Source: Sedimentisphaera salicampi
Lineage (GTDB): Bacteria > Planctomycetota > Phycisphaerae > Sedimentisphaerales > Sedimentisphaeraceae
NCBI RefSeq assembly: GCF_002117005.1
Contig: NZ_CP021023.1
Span: forward strand, 868,001-932,000
Reading direction: 5' to 3'
Length of the DNA stretch: 64,000 nucleotides
Numbering within the stretch: the stretch's first letter is position 1; each line of letters starts with the position of its first letter. Below are positions 1 to 64,000 of the stretch, piece after piece. The notes under the pieces are model-generated. The model was not told the origin of the DNA, searched no databases, and worked only from the letters and a program-made list of their open reading frames with translations. The position numbers and the translations under genes were made by a program.

Positions 1-1915
1 CAAGCTGCTCGGAAGGGAAGGCAAGCGTGTTTTTATCCCTGCCCTCAAATTCGTATCTCTGGTCCAGTCCCAAAGCTACAACGACAAGGTCGCTCTTTTC
101 AGCGAGCTCAAGCTCATTTTCCAGGATCTCAGCGGGGTCGATATCCGGCTCCCGCCAATAAAGGTGTACCTGTGCTCCGCCGGCATCTTCTCTGTATTCG
201 AGCTTTAAATCGTATTCTTCGCCGGCTTTAAGCCTCACTTTAGATTTAACCACACCGATCTGGAATTGCCATCTATCTAAGACAAGCTTTCCATCAATGT
301 AAAGCCTTACGCCGTCATCAATATTCTCAGTAAGGAAGGTATGAACGCCTGTCTGATTAGGAATCAGCTTGCCTGAGTAAACAGCGGAGAAATTATCATA
401 AGGTATCATAGGGTCAGGAGAGGAGCTGCCCCAGTCGAAATCAACAGTTCTCACTGTCCTTACAAATGGTTTCCCTTGGAAATCCGGAGTTGGGTAATAT
501 TCAGCCCTTAATCCGTGCTCTCCTTCTTCTTCTGTTGGAGGTCTGTAGTTTGAAGTTGGAATCACAGACTTCATATCGTCCATAGCGATGGAAGATCTAA
601 CATGCTTGACCGCTATGGATTGCCCCGAGCCGTTTTTCAAACCTTCCAAAACCGAAACATCGCCACCGACAGGTGTTCCCGAATACCCGCCGACATAATT
701 CTCTGTTGCGTGAGTACCGAGAACCGCTACTCTCTTTACCCTCCCGGTGTCTATCGGGAGAAGCGGCTTACCATTTACGTTGTCATTTTTCAACAGAACG
801 ATAGACTCTCGTGCGGCCTGTCTGGCAAGCGAGATGTGCTTATCGCAGCCCACCACAGACTTGGAGATCTTTGAAAACGGCACCTCTTCAGGTGGATCGA
901 AGAATCCAAGCCTGAACAGGGTTCTCAGATTCGGATAGAGGGCTTTGTCAAGCTGCGAATCATTTACCATACCCTTATCATAAGCCTCGATAATATATTT
1001 CGGGAAGTCCGGGCGAAAGTCATCAATCACGTTTACACCGGCCTCAATCATAGGTTCAACCGTTTCCGGCGCAGTGCCGTAAATCCGGTGAGACTGCACC
1101 AGATCACCCGGAACCCCAACATCGGTAACAACGCTTCCATCGAATCCCCATTGATAACGAAGAAGCCCTTCAAGCAGCCATTTGTTTGTGCTGCAGGGGA
1201 TGTTGTTGATGCCGTTATACGCACTCATTATGGATTCGGCCTTTGCCTCGGTAACAGCCTTCTCGAAAGCCGGCAGATAATATTCACGCAGAGCCCTTTC
1301 GCTGATAAACGGACGGGTTGAATGACGCTTTGCCTCTATATTGTTAGCTACAAAGTGCTTGGGTGTGGCTGCAACCTTCAAATATTTTGGATGATCCCCT
1401 TGGAGGCCGGTGATGAATGAATAGCCCATACAGCCTGTAAGATAAGGGTCTTCGCCGTAGGTTTCTTCGGTTCTGCCCCATCTCGGATCACGGGCGATAT
1501 TGATAGTAGGGCTCCACATCGTCAAGCCTCTGTACTGAGTGTTTCTGGCGGGGTCGGAATTGTATTTTCCCCTCGCCTCATCGGATATCGCCGATGCTAT
1601 TTCGTGCATCAGATCGGTATTCCATGTAGAAGCAAGAGCTATTGCCTGCGGGAAGACCGTTGCCTTGCCGGCACGTGCAACACCATGAAGGCATTCGTTC
1701 CACCAATGAAAACTCGGTATTTCGAGCCTTTCAACGCCTCTGGTATTCATAACCATCTGCCACGCCTTTTCTTCTACAGTCAGCCGAGAGAGCAGGTCAT
1801 CTATCCTGTCTTCAACTTTAAGCTCAGGATTTCTAAAAGGATACTCATAACTCTCCGCGTAAACAAATGAGCTTATCAAAAATGCACTAACAATAAGAAC
1901 CATTACCTTCTTCAT
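1..1915 (-). CDS. Secreted glycoside hydrolase family 3 (beta-xylosidase/beta-glucosidase type), partial at the window edge
   Basis: The reading frame is open from an ATG at 1915 to the window edge (638 codons), so the C-terminus is missing. Residues 1-20 form a signal peptide (MKKVMVLIV..., cleavage after VYA), followed by a GH3 N-terminal barrel: DDLLSRLTVEEKAWQM, a TWNTDLMHEIA helix, and RDPRWGRTEETYGEDPYL. The expected nucleophile is Asp265 in SVVTDVG. A PA14-like insertion follows at roughly 465-590 (LRAEYYPTPDFQGKP ... DDGVRLYIDGKLV), as in GH3 enzymes that carry a substrate-shaping PA14 domain. The family releases non-reducing terminal glucose or xylose from beta-linked oligosaccharides. 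It lies 96 bases downstream of xylA on the same strand, so xylo-oligosaccharide trimming is the likely role, but GH3 specificity cannot be read from sequence alone. Confidence 0.9.
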   Translation of the reverse strand, partial: MKKVMVLIVSAFLISSFVYAESYEYPFRNPELKVEDRIDDLLSRLTVEEKAWQMVMNTRGVERLEIPSFHWWNECLHGVARAGKATVFPQAIALASTWNTDLMHEIASAISDEARGKYNSDPARNTQYRGLTMWSPTINIARDPRWGRTEETYGEDPYLTGCMGYSFITGLQGDHPKYLKVAATPKHFVANNIEAKRHSTRPFISERALREYYLPAFEKAVTEAKAESIMSAYNGINNIPCSTNKWLLEGLLRYQWGFDGSVVTDVGVPGDLVQSHRIYGTAPETVEPMIEAGVNVIDDFRPDFPKYIIEAYDKGMVNDSQLDKALYPNLRTLFRLGFFDPPEEVPFSKISKSVVGCDKHISLARQAARESIVLLKNDNVNGKPLLPIDTGRVKRVAVLGTHATENYVGGYSGTPVGGDVSVLEGLKNGSGQSIAVKHVRSSIAMDDMKSVIPTSNYRPPTEEEGEHGLRAEYYPTPDFQGKPFVRTVRTVDFDWGSSSPDPMIPYDNFSAVYSGKLIPNQTGVHTFLTENIDDGVRLYIDGKLVLDRWQFQIGVVKSKVRLKAGEEYDLKLEYREDAGGAQVHLYWREPDIDPAEILENELELAEKSDLVVVALGLDQRYEFEGRDKNTLAFPSEQL

Positions 1916-2011
1916 ATCTGCTCCCATATCGAAATTGAATTTTACTTTTTTTTAATTTTTCAATTAAAACCGATTTATAAATCTTTGCCGCTTTTACAAA
2001 ATAATATTTTA

Positions 2012-3322
2012 TTAGATGTAGCCATTGAGGATGTTTTCAAGCATTTCCTGCCTGCCGCTTTGCAGTTCCGGCTCGCCGTTTTCGATCGTATATTGCTCAA
2101 GCTTTTCGAAATCTGCTTTGCCAGACTCAATCTCAGCTCCTAAGCCGGCATCCCAGCCTGCATAGCGTTTCTTGAGGTTCTCAGCGAGTGATCCGTCGTT
2201 GATCATTTTTTCGGCAATCTTGAGCCCCCTTGCAAAGCAGTCCATAGCTGCAATATGGGCATAGAAAAGATCAACCGGATCGATAGACTGCCTGCGCAGC
2301 TTGGCATCGAAATTCAATCCGCCTGAAGTAAACCCGCCTGCCCTGATGATTGTGTACATTGCAAGTGCGCTGTCGTATAGGTTTGTGGGGAACTGATCGG
2401 TATCCCAGCCGAGCAGCATATCGCCGCGGTTGGCATCAACAGAACCCAGCATACCGTTAGCAGCTGCATACTCAAGTTCGTGCTGGAAGGTATGTGCGGC
2501 AAGGGTAGCATGGTTTGCCTCGATATTCAGCTTGAATTCATTTGTAAGGTTGTACTTCTGGAGAAATGCCATACAGTTGCCGGCATCAAAATCGTACTGA
2601 TGCTTTGTGGGCTCTTTTGGCTTGGGCTCAATGAAAAGATCGCCTTCAAATCCTATCTTCTTCTTATGGTCAACTGCCATATTCATAAACATTCCCATAT
2701 GGTCGAGCTCACGCTTCATATCTGTATTGAGCAGGGTATCATAGCCCTCTCTGCCGCCCCAGAACACATAGCCCTGACCGCCAAGTTCGTGCGTAATTTC
2801 CATTGCCTTTTTCACCTGACTGGCCGCATAGGCAAAGACCTCAGGCGAGGGGTTGGTTGATGCGCCGGCAAGGAATCTTCTGTGGCTGAAGGCGTTGGTT
2901 GTTCCCCAAAGCAGCCTTAGCCCTGTATCACCCTGAAGCTTTTTGGCAAGGGAAGCCATCTCATCGAGCCTCTTGTTTGTTTCGGCAAGATTATCCGCCT
3001 CTGGAGCGATGTCCCTGTCGTGAAAACACCAGAAATTTACGCCGAGCTTTGTGAAGAACTCAAAAGCGGCGTGCATTGTATCTTTGGCAGCCTGCATCGG
3101 CTCGCTGGATTGATTGTAATTGCGGATCATAGTTGGGCCGCCAAACGGATCATCGCCCAACCCCTTAAAGGTATGCCAATAGCAGACGGCAAAACGCAAA
3201 TGGTCTGCCATTTTCTTTCCGAGCACAACTTCCTCGGGGTTGTAGTGTCTGAATGACAGCGGATCTTTTGATTCCGGCCCCCTATACTCAATCTTCTTTA
3301 CTTCTGGGAAAAACTGATTCAT
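2012..3322 (-). CDS. xylA: Xylose isomerase
   Basis: This 436-residue cytoplasmic enzyme converts D-xylose to D-xylulose, the first step of the isomerase pathway. Length and sequence match class II xylose isomerases. His101 and Asp104 in CFHDRDIAPE are the catalytic pair, VFWGGREGYDTLLNTD lies at 186-201, and the metal-binding Glu232/Lys234 sit in LFIEPKPKEPTKHQYD. It is the second gene of a minus-strand operon: the start is 3 bases after the xylB stop, which implies translational coupling, and the GH3 gene follows. Control is probably by the divergent XylR protein through the 4808-4926 intergenic region. Confidence 0.98.
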   Translation of the reverse strand: MNQFFPEVKKIEYRGPESKDPLSFRHYNPEEVVLGKKMADHLRFAVCYWHTFKGLGDDPFGGPTMIRNYNQSSEPMQAAKDTMHAAFEFFTKLGVNFWCFHDRDIAPEADNLAETNKRLDEMASLAKKLQGDTGLRLLWGTTNAFSHRRFLAGASTNPSPEVFAYAASQVKKAMEITHELGGQGYVFWGGREGYDTLLNTDMKRELDHMGMFMNMAVDHKKKIGFEGDLFIEPKPKEPTKHQYDFDAGNCMAFLQKYNLTNEFKLNIEANHATLAAHTFQHELEYAAANGMLGSVDANRGDMLLGWDTDQFPTNLYDSALAMYTIIRAGGFTSGGLNFDAKLRRQSIDPVDLFYAHIAAMDCFARGLKIAEKMINDGSLAENLKKRYAGWDAGLGAEIESGKADFEKLEQYTIENGEPELQSGRQEMLENILNGYI

Positions 3323-3325
3323 TTT

Positions 3326-4807
3326 CTACTCCTCTTTATTTAAGGTTTCTGTCCATTTTTCGTATGCTTCATTATAAGTTTGTATTAATTTTTGGTCTGG
3401 CTCAATTCTTTTTGTACATTCCAAGCCTTCAAACGCTTCATCAAAGCCTTTATATATGCCGAGCCCAATGCCGGCAGCCCTCGCTGCACCCTGAGAGCCG
3501 TCTGTATTGTACAATTCTAATGCTGCACCGGTTACGTTAGAGAAGGCCTCGCAGAAAACAGGGCTTAAAAACATATTTGCATTTCCTGCCTTGATCTTTT
3601 GGGGCCTAACATTCATATTCTTCATTATTGAAAGACCGTAATTCATAGCGAAAGCGATCCCTTCCTGGGCAGCACGGAAAATATGCAGCTGGCTGTGAAC
3701 GTTGAAATTGATTCCGCTGATCGCCCCGCCTGGCCAGCTGTTGCCGAGAATACGCTCAGCACCGTTTCCGAAAGGTATTATCGAAAGACCTTCGCTGCCG
3801 GCAGGGATTTCTGAAGCTAATTTATCTAACTGAGCATAGTCCATACCAGAGGCGATATTGTTTTTCACCCAGCTGTTCAAAATGCCCGCTCCGTTTATGC
3901 AAAGCAAAACACCGTATCTCGGTCTGCTATGCTGATGGCTTACGTGAACAAAGCTGTTTACTCGAGACTGCTCATCATAAGCAGGTGCATCTGAAACGCC
4001 GTAAACAACGCCGGAAGTGCCCGCTGTGGCAGCTATCTCGCCCGGCCTGAGTACATTGAGCGAAAGCGCATTGTTGGGCTGATCTCCTGCACGGTAACAT
4101 ACTTTAGTGCCTGCTGTTAGACCCAGCTCGGCGGCTGCTGCGTTAGTTAGCTCTCCCTGCTGCGAAAATGCAGGCAGGGCATCAGGCAGCAATCCTTCAT
4201 CTATTCCGTAATAGTTCAATACAGATTCTGCAAGACCGCCCTTTTGGAAATTCCAAAGGATCATCTCAGAAAGGCCGGACTCGGTGGTGAAAATCTCGCC
4301 TGTCAATTTCATAGCTATATAGTCGCCGGGAAGCATAGCCTTATAGATTCTGCTGTAAATCTCAGGTTCGTTATCCTTCACCCACTTCAATTTTGATGCA
4401 GTGAAGTTTCCAGGTGAGTTGAGAAGGTTTTGCAAACACATTTCTTGACCCAGCTCTTCGAATGCCCTGCTGCCGATCTCAACCGCCCTGCTGTCGCACC
4501 ATATTATTGAGTCTCGAAGCGGGGCAAGCTGTTTATCAACTATCACAAGTCCGTGCATCTGGTATGTAATGCCTATTGCCTTGATATCAGGGGATTCTAT
4601 TTCAGCTTTTGAAAGCAAATCGGCTGTGGCTTTTTTTAAATTATCCCACCACATCTCCGGGGGCTGCTCAGCCCATCCGGATTTGAGAGAACGAATCTGC
4701 ATTTCGCACGACGGTGCTGTTGACGAAGCTGCCGGCATCCCTGATTCCGCATCAAGGAGTGTGGCTTTTATTGAAGATGTGCCACAGTCATAGCCCAAAA
4801 GATACAT
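3326..4807 (-). CDS. xylB: Xylulokinase
   Basis: This 493-residue FGGY-family sugar kinase phosphorylates D-xylulose to xylulose 5-phosphate for the pentose phosphate pathway. The N-terminal phosphate-binding loop reads GYDCGTSSIKATL, and the ATPase fold continues with SIIWCDSRAVE and a second glycine-rich segment AATAGTSGVVYGVS. The C-terminal FGGY signature area is NANMFLSPVFCEAFSNVTG. The ATG at 4807 has a good ribosome site (TTAGGAGCC) 7 bases upstream. It is the promoter-proximal gene of the xylB-xylA-GH3 operon and is transcribed away from the regulator at 4927. Confidence 0.97.
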   Translation of the reverse strand: MYLLGYDCGTSSIKATLLDAESGMPAASSTAPSCEMQIRSLKSGWAEQPPEMWWDNLKKATADLLSKAEIESPDIKAIGITYQMHGLVIVDKQLAPLRDSIIWCDSRAVEIGSRAFEELGQEMCLQNLLNSPGNFTASKLKWVKDNEPEIYSRIYKAMLPGDYIAMKLTGEIFTTESGLSEMILWNFQKGGLAESVLNYYGIDEGLLPDALPAFSQQGELTNAAAAELGLTAGTKVCYRAGDQPNNALSLNVLRPGEIAATAGTSGVVYGVSDAPAYDEQSRVNSFVHVSHQHSRPRYGVLLCINGAGILNSWVKNNIASGMDYAQLDKLASEIPAGSEGLSIIPFGNGAERILGNSWPGGAISGINFNVHSQLHIFRAAQEGIAFAMNYGLSIMKNMNVRPQKIKAGNANMFLSPVFCEAFSNVTGAALELYNTDGSQGAARAAGIGLGIYKGFDEAFEGLECTKRIEPDQKLIQTYNEAYEKWTETLNKEE

Positions 4808-4875
4808 ATACGGCTCCTAAGTAAATTCCATATTAGCAATAGCTTATCATAACCAGGCTTTGACAGGAAGACCAC

Positions 4876-4906
4876 TTTGCGTTAAAATTCTGCCAGTTTA
4901 CGCAAA
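4876..4906. promoter_or_regulatory. Candidate XylR operator: inverted repeat TTTGCGT-N17-ACGCAAA
   Basis: Arms at 4876-4882 and 4900-4906 are perfect reverse complements. They lie 21 bases before the regulator ATG and about 70 bases before the xylB ATG, in the only shared promoter region of the divergent pair. On the minus strand a weak TATGAT -10 box follows without a good -35, as expected for an activator-dependent promoter. Assignment to XylR is inference. Confidence 0.5.
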
Positions 4907-4926
4907 AGCACAGGGAGGCTGACACT

Positions 4927-6060
4927 ATGAAAAAGGTACTGATAATCGTTGACACCTCAAGGAATACGGGCAGGCAGCTTCTTGCCGGCGCCGAGAAGTT
5001 CATTAGAGCCTTTGACCGCTGGCAGGTGCATACCAAACCGCCTGAATACCTTGACAGCGGGCATGAAATTCCTTACAACCTGAACAGATTTGACGGTTTT
5101 TTTATATGCGATGCCAAAAACATATCAAGAATCCTTAAAACAGACAAGCCCAAGATCATCAATTACATAGACGAAAAAAACAGCCCAGGAGCAATATCTA
5201 TAATAACCGATTCTGAGATGATCGGAAAAATGGCCGCGGACTATTTCTACTCACTGGGATTTAAGAATTTCGCATATTGCGGATTTGAGAATATTCCGTG
5301 GTCTGAAAAGAGGATGCGGAGCTATGAGAAGCAGGTGCTCAGCTGCGGGGTCGAAAAGATATTCATCTATAAAGACAGTGCAGCGTTTTTAGACAGAAAA
5401 GCACCGGTTGTAAGCTGGCTCCAGAGCTTGCCCAAACCAATCTGTATATTCGGCTGCAACGATGACAGAGCCATCTACATTATGGAAGCCTGCAAGATCG
5501 CAGGTATCAGCGTTCCGGAGGAGGTGGCTGTGCTGGGCGTTGATAACGACGAGCTCGTATGCAACCTTTCCTCGCCCCCGCTCTCCAGCATCCTGCTGAA
5601 TTTCGAGACGGCCGGATTTGCCGGAGCTAGAGTTCTCGGGAGTTTAATGAGAGAACAAAGGCACAATGAGAACATAAATGTTCAGCCTGTGGAGATTGTT
5701 GAGAGGCAGTCAACGGAGGTTCTTGCTGTTGACGATAAAGAGGTTGTGGCGGCGTTGATTTTTATCCGCAATAACTTCCACAAATTGATTCAGGCAAGTG
5801 ATGTTGTAGAGGCGACAACGCTCTCAAGACGTTCGCTGGAGTATCGATTCAAAAGCCAGCTCAACAGAACGATAAAAGAGGAAATTGACAGGTTTCGAGT
5901 GAAGCATATCAGGAAATCACTTAGTGAAACGGACTTTCCTGTTTATCAGATAGCTCAAAGCCTCGAATTCACTGCGCCGGAGCATTTTTCTCGCTATTTC
6001 AAAAATATTACCGGCGAATCACCAAGTGAATTCAGGAAACGAGTGAGCAAAGCAGAATGA
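4927..6060 (+). CDS. xylR: XylR-type xylose operon regulator (AraC family with LacI-like sensor)
   Basis: This 377-residue transcription factor has an N-terminal periplasmic-binding-protein-like sensor at about 1-265 (KVLIIVDTSRNTGRQLLAG; later VPEEVAVLGVDNDELVCNLSSPPLSSI) and a C-terminal AraC DNA-binding domain at about 275-375 (TTLSRRSLEYRFK, then EFTAPEHFSRYFKNITGESPSEFRKR). This is the architecture of xylose-responsive XylR activators. The ATG at 4927 follows a GGAGG box at 4914-4918. It is divergent from xylBA and is the only clear plus-strand gene in the window. Xylose as ligand is inferred from this position. Confidence 0.92.
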   Translation: MKKVLIIVDTSRNTGRQLLAGAEKFIRAFDRWQVHTKPPEYLDSGHEIPYNLNRFDGFFICDAKNISRILKTDKPKIINYIDEKNSPGAISIITDSEMIGKMAADYFYSLGFKNFAYCGFENIPWSEKRMRSYEKQVLSCGVEKIFIYKDSAAFLDRKAPVVSWLQSLPKPICIFGCNDDRAIYIMEACKIAGISVPEEVAVLGVDNDELVCNLSSPPLSSILLNFETAGFAGARVLGSLMREQRHNENINVQPVEIVERQSTEVLAVDDKEVVAALIFIRNNFHKLIQASDVVEATTLSRRSLEYRFKSQLNRTIKEEIDRFRVKHIRKSLSETDFPVYQIAQSLEFTAPEHFSRYFKNITGESPSEFRKRVSKAE

Positions 6061-6079
6061 TCAGCACTAACTTTTTTCC

Positions 6080-6098
6080 ATCGCTGTTCAGCAGCGAT
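6080..6098 (+). terminator. Weak hairpin after xylR
   Basis: ATCGCTG and CAGCGAT arms separated by 5 bases lie 20 bases past the xylR stop. No strong T-run follows, so intrinsic termination is uncertain. The rest of 6061-6230 shows no gene. Confidence 0.3.
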
Positions 6099-6230
6099 TA
6101 TTCAGTGATGGTTTCCCTGATGCAATATAAGCCGGCTGAATAAACGCAGTGCAAAGATGAAAAAATCTTTCAAACAGAATAAAGGTTTATCGCTTATGTA
6201 AAATACAGCTGGGGCTCTTCACTCCTATAG

Positions 6231-6980
6231 CTATTCTGAGATCTTCCTTCTTCTCATTAAGATTCCGCCTATGCCTAGTAGAGCCAAAGTAGCGGGCTCA
6301 GGGACGATTACAGTTATAAAGTCCTGATAGTCTTTGCCGCTTTTTACAGGCACGTAAACAGTACCTTGAGGGAAGTAGTCTGAGGGAGTATTAACTGCCT
6401 CGGCAGCCAGTTGGTCGAACTCAGAAATAATCAAGTCTGTTATATCAGATGACCAATCACCGTAATAGTCATCAGAGGCAAATGCAGTAAAATCGCCTTC
6501 GGTAAGGCTGTAACTGTCGTGATTGGTTTCAAAATTTATTTCCCACACAAGGAGCTGAATAGCGCAGCCGTAAACTTGCCTCTCAGTAACCTGCGGGCCG
6601 TTATCGGGCATTTCGGTGCTTTTATTAAATATTTCCTTGTAAAGCTGGTCTGATACGTACCCAACTCTTCTCATAACCTGCTGGGTGTATCCGTCAAAAT
6701 CAAGCGGATTAAGAGCTTCTTCTACTACGAGCTCCTGCGGATCACCTTCTCCGTAAGGCCCTGCACCTTGGAAAAACTCGATACAGCTGCCGGGCGTTAT
6801 ATACTGGCCATCTCCCCGCCAAACGTGCGTTCCTGTTTGAAAATCCCCTACGTATATTTCAGGAGGAACTTCGCACTTAAGAGATTCACTTGATTCAACG
6901 CCAACAAAATCAAGATACTGGTAAGCTGCAAAAATATTACAGCAAAGCAGCAAGAATACAATTAAAACAGGCCTTGCCAT
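6231..6980 (-). CDS. PEP-CTERM protein with a probable Cys-Gln thioester domain
   Basis: The 249-residue protein has a signal peptide (MARPVLIVFLLLCCNIFA) and a C-terminal sorting tail starting at 227 (PEPATLALLGIGGILMRRRK), so it should be exported and processed by an exosortase/archaeosortase-like system not seen here. Cys66 in PGSCIEF and Gln142 in GCAIQLLVWEI match the two half-motifs of TED/TQXA thioester domains (aromatic/small-Cys-hydrophobic, and hydrophobic-Gln-x-hydrophobic-hydrophobic-Trp). In those domains an internal thioester bond mediates covalent attachment to surfaces. That chemistry here is inference. The gene lies downstream of the ECF sigma/FecR pair, separated by 256 bases with no evident gene. 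The start at 6980 has an AAGGTG site upstream. Confidence 0.75.
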   Translation of the reverse strand: MARPVLIVFLLLCCNIFAAYQYLDFVGVESSESLKCEVPPEIYVGDFQTGTHVWRGDGQYITPGSCIEFFQGAGPYGEGDPQELVVEEALNPLDFDGYTQQVMRRVGYVSDQLYKEIFNKSTEMPDNGPQVTERQVYGCAIQLLVWEINFETNHDSYSLTEGDFTAFASDDYYGDWSSDITDLIISEFDQLAAEAVNTPSDYFPQGTVYVPVKSGKDYQDFITVIVPEPATLALLGIGGILMRRRKISE

Positions 6981-7236
6981 CTCTTACACCTTCTTTTCGA
7001 AAAACTATATAAGCAAGTAATTGCAGGCTGCAACCTAAAAATGGGCAGCTAAATAGTATGATACTTCTTTTTTTTAAAAATACAATACGTGTTATTACCT
7101 GATTATAGCCAATATTCAGCATTTCTGAGATATTGCTGCCGGGCGAGGGCGCTTAGATGCCTTGCCGCCATTAAAAGCAAAAACACGAATTTTATATCTT
7201 TTTAATAAATTGGATTCTCAAAAACAGCAAAGCCAG

Positions 7237-8940
7237 TTATTGAGTGAGCGGCTTCAAACCGAATTTGATCACCGGGTCAACGAATACCCCCCAATCGTAT
7301 GAAGTTCCGTCGTCCTTGTCTGTAATTGCGAGAGTTAAGAATCGGGAGTTTTCATCTAATGGAACTGAAATTTTCCTGTTGAGGAAATCATTTGTCCCGG
7401 GCTGGAAACCGTCTGAGACAACTTCGCCGTCAACAAGCACCCAATACCTGAATGCACCTGTCCCAGAGCGATTTATTGCAGTCTGGTAAATCGTCTGAAA
7501 GAAAGACGGCTGAAGCGAAGGGTACTGATTTCTCAAAGCCTGCAGGTCAAAGGTGATCCCTGAGTTGGAGTGCATAAAGATTACCGGATCATCATATCCT
7601 GTTTCAACCTCTGCAAACCCGACTCCTAATTGATTATCAGAAGTATTCCAAACAATAGACTGACTGCTTACAGGTGCCCAGAAGGCGCTTTGACTGTTAG
7701 AAAAGGATTTAAAGGCTACTCCGGAAGTGCTTATTTTACACCCGTTTTTGTCTTTATACGGCACAAAAACTGAATCTATAAATTTACTCTCCACCTTTTT
7801 GAATGTATCCTGCGCCAACCGCCAGCCATTATGGCAGTCTTCAAGGTGCTTAATTTCTCCATCAACTAAGTCCACAGCCTTATTGCCGCTTTCATACTCA
7901 AACCCATTTTTGTCTGATACAGCCGCTGAAAGAGAAAAATCTTCTCCTCGCCAAACAAAATTATCTTCGGAAGAAAAATAACGAATATAACCGGTTTCAG
8001 GGTAATCTATTTCATTTATACTCTCATTATCATCAAATTCCACGGCCTGATACTGACCTAAAATTTCACTGAACCGCTCTGCGTGCTGCCGTTCACGTTG
8101 GCCTTTATTGGATTCTAACTCCACCCTTCCTTTATGAACATAAACCTGACAGCCGGCAAGATGACCGACATTTACGCCAAACTGAGTGCTGAGGTCTTTT
8201 ATTACGGCATTCTTTGTTTTCACGATAAATCCTTTACCATCTGGCGGTACATTCGCATTAAGGCGGCCGTATTCAAGGATTATTTTATTGGAGTCTGCGA
8301 GAGTAAACATAGCCGGGGCTTCTAATATTGCCTCAGTGCCCTTTTCGAATTTTATCTTTAATGCACCCTCAGAAAGCGAATAGTTACCTGCTTTGAGCCC
8401 TTCATCCGGATTCAGATGCCCCTTAGAAGAATATGCACCAAGACTGTCCTGAACAAAGGCAACCTGCGGTTTGTAGATGAAATTGGCGTATATAAATAAA
8501 AACAACATTGCCGCTGCACCGGCAATAGCTGTGCAAAGATTGATTTTTGAAATATTCCTTTTCTGTTTATTTTCGTTAGCAACGGCAGATTCCGCCCTTT
8601 TGCTTTTAAGCGAACTATGATTTTCGTTTTCGTGTTTGTTTTTATTGATTGGCCGAGCTGTTTTTTGCTCTTCTAAGATTCTGTTAACAGCATTTTCATC
8701 AATATTTAGTTCCTCTGCAAAACTCAAGTCTTCGCCCGTTTCTATTAAGTTTTCGATAATTCGGCTGCCGTCATGAGAGCTCATCATGGAATAAATTTCC
8801 ATAAAACGGAGATAATAATAAGCAGCATCTGAATCTGATCTGACCGTTTGAAGGAGTTCCGCCCTTTCTCTATCGCTCAAATCGCCCTCGATGGAAGATA
8901 CAATTTTATTATAAAGTTTAAATATGTCTTCTTTTTTCAT
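7237..8940 (-). CDS. FecR-domain membrane protein, partner of the adjacent ECF sigma factor
   Basis: I chose the ATG at 8940 because it overlaps the sigma factor stop (ATGA) and has a GGGAGCAGG site; the in-frame ATG at 8952 has none. The 567-residue product has a cytoplasmic helical N-terminus, a charged linker, one membrane segment at about 134-152 (INLCTAIAGAAAMLFLFIYA), a FecR-type beta domain at about 165-275 (GALKIKFEKGTEAILEAPAMF, then VIKDLSTQFGVNVG) and an unassigned C-terminal part ending near VDGEVVSDGFQPG and FVDPVIKFGL. Planctomycete proteins of this type pair with ECF sigma factors as signal sensors or anti-sigma-like regulators. The translational overlap supports a linked role, but the signal is unknown. 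Confidence 0.85.
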   Translation of the reverse strand: MKKEDIFKLYNKIVSSIEGDLSDRERAELLQTVRSDSDAAYYYLRFMEIYSMMSSHDGSRIIENLIETGEDLSFAEELNIDENAVNRILEEQKTARPINKNKHENENHSSLKSKRAESAVANENKQKRNISKINLCTAIAGAAAMLFLFIYANFIYKPQVAFVQDSLGAYSSKGHLNPDEGLKAGNYSLSEGALKIKFEKGTEAILEAPAMFTLADSNKIILEYGRLNANVPPDGKGFIVKTKNAVIKDLSTQFGVNVGHLAGCQVYVHKGRVELESNKGQRERQHAERFSEILGQYQAVEFDDNESINEIDYPETGYIRYFSSEDNFVWRGEDFSLSAAVSDKNGFEYESGNKAVDLVDGEIKHLEDCHNGWRLAQDTFKKVESKFIDSVFVPYKDKNGCKISTSGVAFKSFSNSQSAFWAPVSSQSIVWNTSDNQLGVGFAEVETGYDDPVIFMHSNSGITFDLQALRNQYPSLQPSFFQTIYQTAINRSGTGAFRYWVLVDGEVVSDGFQPGTNDFLNRKISVPLDENSRFLTLAITDKDDGTSYDWGVFVDPVIKFGLKPLTQ

Positions 8941-9455
8941 CCCTGCTCCCATTGTTTTAAGGTTCTTTCGATGCAGCTCTCGAGCATAGTATAGATGTAA
9001 GCCATACGTTTATATACTGTATTTATAGAACGCTCTGTATCTCTTGCAAAATTCTTTAAACTTGTTCCCTTAGTAAACCTGGCCTTTATCAACCCCTTAT
9101 CATTGTCGCTGAGTTTGCTTATGCATCCGTTAAGAGCAGAGAGTTTCAAATTTTCCTGTTGAGAACTAAATCCGAAATTACTCCCAATATCTTCTAGAAG
9201 TTCATTATCAATAAGATTAGAAAAACGTTTTTTGCTGCGATAATGCTCAAAAACCTTATTACGGGCGACAGTGCATGCCCAACTGAAAAAATTTGTACCT
9301 TTTTCGTAATTATCAAATTTTTCCCACATTAGTAATGCAGAATCCTGAAGAACATCATCTGCCTCGGATTTGTTTGGCACAAAAGTCAATATGTAACAAT
9401 ACAGTCTGTTGTTGCAATCTAAAAATAACTTCAAAAATTCATCTTTTTTTTGCAT
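8937..9455 (-). CDS. ECF-type RNA polymerase sigma factor
   Basis: The 172-residue protein matches the sigma-70 ECF group common in Planctomycetota and Verrucomicrobia. Region 2 covers about 8-80 (KLFLDCNNRLYCYILTFV, ADDVLQDSALLMWEKFD, FFSWACTVARNKVFEHYR), and region 4 covers about 105-165 (LSDNDKGLIKARFTKGTSLKNFA, then a recognition helix near SINTVYKRMAYI). The start follows GAGG. Its stop codon overlaps the FecR gene start. A 12-bp inverted repeat at 9522-9568 lies just upstream and may control it. Confidence 0.93.
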   Translation of the reverse strand: MQKKDEFLKLFLDCNNRLYCYILTFVPNKSEADDVLQDSALLMWEKFDNYEKGTNFFSWACTVARNKVFEHYRSKKRFSNLIDNELLEDIGSNFGFSSQQENLKLSALNGCISKLSDNDKGLIKARFTKGTSLKNFARDTERSINTVYKRMAYIYTMLESCIERTLKQWEQG

Positions 9456-9521
9456 AGCATCCTCATAATAAATCCTTCATTACCTTATGATTCAGATTAA
9501 GCAGTTTGGTAAGAAAAATCT

Positions 9522-9568
9522 TTTTTTGCAGGAAAGTATTTAAAAAGATATCAATATCCTGCAAAAAA
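9522..9568. promoter_or_regulatory. 12-bp inverted repeat upstream of the ECF sigma gene
   Basis: Arms TTTTTTGCAGGA (9522-9533) and TCCTGCAAAAAA (9557-9568) are perfect reverse complements with a 23-base spacer. They lie 67-113 bases before the sigma factor start. The polarity (T on the 5' side, A on the 3' side) is opposite to an intrinsic terminator, so an operator is more plausible. Confidence 0.45.
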
Positions 9569-9613
9569 TCATCTCTGAAGGAACAAAATCGAGGATAAAC
9601 TAACCGCTTAAAA

Positions 9614-9850
9614 TCAGCCAAACAGCGGAAGAATATGGCGATTATATATGTTGTTCGTAACATTTCTGGAGATGCAGTTTTCGTATTGATCCAGCGCAAG
9701 AGTATATTCTTCTCCCATTTCAGCAGCAATCTTATAGCCAACATGCAGCAATTGACGCATATCTGGACTGAAACCCTTCGAATCGGGCTCATGCCGGATA
9801 GCATCAGCGAATTTATCCGAGCCCCAGCGTTGAATCTCTCCTTCAATTAT
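9614..9850 (-). pseudogene. C-terminal remnant of a sugar epimerase/isomerase-like gene (UxaE-like tail)
   Basis: Between the sigma factor and the GH30-like pseudogene, one minus-strand frame reads as about 78 residues of convincing protein: IQRWGSDKFADAIRHEPDSK, then RQLLHVGYKIAAEMGEEY, then CISRNVTNNIYNRHILPLFG and TGA. This resembles the C-terminus I associate with tagaturonate epimerase (UxaE)-type proteins, but family assignment is from memory. The frame has no start codon and is blocked upstream by TAG, and it overlaps the stop of the glycosidase pseudogene by 3 bases. It is therefore a stub left by a deletion or recombination. A longer open frame at 9463-9846 in another phase is a shadow. 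Confidence 0.6.
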
Positions 9851-11826
9851 CTAATCCGCTGTTGAAAATCTTCTGGCAGTTTGCTCAAGGGCACATTTGT
9901 CACAGTCACAATCGCACCAGGGGCGACCACGATAGGCTGTTTCTCGGCCATCGGACGAATCAGGTTTGGGGCGTAAGGAGACGCGAATTCAACTTCGGTC
10001 CAACGCATACCTGGCCAGTGAATGTTTAATTTCATTGGTTTTGCAGAACGATTCAGGGCAACCAGTGTTGCCAGATCGTTGTCGTCTTTGAAAGCAGTTA
10101 CCAAAAGATCGTCCTGATCGCTTACGGCGTCCACCCGAATCATGCCTTCTTTGATGCGGCGTGAATAGGCGCCGAAGATGCGAAGCTGATTGCTTGAGGG
10201 CTTGGGCATAAAACCTGCTTCGGGCGTGCTGACAAATAGAGAACGTGTCGCCCCATAACTGTTCTGTTCAACATTCAGAAGTGTCCAGCAATAGCCGATC
10301 ATGATCGCATCGGTGATGGTTAGATTTTTGTGATACAACTGCCCCATGGTCATCGCAACACGATAGCTGTCCACCTGGTAGCGGTTATCGTTGATTGACA
10401 GCTCCGTTGAAATAAAGGGGCGGTCTTTGACTTTGGAATGCCATTGTTTCATGATCGCATCGAACCGGTCCGGATTTCGAAAATGGTTTTGGTAATCATA
10501 CATATTAACCGCCCCATAGTCGATCGCAGACCAGACGTTTGGATTATCGACAGACAGCTCGACACGGTCGAGACCGTCTTTTATGGAGGTTGCATTGGCC
10601 ATATGAATTTTTACATCTGAAAAACCAGCCTCATTGAGCGCTTTACGCAGGGCGGGCACAAATCGATTTGCCCTGTCTTCGCTCATATACACCTCGTTCT
10701 GGACACCGACAATGCGCGGCGGACGACCTGTTCGAGCCTGAGCAATTTTACAGTATTCGACCATAGCCTCGGCATAGCGGTCTTCATCATCTCCAACCCA
10801 AACAGGAAAATCCCAAAATTCAAACATCACAAAACCGCCCAGTTCCTGAATCAGTTTGTTGTAATCGAAATCGCTGATCTCGCCATTGGGAAAATTATCG
10901 CCGTAATAGTGAGCTTTGGCGTATTCAATCTTGTCCCAGTTATCCATTGCTTCGTTCAGAACGCCGCCAATCGGATATTCCCGCTGAATCAACAGATTGT
11001 AAGTTTTGACCCACTCCCACAAACGACGTTTGCCCTTTGTACTCAATTCCTTATAAGCTGTGGGGATTGCGATGCCGCCCCATCCGAGCATCTTCTGGTA
11101 TTCCTGATCGGGGCAGACCTTCACCGAAGCGTTGATGGGTTTGGGCGAAAGCATTCGTGCCTCGATCCGCCCCTGTCCCTGAGTGCGGATCTGATGTCGT
11201 CGGATGTCCTCGAGCATCATGGTATCAAGCACTTGGTCTCCGTTGAGAAAAAGTCTCAATGTCAGGGTGTGGTCAATGCTGACGGTAATCGCTGCGGGCT
11301 GGGAATCCACCGTAAAGGAGTGTTTGTTATGAAGTAATTCCGGATGTCGGCTCGGTTTCGAAGCGGGAATATTGAACCCATAAGAATCATAATAGCTGCA
11401 GTGAAACTTGATGGTATTGCCTTCCAGAACGATGGTAAATCCCATCCGCGGGCCGGTAAATATCCACTCCACGCGGCGTCTTTGGTCAACGTCGTCGAGC
11501 AGCAGTGTGCGGTTAAAAATTGAAGGCAGCGGCTCATAAAAATACTTTCGCTCATTCGGCTAATAACCGCCCCATCCTCTGCGATCAATCTGACCGACGC
11601 CGAGTGTAAACGGTTCGCTGAGCTGCCCAGAAGGCTGCTTCCATTTGGATAACCGGACCCTCTCAGAACGCTCGCTTGTCGGCTGCAACGAAACGGAAAC
11701 TGCCTCGGCCAAGGGCACACAACCCCGATCGGCCACAAGCCAGCAGTCCAGATTCACGTGCGACGGATTGAGCGGCCGGAGCGAAACCTTGTACGAACCT
11801 TCGGCAAGTTTATCAGGCAGCGGAAC
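9847..11826 (-). pseudogene. GH30-like glycosidase, 3' part (after the IS), with an in-frame amber codon
   Basis: This is the catalytic part of a secreted glycosidase whose 5' end lies beyond the IS at 13233-13633. The frame resumes as PLPDKLAEGSYKVSLRPL, is broken by TAG at 11560-11562 after GVGQIDRRGWGGY, and continues in the same phase as PNERKYFYEPLPSIFNRTLL to the stop at 9847. A single C-to-T change from CAG would explain the amber codon. The fold looks like clan GH-A: LGWGGIAIPTAYKEL, a probable acid/base Glu in VGVQNEV (codon 10693-10695), and a probable nucleophile in FISTELSIND (codon 10402-10404), followed by a beta-sandwich tail. GH30 is the best match. The segment is visibly richer in G+C than its neighbours, suggesting acquisition by transfer. 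With two lesions it is unlikely to be functional. Confidence 0.75.
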
Positions 11827-11937
11827 TGTCAAGTCCTGGTTTAAAGTTGACACTTTTCTTTTCTCTTTTCTATTACGATTTAACGATATATTCCGTAGTG
11901 GAGGGAGCCCGAAGGGCGACCGGAACGGAGGAATATA

Positions 11938-12876
11938 TCACGCTGCCAAGTGCACCGCCTCTGGTATTCGATAGCCTAATGCTGCATGCGGGCGGCGGGT
12001 ATTATAAAGCAACACCGCTTGTTTTACTGCCTCATAGGCATGTTCCTTTTTCGCAAAGGTATTGCACAAACCATATTCATGTTTCATTATTCCGTTAAGC
12101 CGCTCTGCCTTAGCATTTTCATAACAATGTTTATCTTCTGTCATGCTGATACCAATACCAGCTTCTTGGAGCATATCAATATAAGCATTGCAGCAGTACT
12201 GGCAGCCTCGATCGGAATGATGAACCGCCTTTGCTGAGGTGGGGATCTGCTTCAATGCTCGGTTCAAGGCTCTTAAACAACCCTCGGCCTCAAGACTATC
12301 ACTACAATCATAACCTATGACCTTGCGGCTGAAGGCATCCATTACCAGAGCAAGATAGACAAAACCCTGATCGGTGCGTATATAAGTTATATCACTTACA
12401 ATTGCCTCATTTGGTCCTTGCAGATTCATATCTTTAAGCTTATTACTATAGACCCGAAACCTGTGCCGGCTGTTAGTCGTTGAGGCGCTGCGTCTTTTAG
12501 GCTTGATCAGCTTATTAAACTTGCCCATCAAATCGAAAAACCGATCTCGACCTATACTAACCCCCGCTTCTGATAAGTCCTCAGATATCAGCGACAAGAG
12601 CTTTCTGCAGCCTAATTGAGGCTGCAAGGAACGCTCCTGGTTTACCAAATCCATTATAAAAGCCTCATCAATAAGCTGCTTTTGACGCACTTTACGAGCC
12701 TTATAAAAATACTGGCGGCTTATGCCTGATGCGCAGCATATTTCAGTTATGGTTACTTTTTCTTCCTTTTCTGAAGCCCTTTTGTAAGCCTTGTGTGCCG
12801 TTTCGTATCTAGTTTTTTTTGACTTCTTCACTGTCCAAGCCAAACTGCTCACAAGTAACTTCAAATCGAGAATCAC
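11938..12876 (-). CDS. IS3-family transposase OrfB (DDE integrase domain)
   Basis: The 312-residue frame contains the retroviral-integrase-like catalytic core: first Asp in VSDITYIRTDQGFVYLALVM, second Asp in HHSDRGCQYCCNAYI, and the Glu in ENAKAERLNGIMKHEY. The upstream HTH_21-like part reads QPQLGCRKLLSLI. The first ~20 residues overlap OrfA and are probably not a native N-terminus. The protein is more likely made as an OrfAB fusion by slippage on an A8 run at 12813-12820. It catalyses transposition together with OrfA. Confidence 0.92.
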   Translation of the reverse strand: MILDLKLLVSSLAWTVKKSKKTRYETAHKAYKRASEKEEKVTITEICCASGISRQYFYKARKVRQKQLIDEAFIMDLVNQERSLQPQLGCRKLLSLISEDLSEAGVSIGRDRFFDLMGKFNKLIKPKRRSASTTNSRHRFRVYSNKLKDMNLQGPNEAIVSDITYIRTDQGFVYLALVMDAFSRKVIGYDCSDSLEAEGCLRALNRALKQIPTSAKAVHHSDRGCQYCCNAYIDMLQEAGIGISMTEDKHCYENAKAERLNGIMKHEYGLCNTFAKKEHAYEAVKQAVLLYNTRRPHAALGYRIPEAVHLAA

Positions 12877-13168
12877 TTACAAGCTTTTCTAAATAAGCAT
12901 CTGCGAGAGCTTCTTTCAGCTCTTTGTTCTCTGCTTTTAATTGCTTTAACCGGTCATGTTCATCTGGTCTTTCCACGCGTATCCTCTTTGGTATTAAATG
13001 GTTTCGGCCGTATTTCTTAAGCCAACGCTTAACGGTGTGGCTTCCTGCTATTCCATAACGAATATTGGCTTCATTTATACATGAGAGTTTACCAGATTCA
13101 AGCTCATTTACCACTTGCAACTTAAATGCTTCACTATAACGAGTGTTTGTAGGTCTTTTGTTTTTCAT
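12809..13168 (-). CDS. IS3-family transposase OrfA (helix-turn-helix protein)
   Basis: The 119-residue protein has a helix-turn-helix (RYSEAFKLQVVNELESGKLS, then GIAGSHTVKRWLKKYG) and a C-terminal leucine-zipper-like coiled coil (LKQLKAENKELKEAL), as usual for OrfA proteins that bind the IS ends. It ends in GTC-A8-CTAG and overlaps OrfB by 68 bases. A TTGACA-N17-TAATTA promoter starting inside the terminal repeat (13185-13213) reads into it. Confidence 0.9.
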   Translation of the reverse strand: MKNKRPTNTRYSEAFKLQVVNELESGKLSCINEANIRYGIAGSHTVKRWLKKYGRNHLIPKRIRVERPDEHDRLKQLKAENKELKEALADAYLEKLVSDSRFEVTCEQFGLDSEEVKKN

Positions 13169-13184
13169 AAATATTCCCGAAATT

Positions 13185-13213
13185 TAATTAACATCTATTC
13201 TGATATCTGTCAA
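13185..13213 (-). promoter_or_regulatory. IS transposase promoter
   Basis: On the minus strand the inner end of the terminal repeat supplies TTGACA (13208-13213). A 17-base spacer separates it from TAATTA (13185-13190), 17 bases before the OrfA ATG. Confidence 0.5.
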
Positions 13214-13232
13214 CTATACTCAGGACTAGACA

Positions 13233-13633
13233 ACGACTGCCCATCGCCACTGGTCATTCTGATATCCCCAGCCGTCGGAACCCGGCAGAATAATTTGCCC
13301 CAGCGAAGTGTCGTTGAGCTTAAACTCAAACGGTACACCTGAAGGGCAAGCATAACGCAGGCAGAAAACCGGATTGTTGACCGGTGAAGTTATACTGAAC
13401 TCCCACTGCACCGGCGGCGACTGGCTGCCTCGCACCCCCAGCACAATACCGGCGCTGGATTGTTGGGCTTTGCGCGTGTCTATTGCAATGCCCTTTTGGG
13501 TATTTATATCTTCAGCATCCTCAGCTTCCACCCATACGGCCGCTTTTGATTTTAACCCACAAAACAACACATCTGAGAATGCAAAATTGCCCGCAAACAG
13601 CAAAGTACTTAAGACGAGAAAATATGCCTTCAT
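13233..13633 (-). pseudogene. GH30-like glycosidase, 5' part (signal peptide and carbohydrate-binding-like domain)
   Basis: This starts at an ATG (13633) with a signal peptide (MKAYFLVLSTLLFAGNFAFS). A beta-rich segment typical of N-terminal sugar-binding modules follows: KAAVWVEAEDAEDI, then GVRGSQSPPVQWEFSITSP and LGQIILPGSDGWGYQND. The frame runs into the IS end at 13232. The continuation is at 11826 and below. The two parts plus the amber-split segment would give a protein of about 790 residues. Upstream, 73 bases separate it from the GH2 gene. Confidence 0.7.
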
Positions 13634-13706
13634 CCGTTTGCCCTTTCTTTTGTTCCTTAGAATTAAAAATCAAGCTTAAAAATGACATTGTGAGCAGTAA
13701 AAAAAC

Positions 13707-16700
13707 TTATTTAAAATCGAAAATCAATGCCCCTGAATAGCTGCCGTCTGCTGAGTTCATGCTGCTCATAGGCCCTAAATTTTCTGGTTTTCTAAATTTC
13801 GTACCTATAGGGTTGATTGCATGCATAAAGCAGAGAAAACCTTCAGGTGTTTTAACCTTCGTGTTCCTTGGTTCGCTTCCGTTTCTAATCTCACCAACTT
13901 TGAAATAGAGGTTATCGGTGGTATTATGAATCATAACAGACCGGCTTTCTGAGTTTAACTCCAGCCAGTACCAGTCTGCATAATATCCAGCAAAGACGGG
14001 ATAGTTCCACACCTCACCCGGTATGCCGTTATTGTATTGTCTCTCCCAGATATCGAGCCAACCGCCCTTTAACCGATTCTTCCAAACCCGCCTTGGCCCC
14101 TGCCCAAACCAACGCATCTTTTCAGCAGATTCGGGCAGACAGTCGAAAGAGATGCCGAAGTATTCATACTGGCCTTTGAGCGAATATGAGTAATCCAAAC
14201 GCAGCTTTCCATCAGGATGCACATACCATGTAAACTGTTTATCCCCTTCTTTTGATGATGAGTTAATTCGGAAAACACCTTCCTTATAACCAGAGCTTAC
14301 CTGAGACTCTGGAGAGAGCATTCTGCCGGGAATCACTTCAGCACGAGACAATACAAAATACATTGAGTCTGCATTATTTTCTCTTAATACAATTTCTCTG
14401 CCTGAAACAAATTTGGAATACAGCTCAAACTCTACATCTGTAGTAGAAATCGAATACTCAGTCTTCTTCCAGCTCTTGAGCCATTGGGGGATATTTTTCT
14501 GGCGTGAGTCGTATGCCACATATAAAGCAGCTGGTTTTGGCAGATTTATTTTCAGCCTTAAATCCTTCTTCTGCTTATCATCATTGCCTGCGGCGACAAG
14601 AGAAGCTCCCTTTAAGGCGGCTGGATAGTCTGTTACTGTATAATCGCGGTCTGTGTATATGCGTGCGCCTTTCTTCAGCTTTTCAATGCGATGTTTCTGC
14701 TGAGAATGGACTACTTCAGGCCCATTGGAAATGCCCACTACATCCCCTTTGTACTCTGCTCTGTTTAACAAACCGTTATTTTTATTAAATCTGAACGTAT
14801 GGTCTGCTGTTTTCACAACAATATAACTGCCCTCTTCTGATACCTCGGGCTTATCAAGCTTGTCTAAAGGCATCTGAGGCAGCATTTCTTTTCGATTTTT
14901 CAGCGGAAGACTCCACGTCCATAAATGACGGCCGGAGAAATCATAAGCTTTAAGATATAACACATCTCGCCTGCGCCAGTTTTCAGGCAAATCAAGCAAA
15001 ATTTTGCCGGTGCTGCGCGGATTTATATCAGGTCCTTTCTGAGTTCCTTGGTCTTTGATGATCTTTTCGCGATTGCCTGCGATGGAAAAATCTGCGAGCT
15101 GCCAAGTAAAATCAATCTTATTGAGATTTGTAAAATGATACATATTGCGGAGCTCAACAGTGCCGTCGAAATCATTGCTCTGGTCCATAGAGACATCTAC
15201 AGGACAGAATATTTCTTTTATGGTATAAAAGCTTCCTTCTTTTTCGCGGTAAGGCCCGACAATCCCGTCAGGGGCATGATTCCCGTCTGTATCTATCCGG
15301 CCGTTTTTATCCGTACGCACAATTCCTTCGTCCGCAAGAGCCCATAAAAACCCTCCGGCCCCAACCGGAGATTTAAGCATTGCCTTCCAGTAATCCTCCA
15401 GCCCTGCGCCGTGGCCTCCATCGTAAAGTCCGTGCAGATATTCTGTAGGCATAAATATGTTGTTTCGCTCGGTAAGCCTTTTGATGAAATCATCGTACTG
15501 GCAGTAATGGGCAGTATCAACGCCGTTAAATACCGAAGGAGAATTCCATGAGGGCGTAGGATGAATCACTGTCCTATCCTGCGGGTCGTAAACGGAATAC
15601 TCTGAAACCAAATCAAAGTTATGGCCTCCCTCATTACCATTAGCCCAAAGCATAATGCTCGGATGATTAACATCTCTCTGCACCATTTCAGCAACAAGCT
15701 TCTTGCCAACGCTGGTATCATAGGCATCGTGCCATCCGGTTAGCTCATCGATAACATACAGCCCCAATTCATCGCAGGCCTGCAGAAAACTTTTATTCGG
15801 AGGGTAATGCGAAAGGCGAACAGCATTCATATTCATTTCTTTAATCAGCTTCGCATCTTTATAGTCTATCTGCCTATTGACGCAGCGGCCTGAATCCGGC
15901 CAGAAGCTGTGCCTGTTTACGCCTTTGAAGCGGATTCGAGTTCCATTGAGATAAAAACCTTTCTCCCGCACTTCGAAAGTTCTGAATCCAAACACCTCTT
16001 CCGCTTTATGAACGGTTTTATCATCTCTGCAAAGCTCAACTTGCAGAGTATATAAATCAGGGCTTTCGGCAGTCCAAGTTTTATGGCCATTTACCCGAGT
16101 TTTGAGAGTGCTGCAATCTTCCGATTTTTTAATGCTTTGCATAAAAGGCTTTCCAAGCATTTCGCCTGACTGATCAAAGATTTTCGCCTTAATCAAATCG
16201 CTTCTCTCAACACCGTTTGTGTAAACCTTTGCAGTAAAGCTGCCGTCTGCCTCAGCATCAACAGCCATCCAGCTGATTGATTCACGAGGCTCAGCTTTCA
16301 GATAAACCGGCCGGTAAATACCGCCGAAAATCCAGAAATCGGCTTTTCGTTCCGCTTTTTCTACCGACTCATTTTCCGAAACTTTGCTTACCGTTACCTC
16401 CAGCAGGTTATTGCTGCCTATGTTCAGGTGATCTGTTATATCATATTCAAATTCATAAAAACCCCCTTGATGCTTAGGGCCTGCTGAAGTGCCGTTGATA
16501 AACACCTCTGTATCTGTCATAACGCCTTCAAAAACAATACTAATGCGTTTATCCTGCCATTGTGAGGGGATTTGAAATTCTTTGCGGTATCTGCCCTTCT
16601 CATCAGACTTGTTTCCGTCGTGGCCATAGTTGTAGCGGCCGAAACCGTGAAACTCCCAGTTTGAAGGCACTGGAATAGTTGTCCAATAGCCGCTCTGCCT

Positions 16701-16856
16701 ACCTTTTGTGCAGTAAAATTGCCATTGCTCCTGATCCTGATATCCGCTGCCGGAAAGCATTAATGTTTCAGTCTGAGCCGAAAAACAAACATTAATAGCT
16801 GTAAGAAATGCCGAGATAAATAAAATTTTGCTGCGCAATATGCCTTGGTTAGTCAA
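13707..16856 (-). CDS. Secreted glycoside hydrolase family 2 (beta-galactosidase-like)
   Basis: The 1049-residue protein has a signal peptide (ILRSKILFISAFLTAINVCFSA). An N-terminal GH2 sugar-binding domain follows (IPVPSNWEFHGFGRYNYGHD, RISIVFEGVMTDTEVFINGT), then an Ig-like domain, a TIM barrel at about 300-560 and large C-terminal beta domains of the LacZ type (DCLPESAEKMRWFGQGP). Glu409 in WANGNEGGHN is the expected acid/base and Glu472 in FMPTEYLHG the nucleophile. Family members cleave beta-galactosides and related beta-linked sugars; the exact substrate is not readable. It is the last gene of a minus-strand degradative series and lies 60 bases downstream of the GH92 gene. Confidence 0.92.
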   Translation of the reverse strand: MTNQGILRSKILFISAFLTAINVCFSAQTETLMLSGSGYQDQEQWQFYCTKGRQSGYWTTIPVPSNWEFHGFGRYNYGHDGNKSDEKGRYRKEFQIPSQWQDKRISIVFEGVMTDTEVFINGTSAGPKHQGGFYEFEYDITDHLNIGSNNLLEVTVSKVSENESVEKAERKADFWIFGGIYRPVYLKAEPRESISWMAVDAEADGSFTAKVYTNGVERSDLIKAKIFDQSGEMLGKPFMQSIKKSEDCSTLKTRVNGHKTWTAESPDLYTLQVELCRDDKTVHKAEEVFGFRTFEVREKGFYLNGTRIRFKGVNRHSFWPDSGRCVNRQIDYKDAKLIKEMNMNAVRLSHYPPNKSFLQACDELGLYVIDELTGWHDAYDTSVGKKLVAEMVQRDVNHPSIMLWANGNEGGHNFDLVSEYSVYDPQDRTVIHPTPSWNSPSVFNGVDTAHYCQYDDFIKRLTERNNIFMPTEYLHGLYDGGHGAGLEDYWKAMLKSPVGAGGFLWALADEGIVRTDKNGRIDTDGNHAPDGIVGPYREKEGSFYTIKEIFCPVDVSMDQSNDFDGTVELRNMYHFTNLNKIDFTWQLADFSIAGNREKIIKDQGTQKGPDINPRSTGKILLDLPENWRRRDVLYLKAYDFSGRHLWTWSLPLKNRKEMLPQMPLDKLDKPEVSEEGSYIVVKTADHTFRFNKNNGLLNRAEYKGDVVGISNGPEVVHSQQKHRIEKLKKGARIYTDRDYTVTDYPAALKGASLVAAGNDDKQKKDLRLKINLPKPAALYVAYDSRQKNIPQWLKSWKKTEYSISTTDVEFELYSKFVSGREIVLRENNADSMYFVLSRAEVIPGRMLSPESQVSSGYKEGVFRINSSSKEGDKQFTWYVHPDGKLRLDYSYSLKGQYEYFGISFDCLPESAEKMRWFGQGPRRVWKNRLKGGWLDIWERQYNNGIPGEVWNYPVFAGYYADWYWLELNSESRSVMIHNTTDNLYFKVGEIRNGSEPRNTKVKTPEGFLCFMHAINPIGTKFRKPENLGPMSSMNSADGSYSGALIFDFK

Positions 16857-16916
16857 TTTCTATACCTTTCACTTATAAATAACGATTATACAAAAGTCTT
16901 CTTCAGGCAGAGACCA

Positions 16917-19073
16917 TTATTCCGAAAGAGATGGAGGGGCTGCTGAATTATCACTGCCCCATTCCATATTGGGAATATCTGACATTACCATATCAAGGTT
17001 TCCGCCATCTTTTATCTGCGGATAGCTTAGCCAAGTTTTGGAAAGCTTTTTTCCATTCCAGCTTATCGACTGTATATATTTATTAGACAATGAGGCATTC
17101 TCAGCCTTAATTACTAAATCCCCTTTTTTCAAATGCAAAATCATTTTGGGGAAAAGCGGCGAACCGATAACATAATAAGGCTCTCCCATACACACAGGAT
17201 AAAGCCCCAGAGCGGATAAAACAAAATGGCTCGACATAGCACCAGTATCATCATCCATTGTTTTAAGCCAACCGGCAGGCTTTTTCTCATACACCTTTCT
17301 GATAACAGGACGACCGAATTTGCCGTGATTGTGATAGCGGCTCATAACGGTATCAGTAATGTAAAGTCTGGACCAATACTGAGTCTGGTATGGTCGGCCT
17401 AGATAGTTAAACAAAAAAGGATAAGCTAAAGGAGGCTCATTCAAAGCCATATGCTGCCAAGTATTGAAATAGTATTCCAAATCATCCGCCAGCTCTTCGC
17501 GGCTGCCTCTCAAAGAGGCAAGGCCTTGAATATCGTGCGGTATGAAAAAACGATAATGCCATAGGCTGCCTTCATAGAAATGAGCGTCCACTTTATTCAC
17601 AGATTCCTTAGGAACGCTCCTGCCCTCAGGTGTGAAAAAACCTCTGAGATTACCTTCCCCATCTACTTGGGACTCTGCCCAATATTTCTTGTAAGAAAGT
17701 GCCTTGTCTCTGAACATTTCAGCGTCGTCTTTTTCTCCAAGGATTTCTGCAATTCTCATAGCAATGTAATACTGATAAGGTTTTTCAACCTGCTCATTAC
17801 CATCTATAGAGGATACGATTCCCGCATACGCTTTTTTCAGTTTATCCTCTACGAGCTCTTTCTGAAACGCATCGAGTATTATAGTATTCATAAACTCATT
17901 TCTAACCGAAGGGGAAGGCCAGTATCCGTCTGCCCAGGCGGGTATGCCGCCGCCTGTAAACATTTCTAAAGCTGAAAGGGCTATATCTCTTGCAATATCA
18001 GGTTCAAGCAGTGATATAAGACTATACTTTCGATAATCATCCCAACTGCTCCAGCCGGAATAATACTCAAAACTAACATCTTGATTAACTTTATTGCGGA
18101 GAGTTTCTTCTTTGCCAGCCGGCCTGTAAAAACCGTCGCTGCTGGTAACATTATGAGGCAGCAGATAAGAGCGGTAGAGGCAAGTATAAAACAAATCACG
18201 AAACTCTTCCAGCTCTCCGCTAACATCAGAAATTTCAATTTTACTAAGTTTTTCTTCCCATATCTGTTCGGCATTTTCCCTTGCTGCTTCAAAATTCCAA
18301 CCGGGAAGGTCGCTGCTGCATTCCATCACAGCTTTGTCAATGCTCACCGGAGAAATGCCAACTTTAGCCTTAATAACTGCGTCCTTATTTTTCGAGGCGG
18401 GAGCGAATATACACCAGAGAGATTCTCCGCTGCGCTCAATTTTCTCAAAGCTCTGGTCAAACTTAACTGCAAAATAAAGCTTGTAGAAGCCGTGCCCGCA
18501 AACATTTTTTCCTTTGGAGAAGCCTGCTATAGTATCAGGGGCAATCTTATCCCAGCGTGATTCAATGCTTCCTGCATAACTTTGAGAAGGATCTATTTGT
18601 ATGCAGATATCCTGCTTGGAGGCAGGAAATGTATATCGATGAAATCCTACTCGATATGAAACCGTCAAATCAGCTTTAATTCCATTTTCAAAAGCCATGC
18701 TGTAAAAGCCCGGGGCTGCTTTTTCAGTGGATTTATCAATAGTGTCAATTGCTTTCTTTCCTAAAGACGGTTTAATTCTTACGCTTCCCCCTGCACCAGA
18801 GCAGCCTACCCCTCCGAGCCTCGTATGAGAAAACCCTTTTACTTTTTTGCAGGAGTAATCGTAGCCGGCGTGTCCGGCTTCGGATGTATCCGGACTTAAC
18901 TTCACAAGACCGAAGGGCACAGCCGCACCCGGGTAAAGCTGGCCGTGGTCGCCTTCTGTACCAACAAACACATCAACATAATCGATGACTCGTGCTTGAA
19001 GGCTGGCTGCGAAAAAAATAACAATTAACACTGAAAGTAGCTTCAACGCTTTTTCCGTAATCTGCTTTCTCAA
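16917..19073 (-). CDS. Secreted glycoside hydrolase family 92 (alpha-mannosidase family)
   Basis: The 718-residue protein has a signal peptide (KALKLLSVLIVIFFAASLQA) followed directly by the GH92 N-terminal signature VDVFVGTEGDHGQLYPGAAV. Further family segments are YSGWSSWDDYRKYSLISLL and, near the C-terminus, TMDDDTGAMSSHFVLSALGL followed by YPV. GH92 enzymes are calcium-dependent exo-alpha-mannosidases with an N-terminal beta domain and an (alpha/alpha)6 barrel. Here the usual NDD of the late motif reads DDD. It lies between the 1436-residue glucanase-like protein and the GH2 gene, consistent with breakdown of a mannose-containing heteropolysaccharide or glycan. Confidence 0.92.
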   Translation of the reverse strand: MRKQITEKALKLLSVLIVIFFAASLQARVIDYVDVFVGTEGDHGQLYPGAAVPFGLVKLSPDTSEAGHAGYDYSCKKVKGFSHTRLGGVGCSGAGGSVRIKPSLGKKAIDTIDKSTEKAAPGFYSMAFENGIKADLTVSYRVGFHRYTFPASKQDICIQIDPSQSYAGSIESRWDKIAPDTIAGFSKGKNVCGHGFYKLYFAVKFDQSFEKIERSGESLWCIFAPASKNKDAVIKAKVGISPVSIDKAVMECSSDLPGWNFEAARENAEQIWEEKLSKIEISDVSGELEEFRDLFYTCLYRSYLLPHNVTSSDGFYRPAGKEETLRNKVNQDVSFEYYSGWSSWDDYRKYSLISLLEPDIARDIALSALEMFTGGGIPAWADGYWPSPSVRNEFMNTIILDAFQKELVEDKLKKAYAGIVSSIDGNEQVEKPYQYYIAMRIAEILGEKDDAEMFRDKALSYKKYWAESQVDGEGNLRGFFTPEGRSVPKESVNKVDAHFYEGSLWHYRFFIPHDIQGLASLRGSREELADDLEYYFNTWQHMALNEPPLAYPFLFNYLGRPYQTQYWSRLYITDTVMSRYHNHGKFGRPVIRKVYEKKPAGWLKTMDDDTGAMSSHFVLSALGLYPVCMGEPYYVIGSPLFPKMILHLKKGDLVIKAENASLSNKYIQSISWNGKKLSKTWLSYPQIKDGGNLDMVMSDIPNMEWGSDNSAAPPSLSE

Positions 19074-19158
19074 TATTGGACTCTTTGTTTTAATATAGTT
19101 TCTGTGTCATCAATTTCAGTCAGTCGGCCGGTTCATCGCAAAAGACGTTACACCGGTT

Positions 19159-19185
19159 ATTATACCCTTAAGCAAAACTGTGCAA
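19159..19185 (-). promoter_or_regulatory. Possible sigma70 promoter for GH92
   Basis: On the minus strand TTGCAC (19180-19185) is followed after 15 bases by TATAAT (19159-19164), about 85 bases before the GH92 ATG. The spacer is shorter than the optimum, so this is a weak prediction. Confidence 0.35.
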
Positions 19186-19233
19186 TTGATTTAATCTTCT
19201 TAACCTCAAAATATTATTTGAATTTGTGAAGCC

Positions 19234-22200
19234 TTATTCCTCTACAAGCCAGTTTTCAAGAAGAATCAGCAAATCATCTATTCCTACCTGATTGTTCGGA
19301 GGCTCTGCAATATCAGCGGACGGCTCGGCCGGGGCGACAAGCCATTGATCAGATAATATTGAAAAATCTTCTAAATCGACCTTAGTGCTCTGGTCAATAT
19401 CTGCAGGATTATAATGCCTGATAAAGCTCATATTATCGAGAAAAACGCTTGAACTATCCAATTCCATCCGCAAAACCTGTCCCTGGCCGTCCGGCAGGAC
19501 TAAATCAGGGATCACGGTTGTCTGCCAGTCTGACCAGCTTCCTGTTGTATTCAAATCTGCAGAAACAATATGATTTCCATCAAGAGATAATGTTAGCTGC
19601 TGACCGGAATAAGGCCCTGCGGAAAGAATTGAAAGGTCATAGTTTCCGCCTGCTAAATCAACAGTGTATTCAAGCCATTCGCCGGCTTCTGTATACACAG
19701 CAAATCCTTCATTTACAGCAGCAATCTCCACGGCTTCATCGGGCCGATACCCGCCATAAGTGTTTGTAGGAGTTGTATCAAAAAAGCTTATTTCCTGGCC
19801 GCCGGTATCAAAATTTTCAAATTCTATCTGGCCGGGAATTGAGTGCGGAACATTTTCCGGATAGGGAACCTGCTTTGCAAACTGCAACCAATCCAGCTGG
19901 AAGCCCTCCCCTGCAAATTCAAGCTCAACTGAAGCATTCTGCTTCTCCGGCAATGGTTCACAAAGTGCGGGTATGATTTGCCAGTTTGTTAATCCGCCTG
20001 TATTGGGAACATCAATCACGGCCGAAAGCTCATCATCAATACGAACAAGAATCTGCCCTCCTGACTGAACGGAAGCAGCTTTGGCATATACATCTGCAGT
20101 CCCTTCAATACTGTTCACTGTATAACTCAGCCATTCACCTGCCTCAATGCCGCCTACTGCATACTCACTTCCAGACTCACCAATATCAGCAACATCAACA
20201 TTTTCATAATACCTGAAATCGCCGATGCCGTTATCAGAAGAAGTGTCGTAATACGCTTTGCCGGCACCGCCGAAGTCGTATTCTTCAGCCTGAATCCTTC
20301 CCGGAATCGTTGGAGGAGTTTGTCCCCAATGCCCTTCTTTCTCAATCCTAAGCCAGTTCACATCAAGCCCGCCAAACGGAAATTCCATCCGCAAAACCTT
20401 ACTTCCAGCCGCAGGCAAAATTACATCATTCAGCACAAAAGTCTTGAAATTATCAGAAGAACCGGTACTGCTGACTGTAAACTCGGCAAGCATTTGTTCT
20501 TCTAAACTGCTCAATGCCATAACAGAAGAACTTTGTGCCTGATTTTCTAAAACAAAAGCCAAATCATCCACAGCGCTCCAGATCCAGCTGTTATCGCAAT
20601 GTACACGCAATTTTGTAATCCAGTATCCATCAGGGGCAGCTATCCCTGAGAAACTGTCATAGGTCGTGTTCCCGCTGGTCATATCGATATATCTTGAGGT
20701 GCTTGTGCTTCCTGAATCTTCTCCGTTGGTGTAATATGCGATAACGCGCCACCAGCCGTCGCTGCTGCCGTCTCTGCCGAGAATAGTGATGCCTGCGGCG
20801 ATAAGGTCTTGCGGCTCCATCCCGACAAAATCGCTGAATTCGAATTCATACCTGCTGGTATTTCCTTGGAGTCTTTTATCGCCTGAGACAGGCGTTCTCC
20901 CGCCTCCGGAAGCTGTATTATTGACGAAGCTGCTTGCGCCCGAGCTGCCGGTCGCAGTAACGCTAAATTGTTTCTGCCCCCCTGCAAAAACTGCGGTGAA
21001 AGATTCTGAGTTATTAAGCTCATTGTTATCAAAATTGAGCACCCCTCCATTACCGCTCAAGTATTTCTCTTCCACCCACGGCTTGAATTCTTCATACGTC
21101 ATAACCTGACTTGCTCCAAGGGTTTGTCCGATACCCGTTGTCCATGAGGAATTGCTCGAATAGCTCATACTGTAATCAACTTGATTAGTCTGAACATTTT
21201 GTTCGTCATACACTCCTGCAGCATCAAAAGAAGGGTAAGTGAAATGTTTAATTACAACTGGAGTTTCGCTTAAAGTTGTACTCGCCCGCAGGTACATACA
21301 GTAATTGTCTGAATCGGGAATATTAACTGTATAATTTAGCCACTCATCAGGCCCGATATCGGTTACCGCAAAGCTGTTATAATAATCAAAAACGCCACGA
21401 ATATCCACATCTTCACCCAACCTGAAAGCTTCCTGCTCGTTTCCTATTGTAGAATCGTGATAAGCAATGCCCTGCCCTCCTAAATCAAAACGTTCGGCTG
21501 AGATTTGGCCGGGGATATCAGCAGGAGTTCCGTCATAAGGCTCTGAAGTCATACTTATATTAAACAATGTATCTATTTCGTTTCCAGTGAGAGCATAATC
21601 AAACAAACGGATATCATCTATCCTGCCCTCATAGTATCCATCGGAAGACCAGTTGCTGCGGCCTATAAAATTTGAGCTTCTAAGGACACTCCTAGGCGGT
21701 GTGGCAGTGCCTGTTTTGATAAGCTGTGAATCTTTATAAATCTTCACATTACCAATGCTGTCAACTGTAACAGAAAAGAATTGCCATTTATTCAGTTCGA
21801 TCGCATTTGAAGCCCGAACCATACTCCCGCCGGTGGCATTATTATATACCTGAAAATATAAATCATCAGTATCACTATATCTTGCGGCTACTATATTATC
21901 TCCATTTGGCCCATTGCCGAGATCAAAGAATCTCGCATACGATTTCACCGCTGTTGGATATACCCAGAACGAAGCAGAAAAGCCATTGTCGAATTCATCA
22001 TAGCCTTCCGGTAATTCGATATACTCATCACCATCTAAACTCAGAGCATATCCCCGCATTCCCTGAACAGAATCATTATCGAATGAGAGGCCGTTTTTCA
22101 AGCCGGCATCCATCTGCTTGCCGGACAAATCAACAGCCGAAGTTCCATTAGGTGCATCGAGTTTGTAAAATCCAATACATTCCTTGTTTTGGTCTAAGGA

Positions 22201-23544
22201 TATCGCAGGGAAGCTGACATGGTCTTTGTAAGCATTGCCCGCAGGGGTAAGCCAGCCGTCATCATAAAACATCTCGCGATTTGTGCACCACTGATAGATG
22301 GAATATCTTTCCACAAAAGAAGCAGTAGAAAGCATTGAAAGCAGCTCTGCAATCTTATCGCCATTTTGCTGATAGGAGGGATGAGGAGTTGTCCAGTTGC
22401 AGCCGTTGTTCCACTCAGTAATCCAGAGAGGTCTTTTTGTTCTTTCGTGCACGGCTTTCAGCCAATTATACATCTGTGAGGCAGACCAGTTATTTTTATA
22501 AAAATGCACTGGTACAAAATCCACACGATAGTTCAAAGCATCGGCCTGATCAATAAAATCATACAGCCAGTTCAAGCCGCCGTCGCTGGGTGAAGGCGCA
22601 CCTAAACGCAGCCCGGATTCCAGCAAATTCGGCCATCTGTCAATCGCTTCTGATACTGACATATCAGCCTGATCCGGCCGGTCAGGTTCATTGAATCCGA
22701 GAACGTGGGTTACATTTTCCTTTGCGTTAGTTACTGAGTAGCTCGGCCATGTTGGGCCGTGCCTCATCGGAACATATTCCACATCCAGAGTAGTCTCTCC
22801 ACCATTGCCCCAGTTATACCGCCATGAACAATTCAAAGCCTCAGAAGCCGAACCTGAAACATTACTCGGAGTTCCGCCTGCCCAGCCTTTTTTGGTTGTC
22901 CAGTGCCATGGAAACACCCGTACAAAAGAAACAGATTTGTCAAGGTCTGCGGGCATAACGCCGATTTTCAATTTCTTATCATCTGCTATATAAACTCTGC
23001 TGATTCCTGTCCCGTCGCTATTTTCGGCAAATGTGGCCATATAGCCTCGTTTCAAAGTAAAAGAGCAGATCGAATCGTTCATTGCGCCCAACTGCTCAGT
23101 TTTGTAATAGGTATGCAGACCGAATCTTTGTGAGCTGCCGGTGAAGTTAATCCCGCTGTACACTTTAAGCGGCTCGTAATCCTCGCCATGCGGAATTACA
23201 ACAGCGCCGTTATGGTAACGTACTATTCTAATATTTGAATCCAATGCAGACTGTGAGCCGTTTACATAAATTTGGCTGAGATAAACTGAGGAATTGACCT
23301 CAGAAGGCTTCAGAGATGAAAAGAAAAGCCAAGCTTCCGCAGAATTCAAATTTATCTGACAGTTATCTAATACAGACGAGCTGCCGGAAAGGTGCAGCTC
23401 TGAGGTGCCGGTGATATTTACTGTAGTATCAGCAAGCGAGGTGTAGGTTTGAATATCATTATCTATAGTTATGGTTTCGCCAAAGCTTTTGCCGGCAGCA
23501 GAAAATATTAAAATGACAGCTATTAAAGACAGTAAATTTTTCAC
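19234..23544 (-). CDS. Multidomain secreted GH128-like glucanase with LamG, CBM6 domains, an inserted novel module and a dockerin-like tail
   Basis: The 1436-residue protein has a signal peptide (1-22), an N-terminal beta segment, and a catalytic-like barrel at about 195-445. Glu286 in VLGFNEPDRP and Glu377 in LWITEWNN fit acid/base and nucleophile of the GH128/Asl1-type beta-1,3-glucanase fold. LamG lies at about 450-665. The first CBM6 (676-1069) is split by a foreign-looking module at about 774-1000. Two further CBM6 domains cover about 1080-1224 and 1237-1376 (each with PGQI/PGRI, GGxxxxYxD and GEWLxYTV). A dockerin-like pair ends the protein (ADIDQSTKVDLEDFSILSDQ and QVGIDDLLILLENWL). 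The inserted module also occurs in the proteins at 25842 and 29620. Role: extracellular polysaccharide binding and probable glucan cleavage. Confidence 0.85.
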   Translation of the reverse strand: MKNLLSLIAVILIFSAAGKSFGETITIDNDIQTYTSLADTTVNITGTSELHLSGSSSVLDNCQINLNSAEAWLFFSSLKPSEVNSSVYLSQIYVNGSQSALDSNIRIVRYHNGAVVIPHGEDYEPLKVYSGINFTGSSQRFGLHTYYKTEQLGAMNDSICSFTLKRGYMATFAENSDGTGISRVYIADDKKLKIGVMPADLDKSVSFVRVFPWHWTTKKGWAGGTPSNVSGSASEALNCSWRYNWGNGGETTLDVEYVPMRHGPTWPSYSVTNAKENVTHVLGFNEPDRPDQADMSVSEAIDRWPNLLESGLRLGAPSPSDGGLNWLYDFIDQADALNYRVDFVPVHFYKNNWSASQMYNWLKAVHERTKRPLWITEWNNGCNWTTPHPSYQQNGDKIAELLSMLSTASFVERYSIYQWCTNREMFYDDGWLTPAGNAYKDHVSFPAISLDQNKECIGFYKLDAPNGTSAVDLSGKQMDAGLKNGLSFDNDSVQGMRGYALSLDGDEYIELPEGYDEFDNGFSASFWVYPTAVKSYARFFDLGNGPNGDNIVAARYSDTDDLYFQVYNNATGGSMVRASNAIELNKWQFFSVTVDSIGNVKIYKDSQLIKTGTATPPRSVLRSSNFIGRSNWSSDGYYEGRIDDIRLFDYALTGNEIDTLFNISMTSEPYDGTPADIPGQISAERFDLGGQGIAYHDSTIGNEQEAFRLGEDVDIRGVFDYYNSFAVTDIGPDEWLNYTVNIPDSDNYCMYLRASTTLSETPVVIKHFTYPSFDAAGVYDEQNVQTNQVDYSMSYSSNSSWTTGIGQTLGASQVMTYEEFKPWVEEKYLSGNGGVLNFDNNELNNSESFTAVFAGGQKQFSVTATGSSGASSFVNNTASGGGRTPVSGDKRLQGNTSRYEFEFSDFVGMEPQDLIAAGITILGRDGSSDGWWRVIAYYTNGEDSGSTSTSRYIDMTSGNTTYDSFSGIAAPDGYWITKLRVHCDNSWIWSAVDDLAFVLENQAQSSSVMALSSLEEQMLAEFTVSSTGSSDNFKTFVLNDVILPAAGSKVLRMEFPFGGLDVNWLRIEKEGHWGQTPPTIPGRIQAEEYDFGGAGKAYYDTSSDNGIGDFRYYENVDVADIGESGSEYAVGGIEAGEWLSYTVNSIEGTADVYAKAASVQSGGQILVRIDDELSAVIDVPNTGGLTNWQIIPALCEPLPEKQNASVELEFAGEGFQLDWLQFAKQVPYPENVPHSIPGQIEFENFDTGGQEISFFDTTPTNTYGGYRPDEAVEIAAVNEGFAVYTEAGEWLEYTVDLAGGNYDLSILSAGPYSGQQLTLSLDGNHIVSADLNTTGSWSDWQTTVIPDLVLPDGQGQVLRMELDSSSVFLDNMSFIRHYNPADIDQSTKVDLEDFSILSDQWLVAPAEPSADIAEPPNNQVGIDDLLILLENWLVEE
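20542..21225 (-). repeat. Copy 1 of the shared ~227-residue module (inside CBM6)
   Basis: It encodes residues 774-1000 of the 1436-residue protein. Landmarks are AAGVYDEQNVQTNQVDYSMS, WTTGIGQTLG, KRLQGN, ITILGRDGSS, APDGYWITKLRVHCDNSW and DDLAFV. It is strikingly similar at DNA level to copy 2, with long identical stretches (for example around 20577-20625 versus 27323-27371), indicating a recent copying event. Confidence 0.8.
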
Positions 23545-23682
23545 GTCTCATTCCTTATAATTATTTCTGAATAAATTAGATTTTTACGCAGTTGCTGAAT
23601 AAATCCTGGGCTGAATTAAAGTTTCGGATTGATGCAGAAAAAGCTTCACATTTGCGTTGAGCAAAAGATCCCCTTGCACACA

Positions 23683-23734
23683 GAAAAAAATCATCTGGAA
23701 CCGATCAGCCCGTATTGGACTACCGGTTCCAGAT
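23683..23734 (-). terminator. Intrinsic terminator after the 682-residue LamG protein gene
   Basis: On the minus strand a perfect 11-bp stem (ATCTGGAACCG / CGGTTCCAGAT; arms 23724-23734 and 23693-23703) with a 20-base loop is followed by a T7 tract (23684-23690). It begins 11 bases after the stop at 23745. Confidence 0.8.
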
Positions 23735-23744
23735 AAAGGTTTTA

Positions 23745-25793
23745 TTATGGACACTCAGGGTATAGCCCGCAGCTTAGCCAATTCCCGGCAAGAGCGGTAA
23801 AATCAGAGATATCGATAACGCAATCAGGCTCAAAGCCTTCCTGCCCTATCACAAGGCCGGTGTTGGAATTTGCAACATCGAGCTGGGATTCATAATCTAA
23901 TATGCATGATTTCACCCCTGTAACATCATAGTACATATCAGCTACAGCGAATTTATCTGCTGCATAGTTTAGAATCTGAACATCATCCAGTTCACTGCCG
24001 CTGAGCGGGTCAAATTCTTCGTTTACAGAAGGGTTATCAACAGCGCCAAGCATAATCATACTTTCAGCGCCAGAGGACAGGCTGCCGCTGTCGGAAGCCT
24101 TCTCTAATCCGTTGAAATAGACTTTACCTTCTGAGCCGTCAAAAGTTGCTGTTACCAAAGTCCACTCATCAACCGGAAGTGATTCGCCAGTCCATGCGCT
24201 CAGGTTGCTGTAGTTGTAAAAACGAACAGTTCCGCCCGGAAATTCATTTCTAATAATCAAACTCCATCGCATAGCGCTGTCCCAGCTGTCTCGCTTGCTT
24301 ACAATGCCTTTATGCGATGAAGTATCTCCATCCCATTTAACCCAGGCGCTTACAGTAAGCTGATTTGAATACTTGGAAGGATCCCATGTGCCCGCTTGTG
24401 CCCAGCTGTTTACCTCATCAATCAGTACTGAATCACCAACGATACCAGCATTAAATGCAGGGGTTCCGTTGGGGTCTGCGGGATGATAAACATCATCATC
24501 GGTGCTTACATCAAGATACTGGCCGCCGGAATAATCTGCCTGATCAAATGTCCAGTGGGCCATCTGCCTTTTTACAGCCGCTTTGGCAACACTGGAAGTG
24601 GTTGTGCCTCCGTCATTGGTGATAACGCAATAGTAGAATCCTTCATCGGCAGCAGCTATGTCTGCTAAGCTGAGAATGCTTGAACTGCTGCCTGCCTCCA
24701 CGTCATCTTCGGGGGTCTCGTTTGAATTATCATCAGATTTATACCAGAGATACTGTTCAGGAGAGACGCTGCTTACTTCAACAGAAAGCTCAGCATCCTC
24801 TCCAGCATCTTTGAGAACATCTGCCGGCTGGCTAAGGATAACCGGAACGCTTGAAAGCGAATCAAAGCTCCACACAGGCCCGATGATCTTATTTTCATCT
24901 ACGTCTTCAAGCTCACTTAACCCTGCTGTAAAGCTCTGCTCGTATCCGTCAACAGCCTCCACAACTGCCCACTGATAAGAAGTATCATAATTGAGGCCTG
25001 AAACGGTATATTCTGAGGAAGGATCTTCAGTGCCCGGGTCTTCGCCGGCAGCGCCAACATAATAAAGGTTCGGGTCTTCCCCACCGGTAGTCATAAAAAC
25101 ATACTGATCAACAATATCAGGGTTTACCGCATATTCATCATTGATATCCGGTGCTGCCTGCCAGCTCAAATCTGCGTCAACACTGTTTGCTTGAGCAGTT
25201 TGGCTTACTGAAGGGTCGTAAGGCTTATTGCTGAGATCCAATACGAAATTGGTTACCATCACACGGCCTCCGCCGCCTTCCTGCACATTTCTAAGCCGAA
25301 TTCCAAGCTCTTTACCTGCAATCTCCGGCTTATCGGCTATATCAAATGATATTTGATGAGATTTCCATGTTCCGGAGCTGTTATCAAGTTGTGAATACAC
25401 GCCAACAGCTCCCGAACCATCTACTGCAAACAGCTCAACATACAAACCCCATGTCCATGTTAACGGGTATGAGTTGAAGGTAAGTTCATATACTTTACCT
25501 GCCTGTATAGTATGAGTTGTTTCTTGGGAAAGAATAGCTGTCCAGTGGTTATAACTGATCCGTCCTGAAATATCTTTCCCGTTAGGGGGAATCGGCGCGC
25601 CTTGATCCGTTGGCACGACAACATTTGTGTAGCCGGTACCCTCCCATGCAAGAGCATCATCTATGCCTCGAGCCGTCATACTTTCACTGCCTGTTCCATC
25701 GAGATCGAAATCAGGATTGGTAATAATATTTGCCGCCTGCACTGACACAAAGCTTATCAGCATCAGTATTGAAAATAATTTTATTCTTTTCAT
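23745..25793 (-). CDS. Secreted CBM4/9-like, FN3-like, Ig-like, LamG protein with dockerin-like tail
   Basis: The 682-residue protein has a signal peptide (KLFSILMLISFVSVQA) and an N-terminal jelly-roll module resembling CBM4/9 at about 21-195 (NIITNPDFDLDGTGSES, then AGKVYELTFNSYPLTW). An FN3-like region follows (YDPSVSQTAQANSVDADLSW), then an Ig-like domain (PADVLKDAGEDAELSVEVSS, DEGFYYCVITNDGG), a LamG domain (MAHWTFDQADYSGGQ, then LTVSAWVKWDG and DDVQILNYA) and a single dockerin-like motif (DCVIDISDFTALAGNWL). No catalytic domain is visible, so it is probably a glycan-binding or surface protein. From the FN3-like region through LamG it is a near-duplicate of the next gene (25842-28046), while the N-terminal module differs completely. 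Confidence 0.85.
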   Translation of the reverse strand: MKRIKLFSILMLISFVSVQAANIITNPDFDLDGTGSESMTARGIDDALAWEGTGYTNVVVPTDQGAPIPPNGKDISGRISYNHWTAILSQETTHTIQAGKVYELTFNSYPLTWTWGLYVELFAVDGSGAVGVYSQLDNSSGTWKSHQISFDIADKPEIAGKELGIRLRNVQEGGGGRVMVTNFVLDLSNKPYDPSVSQTAQANSVDADLSWQAAPDINDEYAVNPDIVDQYVFMTTGGEDPNLYYVGAAGEDPGTEDPSSEYTVSGLNYDTSYQWAVVEAVDGYEQSFTAGLSELEDVDENKIIGPVWSFDSLSSVPVILSQPADVLKDAGEDAELSVEVSSVSPEQYLWYKSDDNSNETPEDDVEAGSSSSILSLADIAAADEGFYYCVITNDGGTTTSSVAKAAVKRQMAHWTFDQADYSGGQYLDVSTDDDVYHPADPNGTPAFNAGIVGDSVLIDEVNSWAQAGTWDPSKYSNQLTVSAWVKWDGDTSSHKGIVSKRDSWDSAMRWSLIIRNEFPGGTVRFYNYSNLSAWTGESLPVDEWTLVTATFDGSEGKVYFNGLEKASDSGSLSSGAESMIMLGAVDNPSVNEEFDPLSGSELDDVQILNYAADKFAVADMYYDVTGVKSCILDYESQLDVANSNTGLVIGQEGFEPDCVIDISDFTALAGNWLSCGLYPECP
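23932..25228. repeat. Long direct repeat, copy 1 (pairs with 25999-27283)
   Basis: This covers the FN3-like, Ig and LamG coding part of the 682-residue protein. Long runs are identical to 25999-27283, with scattered substitutions and small indels and the most divergence inside LamG. The two copies lie head-to-tail about 2.07 kb apart, indicating tandem duplication. Confidence 0.85.
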
Positions 25794-25841
25794 TTTTTCA
25801 TCCTTCTACAATTATATGTTTTAACCTGACAACTTAATTTT

Positions 25842-28046
25842 CTACTCTGCCGGATACAATCCGTCTGTCATCCAGTTGGCTGCTAATTCTGCAAAATCAT
25901 AAAGATTAACTTTGCAGTCTGGAGAACCATCAGGCCCGCTTACATCCAGCCCGTCTGCATATTCTTTAATACAAACATTTTCACCGGTGAAAGAGCTGTA
26001 CATATCAGCTACAGCGAATTTATCTGCTGCATAGTTTAGAATCTGAACATCGTCCAGTTCACTCTCCAAAGGCAGCACACTGCCGGTTGCCGGATTTTCA
26101 AGCGCACCAAGCATAATCATACTGTCTGCACCATCATTCAGGCCGCCTTCAGCCGACTGCTGTTCTACGCCGTTATAATAAATCTTCCCTGTTTGGCCGT
26201 CGTGGGTTACAGCAATAAAGATCCATTCATCTACCGGCAAAACATCGCTCGGCCATAGATCAATCCCGCCGTTGGTGTAGAAACGTACAGTGCCATTATT
26301 TCTCATAGTTAAAGACCATCGCATATTATCACCCCAGCTGTCTCGCTTGCTGACAATGCCGTGATTATCTGAGGCTTCTCCATCCCATTTAACCCAGGCG
26401 CTTACAGTAAGCTGATTTGAATATTTGGAAGGATCCCATGTGCCCGCTTGTGCCCAGCTGTTTACCTCATCAATCAGGACAGAATCACCATCAATGCCGG
26501 CATTAAACGCAGGGGTTCCGTTGGGGTCTGCGGGATGATAAACATCATCATCGGTGCTTACATCAAGATACTGACCGCCGGAATAATCTGCCTGATCAAA
26601 TGTCCAGTGCGCCATCTGCCTTTTTACAGCCGCTTTGGCAACACTGGAAGTGGTTGTGCCGCCGTCATTGGTGATAACGCAATAGTAGAATCCTTCATCA
26701 GCAGCAGCCATGTCTGCTAAGCTGAGAATGTTTGAAGTGCTGCCTGCCTCGACGTCATCTTCGGGGGTCTCGTTTGAATTATCATCAGATTTATACCAGA
26801 GATACTGTTCAGGAGAAACGCTGCTTACTTCAACAGAAAGCTCAGCATCTTCTCCAGCATCTTTGAGAACATCTGCCGGCTGCGAATCTATAACGGGAAC
26901 GCTTGAAAGCGAATCAAAGCTCCACACTGATCCGATAATATTATTCTCATCAACATCTTCAAGCTCACTTACCCCTGCTGTAAAGCTCTGCTCGTATCCG
27001 TCAACAGCCTCTACAACGGCCCACTGATAAGAAGAATCATAATTGAGGCCTGAAACGGTATATTCTGAAAAAGGATCTTCAGTGCCCGGGTCTTCGCCGG
27101 CAGCGCCAACATAATAAAGATTCGGGTCTTCTGCGCCGGTAGTCATAAAAATGTACTGATCAACAATATCAGGGTTCACGGCATACTGATCAGTTGAGTC
27201 TGGGCCGGCCTGCCAGCTCAAAACAGCCTCAACTCCGCTGCTGCCTTGCGAAACTTGGCTTACAGAGGGGCTGTAGGGCTTATAAGAAGACTTAAACACG
27301 AAGCCCAAATCATCTGCAGCGCTCCATGTCCAGCTGTTATCGCAATGTACACGCAATTTTGTAATCCAGTATCCCTCAGGCGCCCTTATTCCTGAGAAAC
27401 TGTCCTCGCTCGTGTCTCCGCTGCTCATATTTATATATCTTGAAGTGCTTGTACTTCCTGAATCATCTCCGTTGGTGTAATAGGCGATAACGCGCCACCA
27501 GTCAGTGCTGCTGCCGTCTCTGCCGAGAATAGTGATACCTGCGGCGATAATGTCTTGCGGGTCCATCCCTGTAAAATCGCTGAATTCGAATTCATACCTA
27601 TTAGTATTGCCCTGGAGTCTTTTATCGCCTGAGATGGGCGTTCTATTACCTCCGGAAGCTGTGTTTTTAACTGTACCGCTCGCACCTGTATTTCCTGTCG
27701 CATTGACTGTAAACTGTCTCTGGGCTCCATCAAAACTCGCAACGAATGAGGCCGAATCGCTCATTTCCGCATTATCAAAATTGATTACTCCTCCATCACC
27801 ATCTAAATAATATTCTTCGACCATCGCCTTGAATTCTTCATACGTCATTACCTGACTTTCTCCAAGGGTTTGACCGATTCCCGTTGTCCATGTGCTGTTG
27901 TTGGAATAAGACATACTGTAATCAACTTGATTCGTCTGAACTTCCTGCTCGTCATAGATCCCAACAGCTTCAAAAGTGGCCGCGCTTGCTAATCCGCAGC
28001 CAAGCAGAAGAAATAACGCTAATAAAAACTTAATTCTTTTCATCAT
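25842..28046 (-). CDS. Secreted novel-module, FN3-like, Ig-like, LamG protein with dockerin-like tail
   Basis: The 734-residue protein has a signal peptide (KFLLALFLLLGCGLASA) followed immediately by the shared module at about 25-252 (EAVGIYDEQEVQTNQVDYSM, WTTGIGQTLGESQ, APEGYWITKLRVHCDNSW). Then come the FN3-like (258-370), Ig-like (PADVLKDAGEDAELSVEVSS) and LamG domains (MAHWTFDQADYSGGQ, SAWVKWDGEAS), and a dockerin-like tail (DCKVNLYDFAELAANWM). It lacks any recognised catalytic residues. It sits directly upstream of, and is co-oriented with, its duplicate at 23745, from which it differs by exchange of the N-terminal module. Two ATG codons are adjacent at the start (28046 and 28043). Confidence 0.85.
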   Translation of the reverse strand: MMKRIKFLLALFLLLGCGLASAATFEAVGIYDEQEVQTNQVDYSMSYSNNSTWTTGIGQTLGESQVMTYEEFKAMVEEYYLDGDGGVINFDNAEMSDSASFVASFDGAQRQFTVNATGNTGASGTVKNTASGGNRTPISGDKRLQGNTNRYEFEFSDFTGMDPQDIIAAGITILGRDGSSTDWWRVIAYYTNGDDSGSTSTSRYINMSSGDTSEDSFSGIRAPEGYWITKLRVHCDNSWTWSAADDLGFVFKSSYKPYSPSVSQVSQGSSGVEAVLSWQAGPDSTDQYAVNPDIVDQYIFMTTGAEDPNLYYVGAAGEDPGTEDPFSEYTVSGLNYDSSYQWAVVEAVDGYEQSFTAGVSELEDVDENNIIGSVWSFDSLSSVPVIDSQPADVLKDAGEDAELSVEVSSVSPEQYLWYKSDDNSNETPEDDVEAGSTSNILSLADMAAADEGFYYCVITNDGGTTTSSVAKAAVKRQMAHWTFDQADYSGGQYLDVSTDDDVYHPADPNGTPAFNAGIDGDSVLIDEVNSWAQAGTWDPSKYSNQLTVSAWVKWDGEASDNHGIVSKRDSWGDNMRWSLTMRNNGTVRFYTNGGIDLWPSDVLPVDEWIFIAVTHDGQTGKIYYNGVEQQSAEGGLNDGADSMIMLGALENPATGSVLPLESELDDVQILNYAADKFAVADMYSSFTGENVCIKEYADGLDVSGPDGSPDCKVNLYDFAELAANWMTDGLYPAE
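25999..27283. repeat. Long direct repeat, copy 2 (pairs with 23932-25228)
   Basis: This is the FN3-like/Ig/LamG coding part of the 734-residue protein. It is nearly the same nucleotide sequence as copy 1 through the FN3 and Ig portions, with most differences between 26080 and 26390 (the LamG core). Confidence 0.85.
27291..27974 (-). repeat. Copy 2 of the shared ~227-residue module (N-terminal position)
   Basis: It encodes residues 25-252 of the 734-residue protein directly after the signal peptide. It is aligned over its full length with copy 1 at 20542-21225 and more distantly with copy 3 at 29707-30387. Confidence 0.8.
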
Positions 28047-28073
28047 AATAGCTCCTTAAAATTTAATTAAACT

Positions 28074-29533
28074 TCATAAAATTCGATTTGAAATCTTACC
28101 ATCATCTTGATCCAATTTAGGAACAGGCCAATTTGCTGATGGTGTATGTGATTCTTTGAGAAAATCCCAAAACCATTTAACAAGCTCAGGATTAGATTCA
28201 GCAAGGTTTTCCTCCTCACCAATATCATCAGCAAGATTATAAACCTCTACCGGCCTATCGAGACCATTGCAGACAAATTTCCAGTCCCCTTTTCTCGCTG
28301 CACAACGAAAGCCTCTTTCATGATCTTCCCAGTATAGCGGTCGACTTTGCAGCTCCGGCTGCGGCTGAGACAGCAGGCTGGGAACAACGCTCACACCGTC
28401 AATATTATTTGGCAAAGATGCGCCGGCCAGCTCTGCGCAGGTAGGCAGCACATCCGGGAAGTACCAAATATCATCGCTCACAGCCCCCGCTTTTATATGG
28501 CCAGGCCATCTAACAACCATTACTGTTCGCAAACCGCCATCATACAAACTGCGTTTTTTACCCCGCAGCGGGCCTGAGCTGTTGAAAGTGCCCTCATAGC
28601 GATTGGCTGCCCCGTTATCTGAACAGAAGAAAACAATAGTATCCTGATCAATTCCCATCTCTCTAAGCAGAGAAAACATTCTTCCCATATCCCTGTCCAC
28701 ACGGGTCAACATGGAAGCGTAAACTTTTTCCTTTTTCGACCAGCCAGCTTCATCAGCATATGATTCGATTTCAGGGATTTGGAAGGAATCATGAGGCAAG
28801 CAATAAGGTACATAAAGAAAAAAGGGCGCTTCACCGGCCCCGCGGCGTCTAATAAAATCCATTGCAAAATCAGTGAAAAGATCGTGGCTGTAATGTGATT
28901 GATTTGCAAATTTTTTTGTTGTGCCTGTATTACCGTTAAGTTTTTTCTTTTTCTGGTTATCCCATAAATATTCAGGTAGTGTGAATGAGCAAGATGCTGA
29001 TTGAGATACCCAAACCATTCATCAAACCCCTGCCGGTTAGGGAGGCCTGAAGTGTCAGGCTCCCCTAACCCCCATTTTCCAGTGATGCCGGTTGCATAGC
29101 CGGCATCCTTGAGAACTTCTGCGATTGTAACATCGTCCTCCTTCAGCGGTACTCGCGGCCCAGAGCCGCCGCTGCAAGGCACTGCGCCATGCTCGAGATC
29201 ACCCCAGTTGCCTCGAACTGTGGTGCGGCCTGTATGCTGGCCGGTCATTAGGGTGCTGCGCGCAGGGGCGCATATCGTTGCACCGGAATAAACCTGAGTA
29301 AACCGGATTCCTTCTCTGGCCATCTGGTCGATATGCGGCATCCGGATCCGATTCTGCCCATACAAGCTCAAATCACCATACCCCATATCATCCAGCATAA
29401 CAAAGATGATATTAGGTTTCCCAAAAGCAGATGAATCGGCCTTTGAAGATAATCCCAAATGATACCCTGCGCCGGCACCAACTATCGCTGCCAGACCCAA
29501 AAACTTACGGCGAGTTATTCTGTTTGATTTCAT
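28074..29533 (-). pseudogene. Tat-exported type I sulfatase, frameshifted
   Basis: The N-terminal half (start 29533) has a twin-arginine signal (RRKFLGLAAIVGAGAGYHLG) and the sulfatase signature with formylglycine-site Cys (ATICAPARSTLMTGQHTGR, C-x-P-x-R type), plus metal-binding FVMLDDMGYGD. Near 28975 the frame changes. The first frame reads to LAHSHY and then nonsense, while the correct continuation LPEYLWDNQ is in the next phase and runs to the stop at 28074 (FFCSDNGAANRYEG, SLYDGGLRTVMVVRWPGH). A missing C in a CCC run (TAC-CCT reduced to TACCT) would explain it. The whole protein would be about 486 residues. It would remove sulfate esters from a polysaccharide or glycan. The lesion could be a true mutation or a sequencing error. 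Confidence 0.85.
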
Positions 29534-29619
29534 ATATTGCTAACTATAAATCTTTTAGATATTATTTTGCAGGCCTAAGTTTCTGCCTGTCAATATTAAC
29601 TAAGAAAACGCAAAAAATA

Positions 29620-30450
29620 TTACTTGCGGCAGCTGCGTTTGCGTTTATTGAGAGAAACAATGCAGCCGCCAAGACCAAATATCGCTAATGTTGCCGGCTC
29701 TGGAACCGTTACAAAAGCAAAATCATCATGAGCTGACCAAGCGTCCTGATCGCTATGTACCCTCATACCAGTGATCCAGTAACCATCAGGGGCAACAATC
29801 CCCGAGAAACTATCCTGAGTAGTATCGCCGCTGGACATATTTATCGTGCGGAAGGTACTGCTGCTGCCGGTATCTGTGCCGTTAGTATAACGAGCAATCA
29901 CCCGCCAGTTAGCGGAGCCCCAATTGCTTCGACCGAGGATTGTCCAACCGATGGCCTTTATTCTTTCATCTGATTCCATACCAATGTAATCACTAAAGTC
30001 AAAATCAAGGGATGGCTGATTTCCCTGAAGCCGGTCTGCCCCTGAGATTGGGGTTCTGTCGCCGCCGGTCTCGTCGAACTTGAATGTGCCGGCTGCATCT
30101 CCAGTTGCTGTTACCGTAAATTGCTTGTCGCCCCCGTCAAATTTGACATCGAATGACGACGCATCCGCTATTGTACCCTCGTGATCGAAGTTAACAACTC
30201 CGCCGCGGCCGTTTGTAAAGGCTTGTTCAACCATAGGCTTAAACTGTTGGAGAGTTAAAATCTGATTATCACCCAGGGTCTGGCCGATACCTGTTGTCCA
30301 TGAGCTGTTGCTCGAATAACCCATATCGTAATCAACTTTATTAGACTGAACTGTCTGTTCGTCATACACTCCAACAGCATCAAAATAGGCTGCATTTGCT
30401 GCGCCGGCAACAAAAATCACAAACGTTAAAACTGCCATTACTCTTTCCAT
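29620..30450 (-). CDS. PEP-CTERM protein made almost entirely of the shared novel module
   Basis: I chose the ATG at 30450 (276 residues) because AAAGGAG precedes it and the signal peptide (MERVMAVLTFVIFVAGAANA) begins there; an in-frame start at 30492 adds 14 unlikely residues. Residues 22-248 are the module (VGVYDEQTVQSNKVDYDMGY, WTTGIGQTLGDNQ, GWTILGRSNWGSANWRVIA, APDGYWITGMRVH, DDFAFV). A PEP-CTERM tail follows (VPEPATLAIFGLGGCIVS, then KRKR). This is the minimal form of the module: one secreted domain plus a sorting tail. It lies upstream of the sulfatase pseudogene. Function unknown. Confidence 0.85.
   Translation of the reverse strand: MERVMAVLTFVIFVAGAANAAYFDAVGVYDEQTVQSNKVDYDMGYSSNSSWTTGIGQTLGDNQILTLQQFKPMVEQAFTNGRGGVVNFDHEGTIADASSFDVKFDGGDKQFTVTATGDAAGTFKFDETGGDRTPISGADRLQGNQPSLDFDFSDYIGMESDERIKAIGWTILGRSNWGSANWRVIARYTNGTDTGSSSTFRTINMSSGDTTQDSFSGIVAPDGYWITGMRVHSDQDAWSAHDDFAFVTVPEPATLAIFGLGGCIVSLNKRKRSCRK
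29707..30387 (-). repeat. Copy 3 of the shared ~227-residue module (stand-alone form)
   Basis: It encodes residues 22-248 of the 276-residue PEP-CTERM protein. Protein similarity to copies 1 and 2 is clear along the full length, but the DNA is more diverged than between copies 1 and 2. Confidence 0.8.
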
Positions 30451-30736
30451 CACTAAATCTCCTTTAAAGAAACAAAATTTAATACACTGCATTTTCAGCT
30501 TTATACCAAAAAGCTGAAATTACATAATCTTCCTTTATGCTTGAAACTTAAAGCAAAAATTGCACTTTACAATCCAATGAATTTCGCAGGTAGATTTGGT
30601 ATAAAATTTAAGGAGGGGGAAAAGACAAACTAAACAAAAATTACTTTAAGCCAATATTTGACATAAACTTACAAACACTAAAAATTTTCATATCAAATTA
30701 TGAAAAATGTGGTGCACCCGGAAACTCGACATTAGT

Positions 30737-30886
30737 TCAAGATTTTACACTACCGAGAATACTCTCAAAAGTGATGCGAATTGCATCTTCCAAACTTTTC
30801 CCGCAGTGGGCAAGAAAATCTTCAGCCGCTTTTTCTTTAGGCACACTAAATGGGAAGTTCTCCGCCTCCGAGCCTGCCGTGGACTC
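30737..30886 (-). pseudogene. Possible short protein remnant between RHS and the PEP-CTERM gene
   Basis: One minus-strand frame, closed upstream by TGA and without an ATG, reads like protein: SEAENFPFSVPKEKAAEDFL, then AHCGKSLEDAIRITFESIL and GSVKS-stop. I do not recognise it. A GTG could start a 35-residue peptide, but the ribosome site is poor. It may be the end of a lost gene downstream of the RHS gene. The rest of 30451-30978 contains only the RHS terminator and AT-rich sequence. Confidence 0.3.
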
Positions 30887-30919
30887 TCACCACCAATTTA
30901 ATAAACACTCAGGGCAAAC

Positions 30920-30952
30920 AAAAAGAGAGACGCTTTAAACGCCTCTCTCTTA
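30920..30952 (-). terminator. Intrinsic terminator of the RHS gene
   Basis: On the minus strand AAGAGAGA...TCTCTCTT pairs as an 8-bp stem around a short loop containing GTTTAAA and is followed by a T-rich end. It begins 27 bases past the RHS stop at 30979. Confidence 0.7.
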
Positions 30953-30978
30953 TATTTCAGGGGATTAGTTTTTTGCTG

Positions 30979-33900
30979 CTATTTCATCACCTTGTCAATC
31001 TCGCCCTTAAACGATTCTGGAACTGCCTTAAATAATTTCTCAGTTCTGTTATCTGCCGGATCAACAGGGATGCAGGCGTCCGGATTTTTCGGGTTTCTCA
31101 GCTCGCCAGAGGCAGCTGCCTGCGGCTGAAGGCCTGAGCCCACGCCCAGCTTCTTCATAGCAGATACAGCCCTTGAAGAGGGCAGCATATCAACAGCATC
31201 AAGCCCGGCGGTTAGACCGAAATCTCTCTGCTTTGCGATATCTGAGAATATCCCGAGCCCGTTCATCGGGTCCACTGAATCAATGAAGCTCAGGTAGTCG
31301 TCATTTCCGCTTAAAGGATTGTTTCTGCAGAAATCGTACATATTCATACTCTCAATCTTCCTCTGCGGATCGCGGGACATATATATGCCCAGCTTTGGAT
31401 TGTAGCACCTTGAACCAACGTAGTAGAAATCTGTTTCCTCATCGAGGCGGAAGCCAGAGAACATATACGGGTTTCCAGTAACAGGTTCGGCTACCTGACT
31501 GCCTGTGCTGTCGAAAATTTCGTATTCACCGAAAGCCGAATAGCGGTATGTCTCTTTGATCCCTCCGGTGGAGGAGTCTGCCGAATACACGCCTACAACG
31601 CTGCCCTGGGCGTCCAAATAATAGCCGAAATAGTTTTCTTCAATTTCAGCTGCATATTCAGCGTCGAAACTTGTATCCATATATACTGCAAGGTCTGCAA
31701 GGTCTATCCTGTTTGGATCTGCAAAGTTTGCACCAGCGATGTATCCGCTGTCCTCAGGAAGAGAGAGCCAAGAATCGGCAATTTGCGATGCACTTGGCAG
31801 ATCAAGCAGGTTTTGAGGCCTTTCAATGTTTATCATAGTGATAATTTCCTCACCATTCTCGCCATAAACATACCTTGAAGTTACTTGCCCCTCAGAGCTG
31901 TATTCAGCAATAACGTTCCTGCCGTCATAGCAGAATGTTTTAGTAAGCTGGCCTTCCTCAGCTAATGCGCCTGTTCCGATAGCCTTGCTTATTCTTCTTC
32001 CAAATGCATCGTAGTTATACAGGGCTACATTCACAGTATTCGGGTCTGCGGTGAGGGAGTATTCACCGATCAGCCTGTTTTCGTTGTCGTATATAAACTG
32101 CCTGTCGCCGAAAACTTTGATGTTTCCGTTTCCGTCGTACTGAACCTGATCAGAGCCGACTGAAGTAAATCGTCCCATCCCGTCGCCGTCGTCGGAGTAT
32201 TGGATGGTTGTTCCGTTTTCGGTTTCGCTTTCACGCTGGAGGATGTTGTTGTAGTCGTAATCAACGCCGTCAGCGAAGGTGAGCCAGTAGTTCTTATCGT
32301 AAAAGAAATTCTGCACATACTGCTGCTGGCTTCTTGATACCACGTTGCCCGCTGGGTCTCTTGTGTATTCAACGCTCATTTCATTCGTGCCTGCAAACAG
32401 GTAGCTGATTTTTTCCAGATATATTCCCATATCGTCATCAGATGATCCTACATCTTCATAATCATAGAACGTCTCCGCTCCGCCGACGGTGAGCTTCCTT
32501 GTAGTTCTCCCGCTTTCATCTCGCTGGTAGTAAGCGAGCAGCTCGTTATTGGAGTCTGTAATGGTTTCCAGTCTTCCGGCTGCGTCGTATGCATAAGTTA
32601 CAAAATATCCGTCCGGATAAACCAGCTTTTTGAGCTTCCCGCCCGGGTAATATTCTCTGCTTATCTCCCGTCCAAATGCGTCGATTTCTTTCACGAGGTT
32701 GCCGGCTGAGTCGTACTCAAATTCGCATTTGCCGGCAGAAACGAGCCTTCCCATAACATCATACTTATAGAGCGTGCAGGGCACGAGCCTTACCGCATCA
32801 AATGCCGCTGTCCCGCTTACCTGTTCAAACTGTACTGCTGCCTGTTCGTTTTCAAACTCGCACATCCCCACATTAACCCAGCTCTCGCTTCCGGAGGCGA
32901 GGTTAATCTGTTTTGTGAATTTCGGGCTGCTGCTGTCAAATCCGTCGAAGATATTTACATTCATAGTCCCTGTAATTCCTGCGGGATAGTACACCTGCAC
33001 GAGATATGCGTCTTTGCTGATTGATGTCTGCATCGGGAAGGTTGCCCCGCTTGCTATAGACTGGCTGAACTGCCCGCCGAAGCTTGTGCTGTCCTGAACG
33101 GTTTGCCAGTTCTGTGAATCCATCATAGCAGGGATGCCCGAATCATCAAGCTGTATAACTCCGTCCTGATCGCCCTGAGACTCAGGAATCTTAACAGATT
33201 TGCCCCGGAGCAGGCCGTTTGAATAGTAGTCGTAGTAGTAAACAGCATCGGATGATTTCTTGTGTTTTACAAGATTCCCTGTTCCGTCGTACTGAAATAC
33301 TTCGGCTGTACCGTCGGGCATAATCACTTCTGAAACTCTTCCGTAGTTGTCGTAGTGATAAGTGGTAGTGCTGCCTCTTGGGTCTTTTATTGATTTCAGC
33401 TTTCCGTTTCCGTAGTAGGTGAAATCAGTTTTATTCCCGTTCGGGCCTCTTTCATAGCTCTCAGGGAGTTTGACAGATTTAACCCTGCCGCTGTTGTCGT
33501 AAGTGTATTCAAGATTCTTGAATCCTTCCTGCACAGCTTTGGGGTCTTTCAAATATTCTCTCTTGCCGTTCGGGTCGTAGCCGAGCTGGGTGATCCTGCC
33601 GAGAGAGTCTGTAATCTGAGTGAGCTGGTTTAATATTGAATAGCTGAAATCGTAGCTCAAAGCTGTATTCTCTGAGAAGCTGCTTCCAAGCTGCGAACTC
33701 ACCCTTGATACAAGGCCTGAGGGATTGTATGCAATCTTTGTAATCTCATTGAGGCCGTTGCTTATTTCGCGAATTCTGTCAGCATTATCGTAGGTGAAAG
33801 AAGTAACCTCACCCTGAGGCCTTACCACCTTTTCAACAAAACCGGTTTGCGGATTATAGTCATACTCCCATTTAGCATCCCATACGCCGGCGTTCTTATT

Positions 33901-36369
33901 GAGATAAATCGTTAGATAATCTATCGCACCGGAGCCTGCAAAGGCATACTCATAATCGAGCGTTCCTGCATCAGGCAGAGTAATTTTGCTTATAAGCCCT
34001 TCCGGTGTATACTCGAACTGGTAAGCCGGCCTTGTATTTTCAAACTGTCCTGTCTGCGGTTTGAAATACCGGTCAGCAGGCAGCTCGATTTTCTCCAGCA
34101 GGCTTCCATTATAGCTGAAATCTGCTGTGCTGCCGTTTTCGTCCGTTGCAGAAAGCAGCTTGCTATGAGGCCCTGAGCTGTAGGTGTAGGTTCGTGAGAG
34201 GCCAACGTCGTTCTGATCCGCTTTATGGGTTAATTTTATCATATTGCCGTAGTTGTCGTATTCGTACTCATAGATCTCGCCGGTTGGGAGGATCATTTTC
34301 TTCAAGTGCCCGGGGGCATTCTGCTCTGAAAGCTGCGGGTCGAGGTCGAAATCATAAACGTAATCAGTAACCGCCCATTCCCCGTCATCCATTTCCTTTT
34401 CGAGCTCGTCGAGCAGTCCGGTTTCTGTGAGATGGTGCTTTTCAAGATTGCCTGCTCTGTCGTACACTTCTACTGAAGTTATATTTCCGTTCGGATCGGT
34501 GTAATAAGAAGCAATGAAATCATCCTGCCCGTAGGTCTGCCTGTTTATCCTTCCCTCGGAATCGTAATAATTCACCGACCATATCTGCCCCTGAGAATCC
34601 TCCTGAGTTATAATCTGGTGCGGGTTGTCGGAGTCTGCAGAGGTGTATGTGTACTGTACAGTTCTGCTGCCTGCACCGCTTACTGCCGGCGGGCACTGAA
34701 CAGATACGAGGTCTTGATCATCGTTTCTTGTGTAGTACCATTTCCTTCCGCGGCTGTCTTCAATGTAGTCTATCATCTTATCATCATCGTAGTAGATGTT
34801 GATGTATCTGCCTGCGTCGTTGGTAATGTTTGTGAGGAGGCCGTCGGAATAGTAGAAATCCATCTGATTGCCATACCTGTCTTGGATGTAGTCTATGAAG
34901 TATGTGCGGTCGGTATTTTCTTTATTTGATGCATCGAAGTACCAGTTTACATCGTTCTTCATTTTAACGATAAGATTATCACCATCTTCAAAAAGCATCA
35001 CACCCGGGGCCTTTGCGCAGGTGTAAGGCCCGCTTTCGAGGCTATTATCTCTGAGGAAGTTGTATCTTGCGTTCCCTGCGTAGAGGCGGTATTTATCGTA
35101 ATCGATGCAAGTGTCCTCGTCGGTTTCCTTGCCGCAGTATCTTAGTGCGATGTTGTAGTTGTGGGTCCAGTTGCGTCCAACCCTGCAGCTTTCAGGGTCT
35201 ATCCCGTAATCAATTGTGTAGGTGTAGGATTCTTCATCAATTTGAAGTACATAGCTTGTGCAGTCGCTGATTATTTCGCTGTTTGGATCGCATTCCCAGC
35301 AGAAGTGTTCATACGTTGAATACACATCAACCTGAAGCGTTCCCCCGTCTTTATCGTAGAATTCGCCGAAGCCTTCCTGCACCTCTATCATATTATCGTT
35401 TGGATCAGGTGCGTTTTGCCCGGGCTTCCAGCAGTCCGGCTCAATAAAGTAAGATACATCCTCCACTACCATAAAAGTGTAATTTTTGATAGTATCAGAA
35501 GTGCTGCCGGTATTCCCGTAGGCGTTTACAAGCTCCTCAACGCTCATATTCACTGAATCGTCCTTCATTTGCTCAAGAGCAGCGCAGTCGTTTTCAAGCT
35601 GGCTGTCGTTTGTGCCGGCAAGATATTTCTGCCCGGGAGCAGGATTTGTGAACCTGCGTTTGAATCCCTGATCGTCGCTGTCTCCATAGTACAGGCGGGT
35701 GAAATTTATGTCCATCGTGTTGCCGGGCACATAAATATCATTTATGCTCTGTATCCCTTTTCCTGTGCAGAATTCCACAGGATCCATCCCTTTGTCTGTA
35801 TCAGGGAGCACTTGATCCAGACTCTGGATTCGGTATTTTTTGTTTTCTTCTTCTGTTTCAAACGGCAGCACATGAATATTTTCCAGCCAATGATGGTAAA
35901 GAAAGCTGTCAACAGAGACGTGTGCAAAGTAGTTGGTGAACATCGGGGGAGCAGGGTTGTTTACAGTAATCTCGTAATGCTCCTCAATATCCATATCACG
36001 GAGCGAGCCCTCTGAGACAAGCTCCACACCGCCCGCTGTGCGTATAGAGCAGTACCCCTCATCAGGGCCTTTCTCGTTGAATGCTTCCACCTGCAGAATC
36101 ACATCGCTGCCGTAAAACTCCCAGTTGTAGAAAATGCTGTTTGGGCACACAGGGAAGAAGCTGTTGTCTAACGCGTACCTGTAAACTGTAAGCCCTTCTT
36201 CGATTGGAGGGGTTTCCAGCTCAGGGTATGCAGCGTTGCATTCAGAACGCTCTGTTTTAAAAACTACCTTAAAGAGCTTAAACCATCGTCCGGCTGAAGC
36301 GTTCTGGACAACAAAAAACCCAAGAACAACCGCCGAAACCAGAAGTCCGCTTAAAATTGACCGTTTCAT
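30979..36369 (-). CDS. Giant secreted RHS/YD-repeat protein with embedded dockerin-like motif
   Basis: I chose the ATG at 36369 (1796 residues): GAGG lies 8 bases upstream and a signal peptide starts there (SILSGLLVSAVVLGFFVVQN, cut after ASA). A unique N-terminal region of about 600 residues is followed by many YD repeats (for example DSRGRKWYYTRNDDQDL, YDNYGRVSEVIMPDG, YDAAGRLETITDSNN). A dockerin-like stretch lies about 240 residues before the C-terminus (ADPNRIDLADLAVYM). The RHS core closes with YSAFGEYEIFDSTG, NPYMFSGFRLDEETDFYYVG and SRCYNPKLGIYMSRDPQ. The last ~120 residues after the core (from SGNDDYLSFIDSV to EIDKVMK) form the usual variable tip and match no toxin I recognise. RHS proteins form shells around a C-terminal cargo; a toxin or adhesin role is possible, but no immunity gene follows. 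Confidence 0.88.
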   Translation of the reverse strand: MKRSILSGLLVSAVVLGFFVVQNASAGRWFKLFKVVFKTERSECNAAYPELETPPIEEGLTVYRYALDNSFFPVCPNSIFYNWEFYGSDVILQVEAFNEKGPDEGYCSIRTAGGVELVSEGSLRDMDIEEHYEITVNNPAPPMFTNYFAHVSVDSFLYHHWLENIHVLPFETEEENKKYRIQSLDQVLPDTDKGMDPVEFCTGKGIQSINDIYVPGNTMDINFTRLYYGDSDDQGFKRRFTNPAPGQKYLAGTNDSQLENDCAALEQMKDDSVNMSVEELVNAYGNTGSTSDTIKNYTFMVVEDVSYFIEPDCWKPGQNAPDPNDNMIEVQEGFGEFYDKDGGTLQVDVYSTYEHFCWECDPNSEIISDCTSYVLQIDEESYTYTIDYGIDPESCRVGRNWTHNYNIALRYCGKETDEDTCIDYDKYRLYAGNARYNFLRDNSLESGPYTCAKAPGVMLFEDGDNLIVKMKNDVNWYFDASNKENTDRTYFIDYIQDRYGNQMDFYYSDGLLTNITNDAGRYINIYYDDDKMIDYIEDSRGRKWYYTRNDDQDLVSVQCPPAVSGAGSRTVQYTYTSADSDNPHQIITQEDSQGQIWSVNYYDSEGRINRQTYGQDDFIASYYTDPNGNITSVEVYDRAGNLEKHHLTETGLLDELEKEMDDGEWAVTDYVYDFDLDPQLSEQNAPGHLKKMILPTGEIYEYEYDNYGNMIKLTHKADQNDVGLSRTYTYSSGPHSKLLSATDENGSTADFSYNGSLLEKIELPADRYFKPQTGQFENTRPAYQFEYTPEGLISKITLPDAGTLDYEYAFAGSGAIDYLTIYLNKNAGVWDAKWEYDYNPQTGFVEKVVRPQGEVTSFTYDNADRIREISNGLNEITKIAYNPSGLVSRVSSQLGSSFSENTALSYDFSYSILNQLTQITDSLGRITQLGYDPNGKREYLKDPKAVQEGFKNLEYTYDNSGRVKSVKLPESYERGPNGNKTDFTYYGNGKLKSIKDPRGSTTTYHYDNYGRVSEVIMPDGTAEVFQYDGTGNLVKHKKSSDAVYYYDYYSNGLLRGKSVKIPESQGDQDGVIQLDDSGIPAMMDSQNWQTVQDSTSFGGQFSQSIASGATFPMQTSISKDAYLVQVYYPAGITGTMNVNIFDGFDSSSPKFTKQINLASGSESWVNVGMCEFENEQAAVQFEQVSGTAAFDAVRLVPCTLYKYDVMGRLVSAGKCEFEYDSAGNLVKEIDAFGREISREYYPGGKLKKLVYPDGYFVTYAYDAAGRLETITDSNNELLAYYQRDESGRTTRKLTVGGAETFYDYEDVGSSDDDMGIYLEKISYLFAGTNEMSVEYTRDPAGNVVSRSQQQYVQNFFYDKNYWLTFADGVDYDYNNILQRESETENGTTIQYSDDGDGMGRFTSVGSDQVQYDGNGNIKVFGDRQFIYDNENRLIGEYSLTADPNTVNVALYNYDAFGRRISKAIGTGALAEEGQLTKTFCYDGRNVIAEYSSEGQVTSRYVYGENGEEIITMINIERPQNLLDLPSASQIADSWLSLPEDSGYIAGANFADPNRIDLADLAVYMDTSFDAEYAAEIEENYFGYYLDAQGSVVGVYSADSSTGGIKETYRYSAFGEYEIFDSTGSQVAEPVTGNPYMFSGFRLDEETDFYYVGSRCYNPKLGIYMSRDPQRKIESMNMYDFCRNNPLSGNDDYLSFIDSVDPMNGLGIFSDIAKQRDFGLTAGLDAVDMLPSSRAVSAMKKLGVGSGLQPQAAASGELRNPKNPDACIPVDPADNRTEKLFKAVPESFKGEIDKVMK

Positions 36370-36439
36370 TGTAATAACCTCATTTTCTATTTCGCATAAT
36401 ACAACCCCGGATAACACTTGCTATCCAATCTACAGGTTT

Positions 36440-36468
36440 ATAGTAGTTTTACTATAAAGAGATGTCAA
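36440..36468 (-). promoter_or_regulatory. Near-consensus sigma70 promoter for the RHS gene
   Basis: On the minus strand TTGACA (36463-36468) is followed after 17 bases by TACTAT (36440-36445), about 70 bases before the RHS start. The spacer itself contains TATAGTAAAAC. Confidence 0.65.
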
Positions 36469-36625
36469 GGAAAATAAATATGAATTTTTAAATAATTTTT
36501 GGGTCATCCAAATAATGTGCAACTTTCTTTGTGGAGGCTGAACATTCTGTTAGTGTCCCAAATTGTGTGTCTGAAGAAACTACTTATATTTTAATCTTCT
36601 GCGGGTTGGCTGTGAAATTATCACA

Positions 36626-36702
36626 TAAAACTTATTACTTACAACTTACAACTTAAAACCTACAACTTAAAACTTAAAACTTATCACTTTTAACTTTTAA
36701 CT
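36626..36702. repeat. Degenerate AACTTA/AACTTAAA tandem repeat, site 1
   Basis: About ten tandem units such as AACTTACAACTTAAAACTT run into the stop codon of the epimerase gene at 36697. The same motif, in opposite orientation, occurs at 58877-58940 and 63925-63963. The rest of 36469-36625 shows no gene. Confidence 0.75.
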
Positions 36703-37617
36703 CTGAACTTCCCTAAAATACTCAATCGTTTGGGCAAGCCCTGTATCGAAATCGGATTTCGGCTCAAATCCCGCTGCTTTGAGCTTATCGATCAAGGCCA
36801 TACTGTGCCGCACGTCGCCCGGGCGCTCTTCGGCATAGCGAATCTCTGAGCTGGAGCCTGTGAGACTGATTATCCTTGAGGCGAGGTCGTTTATTGTCGT
36901 TTTACCGCCGTATGCCACATTGTACACGCCGACAGGTGCATCGGATTCTGCGAAGAACGCATTCGCCGCTGCAACATCCTGCACGAAGACGAAATCACGG
37001 GTCTGCTCGCCGTCGCCGAAGATTGTGATCGGCTCGTTGCGGAGGGCTTTGTGGATGAAGATCGGCACGGCCGCGGCGTATTGGCTCTTCGGATCCTGCC
37101 GCGGGCCGAATACGTTGAAGTAGCGAAGGCAGGCTGTGTTGACCAGCCCCTCGGAGCTGAACATATTGCAGTAGTATTCGCCGTCGAGCTTGGTGATGGC
37201 GTATGGGCTTTTCGGCTCGGGAAGCATTGTTTCAAGCTTCGGGACGGTTGGGTTGTCGCCGTAGATTGCGGCGGATGTGCTGAAGCAGAGCCGCTTTACG
37301 CCGGCCTCGCTCGCCTCGCTAAGCACGTTCAGCAGCCCCTGCACGTTCGTTTCTACGCATTCCTGCGGCTTGTGCATCGATTCGGGTACGCTGATCATTG
37401 CGGCCAGATGGAACACGTAATCGCAGCCGCGAACGGCCTCGCGAACCGCCTTGCGGTCGGTGATTGACCCGCGGATTAAGCGTGCGCCCGTGCCCGTGAG
37501 ATTCTCCTCGAAGCCAGAAAGCAGATTATCCAAAACTACAACCTCCGCCCTGCCGCTGTAATGCCGAGCGATGTGCGAACCTATAAACCCCGCCCCGCCA
37601 GTAATGAGAATTTTCAT
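36697..37617 (-). CDS. NAD-dependent sugar-nucleotide epimerase (UDP-hexose/HexNAc 4-epimerase type)
   Basis: The 306-residue SDR enzyme has the NAD-binding [14 protein letters not shown] motif at 7-20, a catalytic YAITK triad segment (SPYAITKLDGEYY), and FNVFGPRQDPKSQYAAAVPI substrate-binding residues, as in GalE/WbpP/Gne proteins. It would interconvert UDP-Glc(NAc) and UDP-Gal(NAc). It lies 5 bases downstream of a WbuB-like transferase. A GT gene plus epimerase after the three UDP-FucNAc genes recalls the wbjBCDEF order in Pseudomonas aeruginosa O11 (from memory). Its DNA is clearly richer in G+C than the transferase gene upstream. Confidence 0.88.
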   Translation of the reverse strand: MKILITGGAGFIGSHIARHYSGRAEVVVLDNLLSGFEENLTGTGARLIRGSITDRKAVREAVRGCDYVFHLAAMISVPESMHKPQECVETNVQGLLNVLSEASEAGVKRLCFSTSAAIYGDNPTVPKLETMLPEPKSPYAITKLDGEYYCNMFSSEGLVNTACLRYFNVFGPRQDPKSQYAAAVPIFIHKALRNEPITIFGDGEQTRDFVFVQDVAAANAFFAESDAPVGVYNVAYGGKTTINDLASRIISLTGSSSEIRYAEERPGDVRHSMALIDKLKAAGFEPKSDFDTGLAQTIEYFREVQS

Positions 37618-37622
37618 AGAAA

Positions 37623-38849
37623 CTATTTCCGCCTGATTTGTTCAAATATTTTTAAGTATGTATCAACACCGTGAGAAAAAGACATATTCTGCTCATAGAA
37701 TGCTCTGGCATTCCTGCCCATTTCAGCAAGTTTATTTTTCCCTAAAGAACGTGCCTCATAAACTGCCTTGCAAAGCGACTCTGAATCCCCCGGTTCAAAA
37801 CCAATACCTGCTCCAGCATCAGCAACAAGCTTAGAAGGATCGCCGCTTATTCCTGCAAGAATAGCTTTGCCTGAAGACATATAAGTTTGGATTTTCGAAG
37901 GCATCGTTATTCTAAAAAGCGGTTTATCCTTAAGATGAACTAAAGCCAAATTTGCCAAACTTAAAAAATTAGAGATATGGTTCAGGGAAACTCTGTCATG
38001 TAAAATGACGTTATTAATATTTCTGAGCTCTAATTCTTTCTGCAGCATAGACTGCTCAACACCACTTCCTACCAGAATAAATCTAACCTCAGGAACTATA
38101 CTCTGAATCTTTTCCGCAGCTCTTAAAACAGTCATCATATCTTGAGCTGGGCCAAGGTTACCCGTATAAACAACATTAAAACAGCCCCTAACATTCAACT
38201 TTTCTGCAAGATCAAAATCATAAGCAGTATCTGAGGGAAAGTGCACTTCATCACACCAATTGTAAACCAGTTCTATTTTTTCAGGCTCAACCCCCCTTTC
38301 AATTAATTTATTTTTTGCCCCAGGGGATATAACCGCAATATTATCAGCAAATGAATAGGCCATTTTGCAAATCGAATTAAGTAAATTGAGCGCAAATCTA
38401 TTGCTCAGCATACCTGTTGACTCCACCGAATCAGGCCAGATATCTTGTATATTCAACACGTAAGGAGCACCTCTAAATATACGCGTAAAAATCCCCGGAA
38501 AAGCTGATGTTATTGGACCATGCGGCAAATACACCACATCAGGTTTTGATACATTCCAAACGCCCCAAATGGAAGCGCTCATAGCATAGGTAAGATAACA
38601 AAGAGATCTTTTAACTGAAGACTCGTTATGACTTGGATATAAAGGCACTCTAAAAATCTTAACGCCGTCAATTGTTTCTTTCAAAAGCACTTTCTGTTTG
38701 TAACCGAACCTTTCACCATCAAGATAATTTGGGAAAGAAGTAAGAACTTCAACCTGATGCCCTCGTTTCACAAGTTCTTTAGCAAACGGTAAGCCATAAA
38801 ATATGTTTGGATCAGGATAAAAATAGTGCGTTATAAATAAAATCTTCAT
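37623..38849 (-). CDS. Family 4 glycosyltransferase, WbuB/WbjE-like (probable FucNAc transferase)
   Basis: The 408-residue cytoplasmic GT-B enzyme has the WcaI/WbuB-type N-terminus (KILFITHYFYPDPNIFYGLP), DIWPDSVESTGML in the middle and a donor-binding C-terminal half (VVYTGNLGPAQDMMTVLRAA, then MPSKIQTYMSSGKAILA). WbuB-like enzymes transfer N-acetyl-L-fucosamine in O-antigen and capsule synthesis. The position directly after fnlABC-type genes supports that donor. The gene is 1 base from the fnlC-like stop, so they are probably translated together. Confidence 0.85.
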   Translation of the reverse strand: MKILFITHYFYPDPNIFYGLPFAKELVKRGHQVEVLTSFPNYLDGERFGYKQKVLLKETIDGVKIFRVPLYPSHNESSVKRSLCYLTYAMSASIWGVWNVSKPDVVYLPHGPITSAFPGIFTRIFRGAPYVLNIQDIWPDSVESTGMLSNRFALNLLNSICKMAYSFADNIAVISPGAKNKLIERGVEPEKIELVYNWCDEVHFPSDTAYDFDLAEKLNVRGCFNVVYTGNLGPAQDMMTVLRAAEKIQSIVPEVRFILVGSGVEQSMLQKELELRNINNVILHDRVSLNHISNFLSLANLALVHLKDKPLFRITMPSKIQTYMSSGKAILAGISGDPSKLVADAGAGIGFEPGDSESLCKAVYEARSLGKNKLAEMGRNARAFYEQNMSFSHGVDTYLKIFEQIRRK

Positions 38850-38850
38850 A

Positions 38851-39984
38851 TCAGCTTAAATCATTTTGCTTGAGGTTTTCCCAGATGTAATTGAGCTTGG
38901 CTTTGCCGGCTATAAGCTTCAGCACTCTTTCAGATGTATTCAGAATCTGGTAGTCTCTGGGCAATTCAACGTTGTTTCTCGTAATATCATCAGATGTCTG
39001 AATACGTATTGCTTCCACAATCGTATCAGCCTCAAGGCCGGTTACAATAATTGAGCCGGTGTCCAAAGCTTCAGGGCGTTCTATCGCATTTCGGGGCGTT
39101 ATAGCTGGAAAATTCAAAATCGAAGCCTCCTCGCATATTGTTCCGCTGTCTGATATAACGCATGTGGAATTCATCTGCAGATTCACATAATCTATAAAAC
39201 CGAAAGGCTTCATAAAGCGGATTCTCTCATCTAAGCCGTCTCGCTCAAGGCTTTCAAGCCTCTTTCTGGTTCTCGGATGGGTGCTTACGATTATTGGAAT
39301 ATCAAATTCTGCAATCAGCCTTTCAAACGCATCGAGTATCTGCCCCAAAGATTCTCTTCGGTCAACGTTTTCCTCTCTGTGAATGCTTGCCAAAAAGTAT
39401 TTTCCCTTTTCAAGCCCCAATTCCTGAACGGCATTAGAGTCCTTGATTTTTTCAATATTGTCCATAAGCACTTCCCGCATCGGAGAGCCGGTAACATATA
39501 TCCGCCTGTGGGGAAGGGCCTCAGAGATAAGATGCCTTCTGGCATGCTCTGTATAGCAAAGATTAAAATCTGCGATGTGATCTATAATCCTGCGGTTTGT
39601 CTCTTCTGGTACGTTCTGATCAAAGCTTCTGTTGCCGGCCTCCATATGGAAAATTGGTATTTGAAGCCTTTTTGCAATAATCCCTGCAATCGAGCTGTTG
39701 GTGTCGCCGAGAATAAGGACAGCGTCCGGCTTTTCGGCTTTGAGTATCTCTTCGGCTTTGATTAGTATATTTCCGTACACCTTCCCTAAGCTGGAGGTAT
39801 CAACGTTCATAAAATGATCGGGCTTTCTTACGCCGAGGTCATCGAAAAAAACCTCATTGAGCTCATAATCATAATTCTGGCCTGTATGAACTATAATATG
39901 ATCCAAATGCTTATCCAAGCGTTTGAGAACCGCGGAGAGCCTTATTATTTCCGGCCGAGTGCCGAGGATTGTTACTACCTTCAT
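38851..39984 (-). CDS. fnlC: UDP-N-acetyl-L-fucosamine synthase (2-epimerase, FnlC/WbjD/CapG type)
   Basis: The 377-residue non-hydrolysing UDP-HexNAc 2-epimerase begins KVVTILGTRPEIIRLSAVLK and continues HTGQNYDYELNEVFFDDLG, LGDTNSSIAG, HMEAGNRSFDQNVPEETNRR and ISDSGTICEEASIL. The NRSFDQNVPEE variant is typical of the FnlC/CapG branch rather than of WecB. It performs the last step to UDP-L-FucNAc. It lies 6 bases after fnlB, completing a three-gene pathway in canonical order. Confidence 0.92.
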   Translation of the reverse strand: MKVVTILGTRPEIIRLSAVLKRLDKHLDHIIVHTGQNYDYELNEVFFDDLGVRKPDHFMNVDTSSLGKVYGNILIKAEEILKAEKPDAVLILGDTNSSIAGIIAKRLQIPIFHMEAGNRSFDQNVPEETNRRIIDHIADFNLCYTEHARRHLISEALPHRRIYVTGSPMREVLMDNIEKIKDSNAVQELGLEKGKYFLASIHREENVDRRESLGQILDAFERLIAEFDIPIIVSTHPRTRKRLESLERDGLDERIRFMKPFGFIDYVNLQMNSTCVISDSGTICEEASILNFPAITPRNAIERPEALDTGSIIVTGLEADTIVEAIRIQTSDDITRNNVELPRDYQILNTSERVLKLIAGKAKLNYIWENLKQNDLS

Positions 39985-39990
39985 ATAATG

Positions 39991-41100
39991 CTATACCTCT
40001 TCGTAGAATGTGTCTGGGTCTTTCGGGTCGAATGGTTCACTAATCCAGAACAGGGTAACAAGTTCTGTTTTTCCCGTATTCGTTATATTATGCGTGTAAT
40101 TAACGGGCATTTCAACCCAGCTCGGCTCATCACCGCTCACATTATATTCAATTATTTTTTCAGTACCGATTCTGCGAAGCTTAATGCTCGCCTTTCCCGA
40201 GACAACACAAAATTTTTCGCTTTTTCTGGTATGATAATGATTGCCTCTTGTAATGCCGGGCTTTGTTGTAGAGAACGATACCTGCCCCGCTTCTTCAAAC
40301 TTATAAACCTCTACAAAACTCCCTCTGTCATCGCTGCTTGATTTGAGGTTTTTCTGCCAATCGCTTGAATCCATATAAGTAACGAAAGTATTGTACAGAT
40401 CTCGTTCAAAATCACTGGAAAATGAGGGCACAAAACCATCTGAGTAGGCTCTCTTGAAGCGCTGGAGCAGCTCCAATATTTCTGACACCCTAACGCCCTC
40501 GACTCTTGGCTTTATGTGCTCCACCCTGCAGCCTGAAGTATTTTCTCTGATAAGCCCGCAAATATCATCAACCAGATAGTTGATGTGAATCATACTGAGC
40601 TGGCCGTCAACCTTTATCTCAGGCTGCTCGCCGCGTGCAACCTGATGGCAAAACGTTGCTACAACAGAATTGTAAAACGGCTTCCCTCCATCCCCGAATA
40701 CGTTGGGAACAACCATAGAAACTCCTGCGGAATCATGCTCACCGCACCATTTCTCCAGAATCTGCATAGCCGCCAACTTACCTTTCCCGTAAGGATTGTC
40801 CCTTTCAATCTGCGTGGTTGAAGAAAAAAGTATTTTCGGCTTACTGCCCGATCTGTCCGCCGCATCAAGGAGCTTCTGCATAAGCTCGATATTCTTATTG
40901 TAGATTACGTCCGGCTCATCCCTGTTCACGCCGGCAAGATGAACAATAACATCAGCATTTGAAGCAAAGTCTATAAGCTTTCGTTCGTCATCGTAGTATG
41001 AATCTTCGAAGGGAAGAACCTCAATATCCTCTTCACGTGCAAGACGCTTCTCTAAATGGCCGCCGACGAATCCGCTTTTACCTGTAATGCCAACATTCAT
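39991..41100 (-). CDS. fnlB: UDP-FucNAc pathway reductase/epimerase (FnlB/WbjC/CapF type)
   Basis: The 369-residue bifunctional enzyme joins an SDR domain (about 1-245; NVGITGKSGFVGGHLEKRL, IVHLAGVNRDEPD, NPYGKGKLAAMQ) to a C-terminal cupin (about 250-369; TRGNHYHTRKSEKFCVVSG). This is diagnostic of CapF/WbjC, which C3-epimerises and reduces the 4-keto intermediate made by FnlA. It lies 3 bases from fnlA and 6 from fnlC. Confidence 0.95.
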   Translation of the reverse strand: MNVGITGKSGFVGGHLEKRLAREEDIEVLPFEDSYYDDERKLIDFASNADVIVHLAGVNRDEPDVIYNKNIELMQKLLDAADRSGSKPKILFSSTTQIERDNPYGKGKLAAMQILEKWCGEHDSAGVSMVVPNVFGDGGKPFYNSVVATFCHQVARGEQPEIKVDGQLSMIHINYLVDDICGLIRENTSGCRVEHIKPRVEGVRVSEILELLQRFKRAYSDGFVPSFSSDFERDLYNTFVTYMDSSDWQKNLKSSSDDRGSFVEVYKFEEAGQVSFSTTKPGITRGNHYHTRKSEKFCVVSGKASIKLRRIGTEKIIEYNVSGDEPSWVEMPVNYTHNITNTGKTELVTLFWISEPFDPKDPDTFYEEV

Positions 41101-41103
41101 AAA

Positions 41104-42135
41104 CTATTGCCTCTGCTCCCAGATTTCAAGCTCTTTTTGGACGTATGGAAGGCTGAGAAGGAGCTTTTCAACCTCAGGGATTTCCATTCTTCTGGTGTTG
41201 TGAGAATTGTAATCCTGATTCACAACTTCCTTTTCCTTGCCTTCGGAGAAATACATCGTGTAGTTCAGGTCTCGATCGTCCACGCCAATCCTGTAATAAT
41301 CCTCCATATCTTCGGCCTTCTGAAGCTCTTCTACCGTAAGAAGGGATTCATATATCTTCTCGCCGTGGCGTATTCCGATCACTTTGATTTCATTATCGGC
41401 GTTCATTATGTTTCTAACCGCTTTGGCAAGATCCATCATTGTGCAGGCCGGAGCCTTGCGCACGAAAAGATCGCCCGGGTTGCCGTTTTCGAAAGCGAAC
41501 AGCACAAGGCTGACTGCATCACGCAGAGGCAGCATAAAACGCGTCATATCTGGGACAGTAAGAGTTAGGGGCTTGCCCTGTTTGATCTGATTCATAAACA
41601 ACGGAATAACCGAGCCGCGGGAACACATCACATTGCCGTAACGGACGCGGCAGACTATTGTATCGCCGGAATTATCAAGCCTTGAAGCCGCCGAAGCAAC
41701 CTTCTCCATCAAAGCCTTGCTCATGCCCATTGAATTGATGGGATAAACCGCCTTGTCAGTGCTGAGGCATACAACTTTGTCAACGCCATGCTTTATCGCA
41801 GACTGAATTACATTGTTGCTGCCGGAGATATTCGTCATCACAGCCTGCATCGGGAAGAACTCGCAGGACGGGACCTGCTTGAGGGCTGCGGCATGGAAAA
41901 CCAGATCAACGCCGTTCATCGCCTCGTCAACAGATTCTAGGTCGCGCACATCGCCGATGTAAAAACGAAGCTTGGAGCTCGCCTTCTCTATCCGCATAAG
42001 CTCCTGCTTTAATTCATCACGGCTGAATATGCGAATCTCTTTGCAGCCAGTTTCGAGCAGGGTGTTTGTTACGGTTTTGCCGAACGAGCCCGTTCCGCCG
42101 GTAATAAGTACGGTTTTTCCTTCAAGTTTTTTCAT
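41104..42135 (-). CDS. fnlA: UDP-GlcNAc 4,6-dehydratase/5-epimerase (FnlA/WbjB/CapE type)
   Basis: The ATG at 42135 gives 343 residues, the usual length of CapE proteins. An in-frame start at 42177 would add 14 residues without family support. The NAD-binding motif is VLITGGTGSFGKTVTNTLL, and the catalytic motif is NSMGMSKALMEKV with Met in place of the usual SDR Tyr, as in CapE. VRYGNVMCSRGSVIPLF is also characteristic. It starts UDP-L-FucNAc synthesis from UDP-GlcNAc. Confidence 0.95.
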   Translation of the reverse strand: MKKLEGKTVLITGGTGSFGKTVTNTLLETGCKEIRIFSRDELKQELMRIEKASSKLRFYIGDVRDLESVDEAMNGVDLVFHAAALKQVPSCEFFPMQAVMTNISGSNNVIQSAIKHGVDKVVCLSTDKAVYPINSMGMSKALMEKVASAASRLDNSGDTIVCRVRYGNVMCSRGSVIPLFMNQIKQGKPLTLTVPDMTRFMLPLRDAVSLVLFAFENGNPGDLFVRKAPACTMMDLAKAVRNIMNADNEIKVIGIRHGEKIYESLLTVEELQKAEDMEDYYRIGVDDRDLNYTMYFSEGKEKEVVNQDYNSHNTRRMEIPEVEKLLLSLPYVQKELEIWEQRQ

Positions 42136-42206
42136 AATCCACCAAAAATTGTAAATGTTTTCGGGTATATTAAACAATGACGGGAAAAAATCAAATAAAG
42201 CTTTTG

Positions 42207-44483
42207 TTAATCTTTGCCGGAATCTTTCTTGTCTGCCCTTTTTCGAAGGTTCATAAGATATTCTGATGTTATCTCTTCCGGCGGCTTTTCCATAAACTCA
42301 TCTAAAAGCTCTTGATGACCTTTAAGTGCGACGGCATCTTCCACCCCTTCCCGCCAAAGCTGCCACCTCTTCGACGGAACTATCGGCTCATATATCGCAT
42401 CTTTGGGAAAATCGGGATGACGGCCATTATACACGGCACCCCAACTAATTTTTTTATAATCATTGAATTGTCCGCCTTTGCCATCTAAATAAACCCAAAA
42501 GCCTGCCCCGTTAATACCTCTTGCCGCTGCATTCATTGGTGCTGATAAATCAAGCCGTTTCTGAGCATAGGCTGTTTTGGACAGACTTCCATAACTCCAA
42601 ATCTCACAATCATAACCCTTGATTTCTTCTAACCAATCAGGATGCTCTTTTGCCTGCCCAAGGGGAGGGCACCATACATCAACCAAACCTTCTGCTTTAC
42701 GAATATCCTTAAGGCCATTTGCGAAACAGTTGGCATATATATTAATATTCGGATCGGCTTTTCTAATAACCTCGGCCGTTCTTATAAAATCATCATGCAG
42801 CCGTTCATCATAGGGGTAAACAGCATAATCGCCATAACTGTAACCACGATTTTCCATATATTCAACAAGCCGGCGAAGATAAGCTCCAAATTTCCTCCCC
42901 CACTCTTCCGAATACATGTCTTCGCCAAAATAATTTTCTCTCCCAGAGCCGAATCCTAATAATAAAAGCACAAAGTCGGCATGTTTTCTAAGCTGCAGCT
43001 CTTTTTTTAGCCTCGGATTTATTACTGCAATCTCAGTACCACTCTGCTTTGAAGATATTTTGTGCAGGAAAAGAGACGGATGTATCGCAGTAACATTCAG
43101 GTAATGCTGTTTCAAATCTTCCGCCGCAAGCTCTGGAATATCATTAGTAAAAGCACTGCTTCCCGTTATATAATCCCAGTTGCAGGTTTTGAAGTCTGGA
43201 TTATCAGGGAATTTGCGGCCGGCTATTTTTATCTTTGTTTTGAGGATTTGTTTTGGCTTTTCTTTGCTGTTTTCGCATTGAACCAAAACTGCCGAAGAAT
43301 ACTCGCCCGCTTCTAAAGACTTTGAATTAAACTCAAGGAAAATCTGAGACACCTCGCCCGGGGCTGCCTCAAAGCTTCTGCTTCCCTGCAAAACAAGCGG
43401 ATCGGCAAAAAAACCGGTATTATGTGAATAAACATAGACTGCACGCCTCGGAATCATAAACGCCTGAGAGGGGATGTAATCATCGCCGCGTTTAAGCGGG
43501 GATAAATCTATACTAAATTCTAGGCTCTTATCTGATAAGTTCACAATATTAAAAGCAGCAAGATCATGCTCATTCTGCCATAGATAATACTCCATCTCAG
43601 ATATGCTGTTAGGGCCTGCCGGCATATCCTCAAATTTGAGCACATCCAGAGGGTCAGCAGAGGTGCAGTACCAAGGGGTTTTATGTTTTGCTTTTAAGTA
43701 TTCCGCTCTAATTTTCCCAAAAAGCTTCTCAAGAGATTCAAGCTCTTCGTAACTGCCCAGATCCTTTTCAAAAACATTGAGCCGCTTTTTGTATGCAGTT
43801 ATTTTTTGGCCAAAATCATGAGCCTCAGCTTCAGATTCTTTGAAAGACTGTTCCAGAGATTCAATATTCCTCCCGAGCTGGCGCAGCCTCTCGGCATAAT
43901 CTATCGCCTCGCTGTTTACAAATACCGGCCCAGCCGGCTCAGGGCAATCCTGCTCTGCAGCCAAAACTTCAATTTCATCTGAGAAGAAAGCGTGAGTAAA
44001 AGTTTTAACCAAAAGTTTTACATATCTGCACTTTCGGCCTATATCAAGCTCAAAAACTTTGGCTTCTGCAAAACCATCTTTATCAAAAGTCCATCCTTTA
44101 GTATCGTTTATTGAGCATAAGCTGTAGTCACTTCCATCGCTTGAAACCAAAGCCACGGCATAATCCAAATACTCAACACCTGCCTTACCTCCTCCAGTTG
44201 TATAGATCAAAACATTGCCAACATCTTCTATTTTTTCTAAATCAAAAGTTATATCAATAAGTGCACGATGCCACCACCCAACCGTTTTATCCCTATATTT
44301 ATCATACCACCAAGACTTACCTATATAGCCGTCAGTTAGCTGGCGATAATCACCAACATCTTCAGTTAAATGATAATTAGGTTCTGGAACAAGCGTATAA
44401 CTCTTATTCAATGCCAAATTCTCAGCGGCCGGCAGATTGGCAGCTATAACAGCAAAAAATAATATTTGTGTGAATTTCTTCAT
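42207..44483 (-). CDS. Secreted DUF4091 protein (glycosidase-like) inside the polysaccharide cluster
   Basis: The 758-residue protein has a signal peptide (KFTQILFFAVIAANLPAA) and a discoidin-like N-terminal part (LALNKSYTLVPEPNYHLTED, then WHRALIDITFDLEKIEDVGN). A coiled-coil-like helix follows at about 195-260, then a barrel-like C-terminal region with the DUF4091 end: NGAGFWVYLDGKGGQF, SKRWQLWREGVEDAVALKG. YPYDERLHDDFIRTA and WCPPLGQ may contribute active-site acids. DUF4091 domains are found in secreted glycoside-hydrolase-like proteins. It is flanked on the same strand by a glycosyltransferase and fnlA, so trimming or release of the exported polysaccharide is plausible but unproven. Confidence 0.75.
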   Translation of the reverse strand: MKKFTQILFFAVIAANLPAAENLALNKSYTLVPEPNYHLTEDVGDYRQLTDGYIGKSWWYDKYRDKTVGWWHRALIDITFDLEKIEDVGNVLIYTTGGGKAGVEYLDYAVALVSSDGSDYSLCSINDTKGWTFDKDGFAEAKVFELDIGRKCRYVKLLVKTFTHAFFSDEIEVLAAEQDCPEPAGPVFVNSEAIDYAERLRQLGRNIESLEQSFKESEAEAHDFGQKITAYKKRLNVFEKDLGSYEELESLEKLFGKIRAEYLKAKHKTPWYCTSADPLDVLKFEDMPAGPNSISEMEYYLWQNEHDLAAFNIVNLSDKSLEFSIDLSPLKRGDDYIPSQAFMIPRRAVYVYSHNTGFFADPLVLQGSRSFEAAPGEVSQIFLEFNSKSLEAGEYSSAVLVQCENSKEKPKQILKTKIKIAGRKFPDNPDFKTCNWDYITGSSAFTNDIPELAAEDLKQHYLNVTAIHPSLFLHKISSKQSGTEIAVINPRLKKELQLRKHADFVLLLLGFGSGRENYFGEDMYSEEWGRKFGAYLRRLVEYMENRGYSYGDYAVYPYDERLHDDFIRTAEVIRKADPNINIYANCFANGLKDIRKAEGLVDVWCPPLGQAKEHPDWLEEIKGYDCEIWSYGSLSKTAYAQKRLDLSAPMNAAARGINGAGFWVYLDGKGGQFNDYKKISWGAVYNGRHPDFPKDAIYEPIVPSKRWQLWREGVEDAVALKGHQELLDEFMEKPPEEITSEYLMNLRKRADKKDSGKD

Positions 44484-44541
44484 TTATTCTGGACTACTAT
44501 TTTCCTTTTTAAGATTGGCTACAACAAACACAATATTCTTA

Positions 44542-45669
44542 TCATAAGCTATGATAAACTTCTCCAACTTCTTTTATCAAAAGACTATTTTCCTTTTTTA
44601 CGGATTTATTCAACTTGTTAATTAGAATATCAATCTCATTCTCATTTAATATTTCACTTTTTTTAAGAATCTTTGACAGAGCATTTGAATCTCCTTTTTG
44701 GAATGACATTGGATAACCAGGCAAATATTGCTCAAAAAGGGCGATGTTACTTGTAATCACAGGTGCCTTTAAATGAGCGCAGGAAATTAACACTGAGCTA
44801 TGTGAATATTCTAAGTATGGTAAAACAATAAATTTAGCCTTTTTAATAAATAAATAAAACTCTTCGTTAGTTAAATATCTGTCTAGTATTACACAATTAT
44901 TAAGTTTTTTTATTTCATTAATAAGATTTCTTGGTACATCCCCCCATTTCCCTGCAATCAGCAAAACCGATTTAAAATTACGAGAATTAATTTCCCATGC
45001 ATTTTTTAATGTTTCTATGCCCTTGCACATTCTAGGACCCGTAAACAAAAAATAATCTTTATCACATGGAATGATGTTCCGCAAAACATCTTCTGCCTCT
45101 CTAAGTTTTGCTGGTTCTATAATTTCATCATAACTACTAAAAGGAAAAGGATGATATTTAATTCTATTTTTTACATTGTCATTTAAAAATCCAATTAATA
45201 GTTTTTTTGCCGAAAAGCTATGAACTATAAGAAAATTTGCTCTCTCCAGCATCAATAGCCTTAATTTGCCCATTTCTTTATTCCTAGTCGCCACATCATG
45301 ACAAGTCAAACCTACCTTTAAACAAAATATTTTACACAAAAAAAACATTATAAATACAGAGAAAAAAGGGCCAGCTGTATGCAGAACAATGATGGGCCTT
45401 CGAAATATTGCTAAAAACCAAACTGCTAACATTCCGAAAACAACTTCAATGCCCCTAACTATTTTAAGAAAAAAGCCACGATTAGGAATTTTATCCGTAA
45501 TTGGGTAGAAACACTTAATAGTATTTTCAGTATTATACTTAAAAGCCCAGCTAACAAAAAAAAAGGCCTTAATACCTGCTTCTCTCAAAGCTTTTTGCAA
45601 AGCATCAGCATATGCTCCCGCTGCCCCTACTGTACCAGGATATATATGCCAAAATTCTTTCTTTTTCAA
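44542..45669 (-). CDS. Family 4-like glycosyltransferase
   Basis: The 375-residue protein begins with a GT-B-like N-terminus (EFWHIYPGTVGAAGAYADAL) and has a hydrophobic segment near 75-115 that may anchor it to the membrane. The C-terminal half reads YFLFTGPRMCKGIETLKNAW, LLIAGKWGD and VLPYLEYSHSSVLISCAHLK, with LPYLEYSHS in the place of the usual donor-binding ExE loop. Donor and acceptor are unknown. The gene is strongly AT-rich compared with fnlABC. A truncated transferase start at 45712-45816 lies just upstream. Confidence 0.75.
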   Translation of the reverse strand: MKKKEFWHIYPGTVGAAGAYADALQKALREAGIKAFFFVSWAFKYNTENTIKCFYPITDKIPNRGFFLKIVRGIEVVFGMLAVWFLAIFRRPIIVLHTAGPFFSVFIMFFLCKIFCLKVGLTCHDVATRNKEMGKLRLLMLERANFLIVHSFSAKKLLIGFLNDNVKNRIKYHPFPFSSYDEIIEPAKLREAEDVLRNIIPCDKDYFLFTGPRMCKGIETLKNAWEINSRNFKSVLLIAGKWGDVPRNLINEIKKLNNCVILDRYLTNEEFYLFIKKAKFIVLPYLEYSHSSVLISCAHLKAPVITSNIALFEQYLPGYPMSFQKGDSNALSKILKKSEILNENEIDILINKLNKSVKKENSLLIKEVGEVYHSL

Positions 45670-45711
45670 AATACCCTCACTTTAACTAAATAAGATGTTA
45701 ATGTTTTGAAA

Positions 45712-45816
45712 TTAGCTGTCCCAGCCTCTGCTTATAGCCTGATGTCCTATCCCCTCAGCAATCCTGCCAGTCGAGCCGGAATTGAGAACTGAATTAATTT
45801 GAAGCAATTTTTTCAT
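45712..45816 (-). pseudogene. N-terminal remnant of a glycosyltransferase
   Basis: A 34-codon frame starts with an ATG overlapping the stop of the upstream transferase (ATGA). It reads KKLLQINSVLNSGSTGRIAE, then GIGHQAISRGWDS and TAA. This is the start of a well-known capsule/O-antigen transferase type (KKLLQIN.VVNSGSTGRIAE..G..A...GW.SYIAYGR), cut exactly where SYIAYGR is expected. The rest of the gene has been replaced by the transferase at 44542-45669. Confidence 0.75.
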
Positions 45817-46880
45817 TTACTAATCACATAATCCACTGCGTCACGAATAGCACCAGCCATTTGCTCCGGAGTTCTGCTTTTAACATAATGTTCTCTTGCT
45901 TTAAGCCCCATTTCTACATAGAGATCCGGCCTTTCAGCAATATTCTTTATAATATCCGGCAACTCTGAATGATTATTATATAATATACCATTCTCGCCAT
46001 TTTTAATGTTAAATATTTCTCCACCGGTAATTGCGTCCTTCACAGTTACAAATGGAGCGCCATAGCCCATACTTGTTAAAACGGAAAGCCCAGCCTGACC
46101 TGGGGAAATGCATGCATAAGCACTCCTGAAATATTTCGCCAGCAATTTTTGGTCAAATATCGGCCCAAGTAAACTCACTTTATCTTCAAGCTTGTTTTGA
46201 GAAATCCAGCTTTTGATATTTTCGAATTCCTCCCCTCCTCCGATAATGTTAAGAGGCATAATATCATTCACAGTTTCAGCAGCCTCTTTATAGGCTTTAA
46301 GAAGCTCGTAAATCTTTTTCTGTTTGTAAAGAGTACCTACAAAAAGAATACTGTTCTTTTCGTAATTAACGCTCTCATCGTAAAAAACCTCCGTAGTGTT
46401 ATTAGCTACAAACAGGCTCTCTTTCGAGAATCCAGCAGAAATATACTTTTCTACAGGATAGTCAGAATAGAAGATATTAGCGTCTGCCTTTTTGAAGATA
46501 AAGTGCCTTACACAGTCGAATTTATTGTTCTGGTCAAATTTTTTATCGTAAGATGCAGACACTCCAATCCCCCAGCCTATCCATTTATAATTACGGAATG
46601 GATTAATTATAAGCATATCCCTATCAAGGTAACGGATATTTGCCTCTGAAATAACAACATCAAACTGATTGCAATATTTATGCAAATTTACTTTCAAAAA
46701 ACTAAAAAAAGGCAAATTTATATTTGCAACAACCTTTTCCTTGAATTTCAGCTTTGTTCCGTATTTTTTAGGCTCGGTATGCAAAAAAGTAAGTTCATAA
46801 TATTCAGATAATAAATTTAAAATCGGGATACGATACTCTGCAATATTCTGATTTATTATCAAAACTTTCTTCTTAGACAT
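45813..46880 (-). CDS. Family 4 glycosyltransferase
   Basis: I chose the ATG at 46880 (355 residues): GGAG lies upstream and SKKKVLIINQNIAEYRIP is a typical GT-B start. A GTG at 46895 would add five residues. It overlaps the 2-epimerase gene by 8 bases. The C-terminal domain has SILFVGTLYKQKKIYELLKA and LNIIGGGEEFENI, with a donor-site loop in ACISPGQAGLSVLTSMGYGA. The AT-rich composition matches its downstream neighbour. Sugar specificity unknown. Confidence 0.85.
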   Translation of the reverse strand: MSKKKVLIINQNIAEYRIPILNLLSEYYELTFLHTEPKKYGTKLKFKEKVVANINLPFFSFLKVNLHKYCNQFDVVISEANIRYLDRDMLIINPFRNYKWIGWGIGVSASYDKKFDQNNKFDCVRHFIFKKADANIFYSDYPVEKYISAGFSKESLFVANNTTEVFYDESVNYEKNSILFVGTLYKQKKIYELLKAYKEAAETVNDIMPLNIIGGGEEFENIKSWISQNKLEDKVSLLGPIFDQKLLAKYFRSAYACISPGQAGLSVLTSMGYGAPFVTVKDAITGGEIFNIKNGENGILYNNHSELPDIIKNIAERPDLYVEMGLKAREHYVKSRTPEQMAGAIRDAVDYVISK

Positions 46881-47976
46881 ACACAGGAGCTCCACTAAGT
46901 ATCCCAGCTATTCTCTCAGCAGCTTTGCCGTCCCAGTATTTGGGGATTTTGCCGGAGACGTTAAAATTATCAGCCTTCAGCTGATTATAATTTTCAAGTA
47001 TATCAGACGTATCTATATGAACAAGCCGGTTGGTTCCTTCGGCTACAGTTACCGGCCGCTCTGTATTCTCACGCAAAGTCATGCAGGGCACCTGAAGGAT
47101 GGTTGTTTCCTCCTGTATCCCGCCGGAATCAGTAATTACAATTGCCGCATTAGAAATAAGCTTCATAAAATCCAAGTATCCCACAGGATCAATCAATCTG
47201 ATATTGCCGCATTCAGAGATAACATCCGCAAAACCCATTTCCTTAATATTCTTCCTCGTACGGGGATGAATCGGGAAAATGAGCGGCATATCTTTCTCTA
47301 TCTCTCTAAATGCTTCAATTATTTTCCTGAAATCATCTCTATTGTCAACATTGCTCGGGCGGTGCAGAGTAATTACCCCATATCCTTTTGGCTGAACGCC
47401 TAAATCATTCAGAACAGCAGACTGCTCCGCCTTCTCCCTGTTGGCAAGGAGCGTATCTATCATCACGTTCCCAACAAAATGAACCTTTTCGGCAGGGATG
47501 CCTTCCTTCTTCAAGTTATCAATTCCGGACTGCTCGGTAACAAAGAGTAAATCGCTGATGGAATCGGTTAGGACTCGGTTTATCTCCTCAGGCATGCTGC
47601 GGTCGCCGCTACGAAGCCCCGCTTCCACGTGTATCAGCTTGACGCCGAGCTTCACTGCTACCAGACCGCAGGCAATTGTGCTGTTCACATCGCCAACCAC
47701 AAGGACGTAATCCGGCTTGAAATCCTGAACCACCGGCTCGAACCTTTTCATCACCTCAGCTGTTTGAACGGCGTGAGAGCCCGAGCCAACCCCCAGATTG
47801 ATATCCGGCTCAGGTATGCCAAGCTCATTGAAGAAAAGATCGCTCATCTTCTCATCATAATGCTGCCCGGTATGCACCAGAAGCGATTCTATTTCGCTGC
47901 ATTTATCAAACTCCCGCATAATGGGAGCTATCTTCATAAAATTCGGCCTCGCACCGCAAACACATATTATTTTCAT
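46873..47976 (-). CDS. wecB: UDP-N-acetylglucosamine 2-epimerase (non-hydrolysing)
   Basis: The 367-residue enzyme converts UDP-GlcNAc to UDP-ManNAc. Family motifs are KIICVCGARPNFMKIAPIMR, VHTGQHYDEKMSDLFFNELG, GDVNSTIACGLVAVKLGVKL, HVEAGLRSGDRSMPEEINRV and ITDSGGIQEETTIL. It is distinct from the FucNAc-pathway epimerase at 38851. With the 6-dehydrogenase at 61618 it could supply UDP-ManNAcA, although the two genes are 14 kb apart. Confidence 0.93.
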   Translation of the reverse strand: MKIICVCGARPNFMKIAPIMREFDKCSEIESLLVHTGQHYDEKMSDLFFNELGIPEPDINLGVGSGSHAVQTAEVMKRFEPVVQDFKPDYVLVVGDVNSTIACGLVAVKLGVKLIHVEAGLRSGDRSMPEEINRVLTDSISDLLFVTEQSGIDNLKKEGIPAEKVHFVGNVMIDTLLANREKAEQSAVLNDLGVQPKGYGVITLHRPSNVDNRDDFRKIIEAFREIEKDMPLIFPIHPRTRKNIKEMGFADVISECGNIRLIDPVGYLDFMKLISNAAIVITDSGGIQEETTILQVPCMTLRENTERPVTVAEGTNRLVHIDTSDILENYNQLKADNFNVSGKIPKYWDGKAAERIAGILSGAPVYV

Positions 47977-47991
47977 ATAAATCCATTTCTC

Positions 47992-49176
47992 TCAAATCAT
48001 AGATTCCATAAATTTAAGCATCCCTTCAGATCTCAAGTTTACATCGAATAACTTAGCTCTTTTTAATGCAGCTATCGACATTTCTTCAAGTTTATTTGGG
48101 TTATCCTTCAAATCTTTCACAGCTTTTCTTAATTCTTTTATATCCATCGGATCAATCCTGACAGACATCTCATCAGAAAGGAGTTCGTCATTGAAAGCTC
48201 CTTTTGAGCTTATAACCGGCAGACCGCAAGCCATCGCTTCAACAATTGCATTACACGAGCCTTCGCCAAGCGTAGGCAACACGAAAACGTCACATGACCC
48301 TAGCAATTTGGGGATCATCTCCTGTTCAACACTTCTGCTCCATAATATTTTCCCTTCCTCTGAATAAGGCAGGCTGTTGCCGGCAAAAACCACTCCCACA
48401 TCTTCAAAAGGTTTTATAGCTTCCAATACTCTCTCTTGCCCTTTTCTCTCGCTATAATGACCAATGCAGGCCGCAAGAAAGAGGTCTTGGGGGAAGCCCA
48501 GCTCTTTGCGGCATTCAGATTTATCTAAAGGTCTAAATTTGCTCAAATCAGATCCATTCGGAAAAACTGCGATCTTGTTTTGAGGATATGAGAGGGTTCT
48601 GTTCACTAAATTTGAAAGCAAAGCAGAATTGGTAAAAACTCCCGCCGCATTTGAAATAACTTCTCTTGCATACTTATTTCCGTAAGCTTCAACTGAACCA
48701 ATTTTTTCGCCGCTTGTGCTCTCTCCCAAGCCGGGAAAAGCTGGAACCCCATAAAGCTGACCAATATTAATGGCAGCCGCACCGCCTGCAAAAAGAAAAT
48801 GGCCATAAACCGCATCAAATTTCAGCCTTTCTTTTCTTACAGTTCTTAAAACTGCTTGAGTAAAATTATTAAACATCAATCTTGGGCTGCTTAATCGGCC
48901 AAGCCAAAGCTGTCGCTCAATTTTTCGGCCAAAATAACACTGAAAATATGCGGGGCGATAAACATTAACTACCTTACCCTCGCCGGCATCTTCTAAAGAA
49001 TGATAAGGATTGCCTTTCCTGTCTGCAGTGCATCTCAAGTTTGCAGGGCAAATAACCGTCGTTTCAACGCCTTGCCTAGCAAAAGCGTGGGCAATCTGCT
49101 TTACAAAAGTAAGTCTCGCCGGCTTTGCCGGTGAGGGGTAATATATGCTTGTTATCAGAATTCGCTCTATCGACAT
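47992..49176 (-). CDS. Family 4 glycosyltransferase
   Basis: The ATG at 49176 (394 residues) directly follows the stop of the polymerase gene (TAATATG) and has AAAGGA upstream. An in-frame codon at 49215 would add 13 unlikely residues. The N-terminus is RILITSIYYPSPAKPARLTF. The donor domain has KIAVFPNGSDLSKFRPLDKS, LAACIGHYSERKGQERVLEA and FVLPTLGEGSCNAIVEAMAC, with the ExxxxxxxE pattern of GT4 retaining enzymes. Specificity unknown. Confidence 0.9.
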   Translation of the reverse strand: MSIERILITSIYYPSPAKPARLTFVKQIAHAFARQGVETTVICPANLRCTADRKGNPYHSLEDAGEGKVVNVYRPAYFQCYFGRKIERQLWLGRLSSPRLMFNNFTQAVLRTVRKERLKFDAVYGHFLFAGGAAAINIGQLYGVPAFPGLGESTSGEKIGSVEAYGNKYAREVISNAAGVFTNSALLSNLVNRTLSYPQNKIAVFPNGSDLSKFRPLDKSECRKELGFPQDLFLAACIGHYSERKGQERVLEAIKPFEDVGVVFAGNSLPYSEEGKILWSRSVEQEMIPKLLGSCDVFVLPTLGEGSCNAIVEAMACGLPVISSKGAFNDELLSDEMSVRIDPMDIKELRKAVKDLKDNPNKLEEMSIAALKRAKLFDVNLRSEGMLKFMESMI

Positions 49177-49177
49177 A

Positions 49178-50461
49178 TTAATCACGTAGAATTCCTTTTC
49201 GTCTTGCAGTTTCATAGAAGGCTGCGATTAATCCTAAAACTACCCAGTGGTAATGGGAGAAAAACAATGGAGCAACCAAGGATATGAGAGCTGCATAAGC
49301 GAAAAATACTATCACCATCTTTGATACAATAGCAACTTCGGGGATATTAGACATCCTATTCTTAAAGCCCTTGAGAGCCAAAATTACGAAAACCGCCATC
49401 ATCAGTACAAAACCTATAAGCCCCCCGTTGGTCAAGAGCTCAATGTAAGTGTTGTGCGCATAGATACCAAATTTATTATTGAATCCAAATTGATTAAGCC
49501 CTACTCCAATTAATGGGTGTTCTGAAAACACCCTGAACCCTTCTTTTACCAAACCTATTCTGGCCTGCTCTCCTGCACCGCCGCCTGTTTCTGCAGTCTC
49601 TAAGAACATTCTCATTCTTTTACCTACTATAGTATCAGCAATAGCGCTAGACATCCAAGCAATAAAAACTAACCCGCCAGCCAATAGGAATAAAAATAAA
49701 AGAGGCCTTTTGACAATATCTTTCCAATGAAAAACTGCATACCAGACTAAAAGAATAAAGATAAAAAATATAAGGCCTTTTTTGGATCCGGTAGCGAAAA
49801 TCAGTTTTGCCTGAAACGGCAAAAGAGCCAGCATAAATATTTTAATCCATTTCTTCTTGGACAATTCAAAGAAAGCAAGCTGCAGTATAAGCATATGCTG
49901 GATAATAATCGCTAAGCCATTAGGATTTGAGCTAACGCCTGTAATCCTTTCACCGGTTTCTGTACCCAATAAAAAATCGCCGCTTAAGAATGTATAAATA
50001 ACGGCTTCAACAAAACCTAAGAAAAATAATATGCTGATGAGTTTTAAGTTCTTGAAATTATCTGCAACTCGCAAAATAAGCATAAACAGTACAAAAAACT
50101 GAAACATTCTGAAAAATGAAGTGCCAAAGACATACATAGAAACTGCAACCATAATGCCGGTTAGAGACCATAAAAGCCAGGCCCCAAAACAAATCACCTC
50201 TTTAGTAATCACAAAGCCTTTGGTAAAGAATTTCAGCAGAATTACAATTGAAACAGCATACCCGAAATACTTTGATGCTGCGGCCGTTGCTTCCGCCTGA
50301 GAAAGCGAAGGGATCGTAAACAAATACAGCCCCATCAGCAGGCAGTAAAACCATGAAGTCTGCTCTGCAAATGTGAGCTTTGCAGGGGCTAATAAAGCCG
50401 CTTTGTTTCGGTTAGAAAAGCTATTTACTGTGTTTAGAGTTTGCATACTCAAATAAACCAT
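49178..50461 (-). CDS. wzy: O-antigen ligase/polymerase-like membrane protein (Wzy candidate)
   Basis: The 427-residue protein has about ten hydrophobic segments (for example FFRMFQFFVLFMLILRV, ILFFLGFVEAVIYTFL, LLFLFLLAGGLVFIAWM). A large exported loop ends in GFRVFSEHPLIGVGLNQF, the hallmark of the Wzy_C/O-antigen ligase family. AHNTYIELLTNGGLIGFVLM follows it. With the flippase at 53435 it points to Wzx/Wzy-dependent export. Polymerase versus ligase is judged from cluster context. No strong ribosome site marks the exact start; an in-frame ATG lies 15 bases downstream. Confidence 0.85.
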   Translation of the reverse strand: MVYLSMQTLNTVNSFSNRNKAALLAPAKLTFAEQTSWFYCLLMGLYLFTIPSLSQAEATAAASKYFGYAVSIVILLKFFTKGFVITKEVICFGAWLLWSLTGIMVAVSMYVFGTSFFRMFQFFVLFMLILRVADNFKNLKLISILFFLGFVEAVIYTFLSGDFLLGTETGERITGVSSNPNGLAIIIQHMLILQLAFFELSKKKWIKIFMLALLPFQAKLIFATGSKKGLIFFIFILLVWYAVFHWKDIVKRPLLFLFLLAGGLVFIAWMSSAIADTIVGKRMRMFLETAETGGGAGEQARIGLVKEGFRVFSEHPLIGVGLNQFGFNNKFGIYAHNTYIELLTNGGLIGFVLMMAVFVILALKGFKNRMSNIPEVAIVSKMVIVFFAYAALISLVAPLFFSHYHWVVLGLIAAFYETARRKGILRD

Positions 50462-50474
50462 TTAATTCTATTTG

Positions 50475-51374
50475 TCAATACCGTGGATCTCCCGTCCAAT
50501 AATTCCCCATCCACTCATCGTAACAGTAAGCACTGAATTCCTCTGCTCCGGAACCATGGGCAAACGTCATCTCGCCAAAATAAATATTTCCATTTACATT
50601 ATACAAGTCAACCCTGACATACGAAAATGGCTCAGCAAGCTTTTTGGCAATCTCAAGCATCTTCTGATAATTTTCAGGCACTTTTAGCTTTGTATAAATG
50701 GCCGGATATCTCAGAGAAAACGGAAGCCAATCAAGAGATTCTCCTTCAAAGAATGATCTATTATGATTGAAATTTCTGTCATAATCAACATGAAGGACAA
50801 CCCTAATATAACCATTACCCTGCTTAAAACAATGAAATTTATAATCTTTAATATCAGTCTCGCCATTGCTTGGCTCAAGACTTTTTTCAGCTAATATACG
50901 AGGAGTTATATCGCTGTACCATCTTTCATTAACTATCTTTCCAAAATCAATATCTAATTGCTCATTAACACTTTTACAAGCTTCTCTAATCTGTTCATCT
51001 GTGGATTCACTACTGATTAATTGAACCGGCCCTGAATTGTGATTGGCTTTAAGAAAAAAATCGCCTCTCTCATTCAGTATCTCTTTTATTTTTTCCGCTG
51101 ATATACTATCCCCAACAAAGTAATTTTCAATAACAACATCATCACCTACTTTCTCTGCCACATATTCCTTAGCTTTAATTTTATCCGAACAAACAGAAAA
51201 CAGCTCGTGCTTATACTCTCGTTTGCGAAGATTGATCTTTTCATTGTATGTTTTAGGGTTTTTAAAATCAGGCCAATATTTGTTTCTTTTAAAAAAAAGA
51301 TACCGAAAGTAAAAAAACCTAACTAATTGAAATTTTGGCATTAATATTCTAAGAATTTTTTTTGCAAAATTCAT
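50475..51374 (-). CDS. TupA-like ATP-grasp protein
   Basis: The 299-residue protein has the TupA-like ATP-grasp pattern: YWPDFKNPKTYNEKINLRKR at the N-terminus, then FFLKANHNSGPVQLISS, RILAEKSLEPSNGETDIKDY, KFHCFKQGNGYIRVVLHVDY and YVRVDLYNVNGNIYFGEMTF. ATP-grasp enzymes join carboxylates to amines. TupA-like members occur in polysaccharide loci and are thought to add amino acids or similar groups to the polymer. It overlaps the CapA-like gene by 4 bases (ATGA), so both probably act on the same modification. Confidence 0.85.
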   Translation of the reverse strand: MNFAKKILRILMPKFQLVRFFYFRYLFFKRNKYWPDFKNPKTYNEKINLRKREYKHELFSVCSDKIKAKEYVAEKVGDDVVIENYFVGDSISAEKIKEILNERGDFFLKANHNSGPVQLISSESTDEQIREACKSVNEQLDIDFGKIVNERWYSDITPRILAEKSLEPSNGETDIKDYKFHCFKQGNGYIRVVLHVDYDRNFNHNRSFFEGESLDWLPFSLRYPAIYTKLKVPENYQKMLEIAKKLAEPFSYVRVDLYNVNGNIYFGEMTFAHGSGAEEFSAYCYDEWMGNYWTGDPRY

Positions 51375-52507
51375 AATTTTTTCAGGCTTTCAATAATTAT
51401 ATCCCTATGTGCTTCGCAGCGGATCATATTCTGTTTCACTCTCGTTTTCTTTTTATTATTGCACGGCAGTTTGAAAATCAGCGGCAATAATCCCAGCCTC
51501 CTCGCTGCTCCCCATACCAGCCTCGGGACAGAGGATATATTGTAGAGGTATGCATAACACCTCTCGCTAACGAACTGCTGCCAGTGCTGAAGGTAGCTGC
51601 CGTCTTGGATTTGTTTTCCGATGCTAAGTATCTGCTCTGTCATTTCTTTTTTCTTTTGGCCGGCAAGCAGCTCAACAGCTTCGCCGCCAAGGCATTGAGA
51701 GTATGGAATTATTTCAAAAGCCAAATCTTCGCCGGCTTCTAATTCTAATCTAACTGCATATCCGTATCGCCAGCCGTCAAAGGCAGAGCCGCTTGGAAAG
51801 AAAAAATTGCCCAAACTGTATGCTATCGGAACGCCATTATATTCCTCCAATCCTCCAATGCAATGGGTATGATGACAGATTACGGCGTCTGCTCCCATAT
51901 CTGCACAGAATCGGTACTGCTCAACCATCCTCGGGCTGGGATAATGGCAGTGTTCATGGCCGCCGTGGATTATTACAAGCACGAAATCTGCCTGCTTTTT
52001 CGCCTCCATTATCTTTCGGCTGTTCTGCACGACATTCATCGGATGGGCGCCGGCCTTATCCTGCTCGGCCGAGGCAAATTCATTCTCTGCAAAATTCAAC
52101 ACCGCCAGCTTAACCCCTTCTATCTCCTTGTAGAAAGTTTTGGAAGCATGCTCTAAATTATCGCCCGCTCCAACTGCATCAAGGCCTACGCGATCACATT
52201 CGCCGAGCGTATCTGAAAGGCCTTGAGAGCCGAAGTCCATAATGTGATTATTGGCGAGAGATGCCATATCAAAGCCTGCGTCCTTGAGAAGATCCGCCCA
52301 GAGCCTGCCGGCCTTCAAATTAGGCCCGCACTTCTCAATAGCAGTTGCTGCCTGCGTGAGCGGACATTCAAGATTTACGATGGCATAATCAGCCTTCTGA
52401 ATCTCCGGCAGGAAATCCGTAAAGATATCCTCCGGCCGAATCTTCTCATCAGGATACTGATTAGAACCGTATGTTGGGCAGAAATCACCGGCGATCAAGA
52501 TATTCAT
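51371..52507 (-). CDS. CapA-family metallophosphatase-like protein
   Basis: The ATG at 52507 shares one base with the stop of the upstream GT2 gene (TGATG). The 378-residue protein has the PGA_cap/CapA calcineurin-like core: NILIAGDFCPTYGSN, YAIVNLECPLT, DMASLANNHIMDFGSQGL, VLVIIHGGHEH, AVICHHTHCIGGLEEYNG and VPIAYSLGNFFFPSG. The conserved Asp/Asn/His residues for two metals are present. No signal peptide is visible. The C-terminal ~110 residues are specific to this group. CapA homologues act in poly-gamma-glutamate and other capsules; here a link to the TupA-like ligase is likely. Confidence 0.88.
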   Translation of the reverse strand: MNILIAGDFCPTYGSNQYPDEKIRPEDIFTDFLPEIQKADYAIVNLECPLTQAATAIEKCGPNLKAGRLWADLLKDAGFDMASLANNHIMDFGSQGLSDTLGECDRVGLDAVGAGDNLEHASKTFYKEIEGVKLAVLNFAENEFASAEQDKAGAHPMNVVQNSRKIMEAKKQADFVLVIIHGGHEHCHYPSPRMVEQYRFCADMGADAVICHHTHCIGGLEEYNGVPIAYSLGNFFFPSGSAFDGWRYGYAVRLELEAGEDLAFEIIPYSQCLGGEAVELLAGQKKKEMTEQILSIGKQIQDGSYLQHWQQFVSERCYAYLYNISSVPRLVWGAARRLGLLPLIFKLPCNNKKKTRVKQNMIRCEAHRDIIIESLKKL

Positions 52508-53433
52508 CAAGAACTCCGAAGAATATAAGATTTAATAAAAGAAAACAACCTTGACCATATATTAAAATAAATCCAGTATGACAAATCATACAAGAAAAGC
52601 TCAATATGGTTTATCTTCTTATATGTCTTTTGATAATACCTGTTAGACTCATAGCTACATTTAGCAGAAAAATCAGAGAAATTGTTTTGCTTTACTGAAA
52701 CCCCATGCTCATGAAGCACGCTTACCTCAGAATAGAAATAAACTTTATAGCCGGCATTCCTCATTTTCAATGCCAGTATTGGCTCTTCTGCATAAATAAA
52801 AGTATTAGGGTCAAACATTTCCACTTCCGAAAAATAAGAAACACTTACAATTAAAAATGAACCATTCAAGTAATCGTATTCACCAGAATACGCATTATAA
52901 ATAGTAAAATTATTAATTTTCATCCTAACCCTTGGAGGGAATGCGGGATAAAATAGCTTTGGTATAATGTGCAGCTGCCACACATTTTTCATCACTCTGG
53001 GGCTTTGATCTTTACCATCAAGGCCTACTATCCTCGGCCCTATGAGGCCGATTTTTGGGTCTTCTTCAAGTTTATCTATAAGCCTTTCGGCAACATCATT
53101 ATCTTGAAATACCAAATCGCAATTAGAGAAGCAGAAATACTTCGTCTCGGGGAAGTGCTTGAGCATAAATCTCGCGCCGATGTTATTGCCTCTGGCATAA
53201 CCGTGATTTTCAGTTTCTCCGAGCAGGTATATTCCGGCGCTTTTGTCTATGCTGTCCCTGTCTTCCACAAGCACAGCTCCGCAGCCGGCAGCAATCTCCT
53301 CATTGCTCTCAGTAGTGCATGAGTTGTTTACTATTACTATCTTATGAGGATACTGCACCTTTACAAGCTCCTCATTGATATATTTTATAAGACGTTGATT
53401 AGTCTTGTAGTTTACTATTATTATTCCAAGCAT
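52507..53433 (-). CDS. Family 2 glycosyltransferase (rhamnosyltransferase-like)
   Basis: The 308-residue inverting transferase begins GIIIVNYKTNQRLIKYINEE and continues ENHGYARGNNIGARFMLKHF, KYFCFSNCDLVFQDNDVAER (a D-x-x-F-variant of the DXD site), KIGLIGPRIVGLDG and YLNGSFLIVSVSYFSEVEMF, then EEPILALKMRNAGYKVYF. This pattern matches dTDP-rhamnosyl transferases (RfbF/WbbL type), consistent with the rfb genes nearby. Donor assignment is inference. Confidence 0.85.
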   Translation of the reverse strand: MLGIIIVNYKTNQRLIKYINEELVKVQYPHKIVIVNNSCTTESNEEIAAGCGAVLVEDRDSIDKSAGIYLLGETENHGYARGNNIGARFMLKHFPETKYFCFSNCDLVFQDNDVAERLIDKLEEDPKIGLIGPRIVGLDGKDQSPRVMKNVWQLHIIPKLFYPAFPPRVRMKINNFTIYNAYSGEYDYLNGSFLIVSVSYFSEVEMFDPNTFIYAEEPILALKMRNAGYKVYFYSEVSVLHEHGVSVKQNNFSDFSAKCSYESNRYYQKTYKKINHIELFLYDLSYWIYFNIWSRLFSFIKSYILRSS

Positions 53434-53434
53434 T

Positions 53435-54997
53435 TTAAATCCCTAATAAAAAAGATAATTTTGAATTTTTAATAAATCTGAGCTTCATTAAATCAAGTAT
53501 CAGATTTCTTTCCTCCTTAGTAATTATAACAAACCAAGCAATCAAGACATAAGACAAAACTATCGAAAATACAAAAAGAAAATACAAAATTAAATTTTGC
53601 GGATATAGGTACCAATTGAGCACAGTTCCTAATAATAAACATACCAAAGGCATCACAGTATACTTAAAGATTCCTCCCCATAAAGTTTTCAATTTAAATG
53701 GAAGCAATCTCGTTAAATATATACAGTTAAAAAACACATCTCTTGCTATTATAGTAATTAATGACCCTATAGCAGCCCCATAAATATCTAATTCAGTATA
53801 TTCTATTAATAATACAGATATAATAATATTCATGCATCCAAATATAACAGTGGCAACGCTTAAGGGCTTAAGTCTATCCATATTTTTTGCAATGCTAAAT
53901 ATTCCTCCAAGAGAATAGGCATATAATTGACTCAACAACAAAACAGAAAGCAAAGTAAAATAGGCGGAAAAAGAGCCTCCCAGCCATAACTCTAAAAAGA
54001 ACCTACTAATTAAGGAAAGACAAGTTATAATTAACCCTAAGCCCAAAGAAGTAAATTTAACTATTCGCAAATATACTAATTTCAATTCGTTCAATTTAGA
54101 AAGAGCCACAAGATGAAGTAAATAAGGTGAAAAATTTCTATTAATAAGGCCAGGGATCATTCTTAAAAGCATCACAACCTGGAAAAAAGGCGCATATATC
54201 CCTGATTTTTCTGGTCCTAAGCAAATATTAATAAGTATTAAATCCGCATTCAAAAATAAAACACTGCCAATTTCATTTAATAAAGATTCTGAACCAAGCC
54301 TTGCTACCTTAGAGAAAGATCGAATAGAAAAAACATTATTTTTTTTATGTATCTCAGGTAACAAAACTTTAAAGGAAATATATGACAATAAAACTAAAAT
54401 TAAAGAATTAAAAAAATATATCCCAGAATAAGCAACAAAATTACCGGAAAGAAAATGAGTAACAACCAAAACTAAAATAATTTTTAAGATTGCACAAAAT
54501 ATAACAAATAAATCAGAAAGAAAAAACCTTGAGCTTAAAAAAATTCCTAAACGGTAAACTCCCTGAAAAGAACCGATCAAAAAAGAAGAAACCATAAAAA
54601 CAAAAGATATTGAAGCGGCTTTTTCATAACCAGCGGGTATATTAAACACCCTTTCAATATAAAAAGAAAAACACACACAAAAAAGGATGACAATAAAACC
54701 TACAAATAATAAGCCCCTCACTGAAGAATAAAAATATTCACTGGCTTTGCCAAATCTTTGAGCAAAGTATTCAATTCCAACAAATCTGCCAACTGAAGAC
54801 GTAACTATTATAGAAGTTAGGTCAACATACTTCCTTAGAGACAAAAACAGAGCAAATACTCCATATAAAGCCACCCCCATACTGTCAACTAAAATTCTAG
54901 TTACAAAAAATGCAATTAAAGTAGTAGTACACAATGAAGTTATCTGAGTTAAAGAATTAACAGCCGCATATTTTTTTAGATTAACCTTTGTTTGCAT
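53435..54997 (-). CDS. wzx: Wzx-type polysaccharide flippase
   Basis: The 520-residue MATE/MOP-superfamily membrane protein has about 12-14 hydrophobic segments (for example TTTLIAFFVTRILVDSMGVA, LIFVGFIVILFCVCFSFYI). Near the start ALYGVFALFLSLRKYVDLTS is typical of Wzx. It flips lipid-linked repeat units across the inner membrane for the polymerase. I prefer the ATG at 54997 to the TTG at 55000. It overlaps rfbC by 17 bases. Its DNA is the most AT-rich coding stretch of the window. Confidence 0.9.
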   Translation of the reverse strand: MQTKVNLKKYAAVNSLTQITSLCTTTLIAFFVTRILVDSMGVALYGVFALFLSLRKYVDLTSIIVTSSVGRFVGIEYFAQRFGKASEYFYSSVRGLLFVGFIVILFCVCFSFYIERVFNIPAGYEKAASISFVFMVSSFLIGSFQGVYRLGIFLSSRFFLSDLFVIFCAILKIILVLVVTHFLSGNFVAYSGIYFFNSLILVLLSYISFKVLLPEIHKKNNVFSIRSFSKVARLGSESLLNEIGSVLFLNADLILINICLGPEKSGIYAPFFQVVMLLRMIPGLINRNFSPYLLHLVALSKLNELKLVYLRIVKFTSLGLGLIITCLSLISRFFLELWLGGSFSAYFTLLSVLLLSQLYAYSLGGIFSIAKNMDRLKPLSVATVIFGCMNIIISVLLIEYTELDIYGAAIGSLITIIARDVFFNCIYLTRLLPFKLKTLWGGIFKYTVMPLVCLLLGTVLNWYLYPQNLILYFLFVFSIVLSYVLIAWFVIITKEERNLILDLMKLRFIKNSKLSFLLGI

Positions 54998-55508
54998 CAA
55001 AATCCTTTTGACTCAAAATTGGTTCCTCAACAGGCCATGCAATTGAAATTTCCGGATCATTCCATCTGATTCCTGAATCGGCATCCTTGCAGTACTCTGC
55101 GGTGCATTTGTATGAAATAATAGCAGTATCTGATAGAGTTGCAAAGCCGTGGGCAAAGCCGGGCGGGATATAGAGCATTTGTTTGTTATCTGAGGTAAGC
55201 TCGGCAGCAGCCCATTTTTTGTACGTTGCAGAATTCTCCCGCAGGTCAACCGCTACATCCCAAATAGACCCTTGCAGGCATCTTACAAGCTTTCCTTGAG
55301 CATGTGGTTTTTTTTGGAAATGAAGCCCGCGAATAACATTTCTCTTGGAAAAGGATTGATTATCCTGCACAAAATCCTCTTCAATACCGTTAGCCTTGAA
55401 TTCGGAGGCCTTGTATGTTTCCATAAAGTAGCCCCTGTCGTCCTCGAAAACTCTCGGCGTAACGAGGATAACATCTGGAATTTCCATTTTCTTAAACTCA
55501 AACGGCAT
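54981..55508 (-). CDS. rfbC: dTDP-4-dehydrorhamnose 3,5-epimerase
   Basis: The 175-residue cupin-fold enzyme epimerises dTDP-4-keto-6-deoxyglucose. The catalytic His is in VIRGLHFQKKPHAQGKLVRC, with GSIWDVAVDLRENSATYKKW, YIPPGFAHGFATLSDTAII and the tail SGIRWNDPEISIAWP. The length is standard. It overlaps rfbD by 11 bases and wzx by 17, a tightly coupled operon. Confidence 0.97.
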   Translation of the reverse strand: MPFEFKKMEIPDVILVTPRVFEDDRGYFMETYKASEFKANGIEEDFVQDNQSFSKRNVIRGLHFQKKPHAQGKLVRCLQGSIWDVAVDLRENSATYKKWAAAELTSDNKQMLYIPPGFAHGFATLSDTAIISYKCTAEYCKDADSGIRWNDPEISIAWPVEEPILSQKDFDANKG

Positions 55509-56376
55509 CAGCCATCTCCTTAATTTTCAATAGAACCTCTTCCAATGCATCCGCCCAGTGAATCGGTTCTATTCCTAAATCCTTATAAAGTGATGTTTTG
55601 TCCATCACTGAATACATCGGACGCTCAGCAGGCGTTGGATAATCTGCCGTTGTTATCGGAAGCAGCCTAATCTTATCCTCCAAAAGGCCAATTCTGACGG
55701 CCTTTATCATTATTTCATGTGCAAAGTCATACCAGCTTGCTGCCCCTGAATCTGAACAATGATATACGCCGGTTAGGTTATCCCTCTCCGTAAACTCCCA
55801 CACCGCCTTTGCCAAGGTATGCGATGAAGTCGGCGTGCCTATTTGGTCTGCAACTATTGAAAGCTCATCACGCTCAGTCATCAGGCGAAGCATAGTTTTA
55901 ACAAAATTACTGCCATTTGGAGAGTAAAGCCAGGATGTTCTTATAATGATATAATTATCTATTGCCTCGGCAAGAGCTTTTTCCCCTGCCAGCTTTGTTC
56001 TACCATATGCTGTTTGAGGGTTGGAAGAATCTGAAGTAAGGTAAGGCTTGCAGGATCGGCCGTCAAAAACATAATCTGTTGATATATGGATTACCCTAGC
56101 TCCAATTCCCTTGGAAGCAAGGGCTAAATTCGCAACACCTTCACAGTTGACCTTAAAAGCAATTCCTTCCTCCTGCTCCGCTCTATCAACTGCTGTGTAT
56201 GCAGAGGCATTTATTACAACTTCAGGATTGAAATCATGAAGAGTTGTATTAACAAGCTCTTTCTGAGAAATATCAAGCTCTTCTATATCCACTGCTTTAA
56301 GCTTTATATTTTCTGGGGCACAATTCTGCAGCTCAGTTCCTAACTGGCCTTTTGCGCCTACAATTAAAACTTTCAT
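55498..56376 (-). CDS. rfbD: dTDP-4-dehydrorhamnose reductase
   Basis: The 292-residue SDR enzyme makes dTDP-L-rhamnose, the last step of the pathway. Motifs: [72 protein letters not shown] (catalytic Tyr/Lys) and [17 protein letters not shown]. It overlaps rfbA by 4 bases (ATGA). Confidence 0.97.
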
Positions 56377-57242
56377 TTCACGAGCCCTTTAAGATAATCT
56401 GCATAAGAACTTTTCCCATAGGAGTATATTATTTCGTTTATGTCTTCTTGAGAGATCCAGTTATTGATTAATGCTATTTCTTCAGGACAGGCAATTTTCA
56501 AACCTGTACGATGCTCTATTGTAGAAACAAAATTGCCGGCTTCAATAAGAGATTCATGAGTACCCGTATCCAGCCAGGCAGCACCGCGGGAAAGCAGTTC
56601 AACTCTTAAAGATTTATTTTTAAGGTAAACACAATTGACGTCAGTTATTTCAAGCTCCCCCCTGTCAGAGGGTTTGATTGTTTTTGCAATATCAACAACA
56701 TCATTGTCATAAAAATATAAGCCTGTTACAGCATAATTGGATTTAGGATGTGTGGGCTTTTCTTCAATACTCAAAGCAACATTTCTCCCATCAAACTCAA
56801 CAACACCATATCTGCTAGGCTCTTGAACCCTATATGCAAAAACAATTGCTCCTTTATCTTGGGCTGAAACCAACTGCAATCTTTTTGAGAGTCCATAGCC
56901 GTAAAATATATTATCACCAAGGATCAATGTACAATTATTATCACCTACAAAATCCTCGCCGATGATGAAAGCCTGTGCGAGGCCGTCGGGGCTTGGCTGT
57001 ACGGCGTATTCGAGGCTGATGCCCCATTGGCTGCCATCTCCAAGGAGCTCGCGGAATCTGGGCGTTTCCTCAGGCGTGGAGATGATGAGGATCTCACGGA
57101 TGCCGGCAAGCATCAGGGTTGTGAGCGGGTAGTATATCATCGGCTTATCGTAAACAGGCAATAGCTGCTTACTGACAACCTTTGTTACAGGGTGAAGCCT
57201 TGTTCCCGCCCCGCCGGCAAGTATTATTCCTTTTCTTGGCAT
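56373..57242 (-). CDS. rfbA: Glucose-1-phosphate thymidylyltransferase
   Basis: The 289-residue nucleotidyltransferase makes dTDP-glucose, the first step of the rhamnose pathway. [20 protein letters not shown] is followed by [20 protein letters not shown], then [17 protein letters not shown] and [20 protein letters not shown]. The 5' quarter (about 56950-57240) is near 60% G+C in places, whereas the 3' part falls to roughly a third, suggesting a recombination junction within the gene. It is separated from rfbB by the GxxExxY unit. Confidence 0.96.
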
Positions 57243-57276
57243 TTTAACTAAACCACTATTCTAAACTTTTTTTTCT

Positions 57277-57296
57277 AACCGCTAATTTTCACTAAT
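57277..57296. repeat. Left arm of the inverted repeat around the GxxExxY gene
   Basis: AACCGCTAATTTTCACTAAT here matches the reverse complement of 57805-57824 (AACCGCTAATTGACACTAAT) at 18 of 20 positions. Confidence 0.75.
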
Positions 57297-57362
57297 ATCC
57301 ACTAAAAATAAAGATTTAGATCAGTATTTTTATTTTTAATTGCTGATTTTCTTTTTTCAAAA

Positions 57363-57734
57363 TCAGCGGCTCACTATAAATCGTTTCCACTCCAGCTTAT
57401 TTTTGTTGCCCCAATTTATCAAATAGCCGACATTTTTGTCTGTGGCTTTAAGATAATTAAAAATTTGAGCCTCTTCAACTTTTGTTAAACCCTCTATTGC
57501 TTTGAGCTCAACAACTATTCCACCTGAAACATAAAGATCAGGCCGATAATATTTATTTAATGTTACGCTCTTATAGTTAATATGCAAAATTGGTTGGCTC
57601 TGAAACTCAATACATCTGTACTGAAGTTCAATTTCCAAGGCTTCCTGATAGACTTCTTCGAGAAATCCATAGCCAAGGGTATTATAAACTTCAAAAGCAG
57701 CAGATATTAAATCATAACCTTCCTGTTTATACAT
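57363..57734 (-). CDS. GxxExxY protein
   Basis: I chose the ATG at 57734 (123 residues), preceded by AAAAGG; a TTG at 57752 would add six residues. The defining motif is LGYGFLEEVYQEALEIEL. A nuclease-like core follows, with YRPDLYVSGGIVVELKAIEG (conserved D and E-x-K) and AQIFNYLKATDKNVGYLINW. The GxxExxY family is widespread in environmental bacteria; the D...ExK pattern recalls PD-(D/E)xK nucleases, but its role is unknown. It interrupts the rfbB-rfbA order and lies between 20-bp inverted repeats, which suggests it arrived as a small mobile unit. Confidence 0.88.
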   Translation of the reverse strand: MYKQEGYDLISAAFEVYNTLGYGFLEEVYQEALEIELQYRCIEFQSQPILHINYKSVTLNKYYRPDLYVSGGIVVELKAIEGLTKVEEAQIFNYLKATDKNVGYLINWGNKNKLEWKRFIVSR

Positions 57735-57804
57735 TTTTTTGCCTTTTTTCAATCCTTATCCAAATATTAATTAACCACTAATCTTCTCTATGAATAAGTG
57801 TTTG

Positions 57805-57824
57805 ATTAGTGTCAATTAGCGGTT
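57805..57824. repeat. Right arm of the inverted repeat around the GxxExxY gene
   Basis: ATTAGTGTCAATTAGCGGTT is the partner of 57277-57296. It ends 1 base before the rfbB stop codon (57826-57828), and an extra CACTAATC/GATTAGTG pair (57776-57783 and 57804-57811) can form a hairpin beside it. Confidence 0.75.
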
Positions 57825-57825
57825 T

Positions 57826-58869
57826 TTATTCCCCCAGTCTTTCTCCTGCATATTTGGAATCTCTGATCGGCTGCCACCACCACTGGTTATCGATATACCA
57901 CTGTATTGTTTTTCTGATGCCGGTTTCGAAGCTTTCCTTGGGCTGCCAGCCCAGCTCGCTCTGTATTTTGCCCGCATCGATTGCGTATCGTTTATCGTGG
58001 CCCGGGCGGTCTTTAACGAATTTTATAAGCTCACGTCTTGGTTTATCTGCCGGCCTTATCTCATCAATGAGATCGCAGATTGTCTGCACTACCTCGAGGT
58101 TTGTTTTTTCGTTGTGCCCTCCGATATTGTAGGATTCTCCCGGCCTGCCCTCAAGAAGCACCTTCGCAAGAGCCTCAGCATGGTCTTCCACGTAAAGCCA
58201 GTCCCGAATATTATCACCCTTGCCGTAAACAGGGAGGGGCTTGCCCTCAAGTGCGTTCAAAATTATAAGCGGGATAAGCTTTTCCGGGAACTGATATGGG
58301 CCGTAATTGTTGGAGCAGTTTGTGAGCACTATCGGAAGCTGATAAGTATGATGCCAAGCTTTAACCAGATGATCTGAGCTGGCCTTGCTGGCTGAATAAG
58401 GAGAGCGAGGGTCGTAAGAAGTTTCTTCTTTGAAAAACCCTTCTCTGCCAAGGCTGCCGTAAACCTCATCTGTTGAGATATGATGAAAACGGAAACGACT
58501 CTTAGCATCGGGCTGGAGCTGCTCAAAGTACTTTTTGGATATATCGAGCAGGTTGTATGTGCCAATTATATTTGTTTCAATGAAATCTGCCGGTCCGTCT
58601 ATTGAGCGGTCAACGTGAGACTCGGCAGCTAAATGCATAACAGCATCAGGCTTGAAAGAGCTGAAAAGCTCCTGCACGGCCGGCTTATCACATATATCAG
58701 CCTGAGCAAAGCTATAGCGATCCGAACCCTCAACCTCCTTGAGCGAGGAAAGATTACCCGCGTAAGTGAGCTTGTCGATATTGAGCACGCTATGGTCGGC
58801 GTTTTTTATAATATGTCTTATTACGGCCGAGCCTATAAAGCCCGCACCACCTGTTACTATTATGTTCAT
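57826..58869 (-). CDS. rfbB: dTDP-glucose 4,6-dehydratase
   Basis: The 347-residue SDR enzyme makes dTDP-4-keto-6-deoxyglucose. Motifs: [72 protein letters not shown] (catalytic Tyr/Lys), [20 protein letters not shown] and [13 protein letters not shown]. It is normally adjacent to rfbA; here 583 bases with the GxxExxY unit intervene. AAGTT-type repeats lie directly upstream of its start. Confidence 0.97.
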
Positions 58870-58876
58870 TTATATT

Positions 58877-58940
58877 AGTTTTAAGTTGTAAGTTGTAAGT
58901 TGTAAGTTTTATGTTTTATGTTTTAGGTAATATGTTTTAT
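58877..58940. repeat. Degenerate AAGTTGTAAGTTTT tandem repeat, site 2
   Basis: AGTTTTAAGTTGTAAGTTGT and similar units, then TATGTTTTATG units, lie between the rfbB start and the dehydrogenase remnant. It is the same motif as at 36626-36702 (inverted) and 63925-63963. Confidence 0.75.
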
Positions 58941-59114
58941 GCCTTCCAAACCTTTTTCTTTGCGGATTTGCATTTGTCGCAGGAGTTTCTGGTATCGATT
59001 ACGAGCTGGGCGTTATCGGTTATCATCTGGTAGTCGTAGTCTGAGTGGTCGGTGGCGATAAGCACAGCATCGAAGCCAGCGAGCATTTTCGGCGTTATTT
59101 TCCTGCTCTTCATT
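58935..59114. repeat. 180-bp direct repeat, copy 1 (pairs with 61616-61795)
   Basis: By eye it differs from copy 2 at about six positions. It contains the last 58 codons of the nucleotide-sugar dehydrogenase gene. Confidence 0.9.
58937..59113 (-). pseudogene. C-terminal remnant of the nucleotide-sugar dehydrogenase gene
   Basis: A 58-codon frame with its own ATG at 59113 reads KSRKITPKMLAGFDAVLIAT, then DHSDYDYQMITDNAQLV and IDTRNSCDKCK, ending in KKKVWKA. This is the exact C-terminus of the intact enzyme at 61618-62919 with very few changes. It lacks NAD- and substrate-binding parts and cannot be active. The remaining bases 59115-59145 carry no gene. Confidence 0.9.
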
Positions 59115-59145
59115 AAATCCTTATTATTTTTAAGAAATATTCAAA

Positions 59146-60090
59146 CTAATCAATTACTTCATCAATGATATAACGTGGTCTTCTTTTAACTTCTATATAC
59201 ACTCTGGATAAATACTCTCCGATAATGCCAAGGCAAAGAAGCTGAACACCTCCAAATAAAACAATTGCAATAACAATAGATGCCCACCCTGCTATACTAT
59301 TGCCTGTAATTTTTACACAAAGTGCATAAAGTAAAACGCCTAAAGCTATAAAGGTTGTTAAAAAGCCTAAGGCACTAATAAATCTCAGAGGAATCGCAGA
59401 AAAAGCTACTATACCATTTAAGGCTAACTTTAACATTTTTTTCAAAGTATACTGAGAATAGCCAGCTTCTCTCTTCTTTCTGCCATAAAAAACCTTAGCA
59501 GTTTTGAACCCCATATGGGGGAAAATACCCCGCAAGAACAAGCAATTTTCATTATAACTTTTTAGTGCTTTAAGGGCTTTACTTCCCACCAATCTAAAAT
59601 CTGCATGATTAAAAATTACATTCGCACCCATCAGATTCATTAGTTTATAAAACAAAAGAGCGCTATTTCGCTTAAAGAAAGAATCTTCATTACGGGCATC
59701 CCTTATACCATAAATAATTTCAGAACCCTTATTAAATAATTCAAACATTTCATTTATCACTGAGATATCATCTTGTAGGTCAGCGTCTATTGTAACAGCA
59801 CAATCTACATCCTTTTCCAGAGCATATTCCATTCCTGTTAATATTGCAGCTTGGTGGCCAAAATTGTTAGAAAGCTTTAAACCTTTGTAAAAATTGGAAT
59901 TTTGAGTGAGAGTGTAAATTATATCCCAAGTTTTATCAAAACTCCCATCATCAACAAATAAAATAAAACTTTGTTCAGTTGCTAAACCTGAATTAATCAA
60001 ATCAATCAGCTTTTTCACTAATTTCTCCGAAGATTCATTCAGTATTTGTTCTTCATTATAACAAGGAATTACAAACGCGACCCTTTTCAT
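59146..60090 (-). CDS. Family 2 glycosyltransferase, DPM1/GtrB-like, with two C-terminal membrane segments
   Basis: The 314-residue enzyme begins VAFVIPCYNEEQILNESSEK, with SFILFVDDGSFDKTWDIIY, GHQAAILTGMEYALEKDVDC and TIDADLQDD (metal-binding D-x-D). Two membrane segments lie at about 230-290 (FISALGFLTTFIALGVLLYA; SIVIAIVLFGGVQLLCLGII) and end GEYLSRVYIEVKRRPRY. GtrB/ArnC-like members load a sugar onto undecaprenyl phosphate for a partner membrane transferase; the neighbour at 60112 is the obvious partner. Both genes lie between the two copies of the 180-bp direct repeat. Confidence 0.9.
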   Translation of the reverse strand: MKRVAFVIPCYNEEQILNESSEKLVKKLIDLINSGLATEQSFILFVDDGSFDKTWDIIYTLTQNSNFYKGLKLSNNFGHQAAILTGMEYALEKDVDCAVTIDADLQDDISVINEMFELFNKGSEIIYGIRDARNEDSFFKRNSALLFYKLMNLMGANVIFNHADFRLVGSKALKALKSYNENCLFLRGIFPHMGFKTAKVFYGRKKREAGYSQYTLKKMLKLALNGIVAFSAIPLRFISALGFLTTFIALGVLLYALCVKITGNSIAGWASIVIAIVLFGGVQLLCLGIIGEYLSRVYIEVKRRPRYIIDEVID

Positions 60091-60111
60091 TTACTTCAAT
60101 CCCCAAATAAT

Positions 60112-61584
60112 TTAATGTGAATAGTTACCGCTATCATGCGGGCAACGAAAAGCTATATTATTTAATCCAACAACCAAAATAATGATAAAAAGAGGAATAA
60201 ACATATGGTGATATCTTGGCTGTACCTCTAAAATCATATGGCTAAAAAAGGACAAAAGAAATGCCCACAAAAAAGCATTTAGAGGCACAGTTTTTTCGAT
60301 TTTATAATAAAACCACCTTGTACATAGAATAACACCTGACCAGAAAATCAAAGTGATATAAACTGCATGATTAATAATATTCAGAAACATTAACAAATTA
60401 GAATGCGGTGAGGTAGTTAAAGACCAACCCATAACACTTTCAGCTTTAGCAATAAATTTAGAGGGTTTACACGTCAAAATCATCGTCAAAACTTTAAAAG
60501 GCGACTCTTTAACTATTTTGAGAGCTTCCTCTTTTGCAAGTTTGGATTTTAAAATAGAATCATGAACATTATTCTCTTTGTTTTTATCATTAATATTAGC
60601 ACCAATTTTTGACGCTAATTTTCCATTATATCCTCCTTGATTATCTAAATTTACTCCCATCATTAAACTCCAGCCCGTTATACGTTGCATTGAGGGTGAA
60701 ACGATCTTAAATACATTATAATTATGAATAAAAATAGGAAGGACTACAATAATAAAACCTAAGAAAACCATAAAAGCTCCTTTTAATGAATAAGAAACTT
60801 TGTCTAAGTAAAATAAAGTATACAAAATCCATGCTAATAAGAATAATGGTGCGGTACCACGTGTCCAGTTTGACAAACCAATAAAAACACCAGACAATAG
60901 AAACATAAAAAACCTTAATTCCGAAGGTTTCGCAGTTTGAGCTACAACTAAAAGAAGAAATGAAACAACCACAAGAAAACAGAAAAGTGTATCTGTTCCC
61001 ATTAAGACACTGTAAATTATATGACTTGGCCAAAATGCTAAACACATAGAAGCAAGAGCAGATGATGCCAGAGAACCGGAAACCAGATACACTATCCAGT
61101 ATACTGCTACTACCGTTAAAGCCCCTAAAAGAGCCAAGACCACCTGTGCAGAAAGTGGATTCTGACCAAATAGGTGATAGCTTAGTGCAAATAGTATAGA
61201 AGGCCCAGAAGGCCTAAAATAAGTAGGGTCAAATATATTGCCACCATTAAAGACTTCTATTGACATATCCTCATAGCTACTAAAATCCGACAATTGAGTT
61301 ACATCAGCAACAAAAACCCAAACGATTCTTAAAATCAATGCTATAAAAAAAATAAACACCCAATTCCATTTGGCACAAAACTCAAATAAATAGTTTCGAA
61401 AAGTTTCTTTACAGTAAAAAACATAAGTCAAGAAAATTAAAAATATCCCTGGCAAAAGGGTAACCAATTCTTTCAATGTCGGAGTTAAGAACGTAGCCAA
61501 AACTCGAATAAAACAAGAATAAAGAATTACAAGTCCTGTAAAAAAACAAGTAAAATAAAATATTTTATTATTATTTATATGCAT
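60112..61584 (-). CDS. Membrane glycosyltransferase (GT39/PMT-like, GT-C fold)
   Basis: The 490-residue protein has about ten hydrophobic segments and the layout of lipid-sugar-dependent GT-C enzymes. An early periplasmic loop (DVTQLSDFSSYEDMSIEVFN) carries acidic residues in the catalytic position, and FRPSGPSILFALSYHLFG resembles the family motif (P.Y..). GLSNWTRGTAPLFLLAWILY follows. It could transfer the sugar provided by the GT2 enzyme 21 bases downstream. The AT-rich composition contrasts with the G+C-rich dehydrogenase upstream, fitting insertion of this pair as a cassette. Confidence 0.8.
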   Translation of the reverse strand: MHINNNKIFYFTCFFTGLVILYSCFIRVLATFLTPTLKELVTLLPGIFLIFLTYVFYCKETFRNYLFEFCAKWNWVFIFFIALILRIVWVFVADVTQLSDFSSYEDMSIEVFNGGNIFDPTYFRPSGPSILFALSYHLFGQNPLSAQVVLALLGALTVVAVYWIVYLVSGSLASSALASMCLAFWPSHIIYSVLMGTDTLFCFLVVVSFLLLVVAQTAKPSELRFFMFLLSGVFIGLSNWTRGTAPLFLLAWILYTLFYLDKVSYSLKGAFMVFLGFIIVVLPIFIHNYNVFKIVSPSMQRITGWSLMMGVNLDNQGGYNGKLASKIGANINDKNKENNVHDSILKSKLAKEEALKIVKESPFKVLTMILTCKPSKFIAKAESVMGWSLTTSPHSNLLMFLNIINHAVYITLIFWSGVILCTRWFYYKIEKTVPLNAFLWAFLLSFFSHMILEVQPRYHHMFIPLFIIILVVGLNNIAFRCPHDSGNYSH

Positions 61585-61615
61585 ATAATAAACTTAGTCT
61601 AACTAGTCTTTTAAA

Positions 61616-61795
61616 TTTTATGCCTTCCAAACCTTCTTCTTTGCGGCTTTGCATTTATCGCAGGAGTTTCTGGTGTCGATTACGAGCTGGGCGTTATCGG
61701 TTATCATCTGGTAGTCGTAGTCTGAGTGGTCGGTGGCGATAAGCACAGCATCGAAGCCTGCGAGCATTTTCGGCGTTATTTTCTTGCTCTTCATT
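61616..61795. repeat. 180-bp direct repeat, copy 2 (3' end of the intact dehydrogenase)
   Basis: This is the partner of 58935-59114. It is the native context, continuous with the full dehydrogenase gene. Confidence 0.9.
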
Positions 61796-62919
61796 TTCAA
61801 ATCGTATTTCCGCTGCTTCCACGTTTCCGGGATGTACGGGTCGTTGTAGCTCACTTTCGCCCCCTTATCCCGCAGCAGCTCTATCAGCTCGAGCGATGGC
61901 GACTCGCGCACATCGTCGATATCCTTCTTGTAGGCAAGGCCGAGGACGAGGATTTTCGCCCCGTTTATCGCCTTCTTGCGGCTGTTGAGGGCTTCCATCG
62001 TTCTGTGGATTACGTATTCGGGCATTGAGGTGTTGATCTCGCCGGCAAGCTCGATGAACTTGGTCGGCAGGCCATACTGCCTCGCCCGCCACGTGAGGTA
62101 GAACGGGTCTATCGGGATGCAGTGTCCGCCGAGGCCGGGGCCGGGGTAGAATGCTTGGAAGCCGAAGGGCTTTGTCTTGGCGGCGTTTATCACGCTCCAT
62201 ACATCTATGCCCATGCGGTCGAAGAGCATTTTGAGCTCGTTTACCATTGCGATGTTGATGCAGCGGTAGGTGTTTTCGATGATCTTGGCGGCTTCTGCCA
62301 CCTCGCAGCTCTCTACGGGCACAAGCTGCTCGATTGCGTATTTGTATATGTCCATTGCCGCCTTGAGCGAGGGCTTATTCAGCCCGCCGACGACCTTGGG
62401 GATTGTGCCTGTGCGGAAGGATTTGTTGCCCGGGTCTTCGCGTTCGGGGGAGTAGGCGAGGAAGAAATCTTCGCCGGCAGTGAGGCCTGAACCGGCCTCA
62501 AGGATCGGGAGCATAAGCTCTCTGGTTGTGCCCGGGTAGGTGGTGCTTTCAAGCACGATGAGCTGCCCCTTACGCATATTCTCGGAGATCGTGCGGCAGG
62601 TGTCTTCCACGTACGTCATATCCGGCTCGCGGTTCTCCGTGAGCGGGGTGGGCACGCAAATCAGGAGGCAGTCCGGCTCGCACATACGGAACATATCGGC
62701 TGTGCCCTCGAAGCGGCCTGTGCTAACCATGCCGGCAACCTGCTCATCGGGGATGTGCTTGAGGGGGCTCTTGCCGGAATTGATGCGTTCTACGCTCTGC
62801 TGGTTTACATCGAAACCCAAAACATTCGCTCCGCCGGCGGCAAATTCCCTTGCCAGCGGCAAGCCTACATAACCAAGGCCAACTATCCCAACGTAAGGGA
62901 TTTTATCGCTTTCGCTCAT
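61618..62919 (-). CDS. UDP-N-acetylhexosamine 6-dehydrogenase (WbpA/WecC-like)
   Basis: The 433-residue UDP-sugar dehydrogenase has an N-terminal NAD domain (VGIVGLGYVGLPLAREFAAG), CVPTPLTENREPDMTYVEDT, the central YRCINIAMVNELKMLFDRMG, and catalytic Cys267 in GPGLGGHCIPIDPFYLTWRA. A C-terminal UDP-binding domain follows (VLGLAYKKDIDDVRESPS). The GGHCIPIDPFYL form is typical of UDP-GlcNAc/ManNAc 6-dehydrogenases, making UDP-GlcNAcA or UDP-ManNAcA by two successive oxidations. The gene is markedly G+C-rich. Its 3' end is duplicated at 58935-59114. It appears to be the first gene of the polysaccharide cluster in this window; 62920-63131 upstream shows no gene. Confidence 0.92.
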   Translation of the reverse strand: MSESDKIPYVGIVGLGYVGLPLAREFAAGGANVLGFDVNQQSVERINSGKSPLKHIPDEQVAGMVSTGRFEGTADMFRMCEPDCLLICVPTPLTENREPDMTYVEDTCRTISENMRKGQLIVLESTTYPGTTRELMLPILEAGSGLTAGEDFFLAYSPEREDPGNKSFRTGTIPKVVGGLNKPSLKAAMDIYKYAIEQLVPVESCEVAEAAKIIENTYRCINIAMVNELKMLFDRMGIDVWSVINAAKTKPFGFQAFYPGPGLGGHCIPIDPFYLTWRARQYGLPTKFIELAGEINTSMPEYVIHRTMEALNSRKKAINGAKILVLGLAYKKDIDDVRESPSLELIELLRDKGAKVSYNDPYIPETWKQRKYDLKMKSKKITPKMLAGFDAVLIATDHSDYDYQMITDNAQLVIDTRNSCDKCKAAKKKVWKA

Positions 62920-63131
62920 ACCAGTACTTCCTGTTTTTGTAAATCAAAGTTAATGATGCGGAGCATTATAACAATCAGCTTCTTAATTTCACTAACTTTT
63001 CTGCGTTTAACAATATTAAAATAATATATTTTCCCCCTGAGATGTAAACCCTGCTTCGGGAAAGTTTCTGGGATTATTAAGAGCCCAAAATCTGCAAAGC
63101 TTCGAGAGGGTTATGCGGTTTACAGAGCCCT

Positions 63132-63560
63132 CTATTCAGGACTATATATATCAATGCCCAGTTTCCTGCATAAATTTTCGAATATTTCAAGCTTGTTTTC
63201 TACTATTGCTTTCAAAACCTCATTTTGAATCCTCTGATACTGATGCACTGCAATATTCCTAAAACCAGACATAGCAGCGAGCTCCTGAGCCATCGGCTTA
63301 TCTATTATGCCCGAATCTGCGAGCAATTTGAAGGCTTCCGCTGAGGAATTGGGAACTCCCAGCTTCGATTTGCTTACTGTATGATTTGCCAAATCAATTG
63401 CCGCCTGACAAGCTCTTTCGAGGTTAAGCGTCATAGCGTCGAGATGGGTGAAGCTTTCGAATGATGGATCTGCTTTGTACTCCTCCTTGATTCGTTTCAG
63501 GCATCTCTGCAAAACCGCTGCCTTGCTTCGGCTGACATCATCTGGCTGAATAGGCTTCAT
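63132..63560 (-). CDS. hepT: HepT-like HEPN ribonuclease toxin
   Basis: The 142-residue DUF86/HEPN protein is helical with the RX4H active motif at Arg101-His106 in MSGFRNIAVHQYQRIQ. Tyr108 in the HQY extension is the residue that MntA modifies in characterised systems. The start overlaps the upstream mntA gene by 23 bases, the usual order of type VII HEPN-MNT pairs. HEPN toxins cleave RNA; the target here is unknown. Confidence 0.92.
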   Translation of the reverse strand: MKPIQPDDVSRSKAAVLQRCLKRIKEEYKADPSFESFTHLDAMTLNLERACQAAIDLANHTVSKSKLGVPNSSAEAFKLLADSGIIDKPMAQELAAMSGFRNIAVHQYQRIQNEVLKAIVENKLEIFENLCRKLGIDIYSPE

Positions 63561-63924
63561 AAATCTCCCTCATTTCAATACGATAGTCCTGAATCATTCC
63601 GATTAAGGTGCATTCTCTGAATTCTGCGGCTGTTTCGTCTCGGCAGAAGAAGCGGCGGCCTGTTTGGAGAACCTGCGAGGCATAGATCAAATCAGAGCTG
63701 GAGAGAACGCCAAGATCCACCGGCCGAGGGCTGATTAGGTTCAGCTCGCCTGCGAGATCGAAAAGCTGCATGCCGGAAATCTTTTGGCCCGGCTGCGGAA
63801 GAAGAGCTATGTCTATATCGCTGGACGCACGCAGCTCCCCCCTTGCAGCACTGCCCAGAAGGTATGCCGCTAAAACAGCCTCGCAAGAGGCAAGACGATC
63901 TTTTATTGGCTCAAGATTTAGCAT
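63538..63924 (-). CDS. mntA: MntA-like minimal nucleotidyltransferase antitoxin
   Basis: The 128-residue protein has the GSx10DxD nucleotidyltransferase motif at 24-38 (LLGSAARGELRASSDIDIAL) and a third acid at Asp73 (RPVDLGVLSS), so the catalytic triad is complete. In known pairs MntA transfers AMP units to the HepT tyrosine and neutralises it. AAGTT-type repeats abut the start codon at 63924, leaving little room for a usual ribosome site. Confidence 0.92.
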   Translation of the reverse strand: MLNLEPIKDRLASCEAVLAAYLLGSAARGELRASSDIDIALLPQPGQKISGMQLFDLAGELNLISPRPVDLGVLSSSDLIYASQVLQTGRRFFCRDETAAEFRECTLIGMIQDYRIEMREIYEAYSAR

Positions 63925-63963
63925 AGTTTTAAGTTATAAGTTTTAAGTTTTAAGTTATAAGCT
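63925..63963. repeat. Degenerate AAGTT tandem repeat, site 3
   Basis: AGTTTTAAGTTATAAGTTTT-type units lie immediately upstream of the mntA start. Same orientation as site 2 and opposite to site 1. Nothing else is seen to the window end. Confidence 0.7.
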
Positions 63964-64000
63964 AAATAAACAATAAAAAAGCTACTAATAATATACGAAC

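What the first reader, a model, noticed from the sequence alone, without database searches (positions are those of the whole stretch)
20542..30387. An unrecognised ~227-residue secreted module used in three architectures
The same domain occurs (a) in the 1436-residue GH128-like protein, (b) as the N-terminal domain of a LamG/dockerin protein and (c) alone with a PEP-CTERM tail. Constant landmarks are YDEQ.VQ.N.VDY.M.YS.NS, WTTGIGQTLG, GGV.NFD, RLQGN, TILGR, WRVIA.YTNG, DSFSGI.AP and GYWIT..RVH. It is predicted beta-rich and extracellular. I know no family with this signature, and its reuse with different anchors suggests a new carbohydrate-binding or adhesion module.
Basis: partly seen in the sequence, partly recalled or inferred. 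Interest (0 to 1): 0.82.

Follow-up and report, generated by a model that had tools for sequence, protein, structure and literature searches.

The report
Unnamed secreted jelly-roll module, probably glycan-binding
Three neighbouring secreted proteins of a polysaccharide-degrading bacterium share a ~227-residue domain that belongs to a real family, absent from the curated libraries searched here and spread over two related phyla, which most likely helps the proteins grip sugar polymers, although binding has not been shown.

Summary
A 227-229-residue module occurs three times (window 20542-21228, 27288-27974, 29704-30384, all minus strand; c is 60% identical to a and b). The same three genes of a sister species carry it. 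It has no Pfam, NCBIfam or PDB sequence match. It is not confined to this genus: profile searches find it across Planctomycetota and Verrucomicrobiota as free-standing PEP-CTERM proteins, as the N-terminal domain of secreted multidomain proteins, and inside planctomycete PSCyt/PSD proteins. An HMM built without the window copies retrieves exactly the three copies (86-94 bits; next best 4). A confident AlphaFold model of a relative (pLDDT 82.5, pTM 0.85) is a beta-sandwich; its nearest solved folds are carbohydrate-binding modules (CBM22, 35, 16, 4, 6), none statistically significant. Two context findings favour glycan binding: copy a is nested inside a CBM6/35 domain of the GH128 protein, and in PSCyt/PSD proteins the module occupies the slot that CBM60 fills in 13 of 24 others. 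The genes lie beside a sulfatase, GH92 and GH2. Best reading: a new family of jelly-roll, perhaps calcium-stabilised, glycan-binding modules (about 0.6). Binding is untested; dbCAN/CAZy, InterPro and AlphaFold DB could not be searched.

The parts
20542..21228 (-). Module copy a (residues 773-1001 of the 1436-aa GH128 protein), nested in a CBM6/35 domain
27288..27974 (-). Module copy b (residues 25-253 of the 734-aa protein), directly after the signal peptide
29704..30384 (-). Module copy c (residues 37-263 of the 290-aa stand-alone PEP-CTERM protein)
21229..21525 (-). N-terminal half of the CBM6/35 domain interrupted by copy a
   Evidence: Joined with the other half it matches CBM_6 4-125/125 and CBM_35_2; alone it matches nothing
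20326..20541 (-). C-terminal half of the CBM6/35 domain interrupted by copy a
   Evidence: Matches only the C-terminal half of CBM_35_2/CBM_6 on its own
22228..22860 (-). GH128-type catalytic core (Glyco_hydro_cc) of the copy-a protein
   Evidence: PF11790, E 2.9e-38
21574..22035 (-). LamG-like domain of the copy-a protein
   Evidence: PF13385, E 6e-25
19876..20217 (-). Second, intact CBM6/35 domain of the copy-a protein
   Evidence: PF18099/PF03422
26028..26897 (-). Ig and LamG domains of the copy-b protein
   Evidence: PF13927, PF13385
29647..29709 (-). PEP-CTERM sorting tail of the copy-c protein
   Evidence: PF07589/TIGR02595 above cut-off; exosortase encoded in the genome
23745..25793 (-). 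Tandem paralogue of the copy-b protein with an HpiC1-like jelly-roll domain in place of the module
   Evidence: PF22825 E 2.6e-5, just under cut-off; DNA 93% identical to copy-b gene in places
28074..29533 (-). Sulfatase gene between copies b and c, split over two overlapping frames
   Evidence: PF00884 in both halves; intact 486-aa homologue in the sister species
16917..19073 (-). GH92 gene downstream
   Evidence: PF07971/PF17678
13707..16856 (-). GH2 gene downstream
   Evidence: PF02836/PF02837

Best explanation
The module is an independently folding, exported beta-sandwich (jelly-roll type) with one helix near its N-terminal third, and it acts as a non-catalytic glycan-binding (CBM- or lectin-like) module. 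In copy a it adds a binding face to a CBM6-bearing GH128 glucanase; in copy b it is the N-terminal recognition domain of an Ig/LamG secreted protein; in copy c it is held at the cell envelope or matrix by a PEP-CTERM/exosortase tail. Together they would keep enzyme, accessory protein and cell on the same polysaccharide, which a neighbouring sulfatase, GH92 and GH2 help to break down. The conserved N-terminal YD...N.VD and C-terminal DD.(A/G)F motifs may form a structural calcium site, and tryptophans particular to this genus are candidate sugar contacts. Shown: family, export/sorting signals, contexts, fold class by prediction. Inferred: ligand, calcium, joint action.
For: Nested inside a CBM6/35 domain of a GH128 protein in both species. 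Fills the PSD3-PSD5 slot of PSCyt/PSD proteins in three planctomycetes, a slot filled by CBM60 in 13 of 24 sampled others. An HpiC1-like jelly roll fills its slot in the tandem paralogue. Confident beta-sandwich model; about half of the 50 nearest PDB folds by my count are CBMs or CBM-bearing enzymes, best CBM22 with probability 1.00. Other partners across the family are LamG, F5/8C, PKD and Ig. Neighbours are sulfatase, GH92, GH2. Sedimentisphaerales are among the planctomycete orders with highest glycoside hydrolase diversity (PMC11131199).
Against: No binding data. No Foldseek match with E <= 0.001; target TM-scores only about 0.5. No sugar-contact residue is conserved family-wide: the most conserved positions are G, S, D, N, F, R, as expected for fold or calcium, not for one shared ligand. 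Free-standing PEP-CTERM members do not by themselves imply sugar binding.
Confidence: 0.6

Rival explanations
1. A structural or adhesive matrix (biofilm/S-layer-like) module that makes protein-protein or cell-cell contacts and has no specific polysaccharide ligand.
For: Copy c and many Verrucomicrobiota members are free-standing PEP-CTERM proteins; family-wide conserved residues look structural; jelly-roll matches include adhesins and the FlaA1 filament sheath protein.
Against: Does not explain why the module sits inside a CBM6 of a glucanase or takes the CBM60 slot in PSCyt/PSD proteins.
Confidence: 0.22
2. A catalytic jelly roll: an unrecognised polysaccharide lyase, hydrolase or cyclase domain.
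For: The size (about 215-230 aa) fits small jelly-roll enzymes; the HpiC1-like domain in the same slot is named after a cyclase; hinokiresinol synthase is among weak fold matches.
Against: No conserved set of likely catalytic residues beyond D, N and R in the family; one protein already carries a GH128 core; the nearest folds are CBMs, not lyases.
Confidence: 0.08
3. A divergent branch of an existing CBM or PEP-CTERM domain family that the libraries searched here are too insensitive, or lack a model, to show; not new.
For: CBM22 and CBM35 are the nearest folds; only Pfam, NCBIfam and PDB were searched, not dbCAN/CAZy, InterPro or ECOD.
Against: Thirteen members that are only 21-33% identical to copy c all give no credible hit, and the 215-aa core with its helix is longer than the CBM22/35 chains matched (132-159 aa).
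Confidence: 0.2

Closest known systems
CBM22 / CBM35 / CBM16 / CBM6 beta-sandwich carbohydrate-binding modules
   Same: Fold class of the predicted model; same kind of partner domains; found in the same or equivalent slots as CBM6 and CBM60.
   Different: No sequence match; longer, with a helix; TM only about 0.5 and Foldseek E not significant; no binding shown.
CBM60 (PF16841) of planctomycete PSCyt1-PSD3-X-PSD5-PSD4-PSCyt3-PSD2 proteins
   Same: Same position X in the protein.
   Different: CBM60 is a domain of about 90 positions in Pfam; the module is about 200-230 residues and unrelated in sequence.
HpiC1-like jelly roll (PF22825) / BT4411 hyaluronan-binding family (NF058548)
   Same: Occupies the N-terminal slot of the tandem paralogue of the copy-b protein.
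   Different: No sequence similarity to the module found; the Pfam match is just below, the NCBIfam match far below, the curated cut-off.
PEP-CTERM/exosortase-sorted proteins (TIGR02595)
   Same: Copy c and several Verrucomicrobiota members carry the tail above cut-off or clearly by eye; an exosortase is present in the genome.
   Different: The tail is a sorting signal, not part of the module; copies a and b lack it.

Membership tests
Named Pfam-A or NCBIfam domain family | HMM score above the curated cut-off on the module | tested here: not met
Family with a solved structure | Significant sequence or fold match to a PDB chain | tested here: not met
   No sequence match; no Foldseek E <= 0.001
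Carbohydrate-binding module (CBM, CAZy sense) | Discrete fold within a carbohydrate-active enzyme polypeptide | tested here: met
   Copy a lies in a protein with a GH128-type catalytic core; discrete beta-sandwich predicted
Carbohydrate-binding module (CBM, CAZy sense) | Demonstrated carbohydrate binding | not testable with these tools
   needs purified protein
Carbohydrate-binding module (CBM, CAZy sense) | Match to an existing CAZy/dbCAN CBM family model | not testable with these tools
   dbCAN not available; the CBM models held in Pfam do not match
CBM22/35/16/6 by fold | Beta-sandwich jelly-roll topology with significant fold similarity | tested here: inconclusive
   Best CBM22 1dyo, probability 1.00, TM 0.53 on target, but E 7.9e-3
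PEP-CTERM protein (copy c only) | PEP-CTERM tail above cut-off and exosortase in the genome | tested here: met
Dockerin/cohesin (cellulosome-type) system (copies a and b) | Dockerin domain match and a cohesin partner | tested here: not met
   No dockerin hit, no cohesin in the genome

The most novel reading that the evidence does not exclude
A new, phylum-crossing family of glycan-binding modules of the Planctomycetota-Verrucomicrobiota lineage that is used interchangeably with classical CBMs (nested in the CBM6 of a GH128, swapped for CBM60 in PSCyt/PSD proteins) and also exists as a PEP-CTERM-sorted cell-surface lectin, so that one ligand specificity links secreted enzyme, accessory protein and cell.
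Probability: 0.45. Interest if true: 0.6.

Novelty: new member of a known kind. Interest (0 to 1): 0.5.

Why it matters
Planctomycetota and Verrucomicrobiota are prominent degraders of complex and sulfated polysaccharides, and many of their large secreted proteins and PEP-CTERM proteins lack functional labels. A defined domain family with a stand-alone member, a confident fold and slot-swaps with known CBMs gives a small soluble protein whose ligand can be measured directly, and could put a function on many 'hypothetical PEP-CTERM proteins'. It would also bear on what the sugar-binding slot of the PSCyt/PSD proteins is for.

Tried and rejected
Mobile-DNA insertion as the origin of copy a: DNA similarity between copies stops essentially at the module edges, the nested state is shared with the sister species and I saw no element around it; not pursued further. 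A genus-only orphan: rejected. The extra own-genome hits at E about 5e-4: the two I inspected share only the PEP-CTERM tail region. Dockerin/cohesin anchoring: not supported. Phage or plasmid carriage: no relatives in viral contigs with the patterns used or in plasmids. The first genome-contig scan with genus-specific patterns found nothing. Literature searches found no description of this domain, but the library holds open-licence papers only.

Full report
WHAT WAS CHECKED. The three copies are real. On the minus strand the module covers 20542-21228 (a), 27288-27974 (b) and 29704-30384 (c), as residues 773-1001, 25-253 and 37-263 of proteins of 1436, 734 and 290 aa. Copy c is 60% identical to a and b over 227 residues; mean column identity is 80%. 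At DNA level a and b are 75-88% identical in blocks that stop essentially at the module edges. The window is part of a 3.19 Mb one-contig genome that holds only these three copies. A sister species (G325) holds the same three in the same order.

NO NAMED FAMILY IN THE LIBRARIES SEARCHED. Pfam-A finds the GH128-type core (E 2.9e-38), LamG, CBM6/CBM35 and Ig domains and the PEP-CTERM tail, but nothing on the module; NCBIfam and PDB sequences give nothing on it. The same holds for 11 aligned members, ten of them from other Sedimentisphaerales, and for 13 diverse members from two phyla; the few hits at E above 0.01 each concern one member and are unrelated to one another.

THE FAMILY. A profile of the three copies found two remote homologues in the same order and a marginal one in the phylum. 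Adding them gave matches in 12 of 161 genomes of the order (E down to 8e-66 for genomes not in the profile) and further planctomycete members (E 1.3e-29 and 7.7e-21). A public genome scan found 11 loci, ten from planctomycete assemblies and one from a Verrucomicrobia bacterium (L046), which is a free-standing signal-peptide/module/PEP-CTERM protein like copy c. In a sample of 289 genomes of that phylum 11 have a match (best new match E 1.1e-41), many of the full-length ones being PEP-CTERM proteins. Independence check: an HMM built without any window sequence hits exactly the three window ORFs (94, 90, 86 bits; next 4.2), and shuffled copies reach 7.4 bits at most. The family-wide signature is roughly V(G/S)xYD...N.(V/A)D - F.......AF....GGV - P(I/T)SG - G.T.L.R - DTFFGF.AP.G..I - DD(I/L/V)(A/G)F(I/V).

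ARCHITECTURES. (1) Free-standing with PEP-CTERM (copy c, L046, several Verrucomicrobiota proteins). (2) N-terminal, after the signal peptide, before an fn3-like domain and then Ig/LamG (copy b) or F5/8C and LamG domains (L036-L044), or before PKD and LamG domains (L045) (the fn3-like neighbours of P0002 and L036 are related, pairwise E 8e-6). (3) Nested in a CBM6/35 domain of the GH128 protein (copy a): the two flanks joined match CBM_6 over positions 4-125 of 125 (E 3.4e-5, somewhat under the curated cut-off) and CBM_35_2 above its cut-off; the left flank alone gives nothing and the right flank only the C-terminal half. (4) Between PSD3 and PSD5 in PSCyt1...PSD2 planctomycete proteins (L032-L034; Pfam tested on one, the other two by evident similarity). 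Of 24 other PSD5 proteins sampled from the phylum, 13 carry CBM60 and one a weak CBM6 in the 265 residues before PSD5.

FOLD. AlphaFold2 of copy c with 14 sequences: pLDDT 69, pTM 0.76. With relative L040 as query: pLDDT 82.5, pTM 0.85, a helix at 39-51 and some 14-15 strands. Foldseek against PDB gives no match with E <= 0.001. So the fold class is that of beta-sandwich CBMs and lectins, without membership of any one of them.

GENE NEIGHBOURHOOD. On one strand, in order of transcription: copy c - sulfatase - copy b - paralogue with an HpiC1-like domain - GH128 with copy a - GH92 - GH2. Promoter and terminator scans were no better than shuffled sequence, so an operon is only inferred from spacing and strand. 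An exosortase is encoded elsewhere in the genome; no cohesin was found. A published survey ranks Sedimentisphaerales among the Planctomycetota with the highest glycoside hydrolase diversity and most multimodular CAZymes (PMC11131199).

HOW IT PROBABLY WORKS. Exported; folds as a beta-sandwich, perhaps calcium-stabilised; binds a polysaccharide, so that enzyme (a), accessory protein (b) and cell envelope or matrix (c) meet on the same substrate. Shown: sequence family, export and sorting signals, domain slots, predicted fold. Inferred: calcium, ligand, cooperation. The strongest arguments are the shared slots (inside CBM6; in place of CBM60; an HpiC1-like jelly roll in its place in the paralogue), because domains that replace one another at one position often do a similar job.

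LIMITS. dbCAN/CAZy, InterPro, ECOD and AlphaFold DB were not available, so 'no named family' means Pfam, NCBIfam and PDB only. Model coordinates could not be inspected, so the calcium site and binding face are read from conservation alone. The slot survey is small (24 proteins).

Noticed in passing
window 28074-29533 (minus strand): The sulfatase gene between copies b and c is split over two overlapping frames here, while the sister species has one intact 486-aa reading frame (L016:7302-8762). Real pseudogene or sequencing error not decided.
   Followed up: partly
window 23745-28046; L016:8794-11040: Two tandem paralogues here correspond to a single gene in the sister species whose 5' part matches the 734-aa gene (90-95%) and whose 3' end matches the 682-aa gene (84-93%), as if recombination had fused them.
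   Followed up: partly
L016, module copies a and b (genes 11356-15453 and 8794-11040): In the sister species the 3' halves of copies a and b are up to 100% identical in 60-nt bins where the orthologues differ more, which suggests gene conversion between them.
   Followed up: partly
L006:404-3007 (own genome, about 78-80 kb): Tandem array of four small PEP-CTERM paralogues of about 195 aa.
   Followed up: no
window 30979-36417: 1812-aa RHS-repeat protein directly upstream of the module cluster.
   Followed up: no
L095, L097, L099, L100: Verrucomicrobiota proteins with only the C-terminal part of the signature (DTFFG...DD.AF) in large secreted proteins, one followed by what looks by eye like a GH16 catalytic domain; possibly a wider superfamily.
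   Followed up: no
window 11938-12876: A transposase-type integrase-core (rve) gene lies beside the GH2 end of the cluster.
   Followed up: no

Follow-up and report, generated by a model that had tools for sequence, protein, structure and literature searches.

A module of an undescribed family nested within a CBM6 domain of a GH128 protein in two related planctomycete bacteria

Domain insertions are common, and CBMs nested in catalytic domains are already known. An ECOD survey found insertions in 20% of multidomain proteins, the guests being usually smaller than their hosts (median 115 vs 199 aa) (PMC13114784). Xyn10C-like GH10 xylanases (Pm25) carry two CBM4 inside the catalytic barrel, and these inserted modules contribute to the binding of complex biomass (PMC7848910). 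The SusG alpha-amylase, discussed in the same paper, has a CBM58 inserted in its B domain (PMC7848910). The combination of GH128 and CBM6 is already known from enzymes that act on beta-1,3-glucan. In CBM6E of Saccharophagus degradans, a GH128-CBM6 curdlan endoglucanase (8j3x/8j3y), the CBM6 targets and loosens the curdlan gel and aids beta-1,3-glucan hydrolysis (PMC10956234). In the part of the literature that was covered, no report of a CBM6 with another module nested in it was found. The locus described here is a clear natural case of a domain nested in a domain, present in two related planctomycete bacteria.

The genome of Sedimentisphaera salicampi is a single contig of 3.19 Mb, and the window analysed is a 64,000-nucleotide stretch of it (G000:C1:868001-932000). 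The 1436-residue frame named in the preliminary description is present on the minus strand. Its features, and the other copies of the inserted module, are as follows.

19234-23544, minus strand: host gene A, 1436 aa; signal peptide, GH128, LamG, CBM6-1 (split), CBM6-2, CBM6-3, dockerin-like tail
22228-22860, minus strand: GH128 catalytic domain, residues 229-439, with the Glu motifs GFNEPD and WITEWN (Pfam Glyco_hydro_cc, 2.9e-38; PDB 6uaq, E=3.6e-34)
21574-22035, minus strand: LamG / ConA-like domain, residues 504-657
21247-21519, minus strand: N-terminal part of CBM6-1, residues 676-766, ending in TPVVIK
21229-21246, minus strand: entry linker HFTYPS, residues 767-772, the first 6 residues of the insert
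20548-21228, minus strand: nested module copy A, residues 773-999, 227 aa; 78% aa and ~80% DNA identity to copy B
20506-20547, minus strand: exit linker ENQAQSSSVMALSS, residues 1000-1013, the last 14 residues of the insert
20335-20505, minus strand: C-terminal part of CBM6-1, residues 1014-1070, starting with LEEQMLAEF
19870-20316, minus strand: CBM6-2, intact, residues 1077-1225
19417-19842, minus strand: CBM6-3, intact, residues 1235-1376
27291-27974, minus strand: module copy B, in a 734-aa Ig/LamG protein as its first domain behind the signal peptide
29704-30384, minus strand: module copy C, nearly the whole of a 290-aa PEP-CTERM protein

The host protein scored 132.2 bits with the GH128 profile (PF11790) against a cut-off of 21, and the glutamates of both GFNEPD and WITEWN align with structure 6uaq; the assignment of the catalytic domain to GH128 is solid. 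The tail contains two dockerin-like repeats, judged by eye and without a Pfam call. Among the neighbours of host gene A are GH2, GH92, a weakly GH30-like gene and a sulfatase. A 1812-aa RHS-repeat protein with a DUF6531 match (30979-36417, minus strand) adjoins these glycan-degradation genes. The sulfatase gene at 28074-29533 (minus strand) is read as two overlapping frames with an apparent one-base length difference, and at this position the orthologue of the sister species is intact (486 aa); the break may be a real pseudogene or a sequencing error.

CBM6-1 was confirmed to be split by an inserted module. On the host protein, Pfam called CBM_6 only in CBM6-2 and CBM6-3. With the insert in place, CBM6-1 stayed below the CBM_6 cut-off and gave only a sub-threshold CBM_35_2 match in its C-terminal half. 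Taken apart, the N-terminal part had no Pfam match and the C-terminal part weak ones only. When residues 767-1013 were removed, CBM6-1 matched CBM_6 (PF03422) with 33.6 bits against the gathering cut-off of 28.9, over positions 3-125 of the 125 in the profile. The boundaries were scanned with a profile made from other CBM6 copies, which was used to score 840 pairs of cut sites. The top excision was exactly 766|1014 with 191.6 bits, the unexcised stretch gave 172.2 bits, and shuffled C-terminal halves (n=500) reached at most 134.9 bits. This places the insertion at one peptide bond, K766|L1014, and the insert comprises 247 residues (K766|767-1013|L1014; DNA 20506-21246). A split CBM6 and a module that both escape standard domain annotation represent a practical blind spot.

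The preliminary description had placed the CBM6 break between about residues 766 and 1018, with an insert of about 227 residues and intact CBM6 copies elsewhere in the protein. The stop at K766 and the two intact copies were borne out, the restart was corrected to L1014 by the excision scan, and 227 aa proved to be the length of the module, the whole insert with its two linkers being 247. Nesting inside a CBM6 is strongly supported, with uninterrupted orthologues in five other genomes of the order. Target-site duplications and junction repeats were sought at the insert junctions and none were found beyond chance (p 0.97). Across the exit linker (20490-20560), the module end VLENQ resembles the CBM6 restart SLEEQ (LENQ / LEEQ).

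Other families of the order also have GH128 orthologues, with GH domains 64-68% identical. In the five whose sequence includes the CBM6-1 region (L036, L037, L039, L040 and L041, all from genera other than that of the host), the order GH128-LamG-CBM6 is the same and CBM6-1 is uninterrupted. Three of these proteins (L039, L040 and L041) have an extra N-terminal region of ~300 aa before the shared part. The joined halves of CBM6-1 aligned with the five orthologues with zero gaps at any residue of the split domain, with identities of 49-53% (N half) and 40-49% (C half), comparable to the 44-52% found between CBM6-2 or CBM6-3 and the complete orthologues. At the junction, STTLSETPVVIK-LEEQMLAEFTVSSTG stands opposite SSVSDSIPVTVK-LDGTVLGTVQVTNTG, so that VTVK-LDGTVLGTV of the orthologue corresponds to VVIK-[insert]-LEEQMLAEF of the host. 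The residue after the TG motif is F in CBM6-1 and in the intact orthologues, and W in CBM6-3. The profile of the orthologue CBM6-1 matches the solved CBM6 structures 2y8k/5la2 at 2e-32. The gap-free alignment to five empty-site orthologues indicates that the module was added at the start of a beta-hairpin turn and that no native CBM6 residue was lost.

The only other genome of the genus that was found (G001) carries the same gene with the same nest and near-identical linkers, and the gene order at the locus is the same. Because the nest is common to both species, the insertion is older than the separation of the genus's two known species, and it is absent in the order-level orthologues. Between the two species, dS of the insert was 0.30, that of the CBM6-1 parts 0.18 and 0.43, and that of the other domains 0.17-0.33; the similarity of insert and flanks suggests one common history. 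In the module tree, both nested copies group together (support 87/97). The dN/dS values of the split CBM6-1 parts were ~0.19 and ~0.05, no higher than those of the intact CBM6-2 (0.27) and CBM6-3 (0.24), which argues that the split domain remains constrained and still folds and works.

These data bear on the earlier proposal that the module was recently copied into the CBM6. Copies A and B lie less than 7 kb apart and are ~80% identical at the DNA level over 672 gapless bases, as would be expected if copy B (27291-27974) had lately been duplicated into CBM6-1. However, the sister species carries the same nest, which refutes this proposal, and between-species dS of the insert is like that of its flanks. 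The A-B identity is moreover a mosaic: the middle is only ~65% identical and the second half 87-96%. In codons 46-108 identity was 0.66 for A-B and 0.63 for A'-B' (the corresponding copies of G001), with synonymous differences near saturation, and in codons 109-210 it was 0.87 and 0.957. We regard a recent duplication as very improbable. Still less credit, next to none, can be given to an assembly or annotation artefact: no point in its favour was found, the gene is one open frame with zero stops, and the same arrangement in an independent genome excludes it.

The economical reading, as these comparisons indicate, would be that the insertion is old and that the nested and free copies later underwent gene conversion. 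In codons 109-210 of G001, the A'-B' identity of 0.957 exceeds that of the orthologue pairs A-A' (0.893) and B-B' (0.923), a typical sign of gene conversion. Of the 57 sites in favour of orthologue pairing, just one falls within codons 112-218, and the longest A'-B' run had a permutation p of ~3e-4 in a simple test that assumes exchangeable sites. The first 127 bases of the insert are 82% identical to copy C, as near as to copy B, and the DNA source of the insert does not appear to be unique to copy B. The nested and free modules of the sister species (L011:5862-6545 and L011:10458-11141) show recent-looking homogenisation at about codons 109-216, with the middle (codons 46-108) spared.

The genome contains exactly three copies of the module, all inside the window. 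Copy C carries a PEP-CTERM signal (TIGR02595, 24.9 bits against 16; PF07589, 23 against 20.7) and the nested copy A does not. The module is rare: it was found in 12/161 genomes of the order, in 7/397 sampled from the class and in 4/392 sampled from the phylum. A contig scan with one degenerate pattern, which has low sensitivity, gave two relatives of the module, and a search of viral contigs gave none of the module or of CBM6. Ten full-length relatives from other genomes were read, and in all of them the module directly follows the signal peptide, so its nested position is derived. The tandem duplicate of the B gene at 23745-25793 (minus strand) shares ~84-85% DNA identity with it from base 566 onward. 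It has an HpiC1-like region in place of the N-terminal module, a second module swap within the same 12 kb, and the list of ORFs for the sister locus contains no counterpart.

The module sequence had no match in Pfam, NCBIfam or PDB, no known CBM family among them, and profile comparison with CBM6 showed no sequence relation; the family is undescribed in the libraries searched. A structure model built from five sequences (pLDDT 63.4, pTM 0.68) shows a beta-sandwich from about residue 51 onward. The first 50 residues contain many conserved positions and are poorly modelled (pLDDT of residues 1-35 mostly <50). At this model quality (pLDDT ~63), the nearest structural neighbours were CBM22, CBM61 and CBM16 (Z 9-10); MAM domains and HpiC1-type cyclases scored only slightly lower, and Foldseek E-values were ~1e-3. 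The C-terminal three quarters of the module are probably a CBM-like beta-sandwich.

Whether the halves of CBM6-1 join into one fold was also addressed by AlphaFold on residues 665-1075, for which both intact CBM6s were supplied as the alignment. The model (pLDDT 38.7, pTM 0.29) was too poor to show whether they join, and the case for a reassembled fold relies on the orthologue alignment instead, together with purifying selection. As no CBM6 residue was lost, a single jelly-roll is most likely still formed by the two parts, and the module would then stick out from the hairpin. The poor model would also be expected if CBM6-1 were a decaying remnant flanking a functional module, its halves no longer a domain, and the joined CBM6-1 scores lower with Pfam (33.6 bits) than the uninterrupted orthologues do (49-61 bits). 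Against such decay, the halves match intact orthologues without gaps and with 40-53% identity, as the intact copies do, their between-species dN/dS is 0.05-0.19, and the insertion lies in a hairpin with nothing removed. Decay of CBM6-1 is therefore improbable in our judgement. The nested module may be only a spacer or a protein-protein domain for assembly or surface anchoring, with no glycan binding; this is the main rival to glycan binding, and we consider it quite possible, if not the favoured reading. No known CBM family matches the module by sequence, and the PEP-CTERM protein that holds free copy C consists of little else than the module. PEP-CTERM proteins are often matrix or surface components. 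The nearest fold neighbours, mostly CBMs, and a neighbourhood that encodes GH2, GH92, GH128 and a sulfatase speak for glycan binding instead.

The reading we prefer is that a free-standing extracellular module of an undescribed family, whose usual place would be directly after the signal peptide in proteins encoded next door, entered the hairpin turn K766/L1014 of the first CBM6 of a secreted GH128 protein before the two known species of the genus separated. Later conversion with the neighbouring free copy B would have kept parts of both modules alike. We hold this nesting and its history to be highly likely. The module would jut from the CBM6-1 hairpin on two short linkers, forming with CBM6-1 a two-headed substrate-binding arm. 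Such a module could supply a second glycan or cell-surface contact beside the CBM6s, and the arm could help a beta-1,3-glucan-type hydrolase to stay attached to its substrate or to the cell. For this two-headed role taken alone, in which both glycan binding and anchoring are deduced, the chances appear about even. If the module binds glycans, it would represent a new CBM family. A wider proposal is that the nested module founds an undescribed CBM family, that with CBM6-1 it makes a 'CBM in CBM' two-site unit in which gene conversion keeps the module similar to its free neighbours, and that as a result one polysaccharide is recognised by both the enzyme and the surface protein; this we offer tentatively, as somewhat unlikely in its full form.

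Compared with the known systems, the likeness to Xyn10C-like xylanases is that a module, in the window a probable beta-sandwich, breaks another domain between two secondary-structure elements in a secreted polysaccharide-degrading enzyme, and is inherited. In those enzymes, however, the host is a catalytic barrel and the guests are known CBMs, whereas here a CBM6 is the host and the guest comes from an undescribed family. SusG likewise has a sugar-binding module nested in a glycan hydrolase, but its host is a catalytic domain and its guest belongs to a known CBM family. CBM6E shares the catalytic and CBM families of the host protein (sequence matches of 3.5e-6 for the GH and 1.1e-9 for the CBM6); its solved construct has one uninterrupted CBM6 and no nested module, and the GH128 of the window is nearer to 6uaq than to CBM6E. 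The A-B-A architecture of the ECOD survey is also that of the nest, although here the guest (~227 aa) is larger than its host (~148 aa). Among the common domain insertions, the combination of an empty site, free donor-type copies and a sister species makes this a useful case, in which the event has a place on the tree and the nested and free copies show traces of later exchange. A second head on CBM6-1, for binding or for anchoring, would most likely strengthen or redirect attachment.

Follow-up and report, generated by a model that had tools for sequence, protein, structure and literature searches.

GxxExxY genes framed by inverted three-word arrays: a candidate mobile unit in the rfb operon of Sedimentisphaera salicampi and at loci across phyla

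Insertion sequences are short units composed of a single ORF and terminal inverted repeats, and Rpn / YhgA-like proteins are of the PD-(D/E)XK type. GxxExxY proteins are widespread and, to our knowledge, have no settled function. Published accounts describe three systems with which a GxxExxY locus can be compared. In the first, RAYT (TnpA-REP) genes occur with REP sequences or REPINs (PMC3116915; PMC8266576); RAYT is a Y1 (HUH) tyrosine transposase, REPs are palindromes found mainly as inverted doublets, and RAYTs are described as incapable of self-mobilization (PMC3116915). In the second, Rpn / YhgA-like proteins (Transposase_31, PF04754) are linked to recombination or defence (PMC5350276, PMC10327210). 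The third comprises the intervening sequences of 23S rRNA, which carry an S23 / four-helix-bundle protein (PF05635) and are excised by RNase III (PMC4990558).

In the open literature searched, the terms GxxExxY, PDDEXK_3, DUF3782, PF13366 and TIGR04256 were absent from titles and abstracts, TIGR04256 was not mentioned, nothing related to the word sequences described below was found, and the open heptamer/STRR literature held nothing tying such repeats to these genes. Here we describe a GxxExxY gene of S. salicampi together with its flanking arrays. The best explanation as a whole, to which we assign a probability of roughly 0.6, is a mobile unit whose protein would bind the words in its arms, cut, and thereby move or copy the unit.

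The unit between rfbB and rfbA and its protein

The original prediction placed a GxxExxY gene between rfbB and rfbA, framed by 20-bp inverted repeats with the outer end abutting the rfbB stop codon, and each of these points was borne out in the window, the whole stretch of 64,000 nucleotides that was analysed. The features of the locus are as follows.

57277..57824, minus strand: whole unit of 548 bp, the GxxExxY gene plus two arms, between rfbB and rfbA
57277..57306, plus strand: downstream arm (left in the window), AAC followed by CGCTAAT, CACTAAT and CACTAAA at a period of 10
57794..57824, minus strand: upstream arm (right in the window), AAC followed by CGCTAAT, CACTAAT and CACTTAT at a period of 10-11
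57773..57782, plus strand: AACCACTAAT, an inner inverted copy of one word, facing the upstream arm (sequence reading)
57363..57734, minus strand: GxxExxY protein gene, 123 aa from the ATG at 57734 (ORF, Pfam/TIGRFAM, alignment, model)
57826..58869, minus strand: rfbB-like dTDP-glucose dehydratase, the upstream host gene (ORF and Pfam)
56373..57242, minus strand: rfbA-like nucleotidyl transferase, the downstream host gene (ORF and Pfam)

The inverted repeat is formed by 57277-57296 (AACCGCTAATTTTCACTAAT) and 57805-57824, which differs at two positions, giving 20 nt at 90% complementarity with 508 nt separating the arms. No other such pair exists in the window, where 2 matches at up to 3 mismatches compare with a shuffle mean of 0.02 and 0/100 shuffles with 2. 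A single base separates the outer end of the right arm from the stop codon of rfbB, and 34 bp separate the left arm from the start of rfbA. Each arm exceeds 20 bp, as a third word is present and makes a threefold array with a period of ~10 bp. Between the arms is a single ORF on the minus strand (57363-57752), which opens at a TTG at 57752, although the ATG at 57734 is the likely start. An Rfam scan of 57000-59200 gave no match. The window unit has the bounding inverted terminal repeats of an insertion sequence; it is unlike a 23S rRNA intervening sequence in that its site is not in an rRNA helix but between rfbB and rfbA, and its protein belongs to PDDEXK_3, not PF05635.

The window ORF matches PF13366 (PDDEXK_3; E 1.2e-38, 132.5 bits, cut-off 22) and TIGR04256 (GxxExxY; E 7.4e-38, 129.5 bits, cut-off 35), scores that assign it by sequence to the GxxExxY / PDDEXK_3 family. 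Among 75 aligned members, G23, E26, D66, K78 and N107 show no variation and E76, Q90, Y94 and R118 almost none, in agreement with the nuclease-like D...ExK pattern that had been noticed in the protein. An alignment-based model (pLDDT 96.1), which replaced a single-sequence model of pLDDT 37, has as its nearest solved folds SSO0001 (4ic1, which we take to be a Cas4; Foldseek E 2e-4; superposition at Z 8.9 and 4.8 A over 102 residues) and lambda exonuclease (1avq, 3sm4, 6m9k; ~1e-3), with E values ranging from 2e-4 to 7e-3. The remaining structural rows, at Z 6-8, may reflect the common fold only, and sequence search gave no meaningful solved relatives. The protein therefore models as a Cas4/lambda-exonuclease-like PD-(D/E)XK nuclease fold with predicted activity, sharing with these enzymes the motif E..D..ExK..QxxxY. 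Unlike them, it has no iron-sulphur or helicase partner in view, and at ~17% identity function is not transferable. A search for transposase or recombinase domains (DDE, HUH, serine, tyrosine) found none, PDDEXK_3 being the only Pfam match at E <= 0.001; PADLOC gave no match at E <= 0.01, an absence that excludes nothing, and PHROGs gave no match.

Three-word arms across GxxExxY loci and their co-variation with the protein

Loci were gathered from 40 relatives, 149 genomes of the phylum and named genomes in many phyla, with Methanophagales and Methanosarcinales archaea among them. Genes were re-found with a home-made profile, giving 213 distinct loci, 208 of them with sufficient flank; six of 40 later-fetched loci, which had no usable ORF or were off centre, were taken up through this profile search instead. 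In a motif-free test, an inverted repeat with a score of at least 14 is common to the two flanks, upstream and downstream, at 130/208 loci, compared with 0.29% of own-flank shuffles and 5.8% of pairings of flanks from different loci, the latter excess arising because the arm grammar is shared. The word model (PWM), C-R-C-N-R-A-T/G three times at 8-12 bp apart, was built with the same loci in view, so that the motif-free test is the independent one. By this model, a word array is found on at least one side at 158/209 GxxExxY loci and inverted arrays on both sides at 94/209, while 51/209 have no detectable word triple on either side. For 270 neighbouring genes (from 89 loci) the corresponding counts are 2/270 with inverted arrays on both sides and 38/270 with an array on either side in any orientation; any array at all was found in 17/275 distal windows, and the outer-in orientation of arrays was counted at 125/116 vs 22/41.

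Inverted three-word arms are thus a class-wide feature of GxxExxY loci, across phyla. The arms are composed of three 7-bp words (C-R-C-N-R-A-T/G) spaced 8-11 bp, usually with AAC before the first word, and show a periodicity of 9-10 bp (spacings of 8, 9 and 10 account for 61, 252 and 137 of 456). The median length of the 94 units with both arms is 485 bp. At a Treponema locus (L303) the arms were not clear by eye. Chance was rejected by the window shuffles, the motif-free flank test and the word model applied to neighbouring genes. That an ordinary operon gene simply lies near common intergenic repeats is scarcely credible: such repeats are indeed very common in the source genome (G000), but the counts for neighbouring genes given above stand far from those for GxxExxY loci, and whole units are missing from relatives.

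Several individual loci show further features. In one relative (G004:C1, L059) a GxxExxY unit is positioned between hsdS-like and hsdM-like genes, with several more CTAAT arrays downstream, and by eye the stop of the upstream gene and the start codon of the unit apparently fall inside the array. A Marinilabilia salmonicolor contig (L156) carries three GxxExxY genes within 12 kb, and two of these share 88% identity across 606 bp with their flanks included, which points to recent local duplication. The near-identical units L047 and L053 (G021 / G033) differ on their downstream sides by ~124 bp that include array words, a gain or loss of word modules beside the unit.

Arm similarity rises with protein identity (Mantel rho 0.294, 130 loci; 0/499 permutations as high) and the correlation persists for pairs below 60% identity (rho 0.266). 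Neutral 30-mers taken 670-700 bp upstream of the same genes gave a correlation of 0.004 (127 loci), by which word sharing merely from recent unit copies was rejected. Words were sorted into classes with last base T, with last base G, or of ACAGGAT type. On a tree of 111 proteins, word class requires 7 changes against a shuffled mean of 36.1 (0/200 as low), the G class alone 3 against 27.9, and the spacing pattern 23 against 36.5 (lowest shuffle 31). Class changes do occur: the window protein, whose word is of the T class, groups with four G-word proteins in a small clade. GC drift was provisionally rejected as the origin of the T and G classes, whose GC means are 0.50 and 0.57 with widely overlapping ranges. 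The two arms of a unit share their spacing pattern in 76/89 cases, compared with 27% between loci, and agree at the class-defining word positions 5 and 7 in 96% and 93%, compared with 66% and 53% between loci. Agreement between the arms of a locus is 0.90 for words and 0.62 for spacers, the latter falling to 0.41 between loci. Residues that separate the T and G classes, kinship being ignored, include F24, N93, A97, G109, K113 and W116 (window numbering).

A single protein reading both arms would be the simplest account of this co-variation, which could alternatively reflect in part co-descent of the whole unit under constraint, and we consider it probable that the protein recognises its own arms. 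If the arms instead acted in RNA, a stem around the ORF would protect or process the operon mRNA (cf. RNase III) or autoregulate the gene. Such a role would suit inverted arms that enclose an ORF and lie behind stop codons within operons, and spacers that agree more within a locus than between loci; it also has a parallel in the 23S intervening sequences, which encode an S23 protein and which in Coxiella are removed by RNase III (PMC4990558). Pairing, however, needs matching arms and not a threefold word at a fixed period, the words agree better than the spacers, word class tracks the protein tree, and partnerless single arms are dispersed in intergenic DNA, all of which make an RNA role quite improbable.

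A control set of 68 loci with TIGR02436 / PF05635 four-helix-bundle genes was taken from the same genomes. These genes are also bounded by inverted arrays, at 52/68 loci with a score of at least 12 and 47/68 with at least 14 (shuffle controls 0.9% and 0, respectively), with a period of 7 or 8 in 45/47, compared with 9-10 for GxxExxY, and the GxxExxY word model finds both arms at 1/68. Two unrelated small proteins share a unit design, with different arrays. The family-specific periods speak for a specific link between protein and array, and the existence of units with a non-nuclease four-helix-bundle protein means that a nuclease need not be assumed from arms and a small ORF alone. An example is L305:3459-4016 / L353 (G021), with array words such as CAGTTATCAGTCATCAGTT; to us the 7-8-bp arrays look like the heptamer repeats of cyanobacteria. 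The window itself holds heptamer arrays (TAAAACT / AGTTTTA) at 36626-36710, 58877-58939 and 63925-63961, the last directly upstream of a nucleotidyltransferase-HepT pair (63132-63924), and no four-helix-bundle gene was noticed next to them.

Filled and empty junctions and dispersed arrays

The junction between leuC and leuD, names that we assign from aconitase-type domains and gene order, was compared in four congeneric genomes. In G033 the GxxExxY unit begins in the leuC stop codon (CTGTAACCACAG...) and ends with ...AATCTGCGGTT before leuD, and in G017 and G013 the two genes are separated by plain spacers with neither gene nor arms. The fourth genome, G021, holds a different unit, a four-helix-bundle gene between AAACTCTAAATCC arrays, placing the second family once at the very junction where a relative has a GxxExxY unit. 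At a second junction, between a glucose/sorbosone-dehydrogenase-like gene and an SDR gene, G158 holds ~0.53 kb with the unit, and in G142, G086, G124 and G173 the genes touch or overlap with no unit; in G061 17 bp lie between the matches (from coordinates only), and the sixth genome searched, G106, had no match on both sides. In a weaker comparison, of L082 with G030, the unit is missing in a diverged spacer. Since relatives lack gene and arms together at the same junction, the GxxExxY gene with its arms is an insertion unit, as shown by family members other than that at the rfb site. For the rfb site, an empty rfbB-rfbA junction was sought in relatives and was not found: the junction in this order is absent at the rfbA loci of eight relatives, viewed with ~1.5 kb to either side. 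Because the spacers have diverged between species, the empty junctions compared reveal neither a target-site duplication nor an exact cut point.

The original prediction of a non-autonomous mobile element is upheld with respect to the insertion unit, as units of the same architecture are absent at relatives' junctions; the term non-autonomous is unsupported, because the unit has its own intact nuclease ORF and nothing places the enzyme elsewhere. A mobile unit with these ends is very probable. Phage carriage was rejected: no match was found among 50,697 phage records, and a scan of viral contigs gave no relative. Plasmids gave 8 records, all below 60% identity.

The position of the window unit directly behind rfbB is an instance of a common tendency: 88/123 upstream arms have a same-strand ORF of at least 150 residues ending within 30 bp of the outer edge, compared with 6% of random positions. 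The same layout is present in Bacteroides finegoldii, behind radA (L302). Additionally, the GxxExxY start codon is often at or just past the third word, and the stop codon often at or in the downstream arm. The stop-codon position may represent target choice or the survival of harmless insertions. In a homing-type element the nuclease would cut the empty junction and repair would copy the unit in, leaving the arms as a by-product or protective tag. Empty and filled junctions in close relatives, found here for other units of the family, would be expected of such an element, as would the PD-(D/E)XK fold and insertion behind stop codons. The junction sequence nevertheless varies from unit to unit, and conservation lies in the arms and not in the target, where the stop codon was the sole motif compared, so that we regard homing as rather improbable.

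The source genome (3.19 Mb, single contig) contains four full GxxExxY genes and one fragment. Exact matches to the word pair number 98 in this genome vs 1 for the reversed control, and at up to 2 mismatches 66+90 vs 16+18; as with RAYT and REP, the repeat that flanks the gene is dispersed in the same genome, and the exact motif is consequently not one-to-one with the gene. The three other full copies are framed by other words (CTCCGTT, ACAGGATT and CTCTGTG types) and lie partly between directly repeated modules whose ends are inverted, rather than between simple inverted arms. Among 28 solo copies that were read, 0/28 lie inside an ORF of at least 120 residues and 0/28 have an inverted partner within 800 bp. 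Their consensus is AGCCGCTAATCAGCACTAATTTTTCACTAATGATT, with spacers unlike those of the window unit, which is therefore not their direct source. Unpaired solo copies are unexplained by an ordinary terminal-repeat transposon.

A fixed 20-bp motif, which had been offered as the definition of the unit, was rejected as a hallmark of the family, as every lineage has its own word, nor is the motif exclusive to GxxExxY genes. Two findings had been named in advance as counting against the prediction, namely GxxExxY loci lacking the motif and the motif being common without the gene, and both were literally made, the latter in the genome-wide counts above. They refine rather than refute it, since the other loci keep the three-word grammar, with words that track the protein.

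In a count over 40 genomes, the CTAAT pair was found 98 times in G000, 61 in G020, 18 in G001 and 10 in G004, and 0-5 times in the other 36. Genes with a CTAAT word were seen in G000, G001 and G004, and none was found in G020, a genome 85% complete. The ACAGGAT pair is frequent in genomes with such a gene (G016 45, G002 35, G000 23, G012 23, G010 14) but also in G001 (32), G024 (23) and G020 (21), and low in G030 (1); the G030 gene is of a related type, and G024 is without any GxxExxY gene. The link between word and gene across genomes is real in tendency but not strict, and is suggestive rather than clean.

Intergenic regions of the source genome (L007, L029, L033 and others) are mosaics of CTAAT, ACAGGATT, CTCCG, CTCTGTG, CACAGATT and GCCACTC arrays. 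Many CTAAT arrays directly adjoin GCCACTC arrays, and the latter are similar to the arms of this genome's own four-helix-bundle gene (L199). The decayed GxxExxY fragment (L005, G000:C1:659268-659387) has CACAGATT-type words on either side.

The main rival to a protein that moves its own unit is a cargo or defence role, in which the arms would be a mobile or self-spreading entity served in trans by host or unrelated enzymes and the GxxExxY gene would be framed cargo, for example a defence or toxic nuclease of the sort that Rpn proteins are claimed to be. The abundance of unpaired solo arms would follow from such an arrangement, as would the words in G020 and G024 for which no cognate gene was found, and the non-nuclease four-helix-bundle genes that are framed by arrays of another period, once at the same leuC-leuD junction. 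We nevertheless consider it unlikely, because both word class and spacing go with the phylogeny of the protein and the array period differs between the two protein families (9-10 vs 7-8), which cargo would not require; as a weak further point, PADLOC and PHROGs gave no match.

Comparison with known systems and proposed mechanism

By analogy, the GxxExxY unit probably functions in the manner of a RAYT/REP pair or of a minimal insertion sequence. The likeness to RAYT and REP (PMC3116915; PMC8266576) is that the gene is divergent and mostly present as one copy, that the repeat flanking it is scattered through intergenic DNA of the same genome, that each gene lineage has its own repeat flavour, and that co-evolution is proposed. 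Unlike RAYT, the enzyme is a predicted PD-(D/E)XK nuclease and not a Y1 (HUH) transposase; unlike REPs, the repeat is composed of three direct words at 8-11 bp, with solo copies that are unpaired; and unlike RAYTs as described in PMC3116915, the units are polymorphic insertions. Insertion sequences resemble the unit in being short, with one ORF, inverted ends and presence or absence at one site among relatives, and differ from it in that the unit has no known transposase domain, its ends are iterated words and no target duplication was seen. Because a transposase was looked for and not found, the unit belongs to neither class. Rpn / YhgA-like proteins belong to another Pfam family, and word-array ends are unreported for Rpn in the literature surveyed. 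The 23S intervening sequence is likewise a ~0.4-kb selfish unit with one small ORF (PMC4990558), and its PF05635 family also forms the parallel 7-8-bp-array units found here; those sequences lie in rRNA helices, unlike GxxExxY units, which lie between protein genes and encode a nuclease. None of the known kinds compared has both these ends and this enzyme. If a known enzyme acting in trans catalyses movement, the unit would be less distinct from known systems.

In the mechanism that we propose, the GxxExxY gene and its inverted arms would constitute one compact mobile unit, with the ORF filling the interior. The protein is predicted to bind all three words in either arm from the same side of the helix, the 8-11 bp spacing being close to one helical turn, and would then cut or nick the DNA, presumably at the arms, so that the unit is copied or moved. 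That the nuclease activity drives movement is a proposal to which we give slightly less than even odds. The unit would land, or survive, preferentially just behind the stop of a co-directional gene inside operons, and the solo intergenic arms would arise as by-products of this activity or depend on it, much as REP sequences relate to RAYT. In its broadest and more tentative form, the proposal is of a minimal mobile class, spanning phyla and archaea, in which a Cas4-like nuclease would read helically phased end words, drive its unit into operon stop junctions and shed solo arrays, with word code and protein co-evolving, and in which the four-helix-bundle family would run the same design and compete for junctions.

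With the gene tied to a bounded mobile unit whose end code can be read, the function of GxxExxY proteins becomes directly testable, since the flanks of most family members predict their cognate DNA. The units would offer a natural set of protein-DNA specificity pairs, and, if the proposal is true, the family would be a natural series of DNA-recognition variants and a source of the short periodic repeats that are very common in intergenic DNA. Together with the four-helix-bundle units, they would show that unrelated small proteins share one unit design and, if this is correct, would account for a large part of the hitherto orphan short periodic repeats in environmental genomes.
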